In this document: piece by piece, positions 1 to 64,000 of the stretch
Layout: every line of letters starts with the position of its first letter
How positions within the stretch are numbered: the first letter of the stretch is position 1
The notes under the pieces: generated by a model
Told to the model about the DNA's origin: nothing
The model's input: only the letters and a program-made list of their open reading frames with translations
Databases searched by the model: none
Made by a program: the position numbers and the translations under genes
From: a virus
IMG/VR virus record: IMGVR_UViG_3300044742_000232
Span: 1-64,000 of that record
Length of the DNA: 64,000 bases
Direction: 5' to 3' (one strand)

Positions 1-830
1 CCTTGTTCTGGGATATGCATAACTTCAGACCCAGGATGTTCTCTACTTATGGAAATAGCAGCATGTTTATAAACTCTATCCTTTTCTGCATCATTTCCAT
101 TCATATGTATTAATGCGGGTTTTTTAGATTTTACGAAGCTTTTAATACGGCCTAAGACACTCCAAAGCAGAGTTCTTCCTGTTTTTCCTCCAGCTGGCTT
201 AGATTTGATCTTTCTATCGACCCAAAAATGAACTTTATAAGAGTTTTCAGCTGCCCCTATATTGTCATATCTAATAGTAACGTTATGATTACCATGAGTA
301 TACTTTTCCGCAAACCCTTTATATTTTCCGCCTTTTTTCTTCTCTACTTCTTCATTCATCTTCTTTTTAAAATTCACAACAACCTTTTTCTTTTGATGCT
401 TCACTTTTGCATCATATTTCTGTCCAAAACTCTTGGCGGCTCTATCATAAAGATGCCTTTTATAATGCTGAATCAATGGATTAGTATCATAAGCTTCAAA
501 ATGATAAGCATGAGGGTTGATTTGTTTCTTGAACTTATGCGCTGAATCTCTAACGCTAAGAAGAATCTTCAGCCCCGTAACTGGATTGAATTTTGGTTTG
601 AGGGCGCGGCTAAAATCATCATTAACTTTGAAATCAACATCATAAGCGTTCTTTCCACGATGGGTATACATAACATTAACATGTTGACCATCCACATGAT
701 AATGATGCTCAAACCCAGCAGTTGTTTGTTTGAAGTTAGAATTAAAGTCGCTTGTGGTCTTTTTCTTGAACAAAAGAAGCTCGCCAAATTTGTTTAGTAA
801 ATCTCTGACAACCTTCTCAGTAATAAGCAT
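1..830 (-). CDS. Lys/His-rich late protein, 3' end beyond the window
   Basis: An open frame starts at ATG 830 and runs off the left edge (about 276 residues seen) with no stop. It begins MLITEKVVRDLLNKFGEL and is rich in Lys and His. A basic stretch lies near residues 145-175. A late-promoter-like TATAAATA sits about 40 bases upstream, so late expression is likely. The ribosome site is weak (AGAAAG, 13 bases before ATG). I do not recognise the family. Together with the next two basic proteins it forms a late cluster, so a virion or DNA-associated role is an inference only. Confidence 0.75.
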   Translation of the reverse strand, partial: MLITEKVVRDLLNKFGELLLFKKKTTSDFNSNFKQTTAGFEHHYHVDGQHVNVMYTHRGKNAYDVDFKVNDDFSRALKPKFNPVTGLKILLSVRDSAHKFKKQINPHAYHFEAYDTNPLIQHYKRHLYDRAAKSFGQKYDAKVKHQKKKVVVNFKKKMNEEVEKKKGGKYKGFAEKYTHGNHNVTIRYDNIGAAENSYKVHFWVDRKIKSKPAGGKTGRTLLWSVLGRIKSFVKSKKPALIHMNGNDAEKDRVYKHAAISISREHPGSEVMHIPEQ

Positions 831-868
831 TAAAATTCAAATCTTTCTGTGATTTTTTACTGTCAATG

Positions 869-876
869 TATTTATA
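869..876 (-). promoter_or_regulatory. T4-type late promoter TATAAATA
   Basis: Minus-strand TATAAATA matches the T4 late (gp55) promoter core exactly and lies 39 bases upstream of the ATG at 830. It overlaps the 3' end of the preceding reading frame. It is the only perfect T4-form core noticed here; the other late promoters read CTAAATA. Confidence 0.6.
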
Positions 877-1426
877 CCTCAAATTCGCCCTGATTCTTCC
901 TGAACTTCCACCATACCTTTTTAGGTTTCTTAGGTTTTGGCCGTCTTGGAGGTCTAGCCTCACCAGGGCCTCTATAAGCTCTTCGGAAAGCACCATCATG
1001 ACGTGCCCCAAATCCGTGTTGTTCTTGATTGTAATCTCCAATTCGCGCCCAAGCATCAAATCTTGTATTATTAAAACGGCCGTTGGTCCGATGAAAAAGA
1101 GACTTCCAATTGCCTGCTACTCGCTCGCGTGTTTGAGGGTCTTCTATGTGAGAAATATGATCGGCAGCGACTTGAAAATGTCGTCTTTGAAGCTCTGGAA
1201 TGCTACCACGTCCCTCTTGAACAGCAGGATTATCAATCGCGCCACGAAGCCTTCCAGCCAATCTACGGCTTCCTCTTGGCATACCGCGAATGATTTGTTC
1301 ATGATGACCGATAATTTCATCATGATTCCATTCAGGGTTAGCGTTGCGATCTATCCGCAACCAATGAGCTAAAGTGTGTAAGGCACGGCGGCCAAACTCA
1401 CCCTCATTTAACTCTGCTTTTTTTTT
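872..1426 (-). CDS. Basic protein segment, probably the -1 frameshift extension of the 1408-3351 gene
   Basis: This frame is open from the A-run at 1418-1426 to its stop at 872 but has no ATG or GTG near its beginning. The only possible start is a TTG at 1360 without a ribosome site. Translation from the A-run gives AELNEGEFGRRALHTLAHW and then about 160 residues rich in Arg, His and Trp, ending in a Pro/Lys-rich tail. The lack of a start plus the slippery A-run suggests it is made as a fusion to the upstream protein, giving roughly 830 residues. Function unknown. Confidence 0.6.
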   Translation of the reverse strand, partial: KKKAELNEGEFGRRALHTLAHWLRIDRNANPEWNHDEIIGHHEQIIRGMPRGSRRLAGRLRGAIDNPAVQEGRGSIPELQRRHFQVAADHISHIEDPQTRERVAGNWKSLFHRTNGRFNNTRFDAWARIGDYNQEQHGFGARHDGAFRRAYRGPGEARPPRRPKPKKPKKVWWKFRKNQGEFEV

Positions 1427-3351
1427 ATGAAATCAGCCTCATATTGCTGCTCAACGATATCCATAGCTTCTTCTTGAGAAAATCCATTTTCAATTAGATC
1501 ATAGAATTCTTCAGTCGCTTGTTGCTCAATATCTTCTCCACGGAAAGCATTTGCCCAAGGCGGGCGAACACCCTTGCTTTTAGCTAATTTGCCATATCTA
1601 GATGAGGAAGCCATATTTGATTTAGCTCTTGATATTGCTGAATCTCTTTCGCTGGATAAGGCACTTGAAACACCAGCATGAACACCTTTTGCTATAGCTA
1701 CACCTCGCTCATGTTCTCCATGCGCCGCTGCAACAGCTTTACCAAGAGCCTTTTTATTACCACCTTGAGCTATCGCATCCAAGGCAGCTTTACCAACGGA
1801 GTGAGTAGCATCAGAGTGTTTTGGAACATTTCTTGCATGACTTGCTAAGGTAGAATCAATACCTTTAGCTTGATTTAGATTGCTCTCTGCATCTCTACTT
1901 TTACTATAAGACCGCGCAGCTAATTTATCGTGAAATTTTTGTCCGCCTAAAAGTCTTGGTCTGTTATCGCGTATGAAACTCCGAACATTGTTTCTTACAC
2001 TATTAAATGCCACTTTCGCATTACGCAACATGCCTGGACCAGCAGCAGCTTTTTTCGTAGCAGCTGGTGTAGACGCTGGTTTAGACCAATATAAAGCGCG
2101 ACTTTGTGGAACAAGTGATCTATTCTTTGCAATTGGCGGTTTTGGTTTGTTGGCGCTTAGTCTTGGATCAGGCATAGAACCAGCACCTTTTTGCTTTTGC
2201 ATAAATTGCTCTGCTAGCTCTGCATAACCATCCAAGAACCCTTCCTGAATCGCGTTCTTGGCGTTCTGGAGGCGCTGTGGACGAAGATTCCCAGTCCTGG
2301 ACCATTTATGAAGGCGAAGGTGATAATCATCAAAATCGCCTGAAAGGATATCAACAATCTCATCTTCTGTGAAAACTTTAGCTAGATCATCCACAACAGC
2401 ATAGATATAATCTTCTGTCATAAGTGATGTGGTATCAGCCATTCTTGTCGCGGACGGCACAAAGTAATGAGACGTAGTATCTTTTGGCTCGTCTTCTTTG
2501 TCCTTCTTGTCTTCTTTATCTATTTCTGTCTTTACCATTAGTAATTCTTCCTCATTTAGGGATAAACCGTCCTCAAATATACTTATAATTTCTTCTTGAC
2601 TAAAGCCTTCTAAAAGCATGTCTTTTACCATGGGAGCAAAGTCTTCATCCCAAGTTTTATCTAATCCTTGTTTCAAGCGCCTTGCTTTTCTCATATGGAA
2701 TTCTGCCGCCTTTCTATAAGCTTTAGCTTTCTTTTTCCTTGCTTTCATTATTGCCGATGACTCATCATTTGACATGTTTTTCATGACTTTTTCACGAGGA
2801 ACATGTTTGCCGAGTTTACCTGTTTTTTTATCTTTTGCCTGCACATGCGTCAATTTTCTTGCTTGCTGGCGTGATTTTCTTGCAGTATGGACATGCAGAG
2901 AAATCTTTGCTTTGATTCCCTCTTCTCTATCCATAGCATCTTGCGCGTCCTTAACAGCACGCTTTCTAGCTACAGCTTTTTCAGCGGCATCTTGATATAA
3001 GGAAGCCAATTTCATATGTTTTTGGATATGCTCATCATTTTCAGCTGGAGCTTTGAGCCGAATTATAATACTCTGAGCTTTCTTGGGGTCCATCATTTTT
3101 TCATGCGTCAGATGCTTGAAAAACGCCTTCTCATTGGCTGGCTTTAGACCTTTGCCATAATAGGTTTTAGAGGGAGCATGGTAAGCATATTCACCTTGAG
3201 GGTCTTGAAATGCTTTATGATTCTTCCATTTATTATAGAGGGTTTGCGCACCAAGAACCAACGCGCCTCCAGCCAAACCAAGGAGAGGATGCGCCTCGTC
3301 TAATCGCTGTTTTTGTCTGACTGTCTTTATGACAATCTTAGAAACTGTCAT
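1408..3351 (-). CDS. Large Lys/Ala-rich late protein with repeated acidic helix motif
   Basis: 647 residues in the zero frame. After a short hydrophobic stretch (LLGLAGGALVLGAQ, residues 23-36) come long Lys/Arg/Ala-rich helical segments. Three related acidic motifs occur: LLEGFSQEEIISIFEDG, AKVFTEDEIVDILSGD and LIENGFSQEEAMDIVEQQ, the last at the C terminus. The start overlaps the stop of the preceding gene (TAATG). No family recognised. The basic composition and late-promoter context suggest a virion or internal head protein, which is inference. The zero frame stops just after a slippery A-run. Confidence 0.75.
   Translation of the reverse strand: MTVSKIVIKTVRQKQRLDEAHPLLGLAGGALVLGAQTLYNKWKNHKAFQDPQGEYAYHAPSKTYYGKGLKPANEKAFFKHLTHEKMMDPKKAQSIIIRLKAPAENDEHIQKHMKLASLYQDAAEKAVARKRAVKDAQDAMDREEGIKAKISLHVHTARKSRQQARKLTHVQAKDKKTGKLGKHVPREKVMKNMSNDESSAIMKARKKKAKAYRKAAEFHMRKARRLKQGLDKTWDEDFAPMVKDMLLEGFSQEEIISIFEDGLSLNEEELLMVKTEIDKEDKKDKEDEPKDTTSHYFVPSATRMADTTSLMTEDYIYAVVDDLAKVFTEDEIVDILSGDFDDYHLRLHKWSRTGNLRPQRLQNAKNAIQEGFLDGYAELAEQFMQKQKGAGSMPDPRLSANKPKPPIAKNRSLVPQSRALYWSKPASTPAATKKAAAGPGMLRNAKVAFNSVRNNVRSFIRDNRPRLLGGQKFHDKLAARSYSKSRDAESNLNQAKGIDSTLASHARNVPKHSDATHSVGKAALDAIAQGGNKKALGKAVAAAHGEHERGVAIAKGVHAGVSSALSSERDSAISRAKSNMASSSRYGKLAKSKGVRPPWANAFRGEDIEQQATEEFYDLIENGFSQEEAMDIVEQQYEADFIKKKQS
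1415..1427 (-). other. Slippery A-run, candidate -1 frameshift site
   Basis: On the minus strand nine consecutive A residues precede GCAGAGTTAA. In the upstream frame the codons read ATA AAA AAA AAG CAG AGT TAA, which contains A AAA AAG, the heptamer used by bacterial dnaX for -1 frameshifting. Slipping back one base joins the 647-residue frame to the start-less frame downstream. A sequencing or natural indel in the homopolymer is the alternative. Confidence 0.5.
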
Positions 3352-4907
3352 TATTGACCTTTCTTGGTCCTAGCATTTTGAAACATCTTTCCACGACTGC
3401 GATTATTTTCCCATTTCTTTCTGTTCCAAAACATAGTTCTAGAACTTGGAGGAACGGCTCTTGGATCGTTTTTATAGTGATCTTGATGAGGTAGGTCTGA
3501 ATCGGCGGTGTCTGCCCCAATTTCCCAAGCTTTATGTAGCTCATCCCATCTATTAATATGTCCACCACGGGCAAGATAATAATCTACTCCATTATATTGG
3601 CGTCCTTTATCATCACGCACAATTTCAGGCTGTTGCTGAATAACTTTTGGTTCAGGCATCGGAGGAAGTGGTGGCATCGGAGGCGGTCTTTTTTGGGCCT
3701 CTCTACCTGTTTTTTCTCTTGGAATCAAAGTGCCTGGAGAAGGTGTAGCACTAATATTTCCTCCAGCTAGGCGCTTTCTAGCTCTTGCCAGGGTTTTAGT
3801 TTCTTGTGGTTTTGTTTCAACAGGCGTGAATGTTGTTGCTGATGGTGGCGCTTTCACAAGAGCTTTAGCAATAAATGCACGTTCCTTGGCCGTTAGTTTA
3901 GTTGGCTTTGGTGGCGGCGTTGGTTTTGGAGCTAGTGTTTTTGCAGCTTTAGTTTTACCCTTTGCCTTTGGTTTCTTAGGTTTCGCTTGGGGGGCTGGTT
4001 TCTTTTTCTTAGTCGCAGCAAGTGCTTCTCTTTGAGATTTGACTTGAGCGCGAATGGCTTCAAGCTCGGCTTTGTGTTTCGCAGCAACAGCGGCTCGCTC
4101 TTGGCGTCTTACTTTTGCATGATACTGCTTTACACTGTCCCATTTTTTACGCTCTTGCACTGCGGTTTTCAAAGTTCTGGCAAGAGTATAAGGATGAAGA
4201 GTGCTCGCCGCAGCTTCAAATTCTCTTAGTTTTGGTTTTTTCTTACCACCCATAATATGCTTATGAATAATTTCTTTAGCATTAGTGGGCTTATTCTGTT
4301 TTGTACGTCTGGCACGTTCTGCACGGGCTTGCTGGCCAATTGAGTCCTTGCGTCTGGCTAGCTGTCCAAGCGTTCTTGCTGGTGTTCTTGCATTGACCAC
4401 ATAATTCTTTGCGGCTTCATCCAAACTCTCTTGTTGAGAAGCACGTTTGGCAGCAAAAAGTGGCGCATAATGCTCAACATATTTGTGCATAAATGAATTG
4501 AGATGAGGACCACCCTCTTGAGTAACATTATTAGGTTGCCAACCCTGACGATGCATTTCAACATTAGCAAGGGTAGCAGCATGTCTTAGAGTTGGAGGAA
4601 TGTCATGAACACCATCATGTAGATTATTTGAGTTCATTCTTTGATGCATTCTATTGACATGGTTCATCAGATGAGGAACATCACGCCAACGTCTTGCAGT
4701 TGAGTGTTGTTTTACTACTGGAGCAGATGCTTTTTGATCTACATGAAAAAATCGGCTACGTCTTATATCTCTAGCTTCAGCAATTCGTCTTATTAACGTT
4801 CGCGCCGCACTTGATTGATCCTTGTTTGAGGTGTCATCAATTGTTGGTTCTAAGTTTATAAAAGATTGTTGTTTCACTTGTCGCCTTTTTTTTGCCTTCT
4901 TTTTCAT
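3351..4907 (-). CDS. Lys/Pro/Ala-rich basic late protein
   Basis: 518 residues starting MKKKAKKRRQVKQQSF, with ribosome site AAGGAAAAAAGA before ATG and a CTAAATA late promoter 26 bases upstream. Residues about 240-340 are almost pure Lys/Ala/Pro (many KPKKPKAKGK-like runs), and a poly-Pro stretch (RPPPMPPLPPMPEP) follows. The last 100 residues look globular (NGVDYYLARGGHINRW). The composition resembles DNA-condensing proteins but no family is recognised. It is head-to-tail with the 1408-3351 gene. Confidence 0.75.
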   Translation of the reverse strand: MKKKAKKRRQVKQQSFINLEPTIDDTSNKDQSSAARTLIRRIAEARDIRRSRFFHVDQKASAPVVKQHSTARRWRDVPHLMNHVNRMHQRMNSNNLHDGVHDIPPTLRHAATLANVEMHRQGWQPNNVTQEGGPHLNSFMHKYVEHYAPLFAAKRASQQESLDEAAKNYVVNARTPARTLGQLARRKDSIGQQARAERARRTKQNKPTNAKEIIHKHIMGGKKKPKLREFEAAASTLHPYTLARTLKTAVQERKKWDSVKQYHAKVRRQERAAVAAKHKAELEAIRAQVKSQREALAATKKKKPAPQAKPKKPKAKGKTKAAKTLAPKPTPPPKPTKLTAKERAFIAKALVKAPPSATTFTPVETKPQETKTLARARKRLAGGNISATPSPGTLIPREKTGREAQKRPPPMPPLPPMPEPKVIQQQPEIVRDDKGRQYNGVDYYLARGGHINRWDELHKAWEIGADTADSDLPHQDHYKNDPRAVPPSSRTMFWNRKKWENNRSRGKMFQNARTKKGQ

Positions 4908-4931
4908 TCTTTTTTCCTTGAAACTGTTGTC

Positions 4932-5570
4932 TTATTTAGGAATAACGTAGATTGTGTCCATTTCAGAAGCTCCTATGTTCTCATATCCATATTGAGCAAG
5001 AAACTTATCAATATCTTTATGTCCATGCTCACAAAAAATGACTGGATGATGTTCTTCAAGAACCCTTGTCGCTCCTTTTAAAACCTTATCTTCATATCCT
5101 TCAACGTCAATCCAAAGAAAATCCAGATGCCTCAATTGAAACGAATCAAGCGCAAACATAGGAATATCGCTGTATTCTTGATCAACAACTTTGTGCATTC
5201 CTGTATTACACATATCAGAACGACGAACTGATACCATTTTATTAACTTCTCCAAGTGCCGCTTGCATTTTGATGATATTATCTTTTTGACAGTTATTAAC
5301 CAAAGCAAAGTAGTTCCATGGATCAGGCTCAAAAGTGTAAACAACTTTGAATTTATCAGCCAGTAGTCTTGGATACATGCCATGATTACCTCCAGCCTGA
5401 ACTACGCAATCAAACTTTTTAACATATCTTGCAATTGCGTTTCTATGACTTGTGAGCCAGTTATGTTTTGGACCATCCCAAGCTTGAGTATCAGATATTT
5501 GCCAGCACCAGGGTTTGATGCCATCAATTTCTTCTTCTCTTAGGTAGAAAAGAGGTTCATATTCATGCAA
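4932..5570 (-). CDS. FkbM-family SAM-dependent methyltransferase
   Basis: The protein has the class I methyltransferase glycine motif (VVQAGGNHGMYPRLLADKF), the acidic strand FEPDPWNYFALVNNC and the FkbM signature WIDVEGYEDKVLKGA, ending IFCEHGHKDIDKF. FkbM enzymes O-methylate sugars or small metabolites, so modification of surface or nucleotide-linked sugar is possible. The frame is open back to TTG 5618, but that lies inside the upstream terminator. TTG 5570 with GAAAGGA upstream is the more likely start. Substrate unknown. Confidence 0.75.
   Translation of the reverse strand: MHEYEPLFYLREEEIDGIKPWCWQISDTQAWDGPKHNWLTSHRNAIARYVKKFDCVVQAGGNHGMYPRLLADKFKVVYTFEPDPWNYFALVNNCQKDNIIKMQAALGEVNKMVSVRRSDMCNTGMHKVVDQEYSDIPMFALDSFQLRHLDFLWIDVEGYEDKVLKGATRVLEEHHPVIFCEHGHKDIDKFLAQYGYENIGASEMDTIYVIPK
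4933..4939 (-). promoter_or_regulatory. Late promoter motif CTAAATA
   Basis: Minus-strand CTAAATA lies 26 bases before ATG 4907. The same heptamer precedes the scaffold, capsid and other structural genes in this window, so it is read as the phage form of the late promoter core. Confidence 0.55.
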
Positions 5571-5591
5571 AATAAATGGAATCCTTTCAAT

Positions 5592-5616
5592 AAAAAAGCC
5601 GCCAATAGAAGGCGGC
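5592..5616 (-). terminator. Intrinsic terminator
   Basis: Minus strand GCCGCC-TTCTATT-GGCGGC followed by TTTTTTATT. It lies 38 bases after the stop of the gene at 5654, so it ends that transcript. Confidence 0.75.
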
Positions 5617-5653
5617 AAAACAGGAAGCTTCTTCTACTATAACTATTTATTCT

Positions 5654-5881
5654 TCATTTGAGTCCATCAAACTGCCCTTTATTGAATATTACAAGCTTGG
5701 CTATGATACCAAGCTGTGCTGTATAGCTATCCACAGCAAAAATCGCAGCGGTAGCCTCATGAATAAATGCTTCCTTGACGTTATGCTGCCGCAACACCTT
5801 TTGCAGGCGTGCGACGATGATCATGATATTCCCTTCTGTTCCGGGAACGTCACAGTTTAGGGGGATATCAAACCGAGGCAT
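5654..5881 (-). CDS. Small conserved-looking protein, unknown
   Basis: 75 residues starting MPRFDIPLNCDVPGTEG, with ribosome site AAGGAAAAAGC before ATG. The start overlaps the end of the upstream gene by 14 bases. Contains IMIIVARLQKVLRQHNVKEAFIHEATAAI, predicted mixed alpha/beta. No family recognised. Followed by an intrinsic terminator. Confidence 0.65.
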   Translation of the reverse strand: MPRFDIPLNCDVPGTEGNIMIIVARLQKVLRQHNVKEAFIHEATAAIFAVDSYTAQLGIIAKLVIFNKGQFDGLK

Positions 5882-6218
5882 GCTTTTTCCTTTCATTCAA
5901 TATATACTCCAATTGAGTTGCCAATTTAGAAAACGCAATATGACCTCCATCATTTTGTTCCATAATATTTCCAACTTCCATAGTTGATAGACCAGTCATT
6001 TTCGCAACCTCAACTAGAGCATCAGCCACAGAATGTATCACATGAGCTTTGTGATCCAAAAACAGCCCAATAGGACAATAAAATGGACCTTCTTCATATC
6101 CGAATTCACCACTATTATGGGGACGATTTAGTAGTTTCATGGTCCCGAAACATTGTTTATAATCTCCATTGAGAAGATCAATCCAGGCTTGAAGATTTGT
6201 CTCTTGTTCCGGTGTCAT
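5868..6218 (-). CDS. Small Cys protein with C-P-I-G motif
   Basis: 116 residues from MTPEQETNLQAWIDLL, chosen because AGGAAATTGG precedes this ATG and the longer frame would overlap the upstream gene. The YCPIGLFLDHKAHVI motif recalls the CAIG/CAVG motif of the small proteins at 36-37 kb, so it may belong to the same loose family (DUF6197-like). Function unknown. Confidence 0.65.
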   Translation of the reverse strand: MTPEQETNLQAWIDLLNGDYKQCFGTMKLLNRPHNSGEFGYEEGPFYCPIGLFLDHKAHVIHSVADALVEVAKMTGLSTMEVGNIMEQNDGGHIAFSKLATQLEYILNERKKHASV

Positions 6219-6312
6219 TTTTTCCAATTTCCTCATAAAAAAAGGTTGCACAGTCCAAAGGAGAACCATGCAACCTTTCCACCACCGCAGACCAAACGCC
6301 CTCAGGAAACTC

Positions 6313-6537
6313 CTAGCCGCCAACGAGATTGGGAATGAGAATCGTTTCCTCTTTCATCTCATCAAAGTCACTAACAGGCCGACCTGACCCTTTTGGGTTT
6401 GGGTCCATTGCCCGATGTGTTTTTTTCCAAAGCACCAAGTCATTGAAAAGTTCCCTGGCTTCCTGCAACTGTTTTGGGTTGTCTAAAGCAAATTGACTGT
6501 CCCCAGACCCATCTAGAACTTTCATCACGCGCGCCAT
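6313..6537 (-). CDS. Small acidic protein, unknown
   Basis: 74 residues, MARVMKVLDGSGDSQFALDN. A strong ribosome site (TTTTAGGAGAAATCTGAT before ATG) supports it. Predicted helical, no family recognised. Confidence 0.65.
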   Translation of the reverse strand: MARVMKVLDGSGDSQFALDNPKQLQEARELFNDLVLWKKTHRAMDPNPKGSGRPVSDFDEMKEETILIPNLVGG

Positions 6538-6568
6538 ATCAGATTTCTCCTAAAAGAAGGTTAGAGAA

Positions 6569-6600
6569 GATGAGCGGAGAGAGGGAACACCCCGCTCATC
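6569..6600. other. Perfect 9-bp hairpin between genes
   Basis: GATGAGCGG and CCGCTCATC flank a 14-base loop in the gap between the genes ending at 6641 and starting at 6537. On the minus strand the stem is followed by a pyrimidine-rich but not pure T run, so it may be a weak terminator or a processing or leader hairpin. Confidence 0.45.
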
Positions 6601-6640
6601 TAACGGAGGCTTGTCCTGCTAGGGACGCTAGACATTTACC

Positions 6641-6853
6641 CTAAGAGCCTAAGGCTGTCAAGACAGTTTGTTCATCTTTTTTTAAAAAATATGCTGGTGT
6701 TTCTCCCTGAAAACCACCTGATTTATTGAGATGTTGACATAGTTTGTAAGCCATGTTTTGATTATTATTTTTATAGACACGAATAACTTGATTTGTTTTC
6801 TTCTCAACAATGCAGACTTTTCTTTTGCCTATTTTTGTCACTTCATACTTCAT
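6641..6853 (-). CDS. Small basic protein, unknown
   Basis: 70 residues, MKYEVTKIGKRKVCIVEKKT. Its start overlaps the helicase stop (TAATG), so it is translated in the same message. Predicted beta-strand N terminus. No family recognised. Confidence 0.65.
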   Translation of the reverse strand: MKYEVTKIGKRKVCIVEKKTNQVIRVYKNNNQNMAYKLCQHLNKSGGFQGETPAYFLKKDEQTVLTALGS

Positions 6854-8241
6854 TATTTGACATCCTCAAAAATACTTTTATCCATAGTTTCCCAATCCAG
6901 TTTTTGTCCAAAAGTAGTGGCATCCATCACGGGTCTTTCATCTATGATATCATCCTGTGCTGATTGTTCCGTGTCATAAAGTCTCATTTTTTTCTTATCA
7001 ACGCCAACCATAAATTTCCTGAAGTAATTTGGGTCCGAATATCTGTTCTTTAGCTGTTTCACCATGATTTGATTCATTTTTTCCAAGTCTTCGTTCGTGA
7101 TCAGAGTAAACATCAGATCGGTTGTTTGAGGAAGACCAACGCTATCGGAAGTGTTCTCCATATCAGGATCAGAGTTACGAAACCCTTGTCTATTGATTTG
7201 TGTCGCTGTAAAAACTGGAAGATTATATTCAACTGCAATACCCCGTAGTTCTTCCGCAACAGATTTCATATACATGTAAGTGTTGACATTACTCCCATAC
7301 TTCATTCTTGAAGACGCACAGATGTTTAAGTAGTCCACATAAATGATATCAGGAACAAAGTTCTTTTTGAGCTTCAATTCATCCAGGAGATGCCGGAAGT
7401 GATTAGAGCCAGCGCCAGAAGTTGGATACTCCTTGATAATTAGCTTTCCGTCTGTCTTCTGTTTCACTTTCATGATCTTGGCTGTATATTCTTCCTTGGA
7501 GAGCTTTTCTAGGTCTTCAATAGGAACATCCAACAAGTTTGCATCAATACGTTCGGCAATCCGTTCTTGAGCCATTTCTAGAGTGATATAAAGAACGTTA
7601 TGACCAGCTGAAAGATTGGCTGAAGCAAAGTGACAAAGAAACAGCGACTTACCGACCCCTGGAGGAGCCATAACAATAGTAAGAGTTTTTCTTGCAACTC
7701 CCCCGCGCGTAACTCTATTGAAAGTGTCTAGATCAAATGGTATCTTGTTTTCAGTTAGATGATACAATTCCCAACGTGAAACATAGTCATCAAAGAAGTC
7801 ATGACCGATTGCAGGATCGAAGGAAACGGCAAGAGCATCGGCAAAAAGTTTTGTAAGAACACCTTTATCCCCGAGCTTTCCAGCTTTATCATCAAGATAA
7901 GTAATTGATTTGCGAATGACATTATAGAGCGCCTTTTCTTTGCAAAATTCTTCCGTTCGCTTTACTAACCAATCAAGTTCAGTTTTCTCAGACACTTCCA
8001 GACTGCCAATTGTGGTTTGGCAGTCTGTGAAGTCTTCCTTTGATAAGTTTTCTTGGTTCGCTAGGTCTATATAGCAAATTTCTTTAGATGGTAGTGAATT
8101 GTATTTTGTTATAAAGTCCTGAACGATTGTGAATATAAGTTTGTCTGCGTTCTTATGAAAATACTCCGATTTCAAATAGGGGATTACTTTTCTAGCATAT
8201 TCCTCGTTGTGGAGGAGATGTGAAAGAATCAAATTTTCCAA
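6853..8241 (-). CDS. 41: Replicative DNA helicase, T4 gp41 type (DnaB-like)
   Basis: 462 residues, the length expected for gp41. The N-terminal helical domain is followed by a RecA-type helicase core with Walker A APPGVGKSLFL near residue 190, Walker B-like PDIIYVDYLNI, and FTATQINRQGFR. It unwinds DNA ahead of the fork as a hexamer and loads the primase. It is followed by a small gene with overlapping start and preceded by a nucleotide pyrophosphohydrolase, matching a replication operon that also holds UvsX. Confidence 0.95.
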   Translation of the reverse strand: MENLILSHLLHNEEYARKVIPYLKSEYFHKNADKLIFTIVQDFITKYNSLPSKEICYIDLANQENLSKEDFTDCQTTIGSLEVSEKTELDWLVKRTEEFCKEKALYNVIRKSITYLDDKAGKLGDKGVLTKLFADALAVSFDPAIGHDFFDDYVSRWELYHLTENKIPFDLDTFNRVTRGGVARKTLTIVMAPPGVGKSLFLCHFASANLSAGHNVLYITLEMAQERIAERIDANLLDVPIEDLEKLSKEEYTAKIMKVKQKTDGKLIIKEYPTSGAGSNHFRHLLDELKLKKNFVPDIIYVDYLNICASSRMKYGSNVNTYMYMKSVAEELRGIAVEYNLPVFTATQINRQGFRNSDPDMENTSDSVGLPQTTDLMFTLITNEDLEKMNQIMVKQLKNRYSDPNYFRKFMVGVDKKKMRLYDTEQSAQDDIIDERPVMDATTFGQKLDWETMDKSIFEDVK

Positions 8242-8244
8242 TAA

Positions 8245-8571
8245 TTATCTCTCATGTTCAATCGCTTTATCTAAAGGTTGTGTGCGCCAGTCGGGCCAAG
8301 AGCGCAGTTCGTTTTTCTTCTGCTTGGCGACCAACGCAGTGATAATATCGTCTGGAGAGGCACCTTGGCGCCAAGCTCCATCTAGAGCTAGTATAACAAT
8401 ATCCATCCATTCTGACAAGTCATCTGGTTTGGATTCAACCTCAACTAGCTCCTTACGGATGTGATCAACAACTCCTTTAGTCCGATCACCTGGACCAAAT
8501 GTCTTCTTTGACCAAGCGCACTGCCGTTCTAGATGTTTTCTAAAATCAAAATCAATAACAAATCCAGCCAT
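8245..8571 (-). CDS. dATP/dGTP pyrophosphohydrolase domain protein (DUF550)
   Basis: 108 residues covering the whole DUF550 domain: RQCAWSKKTFGPGDRTKGV, DHIRKELVEVE, DLSEWMDIVILALDGAWR, and NELRSWPDWRTQPLDKAIEHER. The EE..D helices resemble MazG-type all-alpha NTP pyrophosphatases. It likely hydrolyses dATP or dGTP to the monophosphate and pyrophosphate, shaping the nucleotide pool during replication. Its start overlaps the stop of the next gene upstream. Confidence 0.85.
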   Translation of the reverse strand: MAGFVIDFDFRKHLERQCAWSKKTFGPGDRTKGVVDHIRKELVEVESKPDDLSEWMDIVILALDGAWRQGASPDDIITALVAKQKKNELRSWPDWRTQPLDKAIEHER

Positions 8572-9155
8572 TATCTCACTTTCTTGATCGCATTGAATAT
8601 ACCTTCATTGCCATTCATCTTGTTTTGATCAACTGGATGATATTGAGTGAGGCGCGCTTGAATTTTTTCATTCTCTTCAGTAAGTCTTCTATTTTCATCA
8701 ATAAGTACAGCAGCTTTATTTTGTAGATTCTTATGCTCTTGGTCAAGCTTTTGATACTTGGCTAGAGCCTTGATCAATCCTCCAAACATATGGAAAACAT
8801 ATTTATCTGAGGCAACAGATTCAACTGCTTTTGCGAAATCTCCAGTATAATTACCATCAGCAAAAACTGTAGCTACTTTCTCTCCAGTCTTGGGATTGTT
8901 GAAATTAATATCATTATTGCACCTGAAGTCGGCAACAAGTGTAATTTCAAATCTATCATCAGTTTGACTAGCTATTTGAACATTCGTTAGTTTTGGCATT
9001 GGTTTTGGAGGAGTATTATAAAATTGATTTCCTGCAATCGGTTCGACATATTGATTCTGCAACCATTCAGATGCAGATACTTTCTCCTTTTCGCCATAGT
9101 AAGAGATAAATTCATCCTTATTCACGTCATATGATGAGTGTTTCGTCTCAGCCAT
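8571..9155 (-). CDS. Coiled-coil phage protein, unknown
   Basis: 194 residues, MAETKHSSYDVNKDEFISYY. The middle (LTNVQIASQTDDRFEITLVADF) looks like a beta domain. Residues about 135-175 form a heptad-type coiled coil (LDQEHKNLQNKAAVLIDENR). It sits between uvsX and the pyrophosphohydrolase with short overlaps, so it is co-expressed with replication genes. No family recognised. Confidence 0.7.
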   Translation of the reverse strand: MAETKHSSYDVNKDEFISYYGEKEKVSASEWLQNQYVEPIAGNQFYNTPPKPMPKLTNVQIASQTDDRFEITLVADFRCNNDINFNNPKTGEKVATVFADGNYTGDFAKAVESVASDKYVFHMFGGLIKALAKYQKLDQEHKNLQNKAAVLIDENRRLTEENEKIQARLTQYHPVDQNKMNGNEGIFNAIKKVR

Positions 9156-10161
9156 TATTTTTCCTTTCTAGTGAATATTTGTTTTTAATCCAGGTAGCGA
9201 AATCAGTGTGTTCTAGCACTGTGTTCCAAAATTCGTCATTATTTACAATGTCAGCACGTTTATGTTTCTTGCTGGTGCTGTCACCCCTGAGTATCAAAGA
9301 GTGACCAGCCTTCTCAACATAACCAGCCTCAATAGCCAAGTCTAGCATACCTGACCACTTTTGTATACCACCATCATGCATAACAGTGATGGGAATGACA
9401 GATTTTTCTTTGACGTATCTAGACTTCTCAACGTTGATAATAAAGTGATAACCGATAACGTCTTTCTCTTCCTTCTCTTGACGGCGGCCGAGCATCCAAA
9501 TGTTATCTGAGCTATAGATTGATCCTGTGCCACCACCAACCACTTGTTTTGAAAACATCTCCAGTGTTTGATAGCTATGATTGACAACAATACAAGGCAA
9601 ATCTTTCATTGGAAAGTAGGGCTGAACCATTCGGAAAAACGATTTGAGAGCCTTCGCGCGGGCGCCAACATCAGCAACACTTTTGCCAGCAATTGCGTCA
9701 TCTAGTTCTTTTTTGGAAGCCAGACTACCAACCGAGTCAATAACAACTACAACTTTATCACCACGCTCAATCTTTTCCAATTGTCCGACCGCATCAATTT
9801 TCAACTTTTCAACGTTTACAAGAGGTGAATGCACTACTCTATCAGTTGCAATGTCAAACATCTCAAAGTAAGAAGGCGGCGTTCCAAACTCTGAATCATA
9901 AAAGAGCATTACACTGTCTGGATGTTTTTTTAGATAAGCAGACGCCAATAGCAAAGCAAACATAGACTTGAAGTGTTTGCTTGGTCCGCAGAGTTGAGTG
10001 ATTCCAGGCATCAAACCGCCTGTGATACTACCCGCGAGTGCAACATTGACCATGGGATAATCGGTTTGCACCATATCCCGTTCTTCATAAAACTTACTTT
10101 CGCCTAATATTGCAGTCTCTTCAATCGTTGAGTTTTGTAATAGTTTTTCTCTGAGCTTCAT
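9148..10161 (-). CDS. uvsX: RecA-like recombinase UvsX
   Basis: 337 residues. Walker A is GPSKHFKS at 59-66, a UvsX-type variant. VVVVIDSVGSLASKKEL gives Walker B, and the DNA-binding loop region KQVVGGGTGSIYSSDNIWM follows. It catalyses strand exchange in recombination-dependent replication together with UvsY (43233-43679) and gp46/47, all in this window. Ribosome site GAGGAAT before ATG 10161. Confidence 0.95.
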   Translation of the reverse strand: MKLREKLLQNSTIEETAILGESKFYEERDMVQTDYPMVNVALAGSITGGLMPGITQLCGPSKHFKSMFALLLASAYLKKHPDSVMLFYDSEFGTPPSYFEMFDIATDRVVHSPLVNVEKLKIDAVGQLEKIERGDKVVVVIDSVGSLASKKELDDAIAGKSVADVGARAKALKSFFRMVQPYFPMKDLPCIVVNHSYQTLEMFSKQVVGGGTGSIYSSDNIWMLGRRQEKEEKDVIGYHFIINVEKSRYVKEKSVIPITVMHDGGIQKWSGMLDLAIEAGYVEKAGHSLILRGDSTSKKHKRADIVNNDEFWNTVLEHTDFATWIKNKYSLERKNNG

Positions 10162-10232
10162 ATTCCTCGTTTCTTCTCTCTTTCTTTCTTATCATTTTTT
10201 CTTTATGTTTTTTGTATTGATTTATTTTCTTT

Positions 10233-10415
10233 TCAGTTACTTTTCTGTTCCATGTCATTTTCTTTAACTTCCATTATTCCATCATCATTCATTGTCCATT
10301 TAAATTTAGGAAATGCTTCATTGCATTGATCTACAAGTTCACTAACACATACTGAACAACCACCATCTGCACAAGCAATAATGGACCCAACTATTTTTGC
10401 TTCTTCAAGTGTCAT
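10233..10415 (-). CDS. Small acidic Cys protein, unknown
   Basis: 60 residues with an ACADGGCSVCVSELVDQC motif that could hold a metal. Its ATG overlaps the stop of the gene upstream. No family recognised. Confidence 0.6.
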   Translation of the reverse strand: MTLEEAKIVGSIIACADGGCSVCVSELVDQCNEAFPKFKWTMNDDGIMEVKENDMEQKSN

Positions 10416-10555
10416 TTATTCATTATCCATGTTCTAACTTTATCTGCTTCGGCAACACTTTCAAAAATTATATCCCAGGTGTTACCATATCCTGGACCAA
10501 CAGTTATCATATAATGAATATTGTAAATATGACAATATTCTCTGATACTATCCAT
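10412..10555 (-). CDS. Very small protein, unknown
   Basis: 47 residues from MDSIREYCHIYNIHYMITV. The frame is open further upstream but overlaps the metalloprotease gene, whose stop is at 10566. Translationally linked to the next gene by overlap. No clear ribosome site, so confidence is moderate. Confidence 0.5.
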   Translation of the reverse strand: MDSIREYCHIYNIHYMITVGPGYGNTWDIIFESVAEADKVRTWIMNK

Positions 10556-10565
10556 CAAATAAAAG

Positions 10566-11066
10566 CTATTTACTGACACTATTGTTTGGAGCTTTTCCAC
10601 TGGCAATTTCCTTTTTAGCGTCTGACATACAACGATAAATATTCGCGCAACGACTACGACCAGAAGGATGAGAGGATGTTTCAGGACCAGCAAAAGACAG
10701 GCAAATTGCTTCTATGTCTGTTTCCTTGAGCCAACCATTCCTCACACCATGCTTAGCCGCATAACAATCAGCTGCATGTTCACTTGAACCTACGAAGCCA
10801 TGACCACATTCATGAAAGAAAACAAACTTCCGAACGATTGGTTTTTCACGCTTCAAAACATAAGGGTCTAGAACAACAGCACCAGGGACATAAGCACCCG
10901 GAGAGTTGTTTGGAAGCCTGCGATAAATGATATTATGTTGTGGGCACTTAGCAACAAAATCACCAAACTTGTGTGTATCCGCAGCATCAACCGGACGAAT
11001 AGCAAGCATTAGAATAAGAACAAGAATAATAATAAGAATCACTAAAAAACCTAGTTTTCTATTCAT
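10566..11066 (-). CDS. Secreted zinc metalloprotease-like protein
   Basis: 166 residues. MNRKLGFLVILIIILVLILMLAIRPVDAA is a Sec signal peptide or membrane anchor. The mature part has FFHECGHGFVGSSEHAADCYAAKHG: an H-E-x-x-H zinc site followed by a possible third ligand (E or D) 9-13 residues later. It has five or more Cys, as expected for a periplasmic protein. A phage enzyme acting in the host envelope is the plain reading. Substrate unknown, and no lysis partner lies next to it. Confidence 0.75.
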   Translation of the reverse strand: MNRKLGFLVILIIILVLILMLAIRPVDAADTHKFGDFVAKCPQHNIIYRRLPNNSPGAYVPGAVVLDPYVLKREKPIVRKFVFFHECGHGFVGSSEHAADCYAAKHGVRNGWLKETDIEAICLSFAGPETSSHPSGRSRCANIYRCMSDAKKEIASGKAPNNSVSK

Positions 11067-11070
11067 TTTT

Positions 11071-12084
11071 TTACTCCACGTCTATACTGTCTTCGTTTCT
11101 TGAGCGGAAGTAAGATCGGATTTGGTCGCGCAGTTTTATTGATCGCGCGCCATGATGGACATTGAGTCTGTAAAGACCCTGAGGATCGCGTGATATGTCT
11201 ACATTGGGGTCATACTGATTGTCCACAAGAATTTTCCACCGATCTACATATTTTCTATCTTTTTTATTACCATGCCAGTGATGTGTAATAAGTCCAGGAA
11301 CATAACCGATATTTCTACGCAGTCTTTGTTCAGCTATTTCCTGCCAGTTCATAAGATGTTCGCGATAACTATTTGTTACCCAAGCTGGAATAGACCTATG
11401 CACTTGACCAATCAAAGCCATTGCCATATGGTGATCAGCAGAGCCTAGAATTGCTTTATCAAAAAGATTGATCTTCTCTAAGGCTGTTCGGCGCGCCGCC
11501 CAAGCATAACCACAGTGCCAGAACCCGCTTCCTTTTGCTCCACTCATTACACCTCCATAATAATCTCTATTATCGCCCTTGAACTTTGGAGTGTAACCTG
11601 GACCTACTGGCGGACCATAATCATTCTGAAAATAAGACCAGACGAAACCGTTTTGTTGTTGGATAGGCTCATATCTTGGTCCTAAGTCAACAACATGAGA
11701 AAACATTTGAACAATATCATAATGTTGAAGTTGATGAACTGTTTCCATAATAATATCTTGTCTTTGGAAATGAACATCAGCATCACACCAACCAACATAC
11801 TTCCAATCTTTATCCAACTGACAAAGGTATTGAATGCCAAGGTTGATCAGATTCTCTTTATGCCATAACTCTTGATCGGTTCTAAATTGCAGATGCATCG
11901 GATTGCCAGCTTGAGTCAAATGAAATGGTCTGTCACCATAAGCACATTCAACAACTAGCAACTGAGCCCCGACATCCTGCATGTGTCGCGCAAATTCTTG
12001 AAACAAACGTGCGCGAGTATGATATCTAACTGGATTAGAGCAAACAGCGATTATGTAAAACTTTTCAGTAGGAACAGTGAACAC
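11071..12084 (-). CDS. GT-A type glycosyltransferase
   Basis: 337 residues. N-terminal FYIIAVCSNPVRYHTRARLFQEF, then YVGWCDADVHFQRQD with a D-x-D nucleotide-sugar/metal motif near residue 105, SGFWHCGYAWAARRTALEKI, and SADHHMAMAL. The C-terminal HHWHGNKKDRKYVDRWKIL is typical of phage and bacterial galactosyl-type transferases. It may glycosylate phage DNA, a virion protein or host surface. It is followed by the DNA polymerase gene. Confidence 0.8.
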   Translation of the reverse strand: MFTVPTEKFYIIAVCSNPVRYHTRARLFQEFARHMQDVGAQLLVVECAYGDRPFHLTQAGNPMHLQFRTDQELWHKENLINLGIQYLCQLDKDWKYVGWCDADVHFQRQDIIMETVHQLQHYDIVQMFSHVVDLGPRYEPIQQQNGFVWSYFQNDYGPPVGPGYTPKFKGDNRDYYGGVMSGAKGSGFWHCGYAWAARRTALEKINLFDKAILGSADHHMAMALIGQVHRSIPAWVTNSYREHLMNWQEIAEQRLRRNIGYVPGLITHHWHGNKKDRKYVDRWKILVDNQYDPNVDISRDPQGLYRLNVHHGARSIKLRDQIRSYFRSRNEDSIDVE

Positions 12085-12099
12085 TAATTATATATCCTC

Positions 12100-14577
12100 T
12101 TACTCAAAAAATCCTTCTAAGGTTGAGTTATCGCTTACATTCCAGCCTATGGCATCCAAAATTGATGTAATGGGGTTCAAAAATGTCTTCTCAAACATCA
12201 GATCATAGTCTATAAACTTGTCCAAATTTAGCTCTTTTGGTAAATGCCTTGGCGCAGCAATTACAGGTGATAACGACGGATTTGGTGTTTTTAGATAGAT
12301 GAACTTTATTTTATCACGATCATAAATCAGACTATATTTGTTCGTCAATCCGTTTTTTGACACCAGATTATTGTAAATTATTGAAGCTTTTGTATGTATC
12401 GGCGTGTGTTTTTTATAGAGTGTCACGCCATCTTTGTATTTAGTTATCCCATTGACACCACGAGGGAAAGCAATCTCATCAAACGTGCTTTTTTTGAACT
12501 CCTCACGATATTCTGCAATGAACTGCTTTATGTCAGCTTCCGTGCCATTAAAGATCAGTTTGATAGCTTTTTTCATGGCATCTCGGGACTTCTGGGGGAT
12601 AACAGAACGCACGACTTCAATCCCAACGTGCTTTATTTCCGCTTCCTTATAACGTATACCTTCTAAGTCCCAGACGTTGAGAATATATCGCTTCTTTGTC
12701 GTCCAAATTGCTTTGTCAATGATGGATTCGCGCTTCATCTTCAGACAATTTTCATAGGCATTCATTCTGCCAGAAAACTCTTGGAATCCTTTCTTGATCA
12801 CTGGCTGAAAAACTGTCTCAGCATCGCGGGCCAAGATATCAATCGTCTCGGCATGAGTAGCATTAGGATAGAGCTTCTGAACGTAATCCTTGAGTGTAAT
12901 ATAGCATGAATCTGTATCCATTGCAATAACATAATCAACGTTCGCTGTATTCAACAGACCATTAAGAAAAACGTTAAATTCCCTCTCAATCCAACGAATC
13001 GCTCGCTGCCCACTCATGGTGATGGCAGAAGAAAGCCGCCAATCATACCAACGAAAGTATTGGTTAGCGAGTCCTCCATAAAGAGAATTTAGCTGAATTT
13101 TCTTGGCTTGCTGGAAGTTCCAATATTTCTGTATCTCTTTCTCATCAGCCTTTACAGCCTTCAACTCCAGCATTTTTTTCTTATATTGCGCGCGAAGCTT
13201 GAACTGTCTTTGCATTAGTTCAGGAAGAAACCCATGCACATCTTTTCTAAACCTAGCACCATTACTACATTGCGTATAGCTCTGATTTACATAAATCGTG
13301 CCATTACAAATCCCTTCATAAAAAGATTCTGACATCTCCTTATGATCAATGAACGTTTCAGGAGAGATGTTTCCCCACATGATAAGATGAGGGTAAAGAC
13401 TTTCCAAATCAAATGAAACAACCCACTCATACAAACCTTTCTCCGGTTGTTTCACAAACGCACCAGGAATGCCCATAGGTTCAGTGCGCATACTGCTCGG
13501 AATAACAATGTTCTTATCCAACAAATAGTTATGAATAATCACATCCCAAAGCAGCACAGAAGTCAGAGAATCAATATAATTAACCTTAGCATCATAAGCA
13601 ATCGTATAACAAAGCTCTAAATATTTGTTCTTTTGATCAATATCAGCAACACGATCAATATCTGTTATGTTATAATCAACAAATTTCTCATAGTTCTTTT
13701 CACACAACTCATCTAACGAAGCATACTCAGAAAAATCTAGCTTTCTTTTACCAGTTTCATGAAAAGCAACATTATCCAGACTATAAGATTCTAGTTTGTA
13801 AGGTTTGAACTTGATATACAAATCATAGTAGTCAAGAATTGCGACACCGACAGGAATATAAATTTGTTGCTCTCGACCTTTGATTTCGATCCGTTTTTCT
13901 CTCAAAAGACCCCAAGGAGAAAGACGTTGCGCCGCCGCATCTCCAAACAAAAGACGTATGCGATTGACAATGAAAGGAATATCATACTTCTCTACTGCCC
14001 ATCCTGTCACTACATCAGGCCGAAACTCATCATTCGCCCAGAAGCTAATGAACTTGGCCAGCATATCCTTTTCGTCTTTGCACTTGATATACATCACGTT
14101 CTTAGTTTTTGGTGTATATTCTCCCTTCCAACCAAAAACTAGACGCTGATTTTTTAGACCGATACCAATCAAAGTAATAGGTCCATTCGCCTTTTCTACT
14201 TCGGCAAATGAACCATCATCAGCTTTACCAGTTTCAATATCAAGATTATGCACCATAATCTTGTCTGGATCATATTCTATATCTTTGAAATTATCGTTTA
14301 TGTAGGTATAAACAAACCTCTCCAGCCCGAATAGCTTGAAGTTTGGAACCTCGGAATACTTTTTATAAAACTCTCTAGCTTTATAGATGCTGTCAAATTG
14401 TTTTTTCTTAACAAACTTCCCATGAACAGTCTTATAGGCCGACTTTAGATCGGTTGGCCCATAAGTGAAAAGATAAGGTTTATAAGGAACCTCTTGCTTA
14501 TAGCGCTTCCCATTAAGATACCCGTTGACAAGAATTTTGTTCTTATGGATAGCAACATTCGTATAGAAATCAGACAT
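12100..14577 (-). CDS. 43: Family B DNA polymerase, T4 gp43 type
   Basis: About 825 residues. Exonuclease motifs are present (HNLDIETGKADDG; GWAVEKYDIPF). Polymerase motif A is VSFDLESLYPHLIMW, motif B KKIQLNSLYGGLANQYF, and motif C IAMDTDSCYITL. It is the replicative polymerase with proofreading, working with gp45/44/62 encoded at 23-26 kb. Start ATG 14577 overlaps the stop of the upstream acetyltransferase. No split or intein is seen. Confidence 0.97.
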   Translation of the reverse strand: MSDFYTNVAIHKNKILVNGYLNGKRYKQEVPYKPYLFTYGPTDLKSAYKTVHGKFVKKKQFDSIYKAREFYKKYSEVPNFKLFGLERFVYTYINDNFKDIEYDPDKIMVHNLDIETGKADDGSFAEVEKANGPITLIGIGLKNQRLVFGWKGEYTPKTKNVMYIKCKDEKDMLAKFISFWANDEFRPDVVTGWAVEKYDIPFIVNRIRLLFGDAAAQRLSPWGLLREKRIEIKGREQQIYIPVGVAILDYYDLYIKFKPYKLESYSLDNVAFHETGKRKLDFSEYASLDELCEKNYEKFVDYNITDIDRVADIDQKNKYLELCYTIAYDAKVNYIDSLTSVLLWDVIIHNYLLDKNIVIPSSMRTEPMGIPGAFVKQPEKGLYEWVVSFDLESLYPHLIMWGNISPETFIDHKEMSESFYEGICNGTIYVNQSYTQCSNGARFRKDVHGFLPELMQRQFKLRAQYKKKMLELKAVKADEKEIQKYWNFQQAKKIQLNSLYGGLANQYFRWYDWRLSSAITMSGQRAIRWIEREFNVFLNGLLNTANVDYVIAMDTDSCYITLKDYVQKLYPNATHAETIDILARDAETVFQPVIKKGFQEFSGRMNAYENCLKMKRESIIDKAIWTTKKRYILNVWDLEGIRYKEAEIKHVGIEVVRSVIPQKSRDAMKKAIKLIFNGTEADIKQFIAEYREEFKKSTFDEIAFPRGVNGITKYKDGVTLYKKHTPIHTKASIIYNNLVSKNGLTNKYSLIYDRDKIKFIYLKTPNPSLSPVIAAPRHLPKELNLDKFIDYDLMFEKTFLNPITSILDAIGWNVSDNSTLEGFFE

Positions 14578-15016
14578 TTTCAAAATTTGGGGCTGCCAAC
14601 TCTTTTGTCATTAATATCCAATCGCCATGAAATCCAACCGGGAGAAATCCACGTTTCTGAAAAAGTTCATTCTCTTTCGTCATCAACATAACGAAAGTTC
14701 CCCCTAATTTCTTAATTTCTTCCAAACGTTTTTCTGTGAGAAGACGTGCAATACCTTTATTTCTTTCCTCCTTGTCAACAACGCATCCATTTAGCTCATA
14801 AACGCCATGCAAAATGTGGCTCTGTATAAAGCCAGCAAATCCAATGACAAACTTCATTTTATCTACTGCCACATAATATTCTGGCTTCCAAGAAGAGTTG
14901 TCAAATGTCGTGTTTACTTCAGCGAAGATTCTATCTGCTACGTCCGTGCCCCATTCATTATAGAGCAAACGATAGATATCAGGAGTATCAATGATCTGTG
15001 CTTTTCGGATGATCAT
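14570..15016 (-). CDS. GNAT-family N-acetyltransferase
   Basis: 148 residues. ELNGCVVDKEERNKGIARLLTEKRLEEIKKLG holds motif A (the acetyl-CoA pyrophosphate loop, RNKGIA). The C-terminal FQKRGFLPVGFHGDWILM matches motif B. The acceptor is unknown. The gene overlaps both neighbours, RNA ligase upstream and polymerase downstream. Confidence 0.8.
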   Translation of the reverse strand: MIIRKAQIIDTPDIYRLLYNEWGTDVADRIFAEVNTTFDNSSWKPEYYVAVDKMKFVIGFAGFIQSHILHGVYELNGCVVDKEERNKGIARLLTEKRLEEIKKLGGTFVMLMTKENELFQKRGFLPVGFHGDWILMTKELAAPNFENV

Positions 15017-15645
15017 GTTTTCACTCCATTCTTAATGACTTTACTTGCAAACCAATGTTTTTGTTGGTCACTGACATGGTTTGACCGCACCCACTTAGCA
15101 CAATGACAGTGGAAGGTGTCAAGATAAATTTCGTCTGTCCTACGAACAACAAAGCCTTCCTGAGTCTTTAGATTTAGCTTAGCTGCAACTGACGTTAGAG
15201 CCTCAAAAGAAAAAGGGCCGCGATAAAGAACAGGAACAAGGGCAAATTCATGCTCTGTGCAATATTTTACTGTGTCATCCCAAGAAAAACACTCATTTTC
15301 TTTCCAGACAGAATGGACATAAAAATAGGACACCAAATCCTTGTAATGGATTGTGTGTTGAGCATACATATTTTCTCCGCAAACACGGATATCTTTTTCA
15401 ATCACTGATCTTTTCTTTGCCCAAAAAGCTGCCATCCAATCGCGGGATTCGTGCTTTCTGATGCCATTGATAGAACGAGCGTGCCAGTGATCACTATAGA
15501 GTGTCGTGTTCTCTCCATCCATTTTTTCAGTGCAAACAATTTCTTCTGAACGAAGATTATCAATGTCTATGAGTTTTTCATCATCATAGGCATAACCTGG
15601 AGAAAAGGGGAGATGTGGAGTTCTGGGATATTTCACACTGCTCAT
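15013..15645 (-). CDS. RNA ligase (nucleotidyltransferase ligase family)
   Basis: About 210 residues. Motif I is EKMDGENT, with the Lys that takes AMP. HARSINGIRK, the motif III-like SYFYVHSVWKENECF, motif IV EGFVVRR and motif V HCAKWVRSN follow. It seals RNA 5'-phosphate/3'-OH ends with ATP, probably repairing tRNAs cut by host defence nucleases. The second ATG (15645) is preferred because AGGA lies about 10 bases before it. See the other RNA-repair-like genes at 30-40 kb. Confidence 0.85.
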   Translation of the reverse strand: MSSVKYPRTPHLPFSPGYAYDDEKLIDIDNLRSEEIVCTEKMDGENTTLYSDHWHARSINGIRKHESRDWMAAFWAKKRSVIEKDIRVCGENMYAQHTIHYKDLVSYFYVHSVWKENECFSWDDTVKYCTEHEFALVPVLYRGPFSFEALTSVAAKLNLKTQEGFVVRRTDEIYLDTFHCHCAKWVRSNHVSDQQKHWFASKVIKNGVKT

Positions 15646-15650
15646 GTTTA

Positions 15651-16016
15651 TCATATCCTATTTAGGTCTAGATCACAAAGGAATTTAGCAGATTTCCAGT
15701 GAAATGCAAGGTGTTTATCGCCGCGATAGACTTCATTTCTGGGCACAATGTAAACAGAAACAAAGAACCCAAATTCATAGTCCATATAACGACGTGCATC
15801 ATCTGAGAACCATCTTTTGAGTTGTTTTATTGAATGAAACCCATAGTAAAACTCATTTGGATTTTTACCATCGGCTCTAATTTTTTGTTTTATTGTATAT
15901 GGTCCTGGACATCTTTTAGCATCATTTCTGTGTGGACCTGGACCGGCATGATATGGTCCTAATTTCTTTTGATTTTCTACTCGGTAAATTTTTGTGTATT
16001 TTCTACCATGAGTCAT
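15651..16016 (-). CDS. Basic protein, unknown
   Basis: 121 residues, MTHGRKYTKIYRVENQKKLG, with a Gly/Pro/His-rich part (GPYHAGPGPHRNDAKRCPGP) and YGFHSIKQLKRWFSDDARRY. No family recognised. Overlaps both neighbours by a few bases. Confidence 0.65.
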   Translation of the reverse strand: MTHGRKYTKIYRVENQKKLGPYHAGPGPHRNDAKRCPGPYTIKQKIRADGKNPNEFYYGFHSIKQLKRWFSDDARRYMDYEFGFFVSVYIVPRNEVYRGDKHLAFHWKSAKFLCDLDLNRI

Positions 16017-16224
16017 AATCGGTTATGTCTTTGAATACACCGTGGGGTTGATCTTCATTTCTTATTGAAACAACTGCGACTTGACCGATGACACTATCTC
16101 TAGAGAGATCGATTCTAATGCGCATCATTTTAGCATTGAATTTAGGAGGTTTGTTTTCCTGGACAAAGGCCCAAAGAGCACAAACCTCCTTATAATTCAA
16201 AACAATTTCAGAAACTTTAGACAC
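16003..16224 (-). CDS. Small protein, unknown
   Basis: 73 residues, MSKVSEIVLNYKEVCALWAF. It starts just after the TROVE-like gene stop and may be co-transcribed with it. No family recognised. Confidence 0.6.
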   Translation of the reverse strand: MSKVSEIVLNYKEVCALWAFVQENKPPKFNAKMMRIRIDLSRDSVIGQVAVVSIRNEDQPHGVFKDITDYDSW

Positions 16225-16226
16225 AT

Positions 16227-17651
16227 TTATTCCAAATTGTATCTATCAACCAGCAAAGTTTTTAGCATGATCTGATAGGGACTAAAAGCTTCCATATCAG
16301 CTGCCAGAACGGATTTCAGAATAGAAGGTGAAAATCCGCTCACTAGGGCTGTGCCATTAGCATCAAACTTCACCGGAACGTTGTCATAAGAATTGATGTT
16401 CCAGAAAGTTACTTTTGGCATTTTGTAACCAGCCTCGGTATATTTGCGATCAATCATCTCAATCGCAGAGTCATCATGCCGCACACAATGATCAAATTGC
16501 ATGTCCGACAGGATTAGAAGCATCTCAGGCATTTCTTCCTGAGGCACACGACCTTGAACAGCAGTTTGGAGAATCTTATCCAAAGCCGCATGTAGATTGG
16601 TGTTCATCTCCCATTTGGACTTCACCATCTGATCAATCTTCTGGAGGATATTACCCTTCAGATTGAGCAACTGAGGAACAGCAGAGAAAGTCAAGAACGT
16701 ATCCTTGAACTTACCCTTGTTCTTATCAGCGCAATAAAGACCAAGTGAAACCGCAACCTCAATAGCCGTAAGGCCAGACTTGCTCACTGGCGAAGTCATA
16801 GAGCCTGAAACGTCCACAAGAGGAAGAACGCTGACATCACCCATATAGTTGGGCAGTGCTTCCCATTGAGCCTGGATTAGGTTGTTCTCGGTTGAACCAT
16901 ACATAACTCCATAGGGAGAAATCTTACCCTTCAGAACGTCATAGGGATAAACAGCACCCGAATTGACTTTGACACCAACAGCGCGCTCTTCCTGTGGCTT
17001 CATTAGCTCCGCTACATACTCCGCATACTTTGGAGTATGACGAAAGAATGCTTTTTTGTAACGTGCCGCAGCAACAGAAGGCACATGAGAGAAATTGATA
17101 TTATCCCAATCTTTTGCGCACATCTGAGTTTCAACCACGCGCGTTAGCTCAACTAGAAGCTTGCGGTAGTATTTTGGGCTCACGCCAAGAAACTGCCGTA
17201 GCTCTTCCGCGTTGGGGCCTTTGCGGGGCATCCACTTGGCGCACAGACCGTTGCCACTAGCTAGAGCCTCCGACATGAGCGCAAAGGCTGCTTGGCGCAC
17301 CTCGGACGTTTCCAGGGCGAACAGATCGTCCCAGCGGCCAAGCTCTGGAGTCTTGGGAATGAGCTTTAGAACAGCGTCCCGGTCATTCTTCTCAAGGTAT
17401 TTGAGCAGATCACGGAATATCTGACGCTCACCGGCACCGCCACGGATATCACGCACCCATTGCGCAATTCTCAAAGCAATGTCGCGATCTTCAGCCATCG
17501 CAGCAGCAAAGGCCGGAACCACGTCTTTGCCCCTGGAAGCACCAATCTTGAAGAAAAGATCAACACAAGGATTTGCAGTAGATTTACGCGCCTTCATAAA
17601 GTTTTCAGTGCGCGCCTCTTGATTCAATACAGCATTCACAAACGTAGTCAT
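16227..17651 (-). CDS. DUF2828/TROVE-like vWA protein (Ro60-like)
   Basis: 474 residues from MTTFVNAVLNQEART (ribosome site GAAAGGATACTGACA). The N-terminal two thirds is helical with NPCVDLFFKIGASRG, WVRDIRGGAGERQIFRDLL and PELGRWDDLFAL, the signature of DUF2828/TROVE-type repeats. The C-terminal third is a von Willebrand A domain with MIDAS residues PLVDVSGSM, a Thr in EMNTNLHAALD, and LILSDMQFD. Proteins of this plan (Ro60, bacterial Rsr) are RNA-binding rings that use Y RNAs with tRNA-like parts. Directly upstream is a block of seven structured RNA modules, the last ending 30 bases before this start codon. Confidence 0.75.
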   Translation of the reverse strand: MTTFVNAVLNQEARTENFMKARKSTANPCVDLFFKIGASRGKDVVPAFAAAMAEDRDIALRIAQWVRDIRGGAGERQIFRDLLKYLEKNDRDAVLKLIPKTPELGRWDDLFALETSEVRQAAFALMSEALASGNGLCAKWMPRKGPNAEELRQFLGVSPKYYRKLLVELTRVVETQMCAKDWDNINFSHVPSVAAARYKKAFFRHTPKYAEYVAELMKPQEERAVGVKVNSGAVYPYDVLKGKISPYGVMYGSTENNLIQAQWEALPNYMGDVSVLPLVDVSGSMTSPVSKSGLTAIEVAVSLGLYCADKNKGKFKDTFLTFSAVPQLLNLKGNILQKIDQMVKSKWEMNTNLHAALDKILQTAVQGRVPQEEMPEMLLILSDMQFDHCVRHDDSAIEMIDRKYTEAGYKMPKVTFWNINSYDNVPVKFDANGTALVSGFSPSILKSVLAADMEAFSPYQIMLKTLLVDRYNLE

Positions 17652-17680
17652 TGTCAGTATCCTTTCGTTTTTATACACAC

Positions 17681-17793
17681 AGAATGAAAAAATTCAAGGT
17701 TGTATTTTTATATACCCCTTGTTTGTGGAATTGAACCACTAATCTCCCGGTTAGGGAAGATATTTACCATTTTTGTTTTGCGGAACTCATTCT
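17681..17793 (-). repeat. RNA module 7
   Basis: Closing stem AGAATGAG/TTCATTCT (one G-U), then TTCCGCAAAACAAAAA. Inside is a tRNA T-arm-like GTGG-TTCAATT-CCAC and a stem-loop CTTCC/GGGAG. It ends 30 bases before the TROVE-like start codon. Confidence 0.7.
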
Positions 17794-17803
17794 AAAATCT
17801 TAC

Positions 17804-17873
17804 AGTATCACATCTTACTACCGATTTCAAGTCAGTTGTCTTGTTAAGACTTTTATGTTGCGGAAGTGATACT
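17804..17873 (-). repeat. RNA module 6
   Basis: Perfect 8-bp closing stem AGTATCAC/GTGATACT, then TTCCGCAACATAAAAG. The interior holds the hairpin GTCTT-AAC-AAGAC. Confidence 0.75.
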
Positions 17874-17885
17874 AAAAAATAACAC

Positions 17886-17975
17886 TGGTTGCCGGCGACT
17901 TTACGCTATCTTTCATCAGTTTGAATGGCACCCGAAGGCACCTTTGATTTGGTTTTGGTTTGCAGAAGGCAGCCA
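17886..17975 (-). repeat. RNA module 5
   Basis: Closing stem TGGCTGCC/GGCAACCA (one C-A mismatch), then TTCTGCAAACCAAAAC. The interior holds GGTGCC-TTCG-GGTGCC, a 6-bp stem with a UUCG tetraloop (17927-17942). Confidence 0.65.
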
Positions 17976-17990
17976 TAAACTTTTAGAAAC

Positions 17991-18158
17991 AGATTGTCTT
18001 TTTTTACTTGCGGTCGGCGCATTGCTCCTTTTTACGGGAACCGCTCGCCCCACCCTTTCACCATCACCTGTGAAAGCGTCATCAAAATACTCCGTGAAGA
18101 GGTCTTCTACCTTAGGACCGTTATTTTTCAAAAACTTTTTAGTTGCTGAAAACAATCT
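17991..18158 (-). repeat. RNA module 4, with 23S rRNA-like segment
   Basis: Closing stem AGATTGTT/GACAATCT (one G-U), then TTCAGCAACTAAAAAG. This is the largest module (168 bases). It contains CTTTCAC/GTGAAAG and GGTC/GACC stems and, at 18107-18124, ATAACGGTCCTAAGGTAG, identical to the universally conserved helix 69-71 region of bacterial 23S rRNA. Confidence 0.7.
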
Positions 18159-18174
18159 AAAAAAGGTATATATC

Positions 18175-18267
18175 AGCATCATATAAGTTGCCGATTTGAA
18201 CGGCTCCTTCTGATTAAAAGTCAGATGCTCTACCATTGAGCTAGTTTTTGTTTGCGGAAATGATGCT
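18175..18267 (-). repeat. RNA module 3, tRNA-Lys-like
   Basis: Perfect closing stem AGCATCAT/ATGATGCT, then TTCCGCAAACAAAAAC. Inside is a D-arm GCTC-AATGGTA-GAGC, an anticodon arm TCTGA-CTTTTAA-TCAGA (anticodon TTT) and a T-arm GCCG-TTCAAAT-CGGC. There is no ordinary 7-bp acceptor stem and no encoded CCA, so this is a tRNA mimic rather than a working tRNA. Confidence 0.75.
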
Positions 18268-18286
18268 AAATTCTATTTATATCAAC

Positions 18287-18342
18287 TGGATAACTTTTTT
18301 GCTAATGTTCGCAGCATTATTTTTGGTTGCTGAAATTATCCA
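18287..18342 (-). repeat. RNA module 2
   Basis: Closing stem TGGATAAT/GTTATCCA (one G-U), then TTCAGCAACCAAAAA. The interior has the short hairpin AATG/CATT. Confidence 0.7.
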
Positions 18343-18349
18343 AAATTCA

Positions 18350-18407
18350 CTGGTTGGGGTTTTACTATTATTACCAAATAATATTTTGTGCTGCTGTAGC
18401 CAACCAA
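18350..18407 (-). repeat. RNA module 1
   Basis: Closing stem TTGGTTGG/CCAACCAG (one G-U), then the divergent motif CTACAGCAGCACAAAAT. The interior has the hairpin ATTATT-TGGT-AATAAT. Confidence 0.6.
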
Positions 18408-18503
18408 GCTCTCATAATCTAACTTCTATATCGTTGTTTGTTACTCCAATAAGGAAATCAATTTAGATTGGCTTGATGACAAGTGAAGAACCAATCTGAC
18501 AAT

Positions 18504-18532
18504 AGGATACTATAGGCTAAAGGGAATGTCAA
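18504..18532 (-). promoter_or_regulatory. Host-type promoter of the structured RNA
   Basis: TTGACA, exactly 17 bases, then TATCCT on the minus strand, placed just after the stop of the vWA gene. The predicted start near 18497 coincides with the first arm of the leading hairpin. Confidence 0.65.
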
Positions 18533-18550
18533 CTAGAATCTTACCAATCC

Positions 18551-19579
18551 TCAATTATTGACACCAGCCCAATATAACACGCGCGTCCCACTCTTCACCT
18601 TGCGGTTTGTGGACGTGGACTGAATGAATATGTCATAATCCCCATGGTCGCCGGGAATGAGCTTCACATTACCAAACTCAGGCAAACCGAGAAGTGATCG
18701 CGTTCCAGCCCCAGAATAAACCTTTTGTGTGGTCTTATTCTGAATACAGATTCTCTTATAATCTTGAACATTACTCTCAGTCTTTGACAACTCATAGAAA
18801 GCGCAACCTTTCTTATAAATTCCAATCTTATTCATGCAAAACTCAAAGATTTCTTTATCATGATCCTTGGAACCGACTTTCAAAAGTTGCACATCCTTAG
18901 TGATATCTTGAGCCACCTTTGCAACTGTGCTTGGTTTCACATCAGCTAGGTTGCTATAGAATGCTCTTGTGCTCTTCACACCTCGGGAGCGGGCTTCATA
19001 AAAGTCCTGAGTAGCAGCCATTGTAGTATAGGTGGCAGCTTCCATACCTTCTTCAGTTTGATCCCATTCCAGAATATTTCCTTCAGGAATTCCAAACTTC
19101 GCTAGGATTCTTTTCTGGCCTCTTGGAACGCGAAAAACAAAAGTCCAACGATCTGTGGCTTGAAGTTTGCGAATTTTTTCTCCTAGAATATAACCACTAA
19201 TCTTGGAAGAATTCTCTTCTCCATCAGTAATGATATTGAGAAGAAATATTACTTCTGGATCGTTTGCATCAGGTGCATCTTGTAGAATAGAAATAAGCTC
19301 ATTCACACTATCAAACAATGGCGTGGAATATCCATCTGTGATATATGAACGTTCTGGAATTGGTTGAAGAGCTACGATACTTGAATTGATCGTTTCTCTT
19401 TCAACTCTTCCTTGAGAACCAACACCACACTTGACTGTGCTAACGATTGTGTCTTGATTATTTTTGGACGCCGCTTCTTTGATAGCAGCAATCATATCAT
19501 TGTAATCTCTAGCTGCCGCTTTGGCTAGATGTGTCATAGAACGGCTGTGATCACGGCTAAAGCCTATGTAATTTTTCAT
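18551..19579 (-). CDS. von Willebrand A domain protein
   Basis: 342 residues. The N-terminal FSRDHSRSM gives the D-x-S-x-S MIDAS (D10, S12, S14). TDGYSTPLFDSVNEL supplies the Thr and IITDGEENSSKISGY the last Asp. The C-terminal half (from about residue 200) is unassigned. It lies directly upstream of the seven-module RNA and the TROVE-like vWA gene, all on one strand, so a joint ribonucleoprotein role is inferred. A CTAAATA motif sits 48 bases upstream. Confidence 0.75.
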   Translation of the reverse strand: MKNYIGFSRDHSRSMTHLAKAAARDYNDMIAAIKEAASKNNQDTIVSTVKCGVGSQGRVERETINSSIVALQPIPERSYITDGYSTPLFDSVNELISILQDAPDANDPEVIFLLNIITDGEENSSKISGYILGEKIRKLQATDRWTFVFRVPRGQKRILAKFGIPEGNILEWDQTEEGMEAATYTTMAATQDFYEARSRGVKSTRAFYSNLADVKPSTVAKVAQDITKDVQLLKVGSKDHDKEIFEFCMNKIGIYKKGCAFYELSKTESNVQDYKRICIQNKTTQKVYSGAGTRSLLGLPEFGNVKLIPGDHGDYDIFIQSTSTNRKVKSGTRVLYWAGVNN

Positions 19580-19626
19580 ATTTTTTATTCTCCGTATTAG
19601 TTATATTGTTGTATTAGTAGATACTG

Positions 19627-19633
19627 TATTTAG
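19627..19633 (-). promoter_or_regulatory. Late promoter motif CTAAATA
   Basis: Lies 48 bases before the vWA start at 19579 and overlaps the stop codon of the upstream gene. Spacing matches the other late motifs, but the overlap with a stop makes chance possible. Confidence 0.4.
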
Positions 19634-20118
19634 GTCGCGATAGCACTACCAACAGGAGGAGGACTCGGACCAATAAATTGTCCATCTTTTACCGTTCCTT
19701 TGAAGCCCACGCCAAGTGAATGATCAGGTAGAGCTTTTACACTCTTTCCTTTGTTTGCCAGACGCACCTTTGTCGTAGCAATATTTTCAGCCGTTTGAGT
19801 GATCCATTTTTGAATAGCACCATTGATCAAATCGGAAACCAAGGAATAGGGGAAGGCTGCATTTGGACCGATGATAGCCATCTTTCCTTTGATCAAAAAT
19901 TCATCACCAAGGAGGAGAATCGAGAAGTGTTGTTCTCCTAGACCAGTGATAGAAATCTTGATATGGTATTGGCCTTCATCCTCTCTTGTGACATTATAAA
20001 GAGCCTGCGTAAAGTCAATATTTGCAGCATTCTTCACAATGAAGTCACGTAATCCAACTTTCAAGGTGTCCACAAGATCATCAATCATAGGGATGTTCTC
20101 CTTTTTAGATTTGGTCAT
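19630..20118 (-). CDS. Unknown protein
   Basis: 162 residues, MTKSKKENIPMIDDLVDTLK. Alternating strands (YHIKISITGLGEQHFSILLLGDEFLIKGK) then a helix, a basic patch and a Pro-rich C terminus. TAAGGTAA precedes ATG. No family recognised. Confidence 0.65.
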   Translation of the reverse strand: MTKSKKENIPMIDDLVDTLKVGLRDFIVKNAANIDFTQALYNVTREDEGQYHIKISITGLGEQHFSILLLGDEFLIKGKMAIIGPNAAFPYSLVSDLINGAIQKWITQTAENIATTKVRLANKGKSVKALPDHSLGVGFKGTVKDGQFIGPSPPPVGSAIAT

Positions 20119-20170
20119 TTACCTTATAAAACATTATATAAAACTAATCAACAACAAATATGACCTGTCC

Positions 20171-20608
20171 TCATAATTTTTCATAGCCAATTTCACTTGA
20201 ATAAATGACGTTTTGGATACCAAATTCAGCAATAGCACGCTGACAACCAACACAAGGTTTACTCAGGCCAAAAATAAACTTTTCTTTGGCTGAACTTTCA
20301 TATTTCATTCGGCATATATAAAGTGTTGACTTTGCTAACTCTTTGAGAGACAATTGTTTTAGAGCCAAAAGAATAGCTTGTGTTTCTGAATGAAGATAAA
20401 TGGAATCACTGTTCTTACCATACTTGGCCTGGAAGGGATGAGTCTTGCGACGGTTGATCCCTATAGCCACAACATCGCCCTTGTAGACCACAGCGCTCGC
20501 CAGACGCGCTTGAGCCACGGGCGGCACTGTGACAGCCACCTTAGACAAAAGCGTTAAAAACTTCTGATGATTGTTGTTTGTCGGAAAAAAGTTCGGCATC
20601 TTGAGCAT
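20171..20608 (-). CDS. Cytidine/deoxycytidylate deaminase-like protein
   Basis: 145 residues. Zinc motif 1 is YLHSETQAILLAL (H-x-E form) and motif 2 is SKPCVGCQRAIAEFGIQNVIYS (P-C-x-x-C). It likely deaminates a cytosine nucleotide, supplying dUMP for thymidylate as phage dCMP deaminases do. Start ATG has AAGGATAACG before it, inside the 3' end of the HNH gene (68-base overlap). Confidence 0.75.
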   Translation of the reverse strand: MLKMPNFFPTNNNHQKFLTLLSKVAVTVPPVAQARLASAVVYKGDVVAIGINRRKTHPFQAKYGKNSDSIYLHSETQAILLALKQLSLKELAKSTLYICRMKYESSAKEKFIFGLSKPCVGCQRAIAEFGIQNVIYSSEIGYEKL

Positions 20609-21047
20609 CGTTATCCTTGTTCACAAAAAACGCAAGAGTGCTTTTATAATTTTTCATACATCCTTTTACGAAACTTGTTATTTCATCTTTTGTCATTACA
20701 ACCTTATTTTTTTCACAATCAACGTATATTAAACCATCATGAAATAGACGATGACAACATGCACACAGTATCACACATTTATGCATTTCTTCTATAATAG
20801 ATTTTGTAGAAAATCTTCCGGCCAAAAGCCTTGAAACTTCGTCAACTTTAGTTGATGGATCAATGTGATGAAAATCAAGACAAATAGGCACCTGTCTCCA
20901 TCCTCCACATGCTACACAACATTTCTTTGAAAGATAGTCATTAAAAGCAACAAATCGGCGGTCGTATCGTGTTTTTTGATGTAGATTACGTTTTTCTCTT
21001 TTTTCTCTTTTTTTCTTTTCAATTTCAATATTAATAAGTTCAGTCAA
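20541..21047 (-). CDS. HNH endonuclease
   Basis: 168 residues with a TTG start after AAAGGAGTG. Zinc/HNH residues: KKCCVACGGWRQVP, CLDFHHIDPSTK, and CVILCACCHRLFHDGL. The basic N terminus (EKKKREKREKRN) suits DNA binding. It is probably a free-standing homing endonuclease; it overlaps the start of the deaminase gene and sits next to a second HNH gene. Confidence 0.8.
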   Translation of the reverse strand: MTELINIEIEKKKREKREKRNLHQKTRYDRRFVAFNDYLSKKCCVACGGWRQVPICLDFHHIDPSTKVDEVSRLLAGRFSTKSIIEEMHKCVILCACCHRLFHDGLIYVDCEKNKVVMTKDEITSFVKGCMKNYKSTLAFFVNKDNDAQDAELFSDKQQSSEVFNAFV

Positions 21048-21063
21048 TACTATAACACTCCTT

Positions 21064-21540
21064 TCATTTAGACCAACGTTTCATGTAATCTCTTATTTGA
21101 GCCTCAATTAAATATCTATACCGAGAATGCCAATATTTATGATGGGTAGGACATAAAGGTATCAAATTATTTGGAGCATTGTTTTCATGATTTTCATCTA
21201 AGTGATGAACCTCAACTAACTTGCTTTCTTGACATATAACACATGATTTATCATGATAGCGAAAGCATAATGCTCTATATGACGATAACTTATGATCTGG
21301 AATTCTCTTAAAATACTTATTTGAACAAGAATAAGAACACGTTGTTCCTGTTTTATAATTTTTGATTGGGTTTCTACAAATTGGACAGTAAACTATATTT
21401 TTTGAGTTCAAATAGCACGATTGTTCGTGTTTCATAATATTAGCAATAGTTCGCGCTTCACCACAAAAAATGCAAATTTTATGCGTATTAAGTGCTATTA
21501 ATCTAGCATGATTAATTGTATTCTTAGTCAGTTGAAACAA
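21064..21540 (-). CDS. HNH endonuclease with extra zinc fingers
   Basis: 158 residues, probable TTG start. Two Cys pairs (ICIFCGEA; VYCPICRNPI) precede CVICQESKLVEVHHLDENHENN and LIPLCPTHHKYWH, a classic HNH core. It starts inside the end of the gene at 21524 and abuts the other HNH gene, so this looks like a pair of homing endonuclease insertions. Confidence 0.8.
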   Translation of the reverse strand: MFQLTKNTINHARLIALNTHKICIFCGEARTIANIMKHEQSCYLNSKNIVYCPICRNPIKNYKTGTTCSYSCSNKYFKRIPDHKLSSYRALCFRYHDKSCVICQESKLVEVHHLDENHENNAPNNLIPLCPTHHKYWHSRYRYLIEAQIRDYMKRWSK

Positions 21541-21757
21541 AACCGCCCATATTGATGCGGAAGATCAAATGTTTCAGCTGTTGAATACGAGTTTCTTGAG
21601 CTTCTATTGCATCAGCACGGCGGCGCAAGATTTCTGATTCTGGTATAGCTATAGTTTGAGTACATTGCAAACCGGGGTCTAGGTCTTTTGAAATTTCTTC
21701 CAAAAGTTTGATATCTTCATGTTGAAGCTGGTAAAGGGCTTGGTAAGACATTGACAT
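21524..21757 (-). CDS. Small helical protein, unknown
   Basis: 77 residues, MSMSYQALYQLQHEDIKLLE, predicted all helix with a coiled-coil-like end. Overlaps the upstream gene by 41 bases. No family recognised. Confidence 0.6.
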   Translation of the reverse strand: MSMSYQALYQLQHEDIKLLEEISKDLDPGLQCTQTIAIPESEILRRRADAIEAQETRIQQLKHLIFRINMGGFVSTD

Positions 21758-22358
21758 CCTCTTTCACTGTTCCTCCGAGAGCGGAACTTGATAATGCTTG
21801 CGGTTGTATTTTTTCTTCAGGCGGGTTCGTTTCGGCTTGAACGGGCTGTTCTTGCTGAATAATTCCGTCGCTCTGATTTTCTGGTGTTTGGACAAGCGGT
21901 TGCGGTTCTTCTTTTTCATCTTGAAGTCGTTTTCGTTCTAGTGCCTCTTGGAGTGTAATGAAACTCCCATCTGGTTGTTTTCTAGCAATGCCTTTTGGCC
22001 AACGAGCTAGATTTTTCAGATTACTTGGCATATGTCCTTTCTTTGGACCTGATTTTCCTCTTACTTTTTCTGAAAAAGCCACGGTTTCTGGAGATGGTAT
22101 CTGAATTTTTGCTTCCGTTTTCTTTTCTAATGATGCATTGTGCCGCTCAACAATATCCCTACCAACAGCTTGTTCAACGAATCCATTGTATTGAGGACCA
22201 CCTACCCATCTTTGCATCGTGGCAAGCTTATATCCTTCTCCTTTCTTTGGAGCCGTTGAGACATAACAGGTATAGAAAGTTTCAGGATAGCCACTTACTC
22301 CAATCACTGTCTCATTATGTTCGTGTAAATACCATTTTACCTTCAATACATCATCCAT
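21717..22358 (-). CDS. Protein with disordered Gln/Pro/Glu tail, unknown
   Basis: 213 residues. The N-terminal 65 residues (KVKWYLHEHNETVIGVSGYP) look folded. A basic linker GKSGPKKGHMPSNLK follows, and after residue 140 the sequence is Gln/Pro/Glu-rich and probably disordered. No family recognised. Confidence 0.65.
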   Translation of the reverse strand: MDDVLKVKWYLHEHNETVIGVSGYPETFYTCYVSTAPKKGEGYKLATMQRWVGGPQYNGFVEQAVGRDIVERHNASLEKKTEAKIQIPSPETVAFSEKVRGKSGPKKGHMPSNLKNLARWPKGIARKQPDGSFITLQEALERKRLQDEKEEPQPLVQTPENQSDGIIQQEQPVQAETNPPEEKIQPQALSSSALGGTVKEDVNVLPSPLPAST

Positions 22359-22596
22359 CAGATTCTTTTTCTCCTAAACATTCAATACAATATAGTTTCA
22401 GTTCGTCTCTACATTCTTTCTCAGTTTCAAATGGTCCATAACGCTCGGACCATGATTCATCAAAAAACCACCAGCCATCATCATCTTCATGAACCGGATC
22501 ATGAACCCAGTCTTCACCATACTTTGGCTGTTCAATAACAATCACTTTGGTCGTCCTTTTATCTTGCCGATAGTATACTTGCTCTCTAAGGTCCAT
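22351..22596 (-). CDS. Small acidic Trp-rich protein, unknown
   Basis: 81 residues. YGEDWVHDPVHEDDDGWWFF is a dense acidic and aromatic stretch; the C terminus has YCIECLGE. Overlaps regA and the next gene. No family recognised. Confidence 0.65.
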   Translation of the reverse strand: MDLREQVYYRQDKRTTKVIVIEQPKYGEDWVHDPVHEDDDGWWFFDESWSERYGPFETEKECRDELKLYCIECLGEKESDG

Positions 22597-22949
22597 TCTG
22601 CTTTTTCCTTGAAGCTTATGATTTTGATGTTAGAAAGCGTTGCGCGAGGTTCTTTTATTTCTTCTTGATTGAGAACTGTGAGTAGTTTCCACTCCTCTAA
22701 AAGAGATGCAATTGTGTTTCGTCTAGCTTTATCTTCACTCGTAAAACTTGTTTCTTTACCATCTAAAGCAAATAGTTCCTTGAAGTGAAGCAGGTAGTAA
22801 AGCCCCTTTTTGTGGAGGATATGAACGCTCTGATATAGTTTCTTATCTTTCTTAGAAGCTATTCCTACCCGCGTAAGAGTTTCCTTTATTTTCAGGAAAT
22901 CATTTTTGTCGTTGAATTTTATCTCAACACCTAAACCATTTATCAACAT
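22542..22949 (-). CDS. regA: RegA translational repressor
   Basis: About 135 residues, close to T4 RegA in length. LKIKETLTRVGIASKKDK, LYQSVHILHKKGLYYLLHFKELFALDG and KYTIGK are the family's conserved stretches. RegA binds ribosome sites of early phage messages and blocks their translation. It follows gp62 as in T4 (45-44-62-regA-43), although the polymerase gene here is about 8 kb further downstream. Start ATG 22949 is 6 bases after AGAAGGA. Confidence 0.93.
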   Translation of the reverse strand: MLINGLGVEIKFNDKNDFLKIKETLTRVGIASKKDKKLYQSVHILHKKGLYYLLHFKELFALDGKETSFTSEDKARRNTIASLLEEWKLLTVLNQEEIKEPRATLSNIKIISFKEKAEWTLESKYTIGKIKGRPK

Positions 22950-22960
22950 AATCATTCCTT

Positions 22961-23359
22961 CTAAATGTCTTTTTTCAAACCTCCTCTATTACTACGCTGT
23001 TTGATTTCTTTGAGTTGTTCAGACGATAGAATAGCTAGGGCTTCTTTTGCTTTTTTTACGTTATAACCAAAGAAAGTTTGGATCAATTCCACATCATCAA
23101 GTTTTTCTGAACGATGTATTTTACTAAATCGTTTCCTTGGTCTGACTGTATTTAGAAGATAGACATACTGGTTTCGTGGAGCGATCCTGTGATTTTTGTC
23201 CATATTATAAGCATAGAAAAGGGTATCTTTATGATAGGACAGCATGAGGTTGATGAAATAGGGGGCATAATCTTTATCAATGCGCTCATCGTCCCGAAGA
23301 TCATCTTTCTTGACGTTGATGCTGTTGATAAAGCGATACTTGTCTAGCCCTTCATCCAT
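22961..23359 (-). CDS. 62: Clamp-loader small subunit, T4 gp62 type
   Basis: About 132 residues from MDEGLDKYRFINSINVKKDD. KDYAPYFINLMLSYHKDTLFYAYNMD, LLNTVRPRKRFSKIHRSEK and the C-terminal YNVKKAKEALAILSSEQLKEIK are the gp62 pattern of T4-like phages. It joins gp44 to load the gp45 clamp. Two small genes lie between it and gp44. Confidence 0.85.
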   Translation of the reverse strand: MDEGLDKYRFINSINVKKDDLRDDERIDKDYAPYFINLMLSYHKDTLFYAYNMDKNHRIAPRNQYVYLLNTVRPRKRFSKIHRSEKLDDVELIQTFFGYNVKKAKEALAILSSEQLKEIKQRSNRGGLKKDI

Positions 23360-23550
23360 TTTTTGTCTTTCAAATAATCCAAAGTATTGAAGCACTCACT
23401 ACAAATGCTCATATTATAGACTTGCTGCGCGCCTTCATCATTCTTAGCCAGATACTCTATTTCATGATCTTTGGAGTGCATCCGGCCGCACATTCCGCAG
23501 CTTATTTTCGTTTGAAATAAGTTTGCAATTTTATCAAAAAATCTAAACAT
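23344..23550 (-). CDS. Small zinc-ribbon protein
   Basis: 68 residues with CGMCGRMH and ICSECFNTL, a two-pair zinc ribbon. It overlaps the start of gp62 by 16 bases and is wedged between clamp-loader genes. Function unknown. Confidence 0.65.
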   Translation of the reverse strand: MFRFFDKIANLFQTKISCGMCGRMHSKDHEIEYLAKNDEGAQQVYNMSICSECFNTLDYLKDKKWMKG

Positions 23551-23699
23551 GCGTCCTTATAATTCCTTTGTTCTTCTGGTGAGTCCCATAAAAGAACGTT
23601 ATTTTTACATTTTATTATTTTACAAATAGCATCTCCAATCTCAGTTGCCATTTGTTCAGTTGCAAAGCCACAGTCTCTCATATGTTTTTCTGTCATCAT
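23502..23699 (-). CDS. Small protein, unknown
   Basis: About 65 residues from MMTEKHMRDCGFATEQM. The ATG overlaps the gp44 stop (ATGATG) and AAAGGAG precedes it by 7 bases. No family recognised. Confidence 0.6.
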   Translation of the reverse strand: MMTEKHMRDCGFATEQMATEIGDAICKIIKCKNNVLLWDSPEEQRNYKDACLDFLIKLQTYFKRK

Positions 23700-24640
23700 A
23701 GCCATTCTCCTTTCAAGTGCAGCATCAGGTCCACAAGGCAAGCTGTCATGTTTATCTCATGGTTGAGAGAGAACGCAGCTTCATATTCATATTTTCCGAT
23801 CAACAGGACTGCCATAGGTTGTCCGATTTTTGTTAGGCTGGATAACATATTGCTGTAGAGATTATGATAGAAATCATTTGAGTCCATCGTATTTTCTGCG
23901 ACCCATTTTCTTATATCAGTAAAATTCTGCTCCTTCACAAAGCCAATCAGCTTCTTCAGGGAAACGTCAGTGAAATTACTAAGGATACCAGCGTCTATCT
24001 TACCACAACCGGCATAACCTTGCAATTCCATCAGCATCTTGCGCCAGTCAGGAAACCTCTTTTCTATGACTTTGGCAAGGATTTGTTTGTCATATTTGAC
24101 CTTTTCTTGATCCAGGATTGAAATAACCCGATCAAGAAACTGACAAGCAAGATCAACCTTCTCCTGAAGCTCTATCGTGAAATCTATAGTCTTGCATCTG
24201 GAATGAAGCGGCTCAATGATCTTACCAGGATAATTGCAAGTAAGAATGAACCCGCAATTATTACCATACATGTCCATAAAACCACGGAGAGCGGGTTGAA
24301 AAGAATTAGGATTGAGATTATCGGCTTCATCCAAAACGACGTATTTTCTACCTCCATAAAATGAAACAGAGGTAGCATAATTGAGAATATCATTGCGTAA
24401 AGTATCAAGATTTCTATCAAGGGAAGCGTTGTAGAACTTATAATCGCTGGCCAACTCATCTAGCATCGCCCTTGCTGCCGAGGTTTTACCAATACCAGGA
24501 GAGCCACACAAAATCAAGTGTGGAATGTTCTTGTCCTTGACATAATTTTGGAAAAGAGATTTGATGCGTTCCGGTAGAATAGCATCAGTTACAGTCTTAG
24601 GACGAAATTTCTCCGACCACAAATACTCATCGCGAAGCAT
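23696..24640 (-). CDS. 44: Clamp-loader ATPase, T4 gp44 type
   Basis: 314 residues. AAA+ core: EKFRPKTVTDAILPE, Walker A GSPGIGKTSAARAM, Walker B YVVLDEADNLNPN, sensor LTCNYPGKI and the SRC motif LHSRCKTIDF. With gp62 it opens the gp45 ring on DNA using ATP. Confidence 0.95.
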   Translation of the reverse strand: MLRDEYLWSEKFRPKTVTDAILPERIKSLFQNYVKDKNIPHLILCGSPGIGKTSAARAMLDELASDYKFYNASLDRNLDTLRNDILNYATSVSFYGGRKYVVLDEADNLNPNSFQPALRGFMDMYGNNCGFILTCNYPGKIIEPLHSRCKTIDFTIELQEKVDLACQFLDRVISILDQEKVKYDKQILAKVIEKRFPDWRKMLMELQGYAGCGKIDAGILSNFTDVSLKKLIGFVKEQNFTDIRKWVAENTMDSNDFYHNLYSNMLSSLTKIGQPMAVLLIGKYEYEAAFSLNHEINMTACLVDLMLHLKGEWL

Positions 24641-24643
24641 AAT

Positions 24644-24949
24644 TTATCCAATATTTCGTTTCTTCCATTTTCCATCGTCATCCATCAAACCAATCTTCTG
24701 ATAATTCTTCTTCAGTTGATTCAATGAGTAGCCTTCTGGTAATGAAATACATGTTATTCTTTTGATTTCCCCAGTTTCAGAAATTTCCTTGGTGAAACAA
24801 TCTAGAACACCATCCTCCTCAATCATTTTCTTGTTGAGACGGATTTCACGAAAGGTCTTATCATGCTCCTCGTTGCCGAAAGTGACATGAATTTCTTCCG
24901 CATGATAGTCTTCTAACAACCTTTCTATGTTGATGTAAACTATAGCCAT
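24644..24949 (-). CDS. Small protein, unknown
   Basis: About 101 residues from MAIVYINIERLLEDYHAEE, with AAGGGGAAGAAC before ATG. Mixed strands then a C-terminal helix (LNQLKKNYQKIGLMDDDGKW). It lies just upstream of gp44 in the clamp operon. No family recognised. Confidence 0.65.
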   Translation of the reverse strand: MAIVYINIERLLEDYHAEEIHVTFGNEEHDKTFREIRLNKKMIEEDGVLDCFTKEISETGEIKRITCISLPEGYSLNQLKKNYQKIGLMDDDGKWKKRNIG

Positions 24950-24973
24950 GTTCTTCCCCTTGTTCATGGTGTT

Positions 24974-25306
24974 TCACATACCGTCTGGAAAAAATAGACA
25001 GATCAGCATTAGACCGCCCATGCCATCAGGACGCATACAAGCATGTGGATTAGAATCACCGGATTTTCTAAATTTGAAGTTATGAGGAACAGCGACCGTT
25101 CCATGCTTGGTTGTTACAACTAATTGTGGCAGTTCTGTGGGGTTTGTTGGTTTAGTAAATGAACTATCGGTAATAGGTGCGCAGTCCAGTTGATGACAAC
25201 ATTCCTTAGGATATTGCCAGCCAGAAGGGGACTCATGCGCGCGCACACTTGACGCAAATATTAGGCCGAGAACGCTTAGAAATAGTAGTGGTATTAGCTT
25301 TTTCAT
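24974..25306 (-). CDS. Small secreted Cys protein
   Basis: 110 residues. MKKLIPLLFLSVLGLIFASSVRA is a clear signal peptide. The mature part starts HESPSGWQYPKECCHQLDC, a pattern I associate with small periplasmic proteins of Alphaproteobacteria, and holds further Cys residues (ACMRP, ICLFF). The start was set by GGAGAAG and the signal. It overlaps the 3' end of the DUF2829-like gene by 74 bases. Role unknown; perhaps host-derived. Confidence 0.7.
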   Translation of the reverse strand: MKKLIPLLFLSVLGLIFASSVRAHESPSGWQYPKECCHQLDCAPITDSSFTKPTNPTELPQLVVTTKHGTVAVPHNFKFRKSGDSNPHACMRPDGMGGLMLICLFFPDGM

Positions 25307-25520
25307 TATTAGTTTCTTCTCCAATTACAAAGACCCAATCGTCACCAAAAATATCTTCATATGCTAAAATCAAAACGTTTAGACTAGAACCATCTTTTTC
25401 CAATGACCAAAGCATATTATCTTTCAAATAGACGCCTTTTATGTCAGACCAAGCTTCGCGAGTGACCATCCCTCCTTCTTTCAGAAAATTGAAAGCTTTA
25501 TCAAAGGAGAGTTGAGCCAT
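25233..25520 (-). CDS. DUF2829 protein, Tad2-like candidate anti-defence protein
   Basis: 95 residues. The first 65, SFDKAFNFLKEGGMVTREAW, GVYLKDNMLWSLE and LAYEDIFGDDWVFV, follow the DUF2829 plan (FxxALxxLKxGxxVxRxxW ... DxxxxDWxxV). DUF2829 includes Tad2, which sequesters the cyclic ADP-ribose-type signal of Thoeris defence. The C-terminal 25 residues are an unrelated basic tail read over the next gene's signal peptide. Anti-Thoeris activity is inference from the family. Confidence 0.65.
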   Translation of the reverse strand: MAQLSFDKAFNFLKEGGMVTREAWSDIKGVYLKDNMLWSLEKDGSSLNVLILAYEDIFGDDWVFVIGEETNNEKANTTTISKRSRPNICVKCARA

Positions 25521-25526
25521 ATCACT

Positions 25527-26189
25527 TCACCCGAATTTTGAATGCTTTTCTTCCAGAGTAATGTAATACTCTAGATCGTTCGTTTGAAAATGACTTACGC
25601 CTTTGGTAGATATGCCTATGCTGTATTCTTGCGGAATAATCTTATAGAGATATTCCGCTCTAAAGACCGCAAAAAATATCTTATCTGTTTCCCCAACCTC
25701 AACAGAGAACGAATCACCCCTCGGATCGCGCACGTCCAGAGCTTGAACATAGAGTTTTCCTTGTTCCCCAACTACAGCTATTTCCGGCGCAGACAAAGCA
25801 CTTGTCGCACTCAGCACAGCTTTTAGGTTCGCTTGCGTCAACGTCAGAACAATGTCTTTCGCTGGCATCACGAAGCGTTTTTCAGGTGGCTTGAATATAG
25901 CATCTTCGTCAGTGTATGTATAGTTGATTCTTTGCTTCCCTGAAAAAATCTTTACCTGTGTTTTCTCAAATGACAACTCAGGTTCTTTGAAGAGAGAAAG
26001 AGCACTTAGAAAACGAGATATATCACCGATTGCAAAACGTTTGTCAAAAGACTGGGTTAGTTTTGCTCTACCATAGACTGCCTTTGACGTTGAAAGTGTT
26101 GCAATAGAATCTCCTACTGGAAACAGAAGAGAGTTATTGATTAGAGAAAACGATTTGATAATACTAAGAGTTTGCGGTTTCAGTTGCAT
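25527..26189 (-). CDS. 45: Sliding clamp, T4 gp45 type
   Basis: About 220 residues from MQLKPQTLSIIKSFSLINNS, matching the gp45 length. Conserved parts are FAIGDISRFLSALSLFKEPEL, INYTYTDEDAIFKPP and the C-terminal GVSHFQTNDLEYYITLEEK. It is the trimeric ring that tethers the polymerase and, in T4, also activates gp55 late transcription. Confidence 0.9.
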   Translation of the reverse strand: MQLKPQTLSIIKSFSLINNSLLFPVGDSIATLSTSKAVYGRAKLTQSFDKRFAIGDISRFLSALSLFKEPELSFEKTQVKIFSGKQRINYTYTDEDAIFKPPEKRFVMPAKDIVLTLTQANLKAVLSATSALSAPEIAVVGEQGKLYVQALDVRDPRGDSFSVEVGETDKIFFAVFRAEYLYKIIPQEYSIGISTKGVSHFQTNDLEYYITLEEKHSKFG

Positions 26190-26191
26190 TT

Positions 26192-26428
26192 TTACCAAAA
26201 ATCTCCAAAACTTTCATCAGCCAATTCACTTTTACCAAAACATTCTTCCCAATCTTCACGATTATTATGTAAACCTATAGCCCACCATTTAGTGTTAGAG
26301 GGATATTTTTGGCTTTGATATTGAAAATCTTTTTGTATTTCTTCCTTCGTATTTCCATGACAAGTCAAATATGCTCTACTATAAGAACTAGGAGTAGCTG
26401 GCACATCACCTTCATATGTAATTTTCAT
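26192..26428 (-). CDS. Small acidic protein, unknown
   Basis: 78 residues, MKITYEGDVPATPSSYSRAY, with GGTGGAAAAAA before ATG. Contains a Trp-rich centre and an acidic end. No family recognised. Confidence 0.65.
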   Translation of the reverse strand: MKITYEGDVPATPSSYSRAYLTCHGNTKEEIQKDFQYQSQKYPSNTKWWAIGLHNNREDWEECFGKSELADESFGDFW

Positions 26429-27273
26429 TTTTTTCCACCTAATTTGCTTGGGTCCGCTGTGGGGGACACTCCAGCCATCGCAATATCAGCCAGCGAGCCA
26501 CCGAACGTGTAGCGCCCTACGTGGCTCAGCTGCATCCATGGGCAGAGCCAGACCTTGCCCCCGAACTTGCCTACATCGTAACAAAACTTATAATCCTCAC
26601 TGAGATAACGCTTTGAAACAGGATCAATAGCAGCATCAAAATACATCATGATTTCTCGGGAGCCATCAAACTGCGCAGTTCTTACATGATCAGGACGATA
26701 CATCAATTCTGGATAAGCTTCTTTATATCGTTCAAGAGTCTGTCTTTTAATCATCATGAAACCAGTGCCAATTTCTAAAACTTCAGCCGGTTCAGAAATA
26801 GCAATCTGTTGTTGGCCAGTATTCTTTGGATTGAAAACATAATCCCCAACATACTTTTCTAGATCGTTAGGATTGGTATCAGCAAGTCCTTTATCAACAG
26901 CTTGCTTGATCTTTTCCCAGGAAATACACTTCTTTGGATATGGTCCGCCGATAACATCATAAGGTGAGTCATCAGATGCCAAGGCCAGCAAAGCAATTAC
27001 ATCATTAGGATTGAAACCGATATCACTATCAATAAACATAAGATGGGTAAAATCACTTCTCATAAACTCATCGCAAATATAAGCTCTTGCGCGAGTAATG
27101 AGACTTTCATTCATCAAAAAATATGCATTGAGCGGAATACCATAACGTGTGCAAAGAGAAGACAGGTCCATGCAAGAGCGAGCAAAAAGTGCAGCACACT
27201 GACCGTCGTAACAAGGGAGGCCCAAGAAGAGTTTTCTTTTTTGAAGCTCATCACCCGATATGCGAATTTCCAA
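26425..27273 (-). CDS. Phage glycosyltransferase (GT-A fold)
   Basis: 282 residues, TTG start after AAAGGA. LFLGLPCYDGQCAALFARS, RARAYICDEFM and HLMFIDSDIGFNPNDVIALL (D-x-D motif) followed by GGPYPKKCISW are typical of a glycosyltransferase family common in T4-like phages. LEIGTGFMMIKRQTLE and YLSEDYKFCYDVGKFGG complete the active-site region. The target (DNA base, capsid or host glycan) is not shown by the sequence. Confidence 0.8.
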   Translation of the reverse strand: MEIRISGDELQKRKLFLGLPCYDGQCAALFARSCMDLSSLCTRYGIPLNAYFLMNESLITRARAYICDEFMRSDFTHLMFIDSDIGFNPNDVIALLALASDDSPYDVIGGPYPKKCISWEKIKQAVDKGLADTNPNDLEKYVGDYVFNPKNTGQQQIAISEPAEVLEIGTGFMMIKRQTLERYKEAYPELMYRPDHVRTAQFDGSREIMMYFDAAIDPVSKRYLSEDYKFCYDVGKFGGKVWLCPWMQLSHVGRYTFGGSLADIAMAGVSPTADPSKLGGKK

Positions 27274-27793
27274 ATTTAATTCCTTTTTTATTCAAATAAT
27301 ATTGCTTTTTAGCATCACTTATCTTTTTCCTTGTTTCTAATGATCGTTTTTTTCCAGTATTGGACAAAGCACGTTTTGCAATTATATCAGGATTAGAATT
27401 TATTTGTAATGCATGTTCTTTTGTAAAATGATATTGTTTTAGTCTTGGATTTAGTTTTTGTTTATCGCGCCACGCAATACCTGTTCTATCACAAACTTTA
27501 GAATCAGTTTTATTCAACCATCTCTTACTAAAAACAACATTTAGTCTGGATAATGCTTTATGTTCCCATTGTCTAGCTTTTTCTCCTGTTTCAAATGTCC
27601 GTCTCACCTGAATTATGTCAGGTTCACCACAATACTCTATTTGTATTGCTATTTCTTTAGATGAAGTAAAATACGTTACCCATAAATTTTTGGGATTGGC
27701 AATGCGGCGGCGTGAATACTCACAGCCATAATACCATTTATCTAATTTAGACCAACCAATCAAATATGTGTACGGTAAATACTCATCATTCAT
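27251..27793 (-). CDS. GIY-YIG-type homing endonuclease
   Basis: About 180 residues. YTYLIGWSKLDKWYYGCEYS is a GIY-YIG-like N terminus; LWVTYFTSSKEI and RQWEHKALSRLNVV follow. The C terminus has a NUMOD3-type DNA-binding motif (NTGKKRSLETRKKISDAKK). It overlaps both neighbouring genes, typical of free-standing phage homing genes. Confidence 0.75.
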   Translation of the reverse strand: MNDEYLPYTYLIGWSKLDKWYYGCEYSRRRIANPKNLWVTYFTSSKEIAIQIEYCGEPDIIQVRRTFETGEKARQWEHKALSRLNVVFSKRWLNKTDSKVCDRTGIAWRDKQKLNPRLKQYHFTKEHALQINSNPDIIAKRALSNTGKKRSLETRKKISDAKKQYYLNKKGIKFGNSHIG

Positions 27794-28025
27794 CAGCAAT
27801 ATATACTTTCACATCATCTTCCCCGATAAGGGATTTCAGTTCGTGTTCCATTATGCTAACATCTTCTTCTAACATTGGTTTGACTGTAGCAAATTCAAGA
27901 TCAGCAGTTCCAAGCAAAGAACTTACCTCTGTAGAAACAAACTCATGACGAGCCGTGACATAATCAGTGACTTTTTTGATTTCATCATTTAGTTCCTTCT
28001 TCGTGATCGCCACTATGATTATCAT
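27786..28025 (-). CDS. Small acidic helical protein, unknown
   Basis: 79 residues, MIIIVAITKKELNDEIKKVT, predicted helical with an acidic end. Overlaps the upstream gene by 41 bases. No family recognised. Confidence 0.6.
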   Translation of the reverse strand: MIIIVAITKKELNDEIKKVTDYVTARHEFVSTEVSSLLGTADLEFATVKPMLEEDVSIMEHELKSLIGEDDVKVYIADE

Positions 28026-28347
28026 CTGTCGGTTCCTTTTTCACTTCATTCCGCTTCAGCTTGTCGTGATAGTATAGCAGCATCAGACAGTAATGTATAG
28101 TCTTAAATAGGTCTTTTTTATTGAAGCCGTCCTTCTTTCCATAACGGTAAAGATACTTGATAGCCATGTTCCTATGGATCGGCGCAGGATCATCGTCTAA
28201 AGCTTCCCATAAGTCAAAAACTTGAAGACCGTTCTTTCCAAAATAGTGCTCGGAATAGGTTGATTCAATGTATTCTCTAATCTGTTGAATCATCTTGTCT
28301 TCGTCATACTTATAAGTGATGTTATTCATTGTGAATAATTTATTCAT
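27985..28347 (-). CDS. DUF3310-like protein
   Basis: 120 residues. PIHRNMAIKYLYRYGKKDG with KKDLFKTIHYCLMLLYYHD matches the DUF3310 pattern (..KYLwRaGkK..e..DL.Ka..YL..l). DUF3310 proteins are common phage accessory proteins, some linked to nucleotide metabolism; the exact activity is unknown. Confidence 0.65.
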   Translation of the reverse strand: MNKLFTMNNITYKYDEDKMIQQIREYIESTYSEHYFGKNGLQVFDLWEALDDDPAPIHRNMAIKYLYRYGKKDGFNKKDLFKTIHYCLMLLYYHDKLKRNEVKKEPTDDNHSGDHEEGTK

Positions 28348-28936
28348 TTTTTAATCTCTCGTTTTTGAAACCAGGGGGTATCCATCTAATACTTGGAGGA
28401 ATGTGTCGCGAAATACCTGAAACATCATCATGTCTTTTTTCCCAAATAAACCATCCATAAGAAGTAGTTCCTCCTCCTTTTACAGGATAGCCATCAGGAT
28501 ACATGGATAACCTTTCGGAAAAAACCAAAACTTCGCTTGGGGGATGATACTGAAAAATCTTGAAATATCGTTTTTGTCCTTCTAAAAAAGCTAAGCGCAA
28601 AAGCAAAGCTACTTTCTTGTTAGAGATATGAAGAGCATGATAGAGGATATCTTCGGCTATATTATAAGGAGGATTTGTTACTACATTATCATATGGTTTC
28701 TGGATATCAAAAAAGTCCTTTACCTCCCCATATCCATAATCATACTTGCCAGAAGAAACTACTCTTTCAGGTCCATATTGTCTTATAAGCTCTTCTGACA
28801 TTGCCCCCTTTCCACAACAAGGCTCAAGAATAGAACCATGAAAAGTGACATGATGTAAAAGAGCTATTGTTCCCCAAGCTGGAGTTGGGTAAAAATTTGG
28901 ACCAGCTTTTTCAACTAATCTACGATTTGTGACCAT
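28340..28936 (-). CDS. DNA N6-adenine methyltransferase-like protein
   Basis: 198 residues. FYPTPAWGTIALLHHV leads into the SAM site ILEPCCGKGAMSEELIRQYG, then the catalytic motif VVTNPPYNIAEDIL (NPPY). This is the phage methyltransferase type that marks adenines, possibly to evade host restriction. The recognition sequence cannot be read from it. Confidence 0.8.
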   Translation of the reverse strand: MVTNRRLVEKAGPNFYPTPAWGTIALLHHVTFHGSILEPCCGKGAMSEELIRQYGPERVVSSGKYDYGYGEVKDFFDIQKPYDNVVTNPPYNIAEDILYHALHISNKKVALLLRLAFLEGQKRYFKIFQYHPPSEVLVFSERLSMYPDGYPVKGGGTTSYGWFIWEKRHDDVSGISRHIPPSIRWIPPGFKNERLKNE

Positions 28937-29349
28937 TTCAATATCGGTATATTATACTTGTTTGCTAATTTTATTTCATTTGCAACACCTTTTGAAGTAT
29001 CCCAACCTTCAACGTCCAAGATCACAACATGAGTGCAGCGTTTCAACATAACTTCATCATATTTTGCCCAAAACGTAAACTCACCAGAAAAACCAAACTT
29101 CCGATGAAGTTCATAAGAGTAAACAATGGGAGAAAAAACGTTGTAATCATTTTTCATCATCAAGGCTGTTATCACTTCAGCCTGAATAAACCTATGATGT
29201 TCAACGTTTTTATTATCATGAGTAAAAGGAGAAGCCAAATAAATCAAATGATCATTAGTTGGATCAATTCCACCGAGTATTACTTTTTCTCTTTTTAGAT
29301 CATCTTTTTTAAAGTAAATTTTATGATGTTGGGGAGCAAATGGTGTCAT
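28915..29349 (-). CDS. DUF1937-like nucleoside-deoxyribosyltransferase-fold protein
   Basis: 144 residues. LIYLASPFTHDNKNVEHHRF, YNVFSPIVYSYELHRKFG and HVVILDVEGWDTSKGVANEI follow the DUF1937 pattern (Rossmann-like, related to nucleoside deoxyribosyltransferases). Likely acts on a nucleoside or nucleotide. Overlaps both neighbours. Confidence 0.7.
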   Translation of the reverse strand: MTPFAPQHHKIYFKKDDLKREKVILGGIDPTNDHLIYLASPFTHDNKNVEHHRFIQAEVITALMMKNDYNVFSPIVYSYELHRKFGFSGEFTFWAKYDEVMLKRCTHVVILDVEGWDTSKGVANEIKLANKYNIPILKWSQIVD

Positions 29350-29840
29350 TTCTTTCTCATCAACTTTCTAGATTTTCGCTTTGCAATATCAAGTTCCAAT
29401 TTTGTTACATGCGTCGTATAGATAACACCATTCAGATGATCTAGTTCATGCATATAAATTCTTGCAGTCATACCATCAAATTCTTTTGTTATAGTTTCTC
29501 CATTTGGTTGTGTATAACGAACCTTGATTGTGCGAGGCCGATTGATGTTCAGAAACAAACCTGGAAAGGTAAGACACCCTTCCACCATCTTGATCAACTC
29601 TGTGGTTTGATCAACGATCCGTGGATTGAAGCAACATAGAACAGGATTGCTGTGCATCACAAAGCAGCTATAGGGCAAGCCGCATTGATTAGCAGCGAGC
29701 CCCAGACCCTTGTGCTGGATCATAGTTTCAGTCAAATCTCGCGCCAGCTGGATAGGATCAGTTGGCGGATTGGAGAAATCAAACCGCTCTGCTTTTGTTG
29801 TAAGGATAGGATCGTTTGCTTCAACTAACTCATAAATCAT
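29346..29840 (-). CDS. def: Peptide deformylase
   Basis: 164 residues with all three motifs: GLGLAANQCG, EGCLTFPG and HELDHLNG. The Cys of motif 2 and two His of motif 3 bind the metal. It removes N-formyl from new proteins; phage copies may favour translation of certain products. An initiator-like tRNA is also encoded (33271-33350). Confidence 0.93.
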   Translation of the reverse strand: MIYELVEANDPILTTKAERFDFSNPPTDPIQLARDLTETMIQHKGLGLAANQCGLPYSCFVMHSNPVLCCFNPRIVDQTTELIKMVEGCLTFPGLFLNINRPRTIKVRYTQPNGETITKEFDGMTARIYMHELDHLNGVIYTTHVTKLELDIAKRKSRKLMRKK

Positions 29841-30100
29841 GTGTCTTTTGGAGCCCCTTTGTATTCCTCAAATCTATCAAACAATCTAAGAATATCGCCA
29901 TCCAAAAGAACATGACGGCTATGAAGAAGCTCAACGATTTGACCCACAAGATAACAAAGGTTATTTGTTTCATAATAAGCTTGATCGCCCAATTCTTTAT
30001 AATCACCATGCTCCCGAATTTGTTCACTTACAGCATCGGCAATTGTTACAGGATGTGGCTTAGATTTGTTTCTACTAGCTCTTTTGCTTACCAATTCCAT
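29837..30100 (-). CDS. Small helical protein, unknown
   Basis: 87 residues, MELVSKRASRNKSKPHPVTI, basic N terminus and helical remainder. Overlaps the deformylase start by 4 bases. No family recognised. Confidence 0.6.
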   Translation of the reverse strand: MELVSKRASRNKSKPHPVTIADAVSEQIREHGDYKELGDQAYYETNNLCYLVGQIVELLHSRHVLLDGDILRLFDRFEEYKGAPKDT

Positions 30101-30110
30101 CTATCACCAT

Positions 30111-30569
30111 TTACATTAATCTGTAATCTGTTCCAAATTTATTCGCGAGAGCTTCAAAATTAACAAGAGTGATTCCAACATTGAAATCAATCTTCACAGC
30201 GTTATTAACAGGAAGTGCATAATCGTCTACAACGGCCCACTTATCTACTTCAGCATGACGTGTAAGCCATTCTGAGATACCATCCATACGATTGAGGATA
30301 CCTAGCGGAAATTTAGTAATCAAATCATCATGAAGCATTTCTTTTGTGAAGCCATTCGTTATTGCTTGCCTCATCATCAAATCTAATCCACCATCATTAT
30401 GCGATGAATTATAGACAAGTTTCAATTTATAAAAATCAACAAGTTTTTTGATCATGGAAACAGCGACAGGATCATATAGATAAACTCCATGACTGTTTCT
30501 AGGTATGCCATTATAATACATACGGGCCGGAATCAAAGGCCCATCAACGTCAAGAAATAATATGTTCAT
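30111..30569 (-). CDS. HAD-superfamily phosphatase (RNA-repair HAD type)
   Basis: 152 residues. MNILFLDVDGPLIPA carries the D-x-D nucleophile pair (D7, D9). LVYNSSHNDGG and WAVVDDYALP supply later motifs. Members of this HAD group (HAD_SAK_2) occur in RNA-repair gene sets, where they process phosphate ends. Its ATG overlaps the stop of a small upstream gene. Confidence 0.75.
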   Translation of the reverse strand: MNILFLDVDGPLIPARMYYNGIPRNSHGVYLYDPVAVSMIKKLVDFYKLKLVYNSSHNDGGLDLMMRQAITNGFTKEMLHDDLITKFPLGILNRMDGISEWLTRHAEVDKWAVVDDYALPVNNAVKIDFNVGITLVNFEALANKFGTDYRLM

Positions 30570-30739
30570 TCTTTTTCCAGTTTTTCAATTAGAGCGCGCA
30601 ATTCTTCACCTTTTTTTATATCTGCATCCGAGCCGACTTGTTTAGCGCCATGACTTATCGGCCAGAAAGATAATTGTTTTATCGTTCTCTCCAATAATGT
30701 AATATAGTCCTTATACGCTTGCTGCAATTGCACGTTCAT
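30566..30739 (-). CDS. Small helical protein, unknown
   Basis: 57 residues, MNVQLQQAYKDYITLLERTI, ending in a charged coiled-coil-like helix. Both ends overlap neighbours by ATGA, so it is translationally coupled between the 15-residue remnant and the HAD gene. No family recognised. Confidence 0.6.
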   Translation of the reverse strand: MNVQLQQAYKDYITLLERTIKQLSFWPISHGAKQVGSDADIKKGEELRALIEKLEKE

Positions 30740-30783
30740 CTTGTGCCTTTATCGGCTAGTCTCAGAAGTGCTTCTTCGTTCAT
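30736..30783 (-). pseudogene. 15-codon remnant of the RLADKL protein family, or leader peptide
   Basis: ATG 30783 with GGAGAAATGAT upstream reads MNEEALLRLADKGTR and stops. It matches the N termini of the proteins at 38274-38720 (MNKEALIRLADKL) and 38727-39203 (MANRIALLRLADKL), also at DNA level (AGACTAGCCGA). The rest of the gene is missing. It is the first frame behind a strong promoter and its stop overlaps the next ATG, so it may now serve as a coupling leader. Confidence 0.5.
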
Positions 30784-30807
30784 ATCATTTCTCCAGATTG
30801 AAATATT

Positions 30808-30836
30808 ACTATACTGTCATCCACCGTTTTTGTCAA
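30808..30836 (-). promoter_or_regulatory. Host-type promoter
   Basis: TTGACA-17-TATAGT on the minus strand, overlapping the stop of the gene at 30833. It would drive the small frames and the HAD, deformylase and methyltransferase genes downstream. Confidence 0.7.
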
Positions 30837-31240
30837 GCATCAAAGTAATCAAAGCGCCAGATTGTTAAAGGTTTATGTGATCTTTCTGTCAGGTCTATTG
30901 TGTGCTTCGTTCCTTTTGAGTGACTATCCCAAAAAACAATCACCCGATCAGCATATTCCACCATCTCAGCATTCCTTTTGAAACCAGCAGACTTTCCATA
31001 CTTCTTCCAATCTGGTAGAAACTGCTTGACAGGAACCTTGAAAAACTCTCCATATAACTCTCCCATCCGATCAACACCAGCAGCGCCACCTGAAATAATC
31101 TCAGTAATCGGATATCTCTTATGATAATCCTTCACACACTCAAAAAACCAAGCTATCTCTTCATCGGTGAACTTTCTTGGAGGATAGGTTAGATTATCTC
31201 CAGCAGTCACACAACGCGAACCGGCTATAAGGACTTTCAT
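30833..31240 (-). CDS. YspA-like SLOG-domain protein (DUF2493)
   Basis: 135 residues. KVLIAGSRCVTAGDN, ITEIISGGAAGVDRMGELYG, FLPDWKKYGKSAGFKRN and VIVFWDSHSKGTKHTIDL are the YspA/DUF2493 pattern, a nucleotide- or nucleotide-sugar-binding SLOG fold. Phage copies are common; ligand unknown. Overlaps the gp46 stop. Confidence 0.8.
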   Translation of the reverse strand: MKVLIAGSRCVTAGDNLTYPPRKFTDEEIAWFFECVKDYHKRYPITEIISGGAAGVDRMGELYGEFFKVPVKQFLPDWKKYGKSAGFKRNAEMVEYADRVIVFWDSHSKGTKHTIDLTERSHKPLTIWRFDYFDA

Positions 31241-32949
31241 ACTGTTACCATTTGTGAGAAGTTATGAATTTTGCGAAACTCTAGAACCTTATCAAACTTA
31301 TCAAGAAACTGATCTGATTTGTGACTGATAACTAGCGTGTTTGTGTCGGGAGAAAGTAGTTTTATGATCTTAATCAAGTCATCCATACCATCATTATCCA
31401 AAGAGCTATCAAGAATCTCGTCAAAGATTAGGATATTGGTGCGAGCGGCGTTTCTCAACCGGCTAATCTCACGCCAAGTGAACATCAAAGCTAAATCAAT
31501 GCGCTTCTTTTCTCCTTCCGAAAAGGACTCATAATTAAACTCATCCCGAAATCTGGATTTGATCTTCTCATTGAAATTTTCATCCAAAGTAAACTGACAA
31601 AAGAAGTTCATCAACTCTAACGACTTATTAATGAGAGAATTCATAATAGGGATATATTGAGAAACGATTCGTGACTTTATACCACCATCCTTGAGTAATA
31701 CCAATGCCGAGTTGTAAAGTTCTCGTATCTTGATTTCTTCTTCTTTTTTAGTAAGGAAGGTCTGTCTCTCTGTTTCAAGTATGCCAATATCTTCCCCCTT
31801 TGTCTCATTCTTCGCTTTGCGCTTTTCAATCTCTTTTTCAATTTCCTTTATTTGCTGTTTATAAAGCTTCAATGCAGTTGATTTCTTTGTCAACTCATAA
31901 GTCGTTTCCATAGCCGTCTTAGTCAGTTCCCGGATACGACTCTCAGCTGTATTTACCGCATCTCTATTCTTTTGTTCTACATCCTTGACAATCTTATCTA
32001 GCGCCTCAATCTCAACCGTCTTGCTGATAATCACATCCTGACGATAAGCTTCATTGATTTCTTGTTTACATGTGGGACAGGTTGTGTTTTCTTCATAAAA
32101 GGCAATAGTATCATATAGTTTCTGGAGCTTATCGTTGGCTTGTTCACTGAGAGCAAGAATTTCATTAGCCTTCAAGGACTCTTTACGAGTCTTAGAGATT
32201 TGGGTTTCGGTTTGATCCTGCCTTACTTTTAGAAGTTCAATTTCTATGTTTTCGGCCGCGACCTTAATTTCATAATCCTTGATTCTATTCAGACATTCAT
32301 CAATCAGCACTTGATTATTCTGTTGCAATTCAAGAATGTGCTTCTTTGTCAAGTCAATTTTGGAATCACAGATAGCAATAGCTTGTTCAATATCAAGTAA
32401 GGCTGTTTTGTTTTCAGATACCTTATCTTTCAGTAGTGTAAACATTATGGAGAAGACTTGAGTATCAAGTAGGTCTTCAATCACTTCACGTCTAGCTTGA
32501 GCAGCCAGCTTCATGAAAGGCTGATAGTTCGCGGACCCAAGAATAACAATCTGTGTAAACGTTTTGAAGTTCATCTTAAGGATTTGTTTCTCAAGAATCG
32601 CTTGGTAATCTAGAGTTCCGGTTGTCTGATCTATAAGTTCTTCATTTCTGTATATCTCAAAGACATTAGGTTTCATGCCCCGGCGCACGAAGTATTTCTT
32701 ATCATTGATTTCAAACTCAACCTCCACCACCATATTCTTTTGAGTGATGGAGTTGATGAGCAGCGGTTTGTTGGTATTGCGAAACGATCTGTTATATAAA
32801 ACAAAGCATAACGCATCAATGAGCGTTGTCTTACCACAACCGTTTGGACCAACGATAAGAGAGGTTTTGTTAGCTGATAAATCTATCTCAGAGAAAGCAT
32901 TCCCATATGAGAGTAGATTTTTCCAGCGCAATAATTTAAAAACGATCAT
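31237..32949 (-). CDS. 46: Recombination nuclease ATPase, T4 gp46 (Rad50/SbcC-like)
   Basis: 570 residues. N-terminal Walker A LIVGPNGCGKTTLIDAL, long coiled coils with a central zinc hook TTCPTCKQEI, and C-terminal signature YESFSEGEKKRIDLALM with Walker B ILIFDEILDSSLD. It pairs with gp47 (34262-35317) to resect DNA ends for UvsX-driven recombination and host DNA breakdown. Confidence 0.95.
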   Translation of the reverse strand: MIVFKLLRWKNLLSYGNAFSEIDLSANKTSLIVGPNGCGKTTLIDALCFVLYNRSFRNTNKPLLINSITQKNMVVEVEFEINDKKYFVRRGMKPNVFEIYRNEELIDQTTGTLDYQAILEKQILKMNFKTFTQIVILGSANYQPFMKLAAQARREVIEDLLDTQVFSIMFTLLKDKVSENKTALLDIEQAIAICDSKIDLTKKHILELQQNNQVLIDECLNRIKDYEIKVAAENIEIELLKVRQDQTETQISKTRKESLKANEILALSEQANDKLQKLYDTIAFYEENTTCPTCKQEINEAYRQDVIISKTVEIEALDKIVKDVEQKNRDAVNTAESRIRELTKTAMETTYELTKKSTALKLYKQQIKEIEKEIEKRKAKNETKGEDIGILETERQTFLTKKEEEIKIRELYNSALVLLKDGGIKSRIVSQYIPIMNSLINKSLELMNFFCQFTLDENFNEKIKSRFRDEFNYESFSEGEKKRIDLALMFTWREISRLRNAARTNILIFDEILDSSLDNDGMDDLIKIIKLLSPDTNTLVISHKSDQFLDKFDKVLEFRKIHNFSQMVTV

Positions 32950-33019
32950 CTGAGTTGTTTATAGCTACAAAAAAGATAACAACGAAAATTGCAATGATGA
33001 ACAAAGCTACTAATGTCAT
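32936..33019 (-). CDS. 27-residue membrane peptide
   Basis: MTLVALFIIAIFVVIFFVAI plus a short polar tail: one transmembrane helix. The start overlaps the preceding stop (ATGA) and the end overlaps the gp46 start, so it is placed to be translated by coupling. A similar 27-residue peptide lies at 56337-56420. Function unknown. Confidence 0.5.
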   Translation of the reverse strand: MTLVALFIIAIFVVIFFVAINNSDDRF

Positions 33020-33243
33020 TTTATAACATCACTCATGACTAATTGTTTCATTACTTCCACAACAATCTTTTCGGTTAGTAGCTCTGGATCATAATCTGTT
33101 TGGTTGATAAAAACTCCAGTTTCATAACCGACATAACGATCCTCTGCATGTGAGGAATCGCGATCATATCCTACTTCATATGTCGTATCCCGAAGAGCAT
33201 TTCTAATAATATCAGCAACGATATCCCAATTCACTTCTAACAT
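33016..33243 (-). CDS. Small acidic protein, unknown
   Basis: 75 residues from MLEVNWDIVADIIRNALRDT, with AAAAAGG before ATG. Acidic, predicted alpha/beta. It is the first gene after the tRNA. No family recognised. Confidence 0.6.
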   Translation of the reverse strand: MLEVNWDIVADIIRNALRDTTYEVGYDRDSSHAEDRYVGYETGVFINQTDYDPELLTEKIVVEVMKQLVMSDVIK

Positions 33244-33270
33244 AATATACCTTTTTATCAATAATATTAT

Positions 33271-33350
33271 TGGTTGCGGGCCTCGGAGTTTGCACCGAGT
33301 TGCCTTCGGGTATGAACCGAAGTAAGATCACTAGCTACCTTCCACCCGCC
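33271..33350 (-). tRNA. tRNA-Met(CAT), initiator-like, atypical
   Basis: 80 bases including an encoded ACCA end. The acceptor GGCGGGT/GCCCGCA pairs except position 1-72 (G-A mismatch), a hallmark of bacterial initiator tRNA. The anticodon arm TTCGG-TTCATAC-CCGAA has three G-C pairs next to the loop, another initiator feature. The 3' end CCCGCAACCA equals that of E. coli tRNA-fMet. Odd points are the weak D-arm and a T-loop of 8 bases (TGCAAACT) closed by CTCGG/CCGAG. It could be a working initiator or a mimic. Confidence 0.7.
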
Positions 33351-33357
33351 ATTCTAC

Positions 33358-33678
33358 TTAGTTTGCTTTGTCCCAAAACTCATCACATCGTTGCAGAGTC
33401 ATTAGGAGTTGTTCGCGACCATTTGGATTTTCTGTATGGATAGACCATTTCACACGCGGATGAGCATTATGTTTAGCCAGATGCTCCAGATAGTTTGCCA
33501 CGGCGATAGATTTGTCTTCGCCACCTAAGTCGTGATCAAAAGAAATCTCTTCTATCTGTGCTCCTATTGGATTCACAATATGTCGGGAAAAGATCACGAA
33601 ACAGTCATAACTTGTCTGCGCCCAAATCCAAGAGTCATCGGGCGGCTTGCGGTTGTCGTCAAACCAAATTTTAGGCAT
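33358..33678 (-). CDS. Cyclic-phosphate-processing receiver-like domain protein (cREC)
   Basis: 106 residues. PKIWFDDNRKPPDDSWIWAQT, IEEISFDHDLGGEDKSIAVANYL and KWSIHTENPNGREQL follow the stand-alone receiver-like family linked to RNA repair. The paired Asp residues and DHDLG are its expected metal-site residues. Suggested role: handling 2',3'-cyclic phosphate RNA ends. Adjacent to the tRNA gene. Confidence 0.7.
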   Translation of the reverse strand: MPKIWFDDNRKPPDDSWIWAQTSYDCFVIFSRHIVNPIGAQIEEISFDHDLGGEDKSIAVANYLEHLAKHNAHPRVKWSIHTENPNGREQLLMTLQRCDEFWDKAN

Positions 33679-34246
33679 CTTTCTTCTTCTCCATCGCTAT
33701 TACACCATATCTCGTTTTGTAGCCAAGCATCGGTTGAAAACTATCAGGACTAATAGCAAACATATAATCAAGAGGAATATACGGACAAACCTTATAACCT
33801 TTACTTTCTATTTGATCCCATTCGTTTGCTAGTTCCGCACACACAGTATCAAACAATTGTTTTTTTGCAGCCTCAACTCCAATTGTTGCTTTCAAATCTT
33901 GGGCAAACTCTATAGGATTAGATTCTTTCAACGCCCTTGTCATTGCAAAGACAGTTTGATCTTGTATTTGAGCTTTTGGACCAGTCATAATAAAATCTGG
34001 ATGAAAGAACCTCGGATAACGATTCATCATTGCAATCGTGCATTCAAACATGCTTGTATTTCTCAAGATATTGAAATCCATATTCTCTTTATATTGAGCT
34101 ATCAGCGTATTGCTTATCATCGCCAACGATTTGAAGGCTTCCGCAAATGTGAGTTCTTCGGTGGCGCTGGCAAAGGCGGCTCCAGCGGGCATGGCAGCAG
34201 CACCAAGAGCCGCAGGCGTGAGAACTAAGAAGTTGCGGCGCTTCAT
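33671..34246 (-). CDS. Signal-peptide protein built from two blocks of the major capsid protein
   Basis: 191 residues. MKRRNFLVLTPAALGAAAMPAGAAFA is a twin-Arg-like signal. Residues 98-143 (TVFAMTRALKESNPIEFAQD...) align with gp23 211-256 (TVTAKTRALAAEYTLELAQD...). Residues 154-181 (CPYIPLDYMFAISPDSF, GYKTRYG) align with gp23 396-423 (CPYVPLQLMNAVRPDSF, GFKTRYG). The 139 capsid residues between these blocks are missing. It is therefore a shortened capsid paralogue aimed at the cell envelope. It sits among early nucleases, not in the head cluster. Function unknown. Confidence 0.8.
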   Translation of the reverse strand: MKRRNFLVLTPAALGAAAMPAGAAFASATEELTFAEAFKSLAMISNTLIAQYKENMDFNILRNTSMFECTIAMMNRYPRFFHPDFIMTGPKAQIQDQTVFAMTRALKESNPIEFAQDLKATIGVEAAKKQLFDTVCAELANEWDQIESKGYKVCPYIPLDYMFAISPDSFQPMLGYKTRYGVIAMEKKKDA

Positions 34247-34261
34247 GGGGTTCTCCTCTCC

Positions 34262-35317
34262 TTACTCCATCATCATCGCGCCATTATACAGGTCCGTCAT
34301 CAGTTTATCAAGCCTGTTTTTATCAACTTGCACATTTGATTCTTCCACGAACTTTCTGATAATCGCCATCGTGTTTTCCGGCTGACCATCGAAAGTGTCA
34401 ATCACCGCAGAGGACAAAACTTTATCCTCAAGGATTTTCACGTCTATCGCATACTTCTCCAGCGCATCAATAAACATGTCAAAATGATAGGGATTAGTCT
34501 TAGCCATCACCAGCACTTTCACATAACAATCCTGGAACGTATCAAAGTCCCAATTCAACACTTGATCCAAAGACTGCCCCTGATCGTCATAAACAATCTT
34601 GTGATATATTTCTTTTGGGTTGCGAATGAATTCCAATTGAAGAGTATCCGTGTCTAGAGTGTGGAATCCTTTGGGGGAATCGTAGTCTGCCCATGTGATC
34701 TGGTAAGGTGCTCCAAGATAAGTGATTGCACCGTTACTCTGTCTTTTATGAATGTGACCTGACGCCACAAGGCTAAATTTAGTAAAAAGAGAAATATCAA
34801 GGCCACGATCAATAACATATCCAGCATGTGATTCAAATCCTTTCAGTTCCAAGTGGCCAAAGCAAATTTTCGCGTCTGTTTTTTCAATAAGCTCTAAGGA
34901 ACGTTTTTCATTATCTAAACAAATCCAAGGCAGAAACAAAATCTTCGCCCAAGTAAACTTCATCTCCGTTGGTTCTGTGATGATTGAGAACTTCAATCCC
35001 TCACGACTTTGCATCAACTCATTTATAGAGTTTACTTCCAGGGAGTTGGTATGATATGCGTCATGGTTGCCTATAATGAAATAGACATAGTTATTGTGTA
35101 GCTTTTCTATAAAGTGTCTACGAACAAAATTTATTGTAGATATGTTTGCATACTTGCGACGATCAAACACATCCCCGAGAACAAATATATCCCGAATGCC
35201 ATTTTTCTTGATATAGGGGAAAAATTGCGTCTCTAGGAATTTTTTAGTATGCTCTAGAAGAACTGGGTTGTCATTCCTTGCCCCAAAATGTAGATCACTT
35301 ATTATCGCTACGCGCAT
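34262..35317 (-). CDS. 47: Recombination nuclease, T4 gp47 (Mre11/SbcD-like)
   Basis: 351 residues. Metallophosphoesterase motifs in order: IISDLHFGARND, FVLGDVFDRRKYAN, YFIIGNHDAYHTN, KICFGHLELKGFESHAG and VASGHIHKRQ. It is the nuclease partner of gp46. It is separated from gp46 by an insertion of four small genes and a tRNA. Confidence 0.95.
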   Translation of the reverse strand: MRVAIISDLHFGARNDNPVLLEHTKKFLETQFFPYIKKNGIRDIFVLGDVFDRRKYANISTINFVRRHFIEKLHNNYVYFIIGNHDAYHTNSLEVNSINELMQSREGLKFSIITEPTEMKFTWAKILFLPWICLDNEKRSLELIEKTDAKICFGHLELKGFESHAGYVIDRGLDISLFTKFSLVASGHIHKRQSNGAITYLGAPYQITWADYDSPKGFHTLDTDTLQLEFIRNPKEIYHKIVYDDQGQSLDQVLNWDFDTFQDCYVKVLVMAKTNPYHFDMFIDALEKYAIDVKILEDKVLSSAVIDTFDGQPENTMAIIRKFVEESNVQVDKNRLDKLMTDLYNGAMMME

Positions 35318-35741
35318 CGTTCTCCTCTACATTATATTCAAACTCTTTTGGACCATCTACTGTTTGCATCGTAACCTTCATAGTTTTTGAAGTCTTTTCT
35401 CCATCAAAAGTCACATTCGCAGTTTCCTCTTCAACCAGCATACTCACGGGTGAAGGTTTTGTTATCGCGGTTTGGGCATCATCTTCTTCTTGACGTAACC
35501 GTTTCCAATGCTCGCGCAGCAGCCAAACAATGATCCGGCCTTCAGCATATTCAGTTACGATTTGATTGCGACAGAACTTATCAAATTCCTCAAAGCTCCC
35601 TTCAATGGAGCCATCTTCTTTCAATATGATTTCATAACCTGTATTTGGGAGTTTGACAAGCACAGGTAAGATATAAAAGGTTTCGGGAAAAATCACCCCT
35701 TTGCGGACATTGCTATAAATCTTCTTGATCCAGCCAAACAT
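35295..35741 (-). CDS. Unknown protein
   Basis: 148 residues from MFGWIKKIYSNVRKGVIFPE, with GGGAGGCATCCTT before ATG. Beta-rich N-terminal half, then a helix (VWLLREHWKRLRQEEDD) and an acidic tail. Overlaps the gp47 start. No family recognised. Confidence 0.65.
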   Translation of the reverse strand: MFGWIKKIYSNVRKGVIFPETFYILPVLVKLPNTGYEIILKEDGSIEGSFEEFDKFCRNQIVTEYAEGRIIVWLLREHWKRLRQEEDDAQTAITKPSPVSMLVEEETANVTFDGEKTSKTMKVTMQTVDGPKEFEYNVEENDARSDNK

Positions 35742-35765
35742 AAGGATGCCTCCCACGAAAAGGGT

Positions 35766-36044
35766 TTAGCGTTGTTTTGTTTTAGCCCTTTTATAGGTTT
35801 TGTCAAGATAATTTTGCCGCGACGTGCGATATTTTATTATCTCTTCCTGACAAGCAGAAACAACGGATTCCAACATCATTATAACGTTGTCCTTTACATG
35901 CTGTGGAGAGGTAGGACTTCTTAGTGTCTCAATCCAATTTTCAATAATAGGCGGGACAGTATACTTAGTATTAGGTGCAGCCAACTTCTTCTTTCTTTCT
36001 TTTCTTTTTGAAAACAGATATGTCAAGCTTATACTTATCAGCAA
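35766..36044 (-). CDS. Small basic protein, start uncertain
   Basis: Up to 92 residues. The first 20 overlap the upstream gene and are Lys-rich; a TTG at 35984 after AAGAAAGAAGAAG may be the true start. PPIIENWIETLRSPTSPQHV and a helical C terminus look folded. No family recognised. Confidence 0.5.
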   Translation of the reverse strand: MLISISLTYLFSKRKERKKKLAAPNTKYTVPPIIENWIETLRSPTSPQHVKDNVIMMLESVVSACQEEIIKYRTSRQNYLDKTYKRAKTKQR

Positions 36045-36378
36045 TTCTTAGCATATCATTCTTCCACAAAGTTTTCCACTCTTTACAATCAGCAGGACCA
36101 TCATGAGCATTTTGTAAATCTTCAAGTAAAAATCTATAACGAGGATCGGTCATACAAGCTGGTAATTTTACTTTCTCTCTTTCTGCATTTTCTACTAAAT
36201 TATTAATACCACCAACAATAGTAGCAGCAAACTTTAGTTGTTTCTGATTTGTAAGAAGCCAGCCAACAGCACAGCGACGACCATCCTCAGTTACATATTG
36301 ACATCCTTTATCCCAAGCCTCTTTTCCTTGCTCCAAAAGAGAGATAGCTACTTTATCAAAGATTTGCTGATGTTTCAT
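35971..36378 (-). CDS. Small Cys protein of the CAVGW family, copy 1
   Basis: 135 residues from MKHQQIFDKVAISLLEQGKE. CQYVTEDGRRCAVGWLLTNQ carries the family motif; LPACMTDPRYRFLLEDLQNAHD and KNDMLRIADKYKLD follow. About one third of positions match its neighbour at 36375, so they are tandem duplicates. It resembles DUF6197 proteins. Overlaps its neighbour by ATGA. Confidence 0.7.
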   Translation of the reverse strand: MKHQQIFDKVAISLLEQGKEAWDKGCQYVTEDGRRCAVGWLLTNQKQLKFAATIVGGINNLVENAEREKVKLPACMTDPRYRFLLEDLQNAHDGPADCKEWKTLWKNDMLRIADKYKLDISVFKKKRKKEEVGCT

Positions 36379-36782
36379 TGTGTCACTTTCTTCTTTCCTT
36401 TTAGAACTGATGAATTCAAACGATATCTTTTTGCAATTGTAATCATTTCTTCTTTCCAATTTTCTAACCAATTAGAACTATAGCTATTATCATGAGCACC
36501 TTGCAGGTATGATAAAAAGTCTTCATTTTTCTCGTCTCTAATAAAATTAGGTAGTTTGACTCTTTCATCTATCGCTGCTTGCTTGAGAGTCGAGAGGCCG
36601 CCAAAGGTCTCGCTGGCGAATTCTAGAGCCTTACCAGACAACAGCCAGCCGATAGCACAACGCTCTCCCTTAGCGTTGAGATAGTGACACACGTTGCTCG
36701 TGCCACTTACGGCGCGGCACCCTTGCTTCAAAAGAGCGCGTGCAACCTTATCAAAGGCTTTCTGTCTCATTTCTTTTGACAT
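36375..36782 (-). CDS. Small Cys protein of the CAVGW family, copy 2
   Basis: 135 residues from MSKEMRQKAFDKVARALLKQ. CHYLNAKGERCAIGWLLSGK, LPNFIRDEKNEDFLSYLQGAHD and KEEMITIAKRYRLNSSVLK align throughout with copy 1. Start set by GGAACATTATA and the TAATG overlap. Confidence 0.7.
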   Translation of the reverse strand: MSKEMRQKAFDKVARALLKQGCRAVSGTSNVCHYLNAKGERCAIGWLLSGKALEFASETFGGLSTLKQAAIDERVKLPNFIRDEKNEDFLSYLQGAHDNSYSSNWLENWKEEMITIAKRYRLNSSVLKGKKKVTQ

Positions 36783-37144
36783 TATAATGTTCCTTTCACA
36801 AAATCCACCATACGATTGTAAATGATATCCTGATGATACCGATTTTTTACACATTCATCATCTATGTTACAACATGAACACCATGCACCAATCATTCTAA
36901 CTTTATCATTGAAAGTCCACAAATCACCTGTTTCATCAAACCCAAGAGCCTTTGCCAGCTTCTTCGTTGGCAAAGCTCTATAGCTGATTCCGCAGTCTTT
37001 TCTTGCTTGTTGCAGCACGCCTATAGCACAATACTGAATACCATGTTTACTCTTTCTTCTCAATTTACCTTTACAACGATGCCTTGGATCAGCCCACAAC
37101 TGGATTGCGCGGCTGAAGACCACATTCAAGATCGTGCTACTCAT
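36782..37144 (-). CDS. Small Cys-rich protein, distant CAIG family member
   Basis: 120 residues. KHGIQYCAIGVLQQARKDCG has the family motif; WCSCCNIDDEC is an added Cys cluster. Overlaps gp55 and the next gene, so the group is co-transcribed with the late sigma factor. Function unknown. Confidence 0.65.
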   Translation of the reverse strand: MSSTILNVVFSRAIQLWADPRHRCKGKLRRKSKHGIQYCAIGVLQQARKDCGISYRALPTKKLAKALGFDETGDLWTFNDKVRMIGAWCSCCNIDDECVKNRYHQDIIYNRMVDFVKGTL

Positions 37145-37644
37145 CGCTTGGGCTTCCTTCTTCTACCGCAGAACTTTTCTACACCTTTCGCCTTGACTCT
37201 AGCAGATTTCTTCTTCTTGTTCAACTGGTTTTTTTCATATTCTTCAATAAAAACTTGATTATTTTCATAAAGTTCTCGGTCTATCAAAGCTCCCCCAACA
37301 TAGCTATCATTCAAGTCAAAGTAGTTTTCCATATTTTTGTAGCGAATGTATTGCTGTTTTTTCTCTTTGTCTATCCTGCGGCGAAAGGAAAAGTAAGTGA
37401 TCTGCGTGAAATATCCAAATGGGTTCTTTGACTTTTTTGGATCAAAATTGTTCAAGTAAGTAATGGAATTCTCAATACCATCAGAAATCATCTCATCTTT
37501 CCAGTGTTGACTATAACCTTTGAACCAGGGATGATTAGCTAAGTTTCTTGCGATCAAAAGAAGACACTCGCCAACATAGGGCGGAATCTCGGCTTTTTGG
37601 TTGAGTTTTTTCAGTCTCCTAACTTCTTTCTTATAGGAAACCAT
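37141..37644 (-). CDS. 55: Late transcription sigma factor, T4 gp55 type
   Basis: 167 residues. WFKGYSQHWKDEMISDGIENSITYLNNFDPKKSKNPFGYFTQITYFSFRRRIDKEKKQQYI (quoted in part) is the gp55 pattern, a minimal sigma region 2. It directs host RNA polymerase to late promoters; CTAAATA motifs across the window are its likely targets. The C terminus is Arg/Lys-rich. A host-type promoter lies about 100 bases upstream. Confidence 0.9.
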   Translation of the reverse strand: MVSYKKEVRRLKKLNQKAEIPPYVGECLLLIARNLANHPWFKGYSQHWKDEMISDGIENSITYLNNFDPKKSKNPFGYFTQITYFSFRRRIDKEKKQQYIRYKNMENYFDLNDSYVGGALIDRELYENNQVFIEEYEKNQLNKKKKSARVKAKGVEKFCGRRRKPKR

Positions 37645-37744
37645 TGCTTTGTAAAGGTCTTGATTATTGATATAATTGTTGACGACTTTTTTCTTCTTAG
37701 TAGTCTGTATGGTCTAAAAATCCCCTTCTGAAACTAAATAAGTC

Positions 37745-37776
37745 TTGACTATAGCAGAATTCTATAGTATAGTCAA
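37745..37776. promoter_or_regulatory. Palindromic bidirectional promoter
   Basis: The two strands read TTGACT-17-TATAGT within the same 32 bases (plus -35 at 37745, -10 at 37768; minus -35 at 37771, -10 at 37748). Arms CTTGACTATA/TATAGTCAAG make it a palindrome. Leftward it would drive gp55; rightward the gene-poor block. A plus-strand CTAAATA at 37734-37740 adjoins it. It may also be a protein-binding operator. Confidence 0.6.
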
Positions 37777-37780
37777 GACA

Positions 37781-38273
37781 CTTGATCCCCAAAGGACTCG
37801 GATTCTGCCTTCCTAGAATCCCCCTTTGGGGTTATCTGTTTGCGCTTTATGACTTGATGCGGTCTACAATCTCGGCATCCTACAACCTTTGGAAAGAGAG
37901 GCAATGTAGAAAAGCGGCGCACTTGTCCTCTTTTCAATTTAACTGAAGAAGTTAGTTGGAAGTTGTATTTATCTAAGGTCCACCTATCGGACCAGTCTAA
38001 CGAAAAGTTTTTCTAGTTCCGTCGTTAGAAGCATCTCTGAGATTGCTTCAATTGTCTCAGAGTCTAGCTGGTAAAAAGCTGATGTAATAGGCTCAAAGGA
38101 ATCCCAAGCCTTTCCCATTTGTGGTTATCAATTGAAGTAATGTCCTGGCTCCATATACTGGTAATGGACTGCTTTTCCTTTACTAGGAAAAGTATGTCTT
38201 CACCATGCCTGGATAGTAGTGGTTCTTTCTTTTACCTGGGAATCCGTCTAGACATGCACTATAATTCATTCCT
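37781..38273. ncRNA. Gene-poor block rich in hairpins, candidate structured RNA
   Basis: No intact gene of useful size spans this block. Perfect stems: CCCCAAAG/CTTTGGGG enclosing GGATTCT/AGAATCC (37787-37831), GGTCC/GGACC (37977-37993), CTAACGA/TCGTTAG (37997-38028), CTCTGAGA/TCTCAGAG (38035-38062), CTTTTCC/GGAAAAG (38172-38192). All are fully Watson-Crick, so strand is not resolved. On the minus strand a chain of short open frames also exists (for example a 44-codon frame at 37984-38118 from ATG, then a start-less 78-codon frame), so a decayed gene is the alternative. Confidence 0.45.
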
Positions 38274-38720
38274 TTAGATTCCTGTTACTTGATTGATATC
38301 TATTCTTACAACTTCTCTAATTCTCATTGCAACTCCATTGGGTGTTTGATCATACATAGAATTTGGATAAAATAAATATCTTGAAGTATAATAATCAATA
38401 TCAAAGAATTTCGCTACTGCATTGAAATCGGAAGAACATTTGTAAAATATACCAAGTCCAGGTCCACAATAAAATCCTCTTTCCTGAAACCAAGGATCAC
38501 TACCAGCCCAGCCGCAAGCACATGCAGCAGTTCCACATGGTACTTCTTTAGCCATAACATTTCCAACACCAGAAATATACTTTGTAAAATTTGAAATACC
38601 AATAAAACTTTGAATCCAAGTAGACATATCAAATTTACAGATAGGAATTGGTCCAGCTTTTTCATATGGACCGTTACCTTGAAGTTTGTCGGCTAGTCTG
38701 ATGAGAGCTTCTTTGTTCAT
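38274..38720 (-). CDS. RLADKL-family small protein, copy 1
   Basis: 148 residues. MNKEALIRLADKLQGNGPYE, FDMSTWIQ, PCGTAACACGWAGSDPWFQE and RGFYCGPGLGIFYK are shared with the gene at 38727-39203. The CGTAACACGWA core recalls the CAIG motif of the 36-37 kb proteins. No function known. Confidence 0.7.
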   Translation of the reverse strand: MNKEALIRLADKLQGNGPYEKAGPIPICKFDMSTWIQSFIGISNFTKYISGVGNVMAKEVPCGTAACACGWAGSDPWFQERGFYCGPGLGIFYKCSSDFNAVAKFFDIDYYTSRYLFYPNSMYDQTPNGVAMRIREVVRIDINQVTGI

Positions 38721-38726
38721 GGCTTT

Positions 38727-39203
38727 TTAGAGTCCTGTTACTGAGTTGACTTCTTTGGCTTCTTCTTTTTCTCTTGCTTCAATGTTTTTTATAAATGTTC
38801 GTATCTCCTGTGCTTTTTCTATGGGGTCTTCAGAATAATCGCCTGAAAAAATTAAATTAGCATCGTCGTAACAATCTAGCCCAAAGAAATGTTGACAAGC
38901 TAAAAAATCCTGTGTATTGGAGTCTTTGTGATAAACGCCATTGAAGGTTGTATAGAAACCTCTTTCCTGGAACCAAGGATCACTTCCAGCCCAGCCCGCA
39001 GCACAAGCAGCTGTTCCACAGGGTAGATTCTTTTCTACAACTTCCACGATTTTATCATTCATTCTTACATCTATTGTTTTAGGGTCTTCAACAACCCATG
39101 ATCCCATATCGAATCTTTCTGTGGGAACAGGACCAGCTTCTTTATATGGTCCTGTTCCCTCCAACTTGTCAGCCAGACGGAGTAATGCTATCCTGTTTGC
39201 CAT
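38727..39203 (-). CDS. RLADKL-family small protein, copy 2
   Basis: 158 residues. MANRIALLRLADKLEGTGPY, ERFDMGSWVV and PCGTAACAAGWAGSDPWFQE align with copy 1, showing a tandem duplication. Both proteins end with the same VTGL/VTGI tail. A third, truncated copy lies at 30736-30783. Confidence 0.7.
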   Translation of the reverse strand: MANRIALLRLADKLEGTGPYKEAGPVPTERFDMGSWVVEDPKTIDVRMNDKIVEVVEKNLPCGTAACAAGWAGSDPWFQERGFYTTFNGVYHKDSNTQDFLACQHFFGLDCYDDANLIFSGDYSEDPIEKAQEIRTFIKNIEAREKEEAKEVNSVTGL

Positions 39204-39236
39204 TTGGAAACCCCTTCCGTCATGGCTGAGTTGTTT

Positions 39237-39650
39237 TTAGTAGACGAAATGCGAGTAGAATTGTTTGTGGATTGGTCTTGCTTCTCTTTCGCGCCATTCA
39301 TTCACTGCGCGTTTCAAGGCACGTTTTTGAAAGCGTTGAAACTTTCTGCCTTGATTAGAACAGCCGCAATTGGCTTGGACCATATACATCTGTGGCATGA
39401 ACGTTGTATCAAAGTAGAATGTATGCTGACTTGGTTTATGCCGCATTCTCCAAGGATATTCTCTAACAGCAACATGCTCCCAGTCTTGCGGCTTGTTATA
39501 GAGGGACCAGATGATAGGGCGAGCATCCAACCGACCATACTTTTTGAACCACCACTTCCATTCAAAAGTCGGTAGTTTTGGTTCTGGTTTTACTGGCGTT
39601 GTTTCTGGAGCGACGAGTGTATCAACTTCCGCGAGCATGTCTTTGGCCAT
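39237..39650 (-). CDS. Basic Trp/Arg-rich protein, unknown
   Basis: 137 residues from MAKDMLAEVDTLVAPETTPV, with AAAGGAGTGAAGTCA before ATG. EWKWWFKKYGRLDARPIIWSLYN and CGCSNQGRKFQRFQKRALKRAVNEW are notable. No family recognised. Confidence 0.6.
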   Translation of the reverse strand: MAKDMLAEVDTLVAPETTPVKPEPKLPTFEWKWWFKKYGRLDARPIIWSLYNKPQDWEHVAVREYPWRMRHKPSQHTFYFDTTFMPQMYMVQANCGCSNQGRKFQRFQKRALKRAVNEWREREARPIHKQFYSHFVY

Positions 39651-39709
39651 TGACTTCACTCCTTTGACTACTGGAACACTTCAACCCGTAGATGATGAAA
39701 GTCAAGTTG

Positions 39710-40138
39710 TCAAGAGGAAAGTTTGCGGTGTAGGATAGATTTGAATTCTATGGAGAAATGAAGATTTGATTTATCTTTATGGGATGCAAACATTGGAGCT
39801 ATTTGTGTCGGTGTATATCCAGCTAGACCACAGCCAATGTTTGTGATAAGAAAGTCCCAATCTGGATGGAGTTCGGAAAAGGCAAGAAAAATATTGACAT
39901 AAGACTGAATTGTTTCAAGAGCTAATGGTTTGAGGGAAGCATCTTTTGTTGGGATGGCATACGAATTACCCTGAAGCCCTGCCCCTTGTCCATAGATAGC
40001 TCCATGGTTTTTATAGGCAAAAGCAGCAGCGCCTTTTCCATGTCGGCCAGCTTCATTGGACCCAAAGACGAAAATTTTCCGCCTTTCAATAGCGAAAAAA
40101 ACTAGGTCGTTTTCTTCCTGTGGTGATGGTTCTGTCAT
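39710..40138 (-). CDS. Macro-domain-like phage protein (A1S_2505 type)
   Basis: 142 residues. KIFVFGSNEAGRHGKGAAAFA, AIYGQGAGLQGNSYAIPTKD and FLITNIGCGLAGYTPTQIAPMF are the signatures of a widespread phage family predicted to adopt a macro-like fold that could bind ADP-ribose or related nucleotides. Activity unproven. Confidence 0.7.
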   Translation of the reverse strand: MTEPSPQEENDLVFFAIERRKIFVFGSNEAGRHGKGAAAFAYKNHGAIYGQGAGLQGNSYAIPTKDASLKPLALETIQSYVNIFLAFSELHPDWDFLITNIGCGLAGYTPTQIAPMFASHKDKSNLHFSIEFKSILHRKLSS

Positions 40139-40147
40139 CTTACTTTC

Positions 40148-40309
40148 TCAGGCGTGAGGGTTTTCTTGAATCCATTCATAATCAGAGCATAAAGTTTCAG
40201 TGCGCCAGATTCGGAAACCAAGAAAATAGTAGTCAGTAACAGTCATGGGTTCCAAATAATTAATTTCTTCATAGACTTGCCAGTAGTTGTAAGAGGTTTT
40301 TCTGAACAT
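40148..40309 (-). CDS. Very small protein, unknown
   Basis: 53 residues from MFRKTSYNYWQVYEEINYLE, with GGGGAGAGTGAA before ATG. It begins just after the acetyltransferase-like gene. No family recognised. Confidence 0.55.
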   Translation of the reverse strand: MFRKTSYNYWQVYEEINYLEPMTVTDYYFLGFRIWRTETLCSDYEWIQENPHA

Positions 40310-40310
40310 T

Positions 40311-40751
40311 TCACTCTCCCCACATCTTTTTAGATTTTTCTGGATCAAACTTACGCCAGAGTTTCTTAGCTTCATCTGATGTTTCTCCCCCTGGACCTTG
40401 AGGCCAAAGCTCCAGACCCGTTGGTTTGGTGTCATCTCTTATCATAGAGTAGACAGCTGTGCCAATACCCTGTTTTTGATGTTTTTCCTCAACACTAGCG
40501 TTCATGACAGAAAGCACAGGGCGACCAAAATGAGTGTTAGAACGCACATAAAACCGGCCAATATGATTAGTTCTATTTTTTGCACCTCTAAACACTCTGT
40601 AGTCCAGATTTCCCCGTCCTGGAGTAACTTCCACATGATATTTTCCTCCTAGAATTGGTCTTCTTTCCCACTTTTGTTCACGCGGCCAAGTCATCCATCG
40701 TTCAAAGTTTTTCCAGTGATCTTCTTCAAGCCATTCAGAGAAGCGTTTCAT
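40311..40751 (-). CDS. GNAT-like acetyltransferase
   Basis: 146 residues. NASVEEKHQKQGIGTAVYSMI is a motif A-like acetyl-CoA loop (QxxGIG). The preceding strand LSVMNASV and the following helix fit. The N-terminal 55 residues are Trp/Arg-rich and specific to this protein. Substrate unknown. Confidence 0.6.
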   Translation of the reverse strand: MKRFSEWLEEDHWKNFERWMTWPREQKWERRPILGGKYHVEVTPGRGNLDYRVFRGAKNRTNHIGRFYVRSNTHFGRPVLSVMNASVEEKHQKQGIGTAVYSMIRDDTKPTGLELWPQGPGGETSDEAKKLWRKFDPEKSKKMWGE

Positions 40752-41188
40752 TAGTGCATTTTCTCAGAGAGATTACCTGGAATCTTATCTTGATGCTTTT
40801 TCATGGCATCCAAAAAGTCTTGGTTGTCCTGTGATAAGACTGTTTTCAGATTGGCATTGATCTTCTTCATGTTGGTGTCCTGATGAGGTTGCACGAAGAC
40901 GATATTATAATGTATCGTATTGTAGTAGTAGGTGCAAAATTCGTTGGTCACAGGGCTTATAGCAAGGATGTGATCCTTTTTCAAGAGCAAAACTTGTTCA
41001 TTTTCGGCAGTGAAAGGCAGATACTTGACAAGGTTGACAGCTGGCACTCCATTGACATCTTTTTCCTCTATCAACATCGGGTATTCAAGAATCAAAGTAT
41101 CGGTATCAATGTCATCAGAATGAAAGCGGGCTGTGATTTGGTCCCCATTGATCAGACGGATATGAAGTATAGTGTTAGCGTGATCCAA
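40751..41188 (-). CDS. Unknown protein upstream-coupled to uvsW
   Basis: 145 residues. The N-terminal strands LHIRLINGDQITARFHSDD and LEYPMLIEEKDVNGVPAVNLVKYLPF resemble a small Sm/SH3-like barrel found near uvsW in T4-like phages (recollection, unconfirmed). The C terminus is helical. Function unknown. Confidence 0.65.
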   Translation of the reverse strand: MDHANTILHIRLINGDQITARFHSDDIDTDTLILEYPMLIEEKDVNGVPAVNLVKYLPFTAENEQVLLLKKDHILAISPVTNEFCTYYYNTIHYNIVFVQPHQDTNMKKINANLKTVLSQDNQDFLDAMKKHQDKIPGNLSEKMH

Positions 41189-41206
41189 TTAGTTTCTCCA
41201 TCTTTA

Positions 41207-42694
41207 TTAGAGGTTGACATTGTAGATTTGGTAGTCAAACCTTTCTTCTATATAATATTTGAGCCTTTCAGCGGCATGAAACAAGGTATAGTTCTTATGT
41301 TTCTTTGTAGAAAGATCATCAGCAATATCATAAACAACACATTCTGTTTTATCTTCGGACTTTCTCATTCCTCGGCCTAAACTTTGTAGTATTAGGATAC
41401 GAGATTTGGATGGGCTCGCAAAGATGATGTTATTAATATTTATGATAGAAATGCCTTCTGAAAACGTTCCCTGAGAGGCTATAGTAATGGAGTTTTTGGA
41501 GTTGTCAACAATGGACCGTATTTCGTTTCTTTCTTCCGAATCCACTTTTCCATGAATAAAATGAACTGGTCCTTTGTGTATTGAAGAATATCTACTCATT
41601 TCTTCTAGAATATCATAAAGTAGTTGACCGTGTTTCTCTACATATCTATAGAGAATAAGAGTGTTTCCTTCTAAAGAATAAGCTAGATTGGCAATAAACA
41701 TGTTTCTTTTTGAATGCGCAACCAGCCAATCTATCTCCATTGCATATTGATATTGTTTCTTTACTTTTTTCTGAGCATCAAATAGGAGCTTAGCATTCTT
41801 TTCAGGATGTTTTAGAATAATTGATTTTATTCGCAAATTGGATACGAAGCCCCGATCCATGAGCGTTTTCGTGTCTGTGGTCTTGTATAGCGGTCCTAGC
41901 AAGCCTTCAAGCGCGATCTGGGATGTTTCCGACCCATCCAGAGAGCCCGTAAAACCGAACTTATAAGCAATGGTTGTGGTTTTGCACATTAGCTCCACAA
42001 GGGACTTGGCTTTGACATGGTGAGCTTCATCGGTAATGATGGCATGAAACTTCTGGAACCAAGCGGCCGGTTGTTTGAAGACGCTTTGCCAAGTTGTAAT
42101 TGTGACTTTTTCGCCACTATCTTTCTCTTGACCTGAGTATATTTTGTGAATAGGTTCTTTATATCCATAGGTAGCAAAATCCCCTTCCAGCTGATGGATA
42201 AGAGTCGTATTAGAAACTACAATAAGGGTAGGTTTATTCAGATAGCGTGTTACCAGATACATGATAAGGGACTTGCCGCTACTGGTAGGACTGATGCAAA
42301 GCGCTCGCCGTTTTCGGATGCAATGGACAAAAGCATCAATTTGGTAGTCTCTTGGGGTGAGACTTTCTGGAAGGTTGAGGGAGGTTATGAATTCTTTTGC
42401 TTCAATGAGAGAGAAGTTGGAATCAAAAAAATCTCCCTCCAAAAGAAGTTCATAACCTTGTTCTTGACAAAACTTTTTGACGTAATGTAGAAGTCCAGCA
42501 TAAAGGGTGCGCTTCTTGACTGAAAATAAGTGAATATATCCCTGCCACAGCTTCTTTTTATATAGTGGATGATACTGATAATTGGGCACTCTAAATTTGA
42601 AAGTATCATCCAATTCATGTGCTATTGCTTCACTACAATCAATCTTTATATAAACGTGATTGAAGAAATGAACTGTTACGTTTTCTGTGGACAC
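41207..42694 (-). CDS. uvsW: DNA/RNA helicase UvsW
   Basis: 495 residues. Superfamily 2 motifs: PRDYQIDAFVHCI, Walker A ISPTSSGKSLIMYLV, DEAH box AIITDEAHHVKAKS, GFTGSLDG, TIASQGTFSEGISI and motif VI ILQSLGRGMRKS. It unwinds branched DNA and R-loops, shifting T4-type replication from origin to recombination mode. The endonuclease gene upstream overlaps its start by 19 bases. Confidence 0.95.
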   Translation of the reverse strand: MSTENVTVHFFNHVYIKIDCSEAIAHELDDTFKFRVPNYQYHPLYKKKLWQGYIHLFSVKKRTLYAGLLHYVKKFCQEQGYELLLEGDFFDSNFSLIEAKEFITSLNLPESLTPRDYQIDAFVHCIRKRRALCISPTSSGKSLIMYLVTRYLNKPTLIVVSNTTLIHQLEGDFATYGYKEPIHKIYSGQEKDSGEKVTITTWQSVFKQPAAWFQKFHAIITDEAHHVKAKSLVELMCKTTTIAYKFGFTGSLDGSETSQIALEGLLGPLYKTTDTKTLMDRGFVSNLRIKSIILKHPEKNAKLLFDAQKKVKKQYQYAMEIDWLVAHSKRNMFIANLAYSLEGNTLILYRYVEKHGQLLYDILEEMSRYSSIHKGPVHFIHGKVDSEERNEIRSIVDNSKNSITIASQGTFSEGISIININNIIFASPSKSRILILQSLGRGMRKSEDKTECVVYDIADDLSTKKHKNYTLFHAAERLKYYIEERFDYQIYNVNL

Positions 42695-43233
42695 TTGTTA
42701 TACTTTTTAGTATGATGATTTTCTCCCCTGGTGCCACATTTACTATGATCACGTTGAAAACGCCCTTCATCCCAACATCGTTTTAGAGAGTTTCCTTGTT
42801 TTTTTCTATCAACTCTTTTAGACAGTATAGACTGTATCTGGCTGTTTGAAAAAACACAGTTTGGTGAACGACCTAGATACCATTGATCTGGAATTGTTTC
42901 ATTAGGATATATGATTTTTTCTTGTTTACCGTTTGTGATCCATCGTGTATCTTTAGTAGTGGTTCCCCCATCACCATCTTCATTTCGTAGATTGGCCCAT
43001 TCATCTGATTTTATTACATTGAATTTATGCGAATATTCTAATGCTATTTTTCTAAATTCTTCCTTATTTTCTGTTTCAAATAATAACGTGGTTTTTATAT
43101 TCTTTCCATGCTTTTTTATATATCGTTTCCAATATTTGCCGCTACCGTTATATTCATAATAATTTGGTCTAGATGTTTTACATAGATACTTTAGGCCAGT
43201 ATCAATATGTTCTTTTATCAAAAGTCTAAGCAC
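42676..43233 (-). CDS. Putative homing endonuclease inserted between uvsY and uvsW
   Basis: 185 residues, GTG start after GGAGAATA overlapping the uvsY stop. TGLKYLCKTSRPNYYEYNGSGKYWKRYIKKHG is a pattern common in phage homing endonucleases with a GIY-YIG-like N terminus (family read with moderate certainty). The C-terminal part is basic and His-rich (RGENHHTKKYNKCPQK). Confidence 0.65.
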   Translation of the reverse strand: MLRLLIKEHIDTGLKYLCKTSRPNYYEYNGSGKYWKRYIKKHGKNIKTTLLFETENKEEFRKIALEYSHKFNVIKSDEWANLRNEDGDGGTTTKDTRWITNGKQEKIIYPNETIPDQWYLGRSPNCVFSNSQIQSILSKRVDRKKQGNSLKRCWDEGRFQRDHSKCGTRGENHHTKKYNKCPQKT

Positions 43234-43679
43234 TATTCTCCATTCTTGAATTTCTCAACATCAAATATCAATCTGAGATGAAAACTCCTATTCTTTATCA
43301 TTCCTATAATTTCTTCCAGAAAGTCCATTTTATCTTTTATGCTTTCTACTTTTTCTTTTAGTTCTTGTAATTCATCATCTGCATCTAGATAAATGTCCAA
43401 TTCTTTCCTTGTAATAGCAGCACCTTTAGCTGGTCCTTTTTTGGCCCAATCATACTTCGCTTTTGTTTCTTTTGAAGCTCCCTGGTCATAGTGATTATAT
43501 TTGAGAAGTTTCAGCTTGGCATAAGTTTTTTCAGCCTCGCGAAGTTCAATCTTAGCAGCAAGGAAGAGTTCATAATATTTGTGATGTAGTGTTGCGATGT
43601 TTGCTGTCTGTGATTGAAGTTGAGTCACATATAGCTGACGATCAACACTCCAGGCGACATGTAGTTCTTTGATATCCAT
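43233..43679 (-). CDS. uvsY: Recombination mediator UvsY
   Basis: 148 residues, T4 UvsY length. LHVAWSVDRQLYVTQLQSQT, KGPAKGAAITRKELDIYLDADDEL and IIGMIKNRSFHLRLIFDVEKF match the family. It helps UvsX displace single-strand binding protein. A TTGACT-17-TATACT promoter sits about 30 bases upstream. Confidence 0.9.
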   Translation of the reverse strand: MDIKELHVAWSVDRQLYVTQLQSQTANIATLHHKYYELFLAAKIELREAEKTYAKLKLLKYNHYDQGASKETKAKYDWAKKGPAKGAAITRKELDIYLDADDELQELKEKVESIKDKMDFLEEIIGMIKNRSFHLRLIFDVEKFKNGE

Positions 43680-43706
43680 GTAAGAATCCTTTGGTTATAA
43701 TGAGTA

Positions 43707-43735
43707 AGTATACATGAAACATATAGAAAAGTCAA
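43707..43735 (-). promoter_or_regulatory. Host-type promoter of uvsY
   Basis: TTGACT, 17 bases, TATACT on the minus strand, ending 28 bases before ATG 43679. It is divergent from a promoter for the plus-strand accessory operon. Confidence 0.7.
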
Positions 43736-43741
43736 TGGGGC

Positions 43742-43771
43742 TTGACAAGTAACGAGGTTTTATGGGATAAC
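43742..43771 (+). promoter_or_regulatory. Host-type promoter of the plus-strand operon
   Basis: TTGACA followed after 18 bases by GATAAC with an extended TGG just upstream. It precedes the structured leader at 43777-43901. Confidence 0.5.
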
Positions 43772-43776
43772 GATGT

Positions 43777-43901
43777 TGGTCCCCTGCTTGAATCGGCGGG
43801 TGTAGCGACTCTACTCAGTGCCTTGGAGCGTTAGAGCTTCCCCGCTGCTAACGCACACTCCCCAAGGACGATACGCAAGCTTGTTGGTTGGTGGGGGACC
43901 A
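43777..43901 (+). ncRNA. Structured leader RNA (multi-helix junction)
   Basis: Nested helices: TGGTCCCC/GGGGACCA closes the whole element, GCTTG/CAAGC lies within it, then GTAG-CGACTC-CTAC, then CCTTGG/CCAAGG stacked on GCGTTAG/CTAACGC. That gives a three-way junction of 125 bases between promoter and first gene. The last stem arm is followed by ACTTTTCATTTTTC, so it may end or attenuate transcription. Possible riboswitch-like regulator or free small RNA. Confidence 0.6.
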
Positions 43902-43928
43902 CTTTTCATTTTTCAACCGGAGAAAACC

Positions 43929-44429
43929 ATGTCCAAGTTAGCTACTTTTGCTCTTGCACTTATTGTATCAACTCCAGTTTTTGCTCAAAATGTCATCACA
44001 ATTGAGCGCAAAGAAACTTGGACAATCAAAGAATATGAGGAGGTGTCTAGAACTGCTGGCGTTGGCACCTTAGAGAAGTTGAAAACTCTCCCTCCAGGAT
44101 TTCATCATTTCCTGCCGGTTGTGAATCCCGTCCAAATCTATAGTGATGGAATGATTGTTTGTCGGGAAATGAAAAATGCCATCTCCTTTGGCAAAAGATT
44201 ATGGAATGGAGATGATCCAGAACAAGCTGTAAAAAAAATTGTGAAAGATAATGGGGGAGATGAAATTTGCTATAACAGGCCGGGTCTAGTTCTTACTTCC
44301 GCAGAAATTGCTATTCGGGGAGATGATAAACCAGGGACGCCCAATAGAATATATATTACAAAATGGAAAGACCAACATGGCAACTACCATTTTACTGGTA
44401 GCCCGTGTCATACCAAGAATTGTATGTAA
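43929..44429 (+). CDS. Secreted protein, unknown
   Basis: 166 residues from MSKLATFALALIVSTPVFAQ, a clean Sec signal with A-x-A-type cleavage, and CCGGAGAAAACC before ATG. The mature part has two pairs of Cys (IVCREMK, EICYNRPG, CHTKNC). First gene of the plus-strand operon. No family recognised. Confidence 0.7.
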   Translation: MSKLATFALALIVSTPVFAQNVITIERKETWTIKEYEEVSRTAGVGTLEKLKTLPPGFHHFLPVVNPVQIYSDGMIVCREMKNAISFGKRLWNGDDPEQAVKKIVKDNGGDEICYNRPGLVLTSAEIAIRGDDKPGTPNRIYITKWKDQHGNYHFTGSPCHTKNCM

Positions 44430-44442
44430 GGAAACTGGTGTT

Positions 44443-44712
44443 ATGCGGACGATCAGAAATATCTTTGGAACAGTGACATTTCTGTTTCTTATTTTTACTG
44501 TGCTGTTTTGGTTGAATGCCTATGGTCATTATAGTTCAGGAGGCGAAGGAGGCCAAAAAGAAGGCTATGTTTCTCTCCAGCTTTCTATGATTCCTTCATC
44601 AATTGCAATGATGTTTTTGGTGCTTACAATAATATGCACTGTCATAATCAACCGTAGCAATGAAGGTGAAACGCCAAATGTCAGAACACGCCACACGCGG
44701 AGAGGTTCATAA
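44443..44712 (+). CDS. Two-helix membrane protein
   Basis: 89 residues from MRTIRNIFGTVTFLFLIFTV. Two transmembrane helices (residues about 8-26 and 52-70) flank a short Gly-rich loop; the C terminus is polar. AAGGAAAC precedes the start, 13 bases after the previous stop. Function unknown. Confidence 0.65.
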   Translation: MRTIRNIFGTVTFLFLIFTVLFWLNAYGHYSSGGEGGQKEGYVSLQLSMIPSSIAMMFLVLTIICTVIINRSNEGETPNVRTRHTRRGS

Positions 44713-44902
44713 CAAGCATCTGATCTATAGAACATCAGATGAAACAGAAGAATTTCGTGGCACATGCATTTTCTGCGGCGCTACAGATATGTCTTATGAA
44801 GAAAGTAAAGACGAGTGCCCCAATCCTAAGCGGCTGACTTACCGTGAGGGAATTGCTTTGAGCGGCGATAGACTGCACGTTCAGCGGATGAATAACGACT
44901 GA
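44678..44902 (+). CDS. Small zinc-finger-like protein
   Basis: 74 residues from MSEHATRGEVHNKHLIYRTS. GTCIFCGATDMSYEESKDECPNP has three Cys plus acidic residues. Overlaps the membrane-protein gene, and its end overlaps tail-to-tail with the minus-strand gene at 44826. Confidence 0.6.
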   Translation: MSEHATRGEVHNKHLIYRTSDETEEFRGTCIFCGATDMSYEESKDECPNPKRLTYREGIALSGDRLHVQRMNND

Positions 44903-45125
44903 TTTCTCTCACTTGTCCGACCGTGCAACCAATGTTTTTAGCAATCCATTGGGGCGGTTTTCTATTGCTGAGAGCTAGGAGAATGCGAGCGATATCCAAG
45001 TTGGTTAGTCCCGGCAGACTATCTCTCCATTCATGTCTGCATTTCTCACAGATGAAACCTCCACTCAAAGGGAGTCCTCCAAAAGACTGGCATTGCGGAC
45101 ATTTTTTGGGCGGCCATTTCTTCAT
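44826..45125 (-). CDS. Zinc ribbon with helix-turn-helix
   Basis: 99 residues. CPQCQSFGG and FICEKCRHEW form a zinc ribbon. IARILLALSNRKPPQWIAKNIGCTVGQVREI is a helix-turn-helix, so a DNA-binding regulator is plausible. Starts a minus-strand island within the plus-strand region. Confidence 0.65.
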   Translation of the reverse strand: MKKWPPKKCPQCQSFGGLPLSGGFICEKCRHEWRDSLPGLTNLDIARILLALSNRKPPQWIAKNIGCTVGQVREISRYSSAERAVYRRSKQFPHGKSAA

Positions 45126-45136
45126 GTTGTTTCTCT

Positions 45137-45538
45137 CTACGTTGGAACATTCCGCGCAGAAAAAAGTGTTCCAGTTCCATTATGAATTGTTATCATTGTT
45201 CCTGCTTTTCCTATAGAATCAGCATTCATTTTTCGAATTCTTGCTCCTCCTCCAGCTTTTATTAATATGTCACTTAGTTTTTTACGAATAGTATTGATTT
45301 GTTCCAGACGCACAAGATGCACACGACTTTCTATTTCAATAAAATCATAGCGAAGTTGCGATGGTAAAACGAAAACAGGAGTTCGCTTGACTTTACAATA
45401 CTCACAATCACAGCCACGATTGCCGCGCCGTGTATGTCGTTTCAGTTCATTGGCAAGCAGCAAAGGAATCATTCTCTCATTCGCTGCTTGCTCAATCCTT
45501 GCTTCAAGCGCTGTCAGAGGCGTCTGGTTTGTTATCAT
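45137..45538 (-). CDS. Unknown protein with Cys cluster
   Basis: 133 residues from MITNQTPLTALEARIEQAAN. TRRGNRGCDCEYCKVKRTPV is a compact Cys cluster. IESRVHLVRLEQINTIRKKL is a helix and the Gly-rich end GAGGGARIRKMN-like is short. No family recognised. Confidence 0.6.
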   Translation of the reverse strand: MITNQTPLTALEARIEQAANERMIPLLLANELKRHTRRGNRGCDCEYCKVKRTPVFVLPSQLRYDFIEIESRVHLVRLEQINTIRKKLSDILIKAGGGARIRKMNADSIGKAGTMITIHNGTGTLFSARNVPT

Positions 45539-45950
45539 CGCCGCCCCTTGAAACTTCATCCGTCGTCTTGGCGAGTTTGGCATAAGCATTGGCGATTTCC
45601 AGGGCGTTGAGCGTGGCATGGGACGCTAAGGTGAGTTCCAAATCAGTTTCCAAGCGTTTCAATCTCTCTTCCATTTTCTTCAGAGTTTTTACCCGTGCTG
45701 CCGAGACGCCGGGTTTCTGCAACATTACTTTTCTATCATTTGGATCAAACACAGGAGGTGAGTCTGGTTTGTTTTGTTTGTCATATTCAATTGATATCTT
45801 GTCTCGGACATTCAAAGCATTATCAAGAATAGATATGCGTTTCTTGGCCAATTCATCAGCACGAATAGCTATAACGCCAGCTTCTATTCTTTCTCCGAGC
45901 CCCGCAATAGTTTGATCAATTTTAGATTGCAGAGTTGAGATATCAGTCAT
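45504..45950 (-). CDS. Coiled-coil protein, unknown
   Basis: 148 residues, MTDISTLQSKIDQTIAGLGE, helical nearly throughout with a coiled coil near VSAARVKTLKKMEERLKRLE. Overlaps the next gene by 35 bases. No family recognised. Confidence 0.65.
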   Translation of the reverse strand: MTDISTLQSKIDQTIAGLGERIEAGVIAIRADELAKKRISILDNALNVRDKISIEYDKQNKPDSPPVFDPNDRKVMLQKPGVSAARVKTLKKMEERLKRLETDLELTLASHATLNALEIANAYAKLAKTTDEVSRGGDDNKPDASDSA

Positions 45951-45981
45951 GTTGTGTGATTCCCCTTTATTTTGAAACTGG

Positions 45982-46073
45982 AGGAAACAGCGGCTCCCTG
46001 GAAAGATTCACGAATGCCAAGTTTCCAAACCTACCACTAGCCCAGCGTGGCACAAGGCACTCAACCGTGTTTC
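45982..46073. other. Long-range stem in a 156-base gene gap
   Basis: GGAAAC/GTTTCC and CGG/CCG pair across about 90 bases, with inner partial repeats of GGCAC. Strand not resolved. A small RNA or leader of the gene at 45950 is possible; weak evidence. Confidence 0.3.
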
Positions 46074-46106
46074 CGAGAACTGGACTAAAGGAAAGAGGAG
46101 TTCCTG

Positions 46107-46658
46107 TCAAGGTGTTTTTCTAATTGATGTTCCAAAAAGCATCGTCCGGTTTTCTCCCTTTACAATGAAGAGTTTTTTACCTGTCTTTAGGTAGGCATCT
46201 ATGAACGTTTTCCAAGGTCTTTTTTCTTTCCAGTTATCGTTGCGAAACTTATCCACATAAAAAACTAGGTTGCATTCTTCATCTGTTGTTGTGCCCATAA
46301 CAATACGACTTACTCTAGGCCACATTTCGTCTGGCCCAAGTCCCTGTAACCAAAGACAACTAAAGTCCCGGCAGGATTGAGGACGATTTTCATAGATCAT
46401 ACATTTGTTGCAACTCTGATCGGCATGGGGGCACCAAACATCTCTGCGCTTCCCGAATTCAGGAATCGCTAGAATCTTGCAGCATAGTGAGCAGTCACCA
46501 CATTCACGTCGGTTTGAATGATTTGAGTGCTTCGCCGGCGCTGTTGAAACTGTTGTTGTTTCGTTTCTTTCGCTTGCGTCGGGTTTCTTCAAGTTGCTGT
46601 TCACGTAGTTGCTCCGATTTCTGTCTTGCAAAACGGGGAGCACGGCCAGAAATACCAT
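46107..46658 (-). CDS. YkgJ-family Cys-cluster protein
   Basis: 183 residues. CGDCSLCCKI, VWCPHADQSCNKCMIYENRP and QSCRDFSCLWLQGLG give the eight-Cys pattern of YkgJ/Fe-S or zinc cluster proteins. The first 45 residues overlap the upstream gene in another frame; GGGAAG before ATG 46658 supports that start but an inner start is possible. Activity unknown. Confidence 0.7.
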   Translation of the reverse strand: MVFLAVLPVLQDRNRSNYVNSNLKKPDASERNETTTVSTAPAKHSNHSNRRECGDCSLCCKILAIPEFGKRRDVWCPHADQSCNKCMIYENRPQSCRDFSCLWLQGLGPDEMWPRVSRIVMGTTTDEECNLVFYVDKFRNDNWKEKRPWKTFIDAYLKTGKKLFIVKGENRTMLFGTSIRKTP

Positions 46659-46695
46659 GCTTATGACTTCCCATTCCTCCTCTACCTTTTATCAT
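46504..46695 (-). CDS. Small very basic protein
   Basis: 63 residues, MIKGRGGMGSHKHGISGRAP, Arg/Lys-rich helix. The first ATG overlaps the upstream stop; a second ATG (MGSHKHG) directly follows AGGAGGA. Shares 155 bases with the YkgJ-like gene in another frame, an unusually long overlap. Confidence 0.5.
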   Translation of the reverse strand: MIKGRGGMGSHKHGISGRAPRFARQKSEQLREQQLEETRRKRKKRNNNSFNSAGEALKSFKPT

Positions 46696-46856
46696 CAGAA
46701 TCCTACTGGAGCCATATCGTCTGATTTACAGCGCGGGCATTTGGCCGGTTTTGGATTGCGATAATAAGCATCACGATCTTTTGGTAAGGGCTTTTTATGA
46801 TCCTTATGACCACACGATTGACACTGCCAGTATGGTTTTGGGTTTTCTTGGGCCAT
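46695..46856 (-). CDS. Small zinc-ribbon protein
   Basis: 53 residues from MAQENPKPYWQCQSCGHKDH. CQSCGHKD and AKCPRCKSDD form a rubredoxin-like zinc ribbon. AAGGTAAATACGCT precedes ATG. Function unknown. Confidence 0.65.
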   Translation of the reverse strand: MAQENPKPYWQCQSCGHKDHKKPLPKDRDAYYRNPKPAKCPRCKSDDMAPVGF

Positions 46857-46875
46857 AGCGTATTTACCTTTTTTT

Positions 46876-47574
46876 TCATACATAACAGTTAATCACCTCT
46901 ACCTTGATACCGTTTTTGTGTGAGGGTGGAAACCAATCGTATTGTCCGCGCTCCGGTAGTCCCTCTTTGAATGCCGCCCATTGTTCATCTGGGATTATTT
47001 TCTTTGGTGCATCATCTCCTAGATCGTCGCCAAAGAGCCATTTAGTTAGACCCCGATATTTTTGTCCTATGTTTTGATAGTTCAGGATGCTAATAGATGG
47101 GTCTACCGACGCCCATGAAAACTCCGTTGCGAGCTTGGTGTCAAAGTAAGCTATGCGCGTCAGAGCTTCAAGAGGAATTTTTCCGAGGTGCGCGCAGTTG
47201 CCCATGGCTTGAATAGACTTTTCATAATCACCAGCCCATTCATGAAGTTTTTCGCGAAAATAAGCTGTACGTTGTTTTATATCCCATTCTGGTTTGAATT
47301 GCCTGTTGTATTGTGTTAAGCAATCTTCATCTGGAACAAAATTGAAAGGGTTCAGTTTGAAAGTATCAATCTCAATAACTGCACAAAGGGTTGATCCTCC
47401 ATTTGTTGCATTGATTGCAAAGTATGGAGCATAAGCGTTTGTCAGATAAACGCAATCGGTGCGGCTAGGAAAATCAACGCAATCCCATTCTGACCGTCGC
47501 TTGCCCCGAGGTTCAATTCCCCGCCGCAGAATACGTGAGGCGGCCTTTGCGCTGGTGCCGTGATAGAGCTTCAC
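46876..47574 (-). CDS. Possible ADP-ribosyltransferase-fold protein
   Basis: 232 residues. MKLYHGTSAKAASRILRRGI, the spaced VYLTNAYAPYFAINA and CAVIEIDTFKL recall the H-Y-type ADP-ribosyltransferase/RNA 2'-phosphotransferase fold (H-G-T-S ... Y-L-T). A catalytic Glu cannot be assigned by eye. Such phage enzymes modify host proteins or RNA. The fold call is inference. Confidence 0.55.
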   Translation of the reverse strand: MKLYHGTSAKAASRILRRGIEPRGKRRSEWDCVDFPSRTDCVYLTNAYAPYFAINATNGGSTLCAVIEIDTFKLNPFNFVPDEDCLTQYNRQFKPEWDIKQRTAYFREKLHEWAGDYEKSIQAMGNCAHLGKIPLEALTRIAYFDTKLATEFSWASVDPSISILNYQNIGQKYRGLTKWLFGDDLGDDAPKKIIPDEQWAAFKEGLPERGQYDWFPPSHKNGIKVEVINCYV

Positions 47575-47698
47575 TTTGGTTTACCTTCTCCCGGAATTTT
47601 TGCCAGCAGGGAAGATGCCAGTAACCATTTGCTACTGGTATCACTCCCTTTCCTTTACCGCAGCCTTTACAGATTCTAGGGCGCGGTTTTGTTTTCAT
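47513..47698 (-). CDS. Small zinc-finger protein
   Basis: 61 residues. ICKGCGKGKGVIPVANGYWHLPCWQKF carries C-x2-C and H-x2-C ligands. Its end overlaps the ADP-ribosyltransferase-like gene by 62 bases. Function unknown. Confidence 0.6.
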   Translation of the reverse strand: MKTKPRPRICKGCGKGKGVIPVANGYWHLPCWQKFREKVNQSEALSRHQRKGRLTYSAAGN

Positions 47699-47876
47699 TT
47701 TTTAGTACCTCAACTAAGGCTTCAAGAGCCCTTGTTATGTTACCTGCATCATCTGCCCTATGCAATGATGTTTTCCGATAACCAACAAGATCGCTTTGAA
47801 TTTGTAAAGCGTAATTGTATAGGGTGTATCCTTCTGCTTTCTGGAGGATTCTTTTCCAATCATCTTTTGATCTCAT
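47676..47876 (-). CDS. Small helical protein, unknown
   Basis: 66 residues, MRSKDDWKRILQKAEGYTLY, helical. It is the first gene of the minus-strand island, facing away from the plus-strand gene at 48048. No family recognised. Confidence 0.6.
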   Translation of the reverse strand: MRSKDDWKRILQKAEGYTLYNYALQIQSDLVGYRKTSLHRADDAGNITRALEALVEVLKNENKTAP

Positions 47877-48047
47877 TTGCGGCCCATCCTACAACAGCTA
47901 AGGTGTTCTGTTCATCACACATACAGACACAGTACGTTGTTCAGAACAAGTAATGTTTTCGTGATCAGAAGTAACATAAACGTGATTTCCGGAAGTCTGT
48001 TGAACATGGTAGTCTGAAAAAGTCACAAACGAGATAGGAAGTGTGTC

Positions 48048-48344
48048 ATGACCTTGTATGTTCCGACCGTGCATCTCAATGGCACATCCAAGGAAGCTCT
48101 TATTGAGCAACAAACAGAGATTCATAATGCGGCAATGATTCTTTTGAAGAAACTCGCTGATGCTACGCCGCACGACAGGGATTATTACGTGCAGAAAAAT
48201 CCAAAGGCTGGAGCGGAAGCAAGAAAGGCTCACAGTGAATGGATGACTATTGTGAGGGATATTATAACTCAAAGTGAAGCCCGCGCAATCGCCATTCAAG
48301 AGCAACCCGCGCAATTGCCATTCAAGAGCAAGGAGAATGAGTGA
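48048..48344 (+). CDS. Conserved phage protein (VHLNGTS type)
   Basis: 98 residues. VPTVHLNGTSKEALIEQQTEIHNAA is a pattern I recall from many phage hypothetical proteins. The middle holds DRDYYVQKNPKAGAEARKAH. The C terminus repeats IAIQEQPAQLPFKS. Function unknown. Confidence 0.7.
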   Translation: MTLYVPTVHLNGTSKEALIEQQTEIHNAAMILLKKLADATPHDRDYYVQKNPKAGAEARKAHSEWMTIVRDIITQSEARAIAIQEQPAQLPFKSKENE

Positions 48345-48652
48345 TGAAATGGGTAATGCTGCATCCGAAAGCAACGTTAGCTCACTTGGGATTTATACCG
48401 AGTTTTCTAGATGAGAATGATCCGCGTCGTGCAGTTGAGCAGTTGCATGAAAACTATCAACATGGTGGCGGTTGGATACCTTTAGATGGGTTCAAGCTCA
48501 TAAGAAGTATCGTTCTAAGGTATCCAGGTGATCCGCCTCTAACACCGTTGGCGGCAACTCATCTTCGCCAAGAGCTTATTGTCGTCTATGATAATGCCGT
48601 TGTTGCGGTCTTTCAACCCGACCGTAGCTTTGTAGCAGCGATCATGGACTAA
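48344..48652 (+). CDS. Small protein, unknown
   Basis: 102 residues from MKWVMLHPKATLAHLGFIPS, with AAGGAG 8 bases before ATG and overlap with the previous stop. LDENDPRRAVEQLHENYQHGGGW and a beta-rich end. No family recognised. Confidence 0.65.
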   Translation: MKWVMLHPKATLAHLGFIPSFLDENDPRRAVEQLHENYQHGGGWIPLDGFKLIRSIVLRYPGDPPLTPLAATHLRQELIVVYDNAVVAVFQPDRSFVAAIMD

Positions 48653-48665
48653 AAGGAGAGCACAG

Positions 48666-48851
48666 ATGAAACGCCGCCAAATCCGAGTTGATGGACTGGA
48701 CCCCAATGGTATCCGGCGCGTGTTTGGTTATGCCGATATGGAAGAGGATGCACGTCGCGAGGCCATGTTTGCTGCCGCCGAGTATGTAGAGCGTCGGCCG
48801 GATACAAAGCCTCTGGAGAAGTGGAATTTTGTTCCGGGAAGAGGAAGGTGA
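48666..48851 (+). CDS. Small basic protein, unknown
   Basis: 61 residues, MKRRQIRVDGLDPNGIRRVF, with AAAAGGAGAGCACAG before ATG. No family recognised. Confidence 0.65.
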   Translation: MKRRQIRVDGLDPNGIRRVFGYADMEEDARREAMFAAAEYVERRPDTKPLEKWNFVPGRGR

Positions 48852-49039
48852 AGAAAAACACACATGTCTTTCGAGTTTGTGCTGTCTGTGGTTTGCGCCA
48901 TGGTGTTACCTATGGGTTTCGCAGCACATTAACTCGTCTTGGCATTCCAGGTGACAAGGCTGTGAAAGAATGTGTTATCAAAGCTGCCGCTGAACGTGAT
49001 CCAAAGATACGCGCGAAGAAAAAGGAGGTGAAAGGATGA
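48848..49039 (+). CDS. Small Cys protein, unknown
   Basis: 63 residues, GTG start after GGAAGAGGAAG, overlapping the previous stop. HVFRVCAVCGLRHGVTYGF looks like a half zinc site. No family recognised. Confidence 0.6.
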   Translation: MKKNTHVFRVCAVCGLRHGVTYGFRSTLTRLGIPGDKAVKECVIKAAAERDPKIRAKKKEVKG

Positions 49040-49761
49040 GACAGTTTCCTCTTGAGTGGCCGGAAGGCTTTGCGCGCAAGAAACCTCATGAGCGCCGCAA
49101 GCACAAGTTCCAAACGAAGCTCTACAGGGTTGTTCCTGAGTTCAGAGACTACTTGACTTCAATTGGTTGCACTGATCTGGAAATCAGCTGCAACATTCGC
49201 CAGCCGTTTGGTGAACTGGAGGCGGAACAGGATGACTTTGTAGCCGGACTGATCAATAACTATCTCCAGGAGCATCTGACGGGCAAAATCTATATCCGCA
49301 ACTTTGAGAAATGGATTGCGGATATCACGGAGAAACATAAAGACCGTTATTTGTCTGTTGATCCGGGAGTCGTGGTCCGTTACAAGCGCACGACAAGAAA
49401 GAATGGGCTCTTAGTGAAACGGGATATTGTTTTACCCTGTGACAAATGGCTAAGGGTTAGGGATAATCTGAAAGCCATTCTCGGAACTATCAAACACCTG
49501 GAGAAGATATCCGACTGGGGCGTGCCTGACATCCAGGAGCGCACCTATGAAGCTATCGCCGTGCCTGCCCTACCGGCGCCTCCGTCCTGCTGGGCGATCC
49601 TGGGCATCCCACGAGGCGCTACAGAGGTGGAAATCAACAATGCGTGGCGAGCCAAGGCCAAACAAGTTCACTCTGACGCTAACCCTCTGGTCGGACAGGA
49701 AGCCATGAAAGAAGTGAACGCCGCTCGGGATAAAGCGCTGGAAGAAGTTCGCGCGTTGTGA
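49036..49761 (+). CDS. Phage J-like domain protein
   Basis: 241 residues. N-terminal FPLEWPEGFARKKPHERRKHKFQ is a pattern seen in phage J-domain proteins. The C-terminal 70 residues, SCWAILGIPRGATEVEINNAWRAKAKQVHSDANPL with EVNAARDKALEEV, align with a DnaJ J domain. The catalytic H-P-D is H-S-D here, so stimulation of DnaK may be weak or lost. The middle part is unassigned. Confidence 0.75.
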   Translation: MRQFPLEWPEGFARKKPHERRKHKFQTKLYRVVPEFRDYLTSIGCTDLEISCNIRQPFGELEAEQDDFVAGLINNYLQEHLTGKIYIRNFEKWIADITEKHKDRYLSVDPGVVVRYKRTTRKNGLLVKRDIVLPCDKWLRVRDNLKAILGTIKHLEKISDWGVPDIQERTYEAIAVPALPAPPSCWAILGIPRGATEVEINNAWRAKAKQVHSDANPLVGQEAMKEVNAARDKALEEVRAL

Positions 49762-49773
49762 TAGAAAGAAAGG

Positions 49774-49827
49774 GTGTATGCCAGGGTTGAAGCCGTTTTG
49801 GTCTGGCCGACCGACCTTGGCATACAC
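49774..49827 (+). other. Long intergenic hairpin
   Basis: GTGTATGCCA and TGGCATACAC form a perfect 10-bp stem around a 34-base loop that itself holds GGTC/GACC. It lies between the J-like gene and the next ribosome site (AAAAGGAG), so it could control translation or act as a processing site; no T-run follows. Confidence 0.5.
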
Positions 49828-49842
49828 ATAAAAGGAGAAAGA

Positions 49843-50067
49843 ATGCCGCGCGTTATCAGATACAATAAAAGGTACGCTGAAGAAATGGCAGCGTCGGCTA
49901 GTCCTGAACTGGTGCTGAAGTTTGTCATTCCAATGCCTATTTCAGCTTACCAGGAAATGGCACGACAGGCCCGCGCAAAGAACATCTCTATCGCGGAGTA
50001 TGCAACGTCAATTCTTTCTAACACCATCCAAGTGAGACAAAAAAATGTCACAAAGCATTCCAAATAA
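49843..50067 (+). CDS. Small basic protein, unknown
   Basis: 74 residues from MPRVIRYNKRYAEEMAASAS, with AAAAGGAGAAAGA before ATG. FVIPMPISAYQEMARQARAKNISIAEYA resembles a ribbon-helix-helix-type segment (weak). Overlaps the next gene. Confidence 0.6.
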   Translation: MPRVIRYNKRYAEEMAASASPELVLKFVIPMPISAYQEMARQARAKNISIAEYATSILSNTIQVRQKNVTKHSK

Positions 50068-50260
50068 CATGCTGCCTGAAGCATGCGCTACTCATCATCC
50101 GGTAAGTGGCAAGGCAATCATGATCATTCGCGAGATGCAAGGCTACTTCGGTCTTCCTAATGTGTTTCCTGTGGCTGAGTTCAATGACAAGATGAAAGCC
50201 ACGGATGAAGTCAAGAAAACAATGCTGCGCCGTTCTATGTTTGGATGGGACAAAGAATAA
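50045..50260 (+). CDS. Small protein, unknown
   Basis: 71 residues, MSQSIPNNMLPEACATHHPV. Overlaps the previous gene by 23 bases. No family recognised. Confidence 0.6.
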   Translation: MSQSIPNNMLPEACATHHPVSGKAIMIIREMQGYFGLPNVFPVAEFNDKMKATDEVKKTMLRRSMFGWDKE

Positions 50261-50263
50261 CCA

Positions 50264-50431
50264 ATGGGACATCTCTTATATCAAATCCTAAAAGATATTG
50301 ATGATTATTATAGCATCCTGGATTGGGTTTTGTCACTCGATCTTGCTACGATTTTTTTGATCATTGTTTTGGTCAATTTAGCAGGCGCACTTTTTTACGT
50401 CGGTCGAACAATACATAAGGAGTTTTTATGA
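50264..50431 (+). CDS. 55-residue membrane protein
   Basis: MGHLLYQILKDIDDYYSILD then one transmembrane helix (LATIFLIIVLVNLAGALFYV) and a short basic tail. Its stop overlaps the next ATG (ATGA). The ribosome site is weak. Function unknown. Confidence 0.55.
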   Translation: MGHLLYQILKDIDDYYSILDWVLSLDLATIFLIIVLVNLAGALFYVGRTIHKEFL

Positions 50432-50748
50432 TCCGCATAGCAAACATGTCGGGGTCTCCCAAGTATTTTCATTGGACTTTTGTTGATGCTTCCAAGTTCA
50501 AAAGTATTGAGAAATATATCAAAGATGAAGAATGGGTTTGGGATTGTCAAAATGGCGACGAATGCACAACTTTTTGGGTGATAATAATGAATGATGATAC
50601 TCCTAAGTTTTATAGATCAAAGCATAGCTGGGAATGGGAACGCTATGGACAAGAGGACTCGCATCTGGTAAACATCTTTGACATCATGGAAGTTGGAAGG
50701 GATGATGTGGTAGGATCAGCACGAGAAAACTTGAGGTTTGTGATATGA
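50428..50748 (+). CDS. Unknown protein
   Basis: 106 residues, MIRIANMSGSPKYFHWTFVD, with AAGGAGTTTTT before ATG. Aromatic-rich, predicted beta/alpha (WVWDCQNGDECTTFWVIIMN). Overlaps the next gene by 4 bases. Confidence 0.65.
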   Translation: MIRIANMSGSPKYFHWTFVDASKFKSIEKYIKDEEWVWDCQNGDECTTFWVIIMNDDTPKFYRSKHSWEWERYGQEDSHLVNIFDIMEVGRDDVVGSARENLRFVI

Positions 50749-51032
50749 GTGAAAGACATATTGTTTATCGTGATCGCGTCCAAGAATATTGGATGAACGA
50801 CAAAGATAATAAACATGATACCGCTTTGGTGATTGTCGGGGATCATGTTGAGCCGCCTATCAGTGCTATGGATCAGGTGAAGGTTGTCACTCTGAAGGAT
50901 GGTTCTGAAAGTGTCAAATGCTATCTGGTGGACGTTCTAGAGGACTTAGAGAAGAGTTCCCTGTTGCATTGGACGTTTCAATCTAAAGACAAGGAGGAAA
51001 CGGTAGTTGTTTTGACTCTGCGTCATCACTAA
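50745..51032 (+). CDS. Unknown protein
   Basis: 95 residues, MSERHIVYRDRVQEYWMNDK, mainly beta-strand pattern. No family recognised. Confidence 0.65.
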   Translation: MSERHIVYRDRVQEYWMNDKDNKHDTALVIVGDHVEPPISAMDQVKVVTLKDGSESVKCYLVDVLEDLEKSSLLHWTFQSKDKEETVVVLTLRHH

Positions 51033-51055
51033 ACCAACAACGGGAGTTAGAAATT

Positions 51056-51196
51056 ATGGCTGATCGTGGTGTAAGGCTCGCGCGCATCTTACAAGAAACA
51101 CTTAATGAATGTGTCAGCCATCCAGATAAACGTATTTCTCAGATTTGTGGGCTTCGGCTTTGGTGCTTTCTGTTTGTGCCATCTCTTTTTCTCTGA
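51056..51196 (+). CDS. 46-residue protein, unknown
   Basis: MADRGVRLARILQETLNECV followed by a polar and then hydrophobic Trp/Phe-rich end. GGGAGTTAGAAATT before ATG supports translation. Overlaps the frame at 51105. Confidence 0.45.
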   Translation: MADRGVRLARILQETLNECVSHPDKRISQICGLRLWCFLFVPSLFL

Positions 51197-51305
51197 CGGT
51201 TTCGCATGTTTATGGGCCACCGAAACCAATTTTGTCAGCAGAACAAATGCAATGAACCTTCTGGAGAAAACAGTAGTAAAAGATCGCATTCCTTTGGGAC
51301 ACTGA
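51105..51305 (+). CDS. Small membrane or secreted protein
   Basis: 66 residues, MNVSAIQINVFLRFVGFGFG with a hydrophobic stretch to about residue 38, then a polar end. It fills the gap up to the gene at 51314. Only a weak ribosome site; it may be a chance frame over the 46-residue gene. Confidence 0.4.
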   Translation: MNVSAIQINVFLRFVGFGFGAFCLCHLFFSDGFACLWATETNFVSRTNAMNLLEKTVVKDRIPLGH

Positions 51306-51313
51306 AACTAACT

Positions 51314-51664
51314 ATGGCAAACAATTTACCGAAAAATTTCAAGTTCTCCAGCAAGTTGTTTCTGGAGTGGCGACCTGGATCATTTGAAGAGTTCCCCGAT
51401 GGTGTAAAAGAGGAGCTAGATGATATTGAAAAGTTTGATACCCGATGGAAAGCATTTTATCGTGTTTTTAGACATTACCAAGAAAACGAAGATTATCTAG
51501 TTGATGTTGATGAAATTATCGTGGCAATGAAGAAGCAAGGTTATAGTGCCTATGCTACAATGATGTTTCTGAAACGATTGCGCCGGTTGAACTTGGTGCG
51601 GTTCACGTTTGACGATGAAGCTTTGATGGGGAAGTTGGAGCGAATCAGCTGGCTTCTGAACTGA
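51314..51664 (+). CDS. Unknown protein with winged-helix-like end
   Basis: 116 residues from MANNLPKNFKFSSKLFLEWR. The C-terminal DEIIVAMKKQGYSAYATMMF and RLRRLNLVRFTFDDEALMGK pattern suggests a small helical or winged-helix domain. No family recognised. Confidence 0.65.
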   Translation: MANNLPKNFKFSSKLFLEWRPGSFEEFPDGVKEELDDIEKFDTRWKAFYRVFRHYQENEDYLVDVDEIIVAMKKQGYSAYATMMFLKRLRRLNLVRFTFDDEALMGKLERISWLLN

Positions 51665-51674
51665 GGGTAGAAAA

Positions 51675-52175
51675 ATGGAAGAAACTCTTGAGAATCGCGC
51701 AAAAGAACTTGCAATTCGTGCGCATGGCAATCAGAAACGTAAATACACTGGAGAACCTTATACTGTTCATCTAACCGAAGTTGTAGAAATTATCAAAACC
51801 ATTCCTCACACAAAGGAGATGGTTGCAGCTGCTTGGTTGCATGACACTTTGGAAGATACCGATTTGACATTGAAAGAGCTTGCGGATGAATGTGGTATCA
51901 TCGTAGCAGGGATGGTGAACGCGCTAACCGATTGTTCTAAATCAAATGGAAATCGTAAGAGGAGAAAAGAAATAGATCGTCAGCGCCTTTCTGTATCGTT
52001 ACCGGAAGTCCAAAGTATCAAGCTTGCAGATATTATTTCCAATGCGAGTTCAATTGAAGAACATGATCCAGACTTCGCTGTTGTTTGGTTGAGAGAAAAG
52101 GCACTCATGCTGGAAGTTTTAACTAAGGGCGATAAGACACTAATGGAAAGAGCTAGAAAAGAAGTAGGAAAGTAA
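51675..52175 (+). CDS. HD hydrolase of the SpoT/MESH1 type
   Basis: 166 residues. AKELAIRAHGNQKRKYTGEPYTVHL, AAAWLHDTLEDTDLTLKEL and SIKLADIISNAS are the HD-domain metal motifs of (p)ppGpp hydrolases (H, HD-x3-ED, D). The length fits a stand-alone hydrolase like MESH1. Probable role: degrading (p)ppGpp or a related nucleotide, and so relieving starvation or defence signalling. Substrate not proven. Confidence 0.8.
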   Translation: MEETLENRAKELAIRAHGNQKRKYTGEPYTVHLTEVVEIIKTIPHTKEMVAAAWLHDTLEDTDLTLKELADECGIIVAGMVNALTDCSKSNGNRKRRKEIDRQRLSVSLPEVQSIKLADIISNASSIEEHDPDFAVVWLREKALMLEVLTKGDKTLMERARKEVGK

Positions 52176-52176
52176 G

Positions 52177-52551
52177 ATGATGCGCATCCCATCACAGAAA
52201 GAAGTAGATGAGTTTCGTCATTGGATTAAAATGCATGATGAAGGCGAAAGATTTATAAAAGAACTTATAGCACGTTATGATACATTATTTAATGATCACG
52301 TTCAAGACTTTAAAAGACTTGAAACTAAAGATATGACTCCTGATTTAGACCCGAATGAACAACATATTCGGAGTATCCTTGCTGAAACTGTTCATACAGC
52401 TTTTAGAAAAGGGTGCGATGGCGGCGGTTCGTTTCAAGTGTGGACGGCTATTAGGAACATGGATAATGATCAATGGGGTAATGCAATTGAGTGGATGATT
52501 TATTGTTTGGATGTATCTGGATATGAAATTAAACAGAAGAAAAAGAAGTGA
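52177..52551 (+). CDS. Unknown protein
   Basis: 124 residues starting MMRIPSQKEVDEFRHWIKMH, helical, with NMDNDQWGNAIEWMIYCLD near the end and a Lys tail. Right after the HD hydrolase. No family recognised. Confidence 0.65.
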   Translation: MMRIPSQKEVDEFRHWIKMHDEGERFIKELIARYDTLFNDHVQDFKRLETKDMTPDLDPNEQHIRSILAETVHTAFRKGCDGGGSFQVWTAIRNMDNDQWGNAIEWMIYCLDVSGYEIKQKKKK

Positions 52552-52775
52552 AACGTTATTTTCTCACTATTTTGTTAGGCTTAGCAGTGGGATTGTATTT
52601 TGGGATGAACAAATACTGTCATTCTCTTGCTTACAGTAATATGTATCGCCCCTATAATCTACATCGTCCGCCGCAGGGATTGGAGTATCGGTTTGATGTG
52701 GACCTGGAAACGAGATGGCACCTGCTCCATGGGTGTCAGGCAAGAATGACAGGCGAGTATGTGAAGATTAACTAG
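52548..52775 (+). CDS. Small exported or membrane-anchored protein
   Basis: 75 residues, GTG start overlapping the previous stop. KRYFLTILLGLAVGLYFG is an N-terminal membrane segment; the rest is polar and Tyr/Arg-rich. It ends tail-to-tail with the minus-strand gene at 52772 (4-base overlap). Confidence 0.6.
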   Translation: MKRYFLTILLGLAVGLYFGMNKYCHSLAYSNMYRPYNLHRPPQGLEYRFDVDLETRWHLLHGCQARMTGEYVKIN

Positions 52776-53290
52776 AAAGCGTTGATGCGGAAGTTATTAT
52801 AAACGAATGTGGCTTCGGAAGTGATGAAAGAAACATCGGGTGCTGTGCTTTCAAAAACCATCTGAGAAAGTGAGATTGGAAAGGCATCAATTAGCAAGCA
52901 CTCAAACTTTGGAATCTTTGTTGAGTCTAGAATCATAATTGAAATATCTGATTTGATACCATGTCCTGAAGCTTTGGGCTGGTTTTTTATTTCTCTATAT
53001 TCGCTCCAGTCTTCGGGGAATCCTAGTTGCCGTATCCAGTTGTAAATTTCAAGATAGTTCTGCAACACTTCGTCCACCTTGAATGTAACAACAAGCTGGT
53101 CAAAAATAATGTGATCGCCAGCATGAGGGATAACAACAAATGGATTTTCATAGGCAGCTGGATTTAGTGTCATCGCTGGCACATTAACTTTCTGCGCGAA
53201 GAAGTTTATAGATGGACATTTTTTGATGCTGAAAATAAAGTTCAGCGGGCTTAGAAAGTTTGGCGAAAGCGGTTGTGTATCTAAAATCAT
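52772..53290 (-). CDS. T4-like tail/baseplate-associated virion protein
   Basis: 172 residues from MILDTQPLSPNFLSPLNFIF. CPSINFFAQKVNVPAMTLNP, HAGDHIIFDQLVVTFKVDE, NYLEIYNWIRQLGFPEDWSEY, SDISIMILDSTKIPKFECLL and DAFPISLSQMVFESTAPDV match a structural family of marine and alphaproteobacterial T4-like phages (tail-tube-like). A CTAAATA late motif lies 48 bases upstream. It is isolated among early plus-strand genes. Confidence 0.7.
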   Translation of the reverse strand: MILDTQPLSPNFLSPLNFIFSIKKCPSINFFAQKVNVPAMTLNPAAYENPFVVIPHAGDHIIFDQLVVTFKVDEVLQNYLEIYNWIRQLGFPEDWSEYREIKNQPKASGHGIKSDISIMILDSTKIPKFECLLIDAFPISLSQMVFESTAPDVSFITSEATFVYNNFRINAF

Positions 53291-53308
53291 GAACAATGAA
53301 ATCCTCTG

Positions 53309-53337
53309 TTGACAGGAAGTGCTGAATCCTGTATTAC
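53309..53337 (+). promoter_or_regulatory. Host-type promoter
   Basis: TTGACA, 17 bases, TATTAC on the plus strand, 50 bases before ATG 53387. It abuts the minus-strand late motif, so early and late transcription diverge here. Confidence 0.55.
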
Positions 53338-53344
53338 TATTTAG
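53338..53344 (-). promoter_or_regulatory. Late promoter motif CTAAATA
   Basis: Lies 48 bases before the tail-protein start at 53290. Same motif and spacing as at the capsid genes. Confidence 0.55.
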
Positions 53345-53386
53345 TAAGCTGAGCCTACCAAAAACCGAGAAGGGGAAACAAAGGAA

Positions 53387-53575
53387 ATGGCAGCAGCACC
53401 AAAAACAAACCAAGTCATAACAGCATTTGAAGCCATTGAAATTGTCCAAGAACAACTGGATTACGTTATTCTGAGGCTTGCTAGTATGCGCGATGAGGCT
53501 TGTTTGAAAAGGGTTGAAAGCTCCCATCTCACGATCAAAAATCTCCTACAAGACCTGAGAGAAGCTGGAAGATGA
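53387..53575 (+). CDS. Small helical protein, unknown
   Basis: 62 residues, MAAAPKTNQVITAFEAIEIV, helical. GGAAACAAAGGAA precedes ATG. No family recognised. Confidence 0.65.
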   Translation: MAAAPKTNQVITAFEAIEIVQEQLDYVILRLASMRDEACLKRVESSHLTIKNLLQDLREAGR

Positions 53576-53847
53576 ATATATTTTGGAAGAAGATTCATAA
53601 GGTGAAGATTGATTTTACTCCCCAAGAAGGAATCACTCCTCTTCTCGTGGCCAAAATTATGAAATGGTGGGTAACTTGTAACATTTGGAATGGAGCCATG
53701 TTTGATGTTGCTTCTTATAGTCATCTTATAGAAGAGATTCCCAATGAGCAGTTCCCTCATTTGACATTTTATGATGTGGAATATGATGAGCATAGGGTAA
53801 TTTTCAGGCGACGTAACTATAAACAAACAGAATGGAAGCCAAGGTAA
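53572..53847 (+). CDS. Small protein, unknown
   Basis: 91 residues, MNIFWKKIHKVKIDFTPQEG, aromatic-rich, overlapping both neighbours. No family recognised. Confidence 0.65.
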   Translation: MNIFWKKIHKVKIDFTPQEGITPLLVAKIMKWWVTCNIWNGAMFDVASYSHLIEEIPNEQFPHLTFYDVEYDEHRVIFRRRNYKQTEWKPR

Positions 53848-54386
53848 AAACGATGCCCTTCAATCATCCAGTTCCGTCTTTGAAGTATGTTACATTTCTC
53901 GATGCTTTTGAGGAAATGGTTACTCAGAAGCAAAAAGAAATCAATGACATGAGAGAAATGGAACAGGTCTATAGTATCTGTTCCAACGCTCTCAACTTTT
54001 CGGAAATCAGTGTTCCCGTAAAAGTTATTTGGGGTCCAGGTTGGATTCGGATGCAATCTAATCTTACCAAAGAGACTTGCATTGATACATATAAATTTCT
54101 TCGGGAAATCATAACTACACGATTATTTGAAGCTGGACTTATTGGTTCAGATAAGATTCCTGAAGCACGTTTTGCAACTTATCTAATCTTTTTCACTTGG
54201 CGCATCGAGAGAAAAGGAAAGATGCGCCCAGTGGAAGTTGATTTGCGTCTAGAGATTCCTTATGCATATCGTGATAAAGTAGGCGCTTCAAAATATATTG
54301 ATATAACAACTCGGGAAGAAACTAATAGATATACGATTCCAAGGTTTCGCTGCACAGAACCAGGATATGAGCATGAGTGGGAATAA
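53832..54386 (+). CDS. Unknown protein
   Basis: 184 residues, MEAKVKTMPFNHPVPSLKYV (a second ATG at 53853 is possible). FEEMVTQKQKEINDMREMEQ is a helix, then VPVKVIWGPGWIRMQ and a beta-rich end with RKGKMRPVEVDLRLEIPY. No family recognised. Confidence 0.65.
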   Translation: MEAKVKTMPFNHPVPSLKYVTFLDAFEEMVTQKQKEINDMREMEQVYSICSNALNFSEISVPVKVIWGPGWIRMQSNLTKETCIDTYKFLREIITTRLFEAGLIGSDKIPEARFATYLIFFTWRIERKGKMRPVEVDLRLEIPYAYRDKVGASKYIDITTREETNRYTIPRFRCTEPGYEHEWE

Positions 54387-54837
54387 CACAGCTATCTTTG
54401 AGATTACGTCTGACATAGCAGAATTTTTTTCTGTTATGACTGTGTTATTAGCAAAATTTATACATATAGAACATTTGATTGAAGACCATCCTAATGCAAA
54501 TTTATTGATTTCTGGAGAAAGAGCTTTATTACTTCATAACAAACTTACGCATGCTTGGAAACAATATAATAAAATAATATGTCACAAAGATAAAGATGCT
54601 TATGATCTTATCCGTCATCTTCATAAAAAAGTGAAGGAGATAAATTCTGTTATTTCATTAGCTCAAGTAACTTATAGACCAATAACAAAAAATACATCCA
54701 TTATAAAAATACGACTCAAAATAAGATTTATTCATCAGCTACAAAAATTGGTAGGAGAAGTGCCTGATTTTGAGAGTATTGAAAAAGAAGTTATGGATTA
54801 TATGGATTCTTTGGCACGAATGACTCGCACGCCTTAG
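54367..54837 (+). CDS. Helical protein, unknown
   Basis: 156 residues, MSMSGNNTAIFEITSDIAEF, all-helical pattern. The stop overlaps tail-to-tail with the tail gene at 54834. More AT-rich than its neighbours. No family recognised. Confidence 0.65.
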   Translation: MSMSGNNTAIFEITSDIAEFFSVMTVLLAKFIHIEHLIEDHPNANLLISGERALLLHNKLTHAWKQYNKIICHKDKDAYDLIRHLHKKVKEINSVISLAQVTYRPITKNTSIIKIRLKIRFIHQLQKLVGEVPDFESIEKEVMDYMDSLARMTRTP

Positions 54838-56333
54838 GACCAAGTAATATAAATGGCGCCATTACCTCCAGGCTGGCCGCCACCGTTGCCCTGGCCTCTT
54901 GCGCCAACAACAATGGTTACGTTTCCACTTGGACCGCTACCACCAAGATAACGGATTTTTGCATAACCTCCAGAACCCCCAGAACCACCAGTTACTAGAA
55001 TAGGCTCAAACTCAGTTCCTAAGTTTGCAAAATGTCCCCCGCCGCCGCCTCCAGGTTCAGAACCTTCCCGAGTTATTGGACCACCAGCACCACCAGAAGC
55101 AGGTGCATTTCCTCCGACACCTAAAACGGTGCCTGTATATCCGACGATATTTACATCACCGCCTGAAGCATTTCCGCCGAGTCCATTTACACCATCTCCA
55201 TCATCAGTTCCCCCGGTGCCTTTTTTTCCACCTCTTGCAAAGATAGCGTTATTGAAAGAAGAATTACCTCCATCTTGGCCATCGTTTTGCGTAGCGGCGG
55301 AATCACCACCTCCTCCACCCCCGCCCCAAAGCTCAATTTGTAAAACCTTGTAATTGGTTGGAATACGGAATGTATAAGTCCCTGGAGTCGTATAGCGTCC
55401 ATCTGCAACTTCAGGCGTTATGGCTGTTATGCTGACATTTGCAACATGGAGATAATTACTCCATCCAGCAAATACTTTCATTGTTGTTCCATTCTCCATC
55501 CCAATCGGATAAAGCTTTGTTGTTTGAGATTGGTTAGCAATATAGAGTTTTGGATTGACAACAAATCCAGCATTAGTATCTAGAGTGATATTGGTGTTTG
55601 CAAGAATGATACCTAGATTAACTGTGAGGACAGCGGATGTTTTAGCATCTGTATAAACTTCGTTAGCATCAACACTTAGATTGATAGTTGGAAGATAATC
55701 AACTATTGTTTGATAAGAATTAGATACAGTATTTAGAGGAATATTAGAAACATAGCCATAAGTGGGATGACCATGCACCATAATAAGACAGTTTGATAAA
55801 GCAAGAGCGGAAAGGTTAGCAACAACTTGGAGAACAACAGATTGATTATACTGGGAAGCTTCTTCTGGATTGGTGTTGGCTTTGTCAAAAACAAACTTAT
55901 CGGGTAGGCTAATCTTTCCAGGATGCGCGCTGTTGATCTGCCAAAACTGGAGTTCCCGAGTGTTGACTAAAGACACACTTTCGGCTGGATTGAAAGTGAA
56001 GATCAAACTTTCCGAAAGAGAAAACAGGGAGTTGGAAGCTGGAGAGCCGAAGTGTTTGCCCTGGAAATATTTTAGATTATCAAAGCTTCTGTTGAACGTA
56101 TTCGCGAAAACTGTTGCCTTCAGAGTGTCTATCTGAAAGAATTGAGCCGCATCATAATCAGAAAAGAAGTCTTGAGCAAAGCCGCAATTGAAGTTATGAT
56201 AAAGAGAATTTTCAACTTCTTGGGCGAGCTTGTTGAAACCGATAACATAGATTTTATTATGAGGAGTGTCTATGTAAATCCAGGGACACGTTTCTACAGC
56301 AAGATCGTTTACAATATGAAAATTATTTGCCAA
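54834..56333 (-). CDS. Glycine-rich tail adhesin-like protein
   Basis: 499 residues, TTG start 6 bases after AGGA. The first about 310 residues are beta-rich with Ig-like character (TDAKTSAVLTVNLGIILANT). From residue about 313 it becomes a Gly-rich domain opening PGTYTFRIPTNYKVLQIELWGGGGGGGDS and ending GQPGGNGAIYITWS, with several poly-Gly runs. Gly-rich C-terminal domains of this kind occur on tail-fibre tips and collars (compare polyglycine gp38 adhesins). Host binding is inferred. Confidence 0.7.
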   Translation of the reverse strand: MANNFHIVNDLAVETCPWIYIDTPHNKIYVIGFNKLAQEVENSLYHNFNCGFAQDFFSDYDAAQFFQIDTLKATVFANTFNRSFDNLKYFQGKHFGSPASNSLFSLSESLIFTFNPAESVSLVNTRELQFWQINSAHPGKISLPDKFVFDKANTNPEEASQYNQSVVLQVVANLSALALSNCLIMVHGHPTYGYVSNIPLNTVSNSYQTIVDYLPTINLSVDANEVYTDAKTSAVLTVNLGIILANTNITLDTNAGFVVNPKLYIANQSQTTKLYPIGMENGTTMKVFAGWSNYLHVANVSITAITPEVADGRYTTPGTYTFRIPTNYKVLQIELWGGGGGGGDSAATQNDGQDGGNSSFNNAIFARGGKKGTGGTDDGDGVNGLGGNASGGDVNIVGYTGTVLGVGGNAPASGGAGGPITREGSEPGGGGGGHFANLGTEFEPILVTGGSGGSGGYAKIRYLGGSGPSGNVTIVVGARGQGNGGGQPGGNGAIYITWS

Positions 56334-56336
56334 ATA

Positions 56337-56420
56337 TTATCCTGAGTTAGTGAGTATGAATACGCCTGCTATTGCTGCTAAAAGACCACATAAAAATCCA
56401 ATGATAAAAATAACTTCCAT
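56337..56420 (-). CDS. 27-residue membrane peptide
   Basis: MEVIFIIGFLCGLLAAIAGV plus FILTNSG: a single transmembrane helix. ACGGA lies before ATG, and its last codons carry the AGGA ribosome site of the tail gene downstream. Same size as the peptide at 32936-33019. Function unknown. Confidence 0.5.
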   Translation of the reverse strand: MEVIFIIGFLCGLLAAIAGVFILTNSG

Positions 56421-56449
56421 TGTTTTGATCCGTGTTTTTCTTGGTTTTG

Positions 56450-56456
56450 TATTTAG
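56450..56456 (-). promoter_or_regulatory. Late promoter motif CTAAATA
   Basis: 30 bases before the 27-residue peptide and 117 before the Gly-rich tail gene; the two are probably one late transcript. Confidence 0.5.
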
Positions 56457-56458
56457 AC

Positions 56459-56513
56459 GTGGGTTCCTCAACTAAAAATCACGAGGGAGGCGCTTTTTTA
56501 GTCCGTCACCCAC
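56459..56513. other. Interrupted long hairpin
   Basis: GTGGGT/ACCCAC encloses ACTAAAAA/TTTTTAGT with a 16-base loop, just upstream of the late motif. It could end transcription from the gene at 56531, or act in both directions. Confidence 0.4.
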
Positions 56514-56530
56514 AAACCGGAAAGGTTGTT

Positions 56531-57046
56531 TTAGAATTCTGTTCTTGATAGAGTTTGCTGTTGCAGTGAACCCATGGAACGATGCTTACAGCCCATCGCC
56601 ACACAATGCTCCTTCATACCGGCAGCAAGACTATACTTCTTTGCAAGATGCGTGTTGCTCTTGTCAATGAAGCATTTGCCATCCCGATTTCCAGATGTAT
56701 TCGTTGAAATATTTCCGCAGTCAAAAATCTCAGGCGACAGCGGAACACCTTTGCCTTCTACTGCCTGCGGAGGATACCAGAAGCCGGTAGTTCTGTCATA
56801 GTAGTAGGTATATGCGCCGTTGACTTTGACCTTGGCAACGATTTGAGTTTTTGCTGCCTTGGCGATTTGGTCTTCTACGATGCATTGCTTTTGATAGTTC
56901 TCGTTATTATTCAAGCCAGCAATAAGTTTAGAAAGATATTGATCGTGTTGAGTAGAGCGAACATTTGACGATTGTTGATGAATCAATAACTCCTCAACAA
57001 TTTTCTGCCAATCCTTTGGGAGCATTTTCTTTGAAGTGAAGACCAT
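56531..57046 (-). CDS. Unknown protein
   Basis: 171 residues, MVFTSKKMLPKDWQKIVEEL, with GGAGAAAAGAT before ATG. The middle VNGAYTYYYDRTTGFWYPPQ is Tyr-rich; the C-terminal half has four Cys and KHRSMGSLQQQTLS. No signal peptide. No family recognised. Confidence 0.6.
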   Translation of the reverse strand: MVFTSKKMLPKDWQKIVEELLIHQQSSNVRSTQHDQYLSKLIAGLNNNENYQKQCIVEDQIAKAAKTQIVAKVKVNGAYTYYYDRTTGFWYPPQAVEGKGVPLSPEIFDCGNISTNTSGNRDGKCFIDKSNTHLAKKYSLAAGMKEHCVAMGCKHRSMGSLQQQTLSRTEF

Positions 57047-57091
57047 ATCTTTTCTCCGTTGTTGGGTGGGTAGGCTTTCTAAGATGGATGC

Positions 57092-57119
57092 TTTGTAACA
57101 TGACTATACTGTAATGTCA
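57092..57119 (-). promoter_or_regulatory. Possible host-type promoter
   Basis: TTGACA, 16 bases, TTACAA on the minus strand, about 45 bases upstream of the gene at 57046. The -10 match is weak. Confidence 0.4.
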
Positions 57120-57141
57120 ATTGGAAATATTGATGGGTATT

Positions 57142-57172
57142 AAAAAAAATGGCGGCCTGATAAAAGACCGCC
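57142..57172 (-). terminator. Intrinsic terminator
   Basis: Minus strand GGCGGTC-TTTTATCA-GGCCGCC followed by A and eight T. It ends the transcript of the secreted protein gene at 57209. Confidence 0.8.
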
Positions 57173-57208
57173 GAGTTTGGGGCAAAACTTTGGGAGTTGT
57201 TTTCTCTC

Positions 57209-57472
57209 CTACTGTCCGGTGCCTCCAACGCGCCGATCTTGGAAGTCCCAGAACAGTACCGGGTTGCCGGAACTGTAGGGATCACGGACGGTGCGGACCT
57301 TGCCAGCCTTGGTGCCAGCACGGTTGATCCACATGTCATAGAAGCCCGGCCCTGGCGCGCTGGAAGAGCCCATGGACTTCTTGTTGTCCTTGGCCGTCTG
57401 CGCCTGAACGCCGCTGGAAACTGCAACCAAAGAGGCTGTAGCAACCAGCACGGCCATCACACTGATCTTCAT
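57209..57472 (-). CDS. Small secreted protein
   Basis: 87 residues. MKISVMAVLVATASLVAVSSGVQAQ is a Sec signal with A-x-A cleavage. The mature 60 residues are polar (PGPGFYDMWINRAGTKAGKV), without Cys. It has its own TTGACT-17-TATATT promoter and its own terminator, so it is a single-gene unit, and it is more GC-rich than most neighbours. Possibly host-derived. Function unknown. Confidence 0.7.
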   Translation of the reverse strand: MKISVMAVLVATASLVAVSSGVQAQTAKDNKKSMGSSSAPGPGFYDMWINRAGTKAGKVRTVRDPYSSGNPVLFWDFQDRRVGGTGQ

Positions 57473-57521
57473 ACAATTTTCTCCATTGAGTTAGGGGCTT
57501 TCAATCTCGCCCATAAAAGTC

Positions 57522-57550
57522 AATATAAAGAATCGGGGAACGAAAGTCAA
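57522..57550 (-). promoter_or_regulatory. Host-type promoter of the secreted protein
   Basis: TTGACT, 17 bases, TATATT on the minus strand, 50 bases before ATG 57472. Confidence 0.65.
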
Positions 57551-57564
57551 GCGTTCACAAAAAG

Positions 57565-57593
57565 TTGACTGAGAAGTCTATGTATGATAAAAT
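57565..57593 (+). promoter_or_regulatory. Host-type promoter of the GIY-YIG gene
   Basis: TTGACT, 17 bases, TAAAAT with an extended TGA element. The -10 ends 6 bases before ATG 57600, so the predicted transcript starts at or next to the start codon (leaderless). Confidence 0.6.
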
Positions 57594-57599
57594 GTAAAA

Positions 57600-58436
57600 A
57601 TGGATATTGTTTACAGATTCTTGAATCTCAGTAGTGGAAAGAGCTACATTGGGCGAACGAATATGGGGCTTGAGCCGCGTTTTCGTGCTCATGTTTATGC
57701 TTGGCAGCGTTGTAAAAAGAGACGCATGTGCAAGCTGTATTGGGCCTTTCGCAAGTATGGAACAGAGTGCTGGAAGCTTGAGGTGTTGGAGGAGTGCGCC
57801 AGTCTAGAGGAATCCAAGATCAGGGAAATAGAGTTGATTGCGGAATATGATGCTATCAAGAGCGGATATAACATGCAAAAAGGTGGCGATAGTGGATTGG
57901 CGGGAATGAAGCTAAGGAAAGGGCATAAGAAGGCTATTTCATCTTCAAGGAAAATATGGTTTCAGACTGAGGATGGAGATAGATGGAAAGAGGAGTTACG
58001 AAAAAAAACTAAAGGAAATAAGTATGGCGCTTTGCGAAAAAATACAAATCTATCTGAGGAAACCAAAAGAAAAATTAGTGAAGGTAATCGCGGTAAGGAA
58101 AGAACAGATATACAACGTGAAGTATTTTCTGATGAAATGAAACGTAGATGGGATTCTGGTGTTTACGACAATAGACCAGCAATGTCTGAAGAAACAAAAA
58201 GAAAAATAGCAATATGGAATGTTGGTAAGAAAAATACTGAAAGACAGAAACGGGTTGCAACAGAAGTTAATCAAAAGAAATGGGAAATAACTTTTCCTGA
58301 TGGGCATACTGAAGTTGTTATAAATCTAAGAAAATGGTGTCTAGAGAATGGATTAGATCAAGGTAATTTATCGCGCACACATTCTGGTAATGGAAAATCA
58401 AAACATAAGGGGTATTGGGCAAGAAAATTGGAATAA
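57600..58436 (+). CDS. GIY-YIG homing endonuclease with NUMOD3 repeats
   Basis: 278 residues. DIVYRFLNLSSGKSYIGRTN is a GIY-YIG start; RFRAHVYAWQRCKK, YWAFRKYGTECWKLEVLEEC and IREIELIAEYDAIKSGYNMQKGG complete the nuclease domain with its Glu. NUMOD3-like motifs (LSEETKRKISEGNRGK; MSEETKRKIAIWNVGK) and a C-terminal DNA-binding region follow. It lies on the opposite strand just past the capsid gene terminator, with no ribosome site. Confidence 0.9.
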   Translation: MDIVYRFLNLSSGKSYIGRTNMGLEPRFRAHVYAWQRCKKRRMCKLYWAFRKYGTECWKLEVLEECASLEESKIREIELIAEYDAIKSGYNMQKGGDSGLAGMKLRKGHKKAISSSRKIWFQTEDGDRWKEELRKKTKGNKYGALRKNTNLSEETKRKISEGNRGKERTDIQREVFSDEMKRRWDSGVYDNRPAMSEETKRKIAIWNVGKKNTERQKRVATEVNQKKWEITFPDGHTEVVINLRKWCLENGLDQGNLSRTHSGNGKSKHKGYWARKLE

Positions 58437-58458
58437 AAAAAGGGAGCCGCTAGCTCCC
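58435..58458 (-). terminator. Terminator after the capsid gene
   Basis: Minus strand GGGAGC-TAGCG-GCTCCC then seven T, 32 bases after the capsid stop. In the other direction TAATTTTAT follows, so it may also stop the endonuclease transcript. Confidence 0.8.
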
Positions 58459-58489
58459 TAATTTTATAAATACAATTACATAAGGTAGG

Positions 58490-59863
58490 TCACATAAGAT
58501 GTTGAACGAGGAACTTTCTGTAATAAACGTTTGAATCTACTACGATTGTGCCACCACCAGCAGTTAGACCTTGAGCGAATGGGTTAGCAGTCATACCATA
58601 ACGTGTCTTGAATCCGACCCGAGGTGTGAATGAATCTGGACGAACCGCATTCATTAGCTGTAGAGGAACGTAGGGGCAATAGAAGATACCAGCATCAAAA
58701 GCTGACTGTCCTTTATAGCCGACGTTGATATACTGGCCACCTGAAGAGTATGGATCAATGAAACACTTAATCTTTCCGTTCAGGACACCAATAAAGGTAG
58801 AACCTGTATCGTCTGGATTTAGGTTATTTTGTAGAGCAGGCGTATAATCAAGAACCTGTGCAGCTTGTAGAGCGGAAGCTACGTCCGAAGTCATAATGGC
58901 AATATTGCCTTTCCCTCTACGGGTAGACTTCGCTAGAGCGTTACATTCACGATCTAGTTGATACATTAGACCTTTCCATTTCTCAACGGACCAACGGCCA
59001 TTTGAGTCGGTATCAAGATCAAAGAAACCAGCAGTTGTAGTGTCTTCCTGACAACCAACTGTAGCAGCTAGGTTGACGGTGCGAACAACTTCACGATTGA
59101 TTTCCGCAAGGATTTCAGTTGAAAGAATGTTGATAAGTTCAGCGCGAGCATCCATACCATGAACTGCTTTCAAGTCTTGTGCGAGTTCTAGCGTGTATTC
59201 CGCAGCTAGCGCACGAGTTTTGGCAGTAACAGTATTTTTCTCAATGCTGAAAGCCATCTGAGCAAAATCAGAGTTAGAATCAGTTCCCAACGCTTCACCT
59301 TGCGCTGTTGACATTGCACCACCGTAGTTGTAGATGCCGGTCGCAGCGAGGTTTGAAACAGCAGTTGAGTTACCAGGGAGTGATCCAACATGCTTCAAGC
59401 CAAGGGTGTTAGCGCCAGAAAGGATTGAGCTAAACATCGTGTTGACTTCGTTATAAAAAGTCTCTGAACCAGTCTGGTTAGTATACCGAGAACGCATCGC
59501 AAAGATAAGACCAGTTGGACCTGTCATAGGCTGAACGCCAACAATGTCATAGGCAACTAGATTAGGAGCGGCACGTCTAACCATTGAGATTAGAATTGGG
59601 TCAAAGGTGTCAATTGCACCTGTTGAAGGATCGGAGCTAGAACCAGCCATCATGTTTACAGGAATGGCGGCTTCGTCCAATCTCATGTTCTGTGGAATGT
59701 GAACACGATCCTCACTAAGAGCCTGTTGAGTATTTTCCAACATAATCGCGGTACACATTGCGCGATGGTTGTCCCGAATCTTGGGCATCTCCTTATGATT
59801 AAGGATACCATCCCATTTTTGCTTCAGTAGTTCCATTTCATTTAACATTCTCTTCTGAGACAT
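58490..59863 (-). CDS. 23: Major capsid protein, T4 gp23 type
   Basis: 457 residues. GAIDTFDPILISMVRRAAPNLVAYDIVGVQPM is the gp23 core start (quoted for the pattern), with TRALAAEYTLELAQDLKAVH, GKIKCFIDPYSSGGQYINV and the C-terminal PDSFTPRVGFKTRYGM. A probable gp21 cleavage site L-D-E lies at residues 62-64. A CTAAATA late promoter is 34 bases upstream and a strong terminator follows. Parts of it are duplicated in the gene at 33671. Confidence 0.96.
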   Translation of the reverse strand: MSQKRMLNEMELLKQKWDGILNHKEMPKIRDNHRAMCTAIMLENTQQALSEDRVHIPQNMRLDEAAIPVNMMAGSSSDPSTGAIDTFDPILISMVRRAAPNLVAYDIVGVQPMTGPTGLIFAMRSRYTNQTGSETFYNEVNTMFSSILSGANTLGLKHVGSLPGNSTAVSNLAATGIYNYGGAMSTAQGEALGTDSNSDFAQMAFSIEKNTVTAKTRALAAEYTLELAQDLKAVHGMDARAELINILSTEILAEINREVVRTVNLAATVGCQEDTTTAGFFDLDTDSNGRWSVEKWKGLMYQLDRECNALAKSTRRGKGNIAIMTSDVASALQAAQVLDYTPALQNNLNPDDTGSTFIGVLNGKIKCFIDPYSSGGQYINVGYKGQSAFDAGIFYCPYVPLQLMNAVRPDSFTPRVGFKTRYGMTANPFAQGLTAGGGTIVVDSNVYYRKFLVQHLM

Positions 59864-59896
59864 TTATTATAACTCCTAATTGGTCTTTCTTAGTTT

Positions 59897-59903
59897 TATT
59901 TAG
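59897..59903 (-). promoter_or_regulatory. Late promoter motif CTAAATA of the capsid gene
   Basis: CTAAATAAAA on the minus strand, 34 bases before ATG 59863; AATTAGGAG ribosome site between. Confidence 0.65.
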
Positions 59904-59923
59904 AAATTCTATTTTTTCAACAG

Positions 59924-60985
59924 TTATCGTTTGATCATATGAGACAGAGTCTTGGCATATACATCCATTACTGGGTCTAGCTTCTTCTCTTCCTCAGTAT
60001 CGTTTTCAATAACGTCTTCCTGAAGAATACCAGTTGATTTGTCACCTTTTGTTGGGAAATACTTATTCTTTACAACAAGTAGTTTCCGCTCAAAAGTTTC
60101 TGGGGTTTCAAAATCGATTCCCTCAACAAGTGTCTTGAATTTCTCTTTTTGAGTAAGAACAAGACCTTCAGTCATTCTATTAATAAGTTCTTCTTTATCA
60201 ACAGATTCTAGACGCTCGGCTAGTTCTAGGTTCTGATTGATTGCGTCATTGAGTTGAGCTTCTAGAGCTTCAACTTTCTCGCCAAGAGCTTCAATGACAT
60301 CTACTTTGTCATCAGGAAACTCAATGTTGTGGTTATGGAGAACTTCTTTTAGATCATAAACCAACTCTTCCATGATTTCTGATTTGAGAGTTGATTCAAT
60401 CGCAACTTCGTTTTCTTGAACCCAAGCTTCTGTGATATAATCAAGATACTGGTCCAATTGTTCAGTTAGCGTTGTAAGAGCTTCGTCAACTTGTGCGTCG
60501 GCCTCTTCCTGTAGCTCTTCTCTCATCTTCTCACGCTCAAGAGCAACGCGAGTGGAAAGAGCGGCTTCAAAAATAGTTTCGGCTTTCTCTCTGAATTCAT
60601 CGGAGAGTTCTGTCTCGCCGCCGAAAATTTCTGTGATAGCTTCTTTGATGCTTTCTGTCATACCAGCTGAAGCAAAAGAAGGCTTCATTGCAAGAGTTCC
60701 AGCATTATGAGCAGCAGCACTATCGGGAATATTTTGAGCTTCTTGGCCGATCATCTGAAGCATCTGATCAAGGCAGTTGATAGCCATATCCTGAGGCATA
60801 ATACCAATTAGATTGACAGCCATTTTCATAGCTTCCATTTTATTGGAAGGCTTCATTGCGATGCTTGCTGCATTATCAGAAGCTTGGTCTTCGTCAACCG
60901 TGTCTTCAACATTCTCAATTTCATCGTCATCAAGAACTTCGTCTTCTATTAAAGTTTCTTTCTTTACCATTTTCTTTCTAGCCAT
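59924..60985 (-). CDS. 22: Prohead core scaffold protein, T4 gp22 type
   Basis: 353 residues, highly acidic N terminus (DEVLDDDEIENVEDTVDED) and long coiled-coil helices (residues about 150-290). It lies between the protease and capsid genes, exactly the T4 order 21-22-23. It forms the core on which gp23 assembles and is then degraded by gp21. The length exceeds T4 gp22 (269) by an acidic insertion. Confidence 0.88.
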   Translation of the reverse strand: MARKKMVKKETLIEDEVLDDDEIENVEDTVDEDQASDNAASIAMKPSNKMEAMKMAVNLIGIMPQDMAINCLDQMLQMIGQEAQNIPDSAAAHNAGTLAMKPSFASAGMTESIKEAITEIFGGETELSDEFREKAETIFEAALSTRVALEREKMREELQEEADAQVDEALTTLTEQLDQYLDYITEAWVQENEVAIESTLKSEIMEELVYDLKEVLHNHNIEFPDDKVDVIEALGEKVEALEAQLNDAINQNLELAERLESVDKEELINRMTEGLVLTQKEKFKTLVEGIDFETPETFERKLLVVKNKYFPTKGDKSTGILQEDVIENDTEEEKKLDPVMDVYAKTLSHMIKR

Positions 60986-61019
60986 GTTTATTTACAACTC
61001 CTGAACGAATACTATGTGT

Positions 61020-61026
61020 TATTTAG
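61020..61026 (-). promoter_or_regulatory. Late promoter motif CTAAATA of the scaffold gene
   Basis: CTAAATAACA on the minus strand, 35 bases before ATG 60985; TCAGGAG ribosome site between. Confidence 0.65.
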
Positions 61027-61032
61027 CGTTTA

Positions 61033-61911
61033 TTAGACTTCACATCTGTTTATTTGAGTGATATGATGCTGGGCTTTACTCCAGTGATGCTTGGCTTGTG
61101 CTCGGGAAACTTTAGTGGGACCATTGTGTTTTTCCCATTCCAATATTCCCTGATAAGCATTTCTATGAAAATCAAGCTGTTTCTGATGATGAGCTAGATG
61201 AACTTCTTTTCTTCCCTTTGGCCCCAAGTCATCAGACCAACCTTCTTGCTGTATGCCGTTAATATAATGAGAAAATAGTCCAAGCATCTTTTCTTCGCGC
61301 TCACGCCTTGGCATTTTCTTAACAGTTTCAGCCACTTGCTCTACATGTTTCTCCATATAAGTGCCTTTTGTAGCATCAAAAACCCATTCTACACCTTCCA
61401 TGATACCGTTTACCCAACATCCGGCGCCTGAGGGTTCAACAACACAATCAACAGTGAGAAGTTTGAAATCGTTTTGGACTTCTTGTAAACCTTTGTCATT
61501 AGGCTTTACTGAGCCAAGACCACGGGTTGACATGCCTAGTTTTCCGCCAGTTTCAATGATGTTTTTCATTAGCTTACCGGAAGCGCCTTCATCTAGGATC
61601 AAAGCCTTACCAATAACGTGATTACCATCCCATTTTAGGGAAGTAATACGATGGGAGATTTTCTCTTCATTGATTTTTGGGCCGTTTGCAGGATGCCCAA
61701 ACTCACCAAAAGCACTGCCATTGTTGACTTTATCTTTTAGAAAGCTCTCAACAATCGGCTCCATCAACGCTCTAGAATAGACTCTGTTATTGCGATTTGG
61801 AGTATCAACAGAGATATAGGGGCCAGAAACATAAAGGTGCTTCCGGCCGTCCTTTTCCTCGGTCAGATATTCCAGATCGTTAGTAACCTCAGTTATTAAG
61901 CGCAATGACAT
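61033..61911 (-). CDS. 21: Prohead protease, T4 gp21 type, with C-terminal extension
   Basis: 292 residues. HLYVSGPYISVDTPNRNNRV, SAFGEFGHPANGPKINEEK (catalytic His region), GGKLGMSTRGLGSV (catalytic Ser) and VDCVVEPSGAGCWVNGIMEG match the gp21/S78-like maturation protease. T4 gp21 is 212 residues; here about 80 extra His/Lys-rich residues follow (VHLAHHQKQLDFHRNAYQG, AKHHWSKAQHHI). It cleaves scaffold and capsid proteins after L/I-x-E. Confidence 0.9.
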   Translation of the reverse strand: MSLRLITEVTNDLEYLTEEKDGRKHLYVSGPYISVDTPNRNNRVYSRALMEPIVESFLKDKVNNGSAFGEFGHPANGPKINEEKISHRITSLKWDGNHVIGKALILDEGASGKLMKNIIETGGKLGMSTRGLGSVKPNDKGLQEVQNDFKLLTVDCVVEPSGAGCWVNGIMEGVEWVFDATKGTYMEKHVEQVAETVKKMPRREREEKMLGLFSHYINGIQQEGWSDDLGPKGRKEVHLAHHQKQLDFHRNAYQGILEWEKHNGPTKVSRAQAKHHWSKAQHHITQINRCEV

Positions 61912-61913
61912 TA

Positions 61914-62168
61914 TTATTCACTATTACCCTTGACGTTGGTTTCGATATAAGAAATAGTAAGACCGGCACCCGTGCGCTGGCCTGGACCCATAATGCGATC
62001 AGCATAATCTCTGAGGCCAGAAGCAATCATTTGACAAGCAACAAGCTCAATATTAGTGTTGCCACCGGAGCCATATTGAATTCCTGCCACGTTAGCCATA
62101 GCTGCCCACAAAGAAGCAGAAATTGTTAGAGTATTTGCACCAGTATCGGAAGTAACGACTTTAGCCAT
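61914..62168 (-). CDS. Small late protein, unknown
   Basis: 84 residues, MAKVVTSDTGANTLTISASL, Gly/Ser/Ala-rich with NVAGIQYGSGGNTNIELVAC. A CTAAATA motif lies 43 bases upstream and the protease gene follows directly, so it is a late structural or assembly protein by context. Confidence 0.65.
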   Translation of the reverse strand: MAKVVTSDTGANTLTISASLWAAMANVAGIQYGSGGNTNIELVACQMIASGLRDYADRIMGPGQRTGAGLTISYIETNVKGNSE

Positions 62169-62210
62169 GAATTAGAAAGTTCCTTTTTTATAGTTGTAAG
62201 TTCTGTGTTT

Positions 62211-62217
62211 TATTTAG
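62211..62217 (-). promoter_or_regulatory. Late promoter motif CTAAATA
   Basis: CTAAATAAAA on the minus strand, 43 bases before ATG 62168, overlapping the stop of the upstream gene. Confidence 0.55.
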
Positions 62218-62819
62218 TCTTTATCTATATTCTTCTTGATTTTTGGAGGATTCTTGTCCTGCCATTCCCCATGATTATAGTCTCTACTCCAGGGTTTTGG
62301 TTCTTCCAGGGAGCGAGCTTTTGTTTGATAGTAAGGAGCATAAAGCGCGCGGGCGACAGGCCCATAACCTTGACGTTTTTGCTTCATTCCTTGAGCTGTT
62401 TTATAGGCTTGGTTTGCGCGCTGGTATTTGTGTAAGTGTTTCAGGGATTCTGGATCAGTCAGAGGATGCGCAATATGTATACTACGTTTTCCTTTTCTTA
62501 CTTGATTAAGGTAAGCATTATAATGTTTCTCTGTTTTCTTTGCATGTTTATCAATAGCATCGTCTAATTCATCATCATTATGTGGATTTTCAGTAAGAGA
62601 TTCGTCACGTTCTAAGTCTCTTCTGTATTTGTCTAGCGCATGTTGAGCAGCACTTTTATGACCATATGCTCTTTTCAAGTGAGCTAAGGAAGCCCCAAGA
62701 TCAGATGAGGTATGAAACAAACGACGATGATTTGTTTCTAGCTTTTGATGATATTCAGCTTTTTTCTTTTGCTTGGGGGAACCTGTTGGAAGTCCAAGTA
62801 TTTTTCGTAAAAACTGCAT
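62214..62819 (-). CDS. Lys/His-rich head-region protein
   Basis: 201 residues, MQFLRKILGLPTGSPKQKKK, dominated by Lys, His and Arg helices (LAHLKRAYGHKSAAQHALDK). The composition resembles the gp21 extension and the basic proteins at 1-4.9 kb. Probably a virion protein; function unknown. Confidence 0.7.
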   Translation of the reverse strand: MQFLRKILGLPTGSPKQKKKAEYHQKLETNHRRLFHTSSDLGASLAHLKRAYGHKSAAQHALDKYRRDLERDESLTENPHNDDELDDAIDKHAKKTEKHYNAYLNQVRKGKRSIHIAHPLTDPESLKHLHKYQRANQAYKTAQGMKQKRQGYGPVARALYAPYYQTKARSLEEPKPWSRDYNHGEWQDKNPPKIKKNIDKD

Positions 62820-62826
62820 ATCATTT

Positions 62827-63183
62827 TTATGTTTGAGAAGTCATAAAGGAGTGAATCTTACCAAGCTCAACAACAACGAAAGAGTTGGTTGACATGGTAA
62901 TAACTAAACTACCGGCAGTGTCTAGATTGATAGTTCCCTGATGACCGACATAATCATGATAGCCAGATTGTGTATATCGGCCGACAACATTTGATCCGCG
63001 CAATACTGAAACCAAACCATCTGTGCCCCACCAAATACGTCTAACTGTTGCTCCCGACAGGATTTCATCACCAGTTGCAACGTTGCTAACTGAGTTGTTG
63101 CCTACGATTGTGATGCTGACATTGGAAACGGCATGGAGAGTAACAGAACTGTTCTTCCGATTTGCCATAATTCTTTCAACCAT
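62827..63183 (-). CDS. Small beta-rich late protein
   Basis: 118 residues, or 113 from MANRKNSSVTLHAVSNVSIT (GAAAGAA before ATG 63168). Strand-rich (VGNNSVSNVATGDEILSGAT) with a Val-rich end. Likely structural by context. No family recognised. Confidence 0.65.
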   Translation of the reverse strand: MVERIMANRKNSSVTLHAVSNVSITIVGNNSVSNVATGDEILSGATVRRIWWGTDGLVSVLRGSNVVGRYTQSGYHDYVGHQGTINLDTAGSLVITMSTNSFVVVELGKIHSFMTSQT

Positions 63184-63186
63184 TTA

Positions 63187-63963
63187 TTAACTAACGCTCC
63201 TTATGCTCCAAAAATCTGCTGACAGATCGGGATTGGTTAAGTAGGCAAAATGCAAGTAATAATAACCTTTATCACCAACACCATCACCCCATGAATTTCG
63301 GATGATAAAATGCTCGTCTTTTGTATAACCTACACACATCATAGCATGACCACCGAGAGGATCGGTGTGGGCTCCAGGCATCGGCACAAAGCCACCGTTC
63401 TTGTCACTCCAATAGAAATTCTCATAAATAGTAGAGCCAAAAACAAATGAATGCCCCGCCGCCAAGCAAGTTTTTAAGCTATACAGATCAGTGTTATTCA
63501 GTCTAAGATATGTGAGTGCTTTGTATTTCTTTGCATCAGTATAAGCTTGATGTGGTGGCTTGATTGCGAATTTTGAGATATCATAAGGCCAAACGGATTC
63601 ACGCGCAAAACCATGAGTTGCAACAGATTTGATACCATCACGAAGTTCTGCCCCGGAATCTTCTAGAGCATCGCCTTCCATTTCTCTTTCATTGTAATAG
63701 ATAAAAAGACGAGATGGTGTAAAATCAGGTAGACTCGTGTCTTTGATGCGTATAAACTCAATCATGCCAGCAATCGCTTGCGCGGTGCATGATCCGAGTT
63801 CATCTTGGTCATAAACAGGGGGACAGTGTTTGCGCAGATCAACAGACTCAGGAAGAGCAATTCGTTTTTCTAATTTAAGGTGGAAGTGTTCATATTTGTA
63901 GTCGCGAAAGTCAGGCTTATCGCGCCTCCATCCAAATTTGAACTTTGCTCTTGGTTTAGTCAT
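63187..63963 (-). CDS. Papain-like (C1) cysteine protease
   Basis: 258 residues. The catalytic triad is visible: QDELGSCTAQAIAG (Cys59), DPLGGHAMMCVGYT (His206), FIIRNSWGDGVGDKGYYYL (Asn223). The N terminus (RDKPDFRDYKYEH) is that of bacterial and phage C1 peptidases, without a signal peptide. It lies within the head gene cluster, so a role in virion maturation or host takeover is possible. Confidence 0.9.
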   Translation of the reverse strand: MTKPRAKFKFGWRRDKPDFRDYKYEHFHLKLEKRIALPESVDLRKHCPPVYDQDELGSCTAQAIAGMIEFIRIKDTSLPDFTPSRLFIYYNEREMEGDALEDSGAELRDGIKSVATHGFARESVWPYDISKFAIKPPHQAYTDAKKYKALTYLRLNNTDLYSLKTCLAAGHSFVFGSTIYENFYWSDKNGGFVPMPGAHTDPLGGHAMMCVGYTKDEHFIIRNSWGDGVGDKGYYYLHFAYLTNPDLSADFWSIRSVS

Positions 63964-64000
63964 CTTAGTATATCTTCTTTGGGTCTTTCTTTAGTCTTCT

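What the first reader, a model, noticed from the sequence alone, without database searches (positions are those of the whole stretch)
16227..19579. Candidate phage Ro-type ribonucleoprotein locus: vWA gene, structured RNA, TROVE-like vWA gene
The RNA block is flanked on one strand by two MIDAS-bearing proteins, one a DUF2828/TROVE-like protein. Ro60 relatives bind Y RNAs, and bacterial Y RNAs carry tRNA-like modules; module 3 here is tRNA-like. The last module ends 30 bases before the TROVE start codon. Together this looks like a self-contained RNP system that could steer RNA decay, sequester host factors or counter tRNA-directed defence.
Basis: partly seen in the sequence, partly recalled or inferred. 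Interest (0 to 1): 0.85.

Follow-up and report, generated by a model that had tools for sequence, protein, structure and literature searches.

The report
Phage Ro protein with RNA baits
A virus of bacteria carries a Ro-like RNA-binding protein gene preceded by a row of small RNA modules that share one common handle and carry exchangeable imitations of tRNA and ribosomal-RNA parts, which looks like a set of baits for enzymes that act on the cell's translation machinery.

Summary
On the minus strand, 17680-18407 encodes seven RNA modules just upstream of a gene (16227-17651) whose predicted fold is Ro60-like (Z 16.9 to a TROVE structure; best unrelated chain 10.9). Each module is a terminal stem, a motif U(U/A)CMGCAA beside its 5' strand, and a variable cargo. 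Modules precede the gene in 73 of 81 loci, at 2.13/kb against 0.01-0.13/kb in control stretches; the stem covaries (120 of 132 against about 30). Cargoes imitate anticodon arms (93 of 184 small ones; shuffled 2.5), permuted tRNAs (20 of 349) and the 23S L1 stalk (13 of 51). A near relative keeps the scaffold but exchanges anticodon arms (Lys UUU to Ile UAU, Ser UGA to Arg ACG). The upstream vWA gene is not conserved with it (0 of 80). I read it as a Y-RNA-like array of exchangeable decoys; function is inferred. The core also resembles Dictyostelium Class I RNAs, below Rfam's cut-off.

The parts
16227..17651 (-). Ro60-like protein gene (DUF2828 + DUF7788; phrog_850), 474 aa, alpha-repeat part about 28-264 and vWA/MIDAS part about 276-470
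   Evidence: (invariant D280, S282, G283, S284)
17680..17794 (-). module M6: stem UAGAAUGA/UCAUUCUG, motif UUCCGCAA, cargo hairpin + T arm GUGG-UUCAAUU-CCAC + extra hairpin; ends 28 nt before the ro ATG
   Evidence: T arm kept with changed stem pairs in L001
17803..17874 (-). module M5: stem UAGUAUCAC/GUGAUACUG, motif UUCCGCAA, cargo anticodon arm with loop CUUGAAA (Ser UGA type); loop CUACGAA (Arg ACG) in L386
   Evidence: (E 3e-4)
17885..17975 (-). module M4: stem UGGCUGCC/GGCAACCA (7 of 8 pairs), motif UUCUGCAA, cargo unassigned
   Evidence: (energy z 0.15, no support from folding), kept in L386
17990..18159 (-). module M3: stem UAGAUUGU/ACAAUCUG, motif UUCAGCAA, 144-nt cargo with 18 nt identical to 23S rRNA 1916-1933 and 12 nt identical to rnpB
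   Evidence: almost unchanged in L386
18173..18269 (-). module M2: 10-bp stem, motif UUCCGCAAACAAAAA, cargo = D, anticodon (UUU, Lys) and T arms of a tRNA without acceptor stem
   Evidence: z -3.2; anticodon arm replaced by UAU (Ile) type in L386 with the rest unchanged apart from one inserted base
18286..18343 (-). module M1: stem UUGGAUAA/UUAUCCAG, motif UUCAGCAA, cargo hairpin with loop CUGCGAA (Arg GCG type, by eye; the lowest-energy fold pairs it otherwise)
   Evidence: E 6e-8
18350..18407 (-). module M0: stem UUGGUUGG/CCAACCAG, motif variant UACAGCAG, cargo small hairpin
   Evidence: E 7e-5; motif UACAGCAA in L386
18504..18532 (-). promoter-like site TTGACA-17-TATCCT just upstream of the array (10 of 12; the number of such sites in the region is not above chance)
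18551..19579 (-). vWA-like gene (phrog_26613) upstream of the array; neighbour, not shown to belong to the system

Best explanation
A phage Ro ribonucleoprotein with a multiplexed set of Y-RNA-like RNAs. Shown by sequence: every module has the same handle (an 8-10 bp terminal stem with a motif U(U/A)CMGCAA on its 5' side and, in most, CUGU at its 3' end) and an exchangeable cargo; the handle is linked to a gene for a Ro60-fold protein. Inferred: the Ro-like protein binds the handle, the transcript is cut or used as a string of Y RNAs, and the cargoes, which imitate anticodon arms, T arms, whole tRNA bodies without acceptor ends and pieces of rRNA, occupy (titrate) proteins that read those structures. 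The most likely use is to protect translation during infection by decoying host enzymes that attack or act on anticodon arms; the turnover of anticodon arms between near relatives on an unchanged scaffold is what an arms race over tRNA identity would leave. My split: Ro RNP with Y-RNA-like modules about 0.9; decoy or titration as main role about 0.45; nucleases of defence systems as the main target about 0.3.
For: Ro fold. Linkage and strand: (153 modules in 71.8 kb upstream sense, 1 antisense, 14 in 107.8 kb of gene sense, 5 in 71.6 kb downstream sense). Stem is real RNA structure: of 132 places chosen only by TTTTAGGNNNNGTTCAGCAA, 120 have the partner strand; with downstream stretches swapped 28 on average (max 37), with inner stem words shuffled 30 (max 40). 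In cellular genomes, where the pattern occurs by chance, 15 of 115 have it. Cargo mimicry: 93 of 184 small cargoes hold a canonical anticodon arm, shuffled 2.5, max 5; T..D permuted tRNAs 20 and linear 7 of 349; L1-stalk words in swapped order 13 of 51, shuffled 0.02, with covarying helices (0.705 against 0.258, 0 of 500 shuffles). Exchange of anticodon arms: window against L386. [quoted passage not shown] PrrC and PARIS attack tRNA-Lys and phage tRNAs counter them (PMC11555353, PMC11455837, passages).
Against: No binding, expression or processing data. Anticodons of the cargoes are biased to U36 or A36 (88 of 93) with A37 A38 in 82 of 93; known anticodon nucleases give no reason for this, whereas enzymes that modify A37 (t6A, i6A; recalled) would. 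The Hughes paper also reports that YrlA is not cut by the tRNA nuclease studied there. M4 and M0 do not fold better than shuffles and M3 only slightly. About half of the small cargoes (91 of 184) and 77 of 349 modules with larger cargoes were not assigned to any known RNA. Counts are of related sequences, not of independent events. Eight of 81 loci have no module by my caller; cultured phages S13, DLP_6, KVP40, phiAS5, Ochrobactrum OC and CBB show none upstream of the gene on its strand.
Confidence: 0.55

Rival explanations
1. Tether, not decoy: as in the D. radiodurans Ro60-Y RNA-PNPase particle, the cargoes recruit tRNA- or rRNA-binding enzymes (modification enzymes, nucleases, ribosomal protein L1) to the Ro ring, so that Ro directs them to chosen RNAs or assists modification or decay of tRNA and rRNA.
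For: Known role of Y RNA as a tether (PMC4726728, PMC8394870, passages). YrlA is a substrate of DusA and TruB. U36/A36 + A37A38 bias fits substrates of A37-modifying enzymes (the enzyme preferences are recalled). L1-stalk-like cargoes.
Against: Does not by itself explain the exchange of anticodon arms on a constant scaffold. No phage enzyme partner identified here.
Confidence: 0.3
2. Cis-acting leader: modules in the 5' leader of the ro mRNA bind the Ro protein and control its own translation or mRNA stability; the cargo is of secondary importance.
For: A module ends 28 nt before the ro start codon in the window, and in many loci a motif lies 58-78 nt upstream of the start.
Against: Modules also lie kilobases from ro, downstream of ro in Felix-O1-like, mycobacterial and staphylococcal phages, and their cargoes are specific tRNA/rRNA imitations.
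Confidence: 0.1
3. Remnants: decayed tRNA genes caught between repeats.
For: Relatives carry large tRNA arrays; one module gives a tRNA match.
Against: Shared handle with compensatory changes, strict strand bias, anticodon arms only or circularly permuted bodies, near-identity of scaffolds at about 82 percent overall identity.
Confidence: 0.03
4. RNA-repair platform: Ro RNP presents broken tRNAs to the RNA ligase encoded downstream (15013-15654).
For: Ligase (PF09414) lies close downstream and in L001; a jumbo-phage survey proposes Ro/TROVE as platform for RNA repair (PMC7824862, passage).
Against: Ligase found in only 1 of 80 loci within the fetched flanks; many flanks are short.
Confidence: 0.07

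Closest known systems
Ro60/Rsr-Y RNA ribonucleoprotein (D. radiodurans RYPER; animal Ro60)
   Same: Ro60 fold; RNA with a terminal stem that closes 5' and 3' ends and a variable effector part; RNA genes next to the protein gene
   Different: Pfam TROVE model not matched; up to six (seven in the window by eye) modules in a row; modules imitate anticodon arms and rRNA pieces
YrlA (Rfam RF02553), Y RNA with a circularly permuted tRNA domain
   Same: Permuted T arm - closed acceptor - D arm cargoes occur in sibling loci (up to 39.3 bits)
   Different: All below the gathering score of 69; none in the window's record; handle sequence differs (family consensus AUGCUUGGGGAA-like against UUCAGCAA); most cargoes are not YrlA-like
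Phage Ro-like proteins and putative phage Y RNAs (mycobacteriophages; Listeria phage CKA15, PMC12282133 passage)
   Same: Same protein family; my model finds a module upstream of the gene in Listeria phage P61 (E 0.008) and the caller finds one downstream in mycobacteriophage Rumpelstiltskin
   Different: The modular anatomy, cargo classes and exchange are not described in the passages that I saw
Dictyostelium Class I RNAs (Rfam RF01414; PMC7919456 passages)
   Same: Short terminal stem with compensatory changes, conserved motif beside the 5' stem strand (UUACAGCAA in the Rfam consensus), variable interior, 3' CUGU, about 60 nt (small modules)
   Different: Eukaryotic; described as unique to dictyostelids; 11-nt motif longer; matches here stay below the gathering score (best 27.4 of 41.5 bits)
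Phage tRNAs that counter tRNA-targeting defence (tRNA-Tyr, tRNA-Lys; PMC11555353, PMC11455837, passages)
   Same: Phage RNA that answers attacks on particular tRNAs
   Different: Those are working tRNAs that replenish or resist; these modules have no acceptor end

Membership tests
Ro60-type protein | alpha-helical repeat ring plus vWA domain, by fold | tested here: met
   9kop Z 16.9 (394 aligned, rmsd 4.8), 9l5y phage phiLo Ro60 15.2, 1yvr 14.7, 2nvo Rsr 12.1; best non-Ro chain 10.9 over the vWA part only. Ring closure itself was not measured
Ro60-type protein | match to the Pfam TROVE model / sequence match to solved Ro60 | tested here: not met
   DUF2828, DUF7788 and a weak VWA_2 only, up to E 0.1; no Ro60 up to E 1
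Ro60-type protein | MIDAS motif in the vWA domain | tested here: met
   D280, S282, G283, S284 invariant in 32 sequences
Ro60-type protein | binds Y RNA through its terminal stem | not testable with these tools
   only linkage and stem covariation
Y RNA (general) | terminal stem joining 5' and 3' ends with a conserved element, variable distal part | tested here: met
Y RNA (general) | gene beside a Ro60 gene | tested here: met
   73 of 81 loci
YrlA RF02553 | score at or above gathering (69 bits) | tested here: not met
   0 of 11 records; best 39.3 bits; no match in G000
YrlA RF02553 | circularly permuted tRNA domain | tested here: not met
   not in the window; present in 20 of 349 modules by a regular expression, in other phages
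Dictyostelium Class I RNA RF01414 | score at or above gathering (41.5 bits) | tested here: not met
   0 of 17 records; best 27.4 bits, E 0.0033 over all Rfam for that stretch; control genomes also ring at E up to 10 (8 of 14)
Dictyostelium Class I RNA RF01414 | covarying terminal stem, motif beside its 5' strand, 3' CUGU | tested here: met
   for phage modules; description from PMC7919456
Dictyostelium Class I RNA RF01414 | DUSE promoter, dictyostelid genome | not testable with these tools
   phage elements; no eukaryote collection on hand
tRNA | acceptor stem and complete cloverleaf | tested here: not met
   model positions 8-63 only; not called by ARAGORN

The most novel reading that the evidence does not exclude
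The phage modules and the dictyostelid Class I RNAs are one kind of RNA: the Y RNAs of DUF2828-type Ro proteins. In phages the handle displays a fast-changing set of tRNA and rRNA imitations, a programmable bait rack against enzymes that read anticodon arms (above all those of tRNAs with U36 or A36), and Class I RNAs, whose function has been open, work the same way with a DUF2828/Ro-like protein of the amoeba.
Probability: 0.25. Interest if true: 0.95.

Novelty: new variant of a known kind. Interest (0 to 1): 0.85.

Why it matters
Bacterial Y RNAs are known as one or two RNAs per Ro60 gene with, in YrlA, one tRNA-like domain. Here phages carry rows of such RNAs with many different imitations on one handle, and near relatives exchange anticodon arms while keeping everything else. 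That makes the question of what Y RNAs bind directly testable: each cargo names its likely partner. It adds a possible class of RNA decoys to the conflict over tRNAs between phages and bacteria, and it offers a concrete lead (a Ro-like protein) for the abundant Class I RNAs of social amoebas. A handle that accepts many cargoes may also be useful as an RNA tool.

Tried and rejected
Rejected or left open. (1) vWA gene as a part of the RNP: 0 of 80 ro loci, Cr30 has it without a ro match (a single negative search). (2) Plain tRNA genes or remnants: see rivals. (3) YrlA membership: below the cut-off. (4) Sequence search for solved Ro60 relatives with the alignment found none; only the fold search did. 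(5) megablast of window 10000-30000 against phages: no match. (6) Rfam with permissive threshold on the window block: only tRNA plus chance matches. (7) rRNA imitation by k-mers: at 11 nt 48 matches against 11 shuffled, at 13 nt 13 against 0.2, but 12 of those 13 come from the one M3 sequence counted in two copies (L096 and the window), so apart from M3 and the L1-stalk set I do not claim rRNA identity. M3's minimum-energy fold does not show the 23S H69 pairing (the H69 pairing is recalled). (8) The genome-contig scan (at least 118 stretches) served as a chance control: 15 of 115 have the stem, so the element is not shown in cellular genomes. (10) The span of -4 to +2.5 kb around ro was chosen after seeing the hits. 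(11) One search used a mistyped structure string; repeated correctly. (12) One search was made on 40 modules chosen to have the stem, so only its comparison with slid and shuffled versions has meaning. (13) One search failed through a name clash in my script and was rerun. (14) Novelty: ten paper searches gave no description of multi-module arrays; the three key sources (Sim and Wolin 2018, Sim et al. 2020, Chen et al. 2014) are not held, and a phage Ro60 structure exists (9l5y) whose paper I did not see. That DUF2828 occurs in dictyostelids and plants, and that t6A and i6A enzymes look for U36A37 and A36A37A38, is recalled.


Full report
Observation. On the minus strand the window reads vWA-like gene (19579-18551), non-coding block, Ro-like gene (17651-16227), as reported. 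The record is a 90,474-base viral contig of a T4-like phage: major capsid gp23, UvsW-like helicase, RecA-like and DnaB-like proteins. By eye and by repeats the block falls into seven modules, M0 to M6 (coordinates in parts). Each has a terminal stem of 7-10 pairs, the motif UUCNGCAA or UACAGCAG directly on the 5' side, an A-rich run, a cargo, and a 3' end CUG or CAG.

The protein. The 474-aa product matches phrog_850 from end to end (E 3.9e-142) and Pfam DUF2828 and DUF7788, not the TROVE model. AlphaFold2 on 32 window and locus sequences gave pLDDT 77.5, pTM 0.74. Foldseek and VIA-align rank TROVE/Ro60 structures first: 9kop Z 16.9, Ro60 of Thermus phage phiLo 15.2, Xenopus Ro60 14.7, D. radiodurans Rsr 12.1; the first unrelated chain has 10.9 and covers the vWA part only. 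So it is a Ro60-fold protein; sequence search alone does not show this. Homologues occur in 682 phage records.

Linkage of RNA and protein. In 80 viral loci with the protein (best 80 of 443 confirmed) plus the window, my caller (motif with at most one mismatch and an 8-nt stem) finds a module within 1.5 kb upstream in 73 of 81. Two of the eight without (L001, L059) have under 100 nt upstream. Density within 1 kb, loci with at least 100 nt upstream: upstream sense 153 in 71.8 kb; upstream antisense 1; gene sense 14 and antisense 5 in 107.8 kb; downstream sense 5 and antisense 2 in 71.6 kb. In 11 records the pattern AGNNNNNNTTCMGCAA occurs 2 to 8 times per record, some of it chance (0 to 5 for the reversed control pattern), and the model R1 finds modules in 13 of 16 records.

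The stem is a conserved structure. The scan pattern fixes only the 5' half. Of 132 distinct places with enough downstream sequence, 120 have a partner strand; swapping downstream stretches gives 28 on average (max 37) and shuffling the inner four stem letters 30 (max 40). In cellular genomes, where the pattern is expected by chance, 15 of 115 have it. In 40 small modules, chosen for having the stem, 71 cells show changes on both sides (shuffled 22). A model from those 40, none from the window's record, finds three window modules at E 6e-8 to 3e-4 and then nothing below 0.76; in 16 other loci it finds modules in Synechococcus phage BUCT-ZZ01, Escherichia phage mistaenkt (three), Listeria phage P61 and a Campylobacter phage at E 0.015 or better.

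The cargoes. Of 383 distinct modules 349 fit the template (34 dropped). Of these, 184 have a cargo of at most 48 nt, 54 a T arm only, 20 a T arm followed by a D arm (circularly permuted tRNA, the YrlA order), 7 D followed by T, 7 D only, and 77 none of these. Of the 184 small cargoes 93 contain a canonical anticodon arm (Y32 U33 R37, at least 4 pairs) against 2.5 (max 5) in shuffles. Their N36 is U 66, A 22, G 3, C 2, against U 950, A 600, C 610, G 538 in tRNA genes of the same loci (redundant counts), and A37 A38 stands in 82 of 93. In 13 of 51 cargoes over 100 nt, TGGAG and TTGAAGG occur in that order (shuffled 0.02); in E. coli 23S rRNA TGGAG and TTTGAAG lie at 2155 and 2130, in the L1 stalk, in the opposite order. 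The two helices around them covary (score 0.705, shuffled 0.258, 0 of 500), as expected of a circularly permuted L1-stalk head. M3 of the window shares 18 nt with 23S 1916-1933 (0 of 300 shuffles above 13) and 12 nt with RNase P RNA (0 of 500 above 11). The L1 stalk and RNase P both grip the tRNA elbow by interdigitated T-loops (PMC4810234, passages); whether these cargoes bind tRNA in that way is open.

Exchange of cargoes. The nearest relative, L386 (vWA gene 79 percent identical; same metagenome as L001), carries the syntenic array. M2 is identical outside the anticodon arm except for one inserted base, but the arm changes from CUGA-CUUUUAA-UCAG (Lys UUU) to CACU-CUUAUAA-AGUG (Ile UAU). M5 keeps stem and motif, but its arm changes from loop CUUGAAA (Ser UGA) to CUACGAA (Arg ACG). 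M3 is almost unchanged. A further insert lies between M3 and M4, and a reading frame replaces M6. Both M2 and M5 of L386 fold as drawn. One pair of relatives is a small sample, but this is the result that most favours swappable baits.

How it may work. Shown: handle, linkage, mimicry, exchange. Inferred: binding of the handle by the Ro-like protein, processing into single RNAs, and titration of partners. Hughes et al. 2020 proposed competitive inhibition of an anticodon nuclease for YrlA. PARIS and PrrC attack tRNA-Lys, retron-Eco7 acts on tRNA-Tyr; Lys UUU is among the commonest cargo anticodons (20) and Tyr GUA occurs (4). Against a purely nuclease-based reading, the U36/A36 and A37A38 bias points as well to enzymes that modify A37 (recalled), which favours the tether or titration of modification enzymes. 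I keep the decoy reading first, narrowly.

Class I RNAs. cmscan of two cultured-phage stretches gives Dictyostelium Class I RNA (RF01414) below the cut-off: mistaenkt 27.4 bits, E 0.0033, Rumpelstiltskin 18.9 bits, E 0.56. Over 17 records the best RF01414 hit lies near ro on its strand in 12, about 1.4 expected (the interval was set after seeing the hits; the window's own record is among the five misses). The published anatomy (terminal stem with compensatory changes, motif beside its 5' strand, variable interior, CUGU end; PMC7919456, passages) is the anatomy of the small modules. The sequence link rests on about eight motif letters in A/U-rich surroundings, so homology is possible, not shown.

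Novelty. Phage Ro-like proteins and putative phage Y RNAs are known (9l5y). Not found in ten searches of the held library: rows of Y-RNA-like modules with anticodon-arm and L1-stalk imitations, or their exchange. Chen et al. 2014 and the Wolin reviews could not be read, so part of this may be in print.

Noticed in passing
window 18471-18503 (-), approximate: A hairpin AGATTGG-...-CCAATCT lies between the promoter-like site and M0; it has a 5' unpaired stretch but no clear motif, possibly a degenerate module.
   Followed up: no
L386 about 7605-7690 (+): An insert of about 75 nt between the M3 and M4 counterparts with complementary ends (GGATGG/CCATCC) but no UUCMGCAA motif.
   Followed up: no
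L037 4691, L039 594, L016 4657, L041 920, L138 3331, L158 9646 (+): A class of about 180-235 nt cargoes with recurring strings such as GATAGGGTCA and GACCAGAAAATAA on the handle; not matched to any known RNA here.
   Followed up: partly
L017 4792, L035 4878, L038 4868, L101 3399 and others (+): Many large cargoes end with a hairpin GAGTTTCGANTTCTC (T-loop-like) followed by an A-rich AAAAAGTAGAAAA before the 3' stem strand.
   Followed up: no
window 15013-15654 (-): RNA ligase (PF09414) downstream of the Ro-like gene, followed by a GNAT acetyltransferase; both are kept in L001.
   Followed up: partly
window 20541-21047 and 21064-21540 (-): Two adjacent reading frames with HNH-like motifs, by eye, close upstream of the region.
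   Followed up: no
window 33271-33350 (-): The only tRNA gene called in the window (tRNA-Met), although relatives carry large tRNA arrays around ro.
   Followed up: no
L090 2752-2809 (+), Listeria phage P61: A module (E 0.008) between the upstream gene and the Ro-like gene at 3001; may be one of the highly transcribed small RNAs reported beside the Rsr gene of phage CKA15.
   Followed up: no
L085 2944-4347 (+), Ochrobactrum phage vB_OspM_OC: Annotated by its depositors as 'putative Ro sixty-related protein' on HHpred evidence, yet no module was found near it by the caller or by R1.
   Followed up: no

What the first reader, a model, noticed from the sequence alone, without database searches (positions are those of the whole stretch)
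17681..18497. Seven tandem RNA modules with covarying closing stems next to a Ro60-like gene
On the minus strand seven units each have an 8-bp stem of different sequence but kept pairing: TTGGTTGG/CCAACCAG, TGGATAAT/GTTATCCA, AGCATCAT/ATGATGCT, AGATTGTT/GACAATCT, TGGCTGCC/GGCAACCA, AGTATCAC/GTGATACT, AGAATGAG/TTCATTCT. In six of them the 5' arm is followed at once by TTCNGCAANC plus A-rich sequence; the seventh has a divergent form. Four of the five imperfect pairs are G-U only on this strand, giving the RNA direction. A promoter (TTGACA-17-TATCCT) sits at the right end and no protein frame explains the block. Interiors differ: tRNA-like, rRNA-like, UUCG hairpin. I know no described RNA with this repeated plan; GOLLD or ROOL would be the nearest known large phage RNAs.
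Basis: seen in the sequence. Interest (0 to 1): 0.95.

Follow-up and report, generated by a model that had tools for sequence, protein, structure and literature searches.

The report
Phage Y-RNA-like array mimicking tRNA parts
Just upstream of its gene for a Ro60-type RNA-binding ring protein, this phage carries seven small RNA modules in a row; each has the same kind of handle, and most display a piece of transfer RNA (one a piece of ribosomal RNA), as if to bait or engage host enzymes that act on those RNAs.

Summary
Seven modules lie on the minus strand (18406-17681), directly 5' of a Ro60-fold gene. Each has an 8-bp closing stem, then UUCNGCAA (UACAGCA in M1). Arms of relatives pair with their own partners in 115 of 128 cases, against about 18 when dealt at random. 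A covariance model built without the window finds five of the seven modules.

The modules are tandem Y-RNA-like RNAs, not GOLLD or ROOL. Homologous modules occur in 72 of 73 related IMG/VR loci with enough upstream sequence, in cultured phages (Aeromonas, Synechococcus, Listeria, Campylobacter, Enterococcus, E. coli) and in bacterial contigs, next to DUF2828/DUF7788 genes whose product folds like Ro60.

Interiors are mimics. Anticodon-arm-like and T-loop hairpins are enriched about 17-fold and over 100-fold. M3 is a tRNA-Lys body without acceptor stem. M4 holds 18 nt identical to 23S helix 69-71. In a sister phage three anticodon loops are swapped (UUU to UAU, UGA to ACG, GCG to GUA) with stems re-paired.

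Y RNAs beside Ro60 in phages, and their tRNA mimicry, are already described. The tandem, anticodon-swapping, rRNA-bearing arrays look like a new variant. A decoy or adaptor function is inferred, not shown.

The parts
18504..18532 (-). sigma-70-type promoter TTGACA-17-TATCCT for the array
   Evidence: same hexamers and spacing with a different spacer in sister phage L090
18407..18497 (-). leader with hairpin AGATTGG/CCAATCT (18497-18465) and a stretch conserved in L090 (TTGATTTCCT-ATTGGAGTAA...GATATAGA)
   Evidence: no UUCNGCAA motif; role unknown
18351..18406 (-). Module M1: TGGTTGGC TACAGCA ... CCCAACCA; interior weak hairpin (ATTTGGT 7-nt loop)
   Evidence: R1 E=9.9e-6; double change T-A to C-G in L090 pair 4
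18287..18342 (-). Module M2: TGGATAAT UUCAGCAA ... GTTATCCA; anticodon-arm-like hairpin TAATG-CTGCGAA-CATTA (GCG)
   Evidence: R1 E=1.1e-8; two double changes and swapped loop (GUA) in L090
18175..18267 (-). Module M3: AGCATCAT UUCCGCAA ... ATGATGCT; tRNA-Lys(UUU)-like D, anticodon and T arms, no acceptor stem
   Evidence: Rfam tRNA 47.1 bits at 18190-18243, not called a tRNA gene by ARAGORN; R1 E=1.1e-5 filters off; anticodon arm replaced (UAU) in L090
17991..18158 (-). Module M4: AGATTGTT UUCAGCAA ... GACAATCT; 168 nt with 18 nt identical to E. coli 23S rRNA helix 69 3' strand to helix 71
   Evidence: 18-nt exact match, longest in 100 shuffles 14; homolog in L090; independent case in L088/L089
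17886..17975 (-). Module M5: TGGCTGCC UUCUGCAA ... GGCAACCA; UUCG-capped hairpin and further stems
   Evidence: outer stem and UUCG hairpin kept in L090
17804..17873 (-). Module M6: AGTATCAC UUCCGCAA ... GTGATACT; anticodon-arm-like ACTGA-CTTGAAA-TCGGT (UGA) and a second small hairpin
   Evidence: R1 E=7.5e-6; fold z -2.36; loop swapped to ACG in L090
17681..17793 (-). Module M7: AGAATGAG UUCCGCAA ... TTCATTCT; T-arm-like GTGG-TTCAATT-CCAC plus two hairpins; ends 29 nt before the Ro60-like start codon
   Evidence: R1 E=2.3e-5; fold z -2.52; distance
16227..17651 (-). Ro60-fold protein (DUF2828/DUF7788, PHROG 850), ATG at 17651, intact DxSxS MIDAS
   Evidence: AF2 pLDDT 74.9 and Foldseek PDB top seven all TROVE/Ro60, best E 1.4e-7
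18551..19579 (-). neighbouring von-Willebrand-A-like gene (PHROG 26613), 5' of the array; membership in the system not established
   Evidence: 79% identical gene precedes the array in L090

Best explanation
The block is a tandem array of seven Y-RNA-like RNAs, made from one promoter at 18532-18504 as the 5' part of the Ro60-like transcript (or processed out of it). In each module the closing stem plus UUCNGCAA is the handle bound by the Ro60-fold protein. The interior is a payload that imitates a host RNA part: an anticodon arm, a tRNA body without acceptor stem, a T arm, or 23S helix 69-71. Most likely the Ro60-RNA particles act as decoys (sponges) during infection for host enzymes that recognise tRNA anticodon arms and 23S helix 69-71, in the first place anticodon nucleases and other RNA-cleaving defences. 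Anticodon loops are exchanged quickly between relatives, as expected if targets differ between hosts. Shown by sequence: the modules, their covariation, their link to Ro60-fold genes, the mimicry and the loop swapping. Inferred: binding by the protein, transcription, and the decoy function.
For: Ro60 fold. Module in 72 of 73 related loci with at least 300 nt upstream, in cultured phages and in bacterial contigs. Stem covariation and the arm permutation test. Interiors: 5-bp/7-nt hairpins 191 against 49 shuffled, anticodon-like 94 against 5.5, T-loops 48 against 0.3. M3 tRNA 47.1 bits. M4 18-nt 23S identity, plus an independent module with 25 nt of the same 23S segment in L088/L089. All three comparable anticodon loops differ between window and L090, with stems re-paired, while the D and T arms of M3 are kept. 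Hughes et al. [quoted passage not shown]
Against: No expression, binding or infection data. Several interiors (M1, M5, most of M4, and the 150-230-nt interiors in relatives) resemble no known target. M2's loop GCG is not a usual anticodon, M1's loop is weak, and M7 has no 7-nt anticodon loop. The RNA ligase next to the window's gene is not conserved in relatives (0 of 29 IMG/VR contigs), so an RNA-repair link is not general. Searches for sarcin-ricin-loop or 16S decoding-site mimics found no convincing module. L088/L089 carry the 23S-type module without a detectable Ro60-like gene in the contig.
Confidence: 0.45

Rival explanations
1. Same RNAs and same Ro60 particle, but the payloads are tethers or adaptors, not decoys: each imitated part recruits a host protein that binds tRNA or rRNA (an exoribonuclease such as PNPase, a modification enzyme, the ribosome) to the Ro60 ring, so that the particle degrades, checks or repairs RNA during infection, as D. 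radiodurans Rsr-Y RNA-PNPase does.
For: This is the one mechanism shown for a bacterial Y RNA (Chen 2013, as summarised in PMC7790460). The tRNA-like domain is conserved in many relatives. Large structured interiors in relatives look more like docking elements than simple baits.
Against: A single partner would not explain the many different anticodon loops or their rapid exchange between sister phages.
Confidence: 0.3
2. The module nearest the gene is a cis-acting switch: Ro60-like protein binding to it next to the Shine-Dalgarno sequence represses its own translation; the other modules are the products. This can coexist with either function above.
For: In nearly every related locus a module ends 11-29 nt before the Ro60 start codon, abutting the Shine-Dalgarno sequence; 29 nt in the window.
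Against: In some phages modules lie downstream of the gene or in a tRNA cluster (L331, L333), and two to eight modules are more than such a switch needs.
Confidence: 0.15
3. A degenerate tRNA cluster: tRNA genes captured by the phage and decaying, held between chance repeats.
For: Many relatives are rich in intact tRNA genes near the array.
Against: Closing stems covary and the arms find their own partners; motif and spacing are kept across phages of many hosts; payload hairpins are re-paired, not decayed; the window phage has only one ordinary tRNA gene.
Confidence: 0.03
4. A GOLLD- or ROOL-type large phage RNA.
For: Phage origin; some relatives carry large structured interiors.
Against: No Rfam match to GOLLD or ROOL in the window, even at a permissive threshold over the array; the plan is many small separate closed modules.
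Confidence: 0.02

Closest known systems
Bacterial Y RNAs, YrlA type (Rfam RF02553), with Ro60 orthologue Rsr
   Same: Closed by pairing of its own two ends; encoded beside a Ro60-fold gene; tRNA-like payload. Permuted-tRNA modules in relatives align over the whole YrlA model (L048 4925-5037, 36.1 bits; Enterococcus phage iF6, 47.8 bits). Y RNAs in phages are already reported (Sim and Wolin 2018, cited in PMC7765460).
   Different: All below the YrlA gathering score of 69 bits, and the window gives no match. The handle is 8 bp plus UUCNGCAA instead of the YrlA consensus seen. Tandem arrays with different payloads, mostly bare anticodon arms or tRNA bodies without acceptor stem, one with 23S helix 69-71. 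The protein is DUF2828/DUF7788, not TROVE by Pfam.
D. radiodurans Rsr-Y RNA-PNPase particle
   Same: Ro60-fold ring protein plus Y RNA as proposed working unit.
   Different: One Y RNA acting as a tether; no array of different tRNA/rRNA mimics known to me; partner here unknown.
rsr-yrlBA-rtcBA RNA repair operon (Salmonella)
   Same: Ro60, Y RNAs and an RNA ligase together; the window has an RNA ligase (PF09414) at 15013-15654.
   Different: The ligase is not RtcB and is not conserved in relatives.
Phage tRNA arrays and anticodon-nuclease counter-defence (T4 tRNA repair, PrrC; my own knowledge)
   Same: Phage-borne RNA with anticodon loops, plausibly in the same arms race.
   Different: These are not tRNAs: no acceptor stem, and a Ro60 handle instead.
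GOLLD and ROOL RNAs
   Same: Large phage noncoding RNAs.
   Different: No similarity in Rfam searches.

Membership tests
YrlA (Rfam RF02553) | Covariance model score at or above gathering (69 bits) | tested here: not met
   No match in the window; best relatives 36-48 bits
Y RNA (broad sense) | Encoded next to a Ro60-fold protein gene | tested here: met
   Array ends 29 nt before the Ro60-like start; fold matches; 72 of 73 relatives
Y RNA (broad sense) | Closing stem formed by the two ends, conserved as a helix | tested here: met
Y RNA (broad sense) | Bound by the Ro60 protein | not testable with these tools
   No binding data; only conserved linkage
Bacterial Y RNA | tRNA-like domain in at least one RNA of the locus | tested here: met
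   M3 47.1 bits to Rfam tRNA; enrichment over relatives
Ro60 / TROVE family | Pfam TROVE (PF05731) match | tested here: not met
   (own genome)
Ro60 / TROVE family | Ro60 fold: helical-repeat ring plus von Willebrand A domain with MIDAS | tested here: met
   invariant DVSGSM motif. TM-scores are about 0.4-0.5, so a remote member
GOLLD / ROOL | Rfam covariance model match | tested here: not met

The most novel reading that the evidence does not exclude
A Ro60-based, anticodon-interchangeable decoy array: phages (and some bacteria) stock several Y-RNA modules, each with the bait of a different RNA-cleaving defence (anticodon arms, 23S helix 69-71), and exchange the baits as host defences change. 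It would be a general RNA counter-defence system.
Probability: 0.3. Interest if true: 0.93.

Novelty: new variant of a known kind. Interest (0 to 1): 0.8.

Why it matters
Phage Y RNAs have been noted, but what they do is open. Here the payloads can be read: many are anticodon arms of named types, and in two unrelated phage lineages the payload holds the same universally conserved 23S segment. That gives concrete, testable targets. It ties hundreds of phage genomes with DUF2828/DUF7788 'RNA-binding proteins' (682 records) and bacterial contigs to one RNA class that genome annotation misses. It could show that Ro60 particles work in the arms race over tRNA and rRNA cleavage.

Tried and rejected
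GOLLD, ROOL, eukaryotic Y RNA and other known RNA families: only a tRNA match in the window.

Protein coding: two 106-aa ORFs overlap the block, but M4 differs from its homolog by 1-nt indels.

Conserved RNA-repair neighbourhood: RNA ligase PF09414 is in none of 29 related IMG/VR contigs, and RtcB only in Listeria phage LMTA-57 among 43 records.

Other rRNA baits: patterns for the sarcin-ricin loop and the 16S decoding site gave many loose hits, none a convincing module. No other module in related loci has an rRNA match as long as M4's.

16S mimicry of M5 (11 nt GTGCCTTCGGG) is within the shuffled range, so not claimed.

Literature: Chen 2014, Chen 2013 and Sim and Wolin 2018 are not held, so statements about them rest on citing papers or on my own knowledge. 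No held paper on phage DUF2828 was found.

Full report
What is there. On the minus strand between a von-Willebrand-A-like gene (18551-19579) and a Ro60-like gene (ATG 17651, end 16227) lie seven modules, M1 18406-18351, M2 18342-18287, M3 18267-18175, M4 18158-17991, M5 17975-17886, M6 17873-17804 and M7 17793-17681. A promoter TTGACA-17-TATCCT lies at 18532-18504. The sister phage L090, from another contig, keeps both hexamers and the spacing with a diverged spacer.

More than chance. The protein was used to fetch 80 IMG/VR loci. Of 128 motif occurrences taken upstream of the gene without any pairing requirement, 115 have a downstream partner arm; dealing the arms at random gives a mean of 17.8 and a maximum of 25. 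A strict whole-locus scan gives 251 hits forward and 11 on the reverse strand, 149 of them within 500 nt upstream of the gene. Of 73 loci with at least 300 nt upstream, 72 have a module. In an alignment of 42 short modules without the window, pairs 1-7 are always standard pairs, six of eight pairs show double changes, and the covariation score is 0.616 against 0.188 shuffled and at most 0.119 with slid partners; pair 8 is G-U, U-G or non-canonical. That alignment was selected for pairing, so the permutation test is the unbiased number. A covariance model from it finds M2 (E 1.1e-8), M6 (7.5e-6), M1 (9.9e-6) and M7 (2.3e-5) in the window, M3 with filters off (1.1e-5), and modules in Aeromonas phage 4_4572 (eight), Synechococcus phage BUCT-ZZ01, Listeria phage LMTA-57 and Campylobacter phage NCTC12673.

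The protein. Pfam gives DUF7788 and DUF2828, not TROVE; PHROG 850 is named RNA-binding protein. An AlphaFold2 model from 33 relatives (mean pLDDT 74.9) matches TROVE/Ro60 structures in all seven top PDB hits (9kop E 1.4e-7, 1yvr, 2i91, 9nep, 1yvp; 12-16% identity, TM about 0.4-0.5). The MIDAS motif DVSGSM is invariant. It is a remote Ro60-fold protein. Homologs are in 682 phage records.

The payloads. Over 196 distinct modules, hairpins of five pairs with 7-nt loops number 191 against 49 shuffled, while 6- and 8-nt loops give 98 against 50 and 57 against 50. Anticodon-like loops number 94 against 5.5 (this count includes some T-loops such as TTCGAAT), and T-loops 48 against 0.3. Frequent loops carry UGA, UGU, UUU, CAU, UAU and UCU. 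In the window M3 is a tRNA-Lys(UUU)-like body without acceptor stem (47.1 bits), M2 and M6 have anticodon-arm hairpins, M7 a T arm. M4 contains 18 nt identical to E. coli 23S rRNA at helix 69-71; the longest match in 100 shuffles is 14. A pattern scan of all viral contigs for the same 23S segment behind GCAA returned four stretches: L090, two contigs of one other phage type (L088, L089) and L091, which lacks the module. L088/L089 show a perfect 8-bp stem, UUCUGCAA and 25 nt of exact 23S.

Exchange of payloads. L090 carries homologs of M1-M6. Outer stems show three double changes (M1 pair 4, M2 pairs 6 and 7). All three comparable anticodon loops differ: M2 GCG to GUA, M3 UUU to UAU, M6 UGA to ACG, each with its stem re-paired, while the D and T arms of M3 stay the same. 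M4 is nearly identical but for a few substitutions and single-base indels.

Spread. Modules with a C[AC]GCAA core stand beside DUF2828 genes in phages of Aeromonas, Listeria, Enterococcus, Campylobacter, Mycobacterium and E. coli and in bacterial contigs, mostly Clostridia (75 forward, 14 reverse; model E 2.6e-8 in L343). Whether these bacterial copies are chromosomal or prophage was not determined. In BUCT-ZZ01 and Cronobacter phage S13 whole tRNA genes downstream of the gene carry the handle as an inserted, capped hairpin. In nearly all IMG/VR loci one module ends 11-29 nt before the start codon, next to the Shine-Dalgarno sequence.

What it is. This is the plan of a bacterial Y RNA: an RNA closed by its own ends, next to a Ro60 protein, with a tRNA-like domain. 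Permuted-tRNA modules in relatives align end to end with the Rfam YrlA model but below its cut-off (36-48 bits against 69), so they are not filed as YrlA. Phage Y RNAs are already known (PMC7765460 citing Sim and Wolin 2018). From my own knowledge, Chen et al. 2014 reported Y RNAs near Ro60 in more than 250 bacterial and phage species; that paper is not held. New, as far as I could check, are the tandem arrays, the different handle, the DUF2828 protein partner, the exchangeable anticodon arms and the 23S payload.

How it may work. Shown by sequence: modules, covariation, linkage, mimicry, exchange. Inferred: transcription from the promoter, binding of each handle by the Ro60-like protein, and decoy action against enzymes that cut or recognise anticodon arms and helix 69-71. 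Hughes et al. 2020 (PMC7790460) raised competitive inhibition of an anticodon nuclease for YrlA. The main rival is a tether function as in D. radiodurans. Autoregulation through the proximal module is likely in addition. The RNA ligase near the window's gene is not conserved in relatives and is not used as support.

Noticed in passing
L081 7575-7824; L085 4908-5150: Complete tRNA genes downstream of the Ro60-like gene carry the module handle as an inserted capped hairpin (for example CATTCT-GTAA-AGAATG-AATTCTGCAA), a permuted form of the module.
   Followed up: partly
L088 2663-1600 (minus strand), L089 same: Very long structured RNA region with a tRNA, a degenerate tRNA and 25 nt of exact 23S inside a module-like closing stem; no Ro60-like gene found in these contigs and no Rfam family but tRNA.
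   Followed up: partly
L007 5553, L010 5546, L008 5561, L012 401, L052 5342, L062 295, L053 5705, L065 5680, L023 586: Modules with interiors of about 190-230 nt that look highly structured and recur between phages; those scanned with Rfam gave no match other than tRNA.
   Followed up: no
L339-L389: Bacterial genome contigs (mostly Clostridia) carry tandem modules upstream of DUF2828/DUF7788 genes, with arms of different sequence and a CAGCAA core.
   Followed up: partly
window 15013-15654: RNA ligase (PF09414) shortly downstream of the Ro60-like gene; shared with sister contig L001 but absent from 29 other related IMG/VR contigs.
   Followed up: yes
window 18551-19579: von-Willebrand-A-like protein (PHROG 26613, unknown function) just 5' of the array; a 32% identical gene lies just 3' of Ro60 in BUCT-ZZ01.
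   Followed up: partly
window 18464-18420 (minus strand): Leader stretch TTGATTTCCTTATTGGAGTAACAAACAACGATATAGA is strongly conserved in L090 although the hairpin before it differs in sequence.
   Followed up: no
L081 1780-2076: Rfam tmRNA_permuted match (111.9 bits) in the same phage as module-bearing tRNAs.
   Followed up: no
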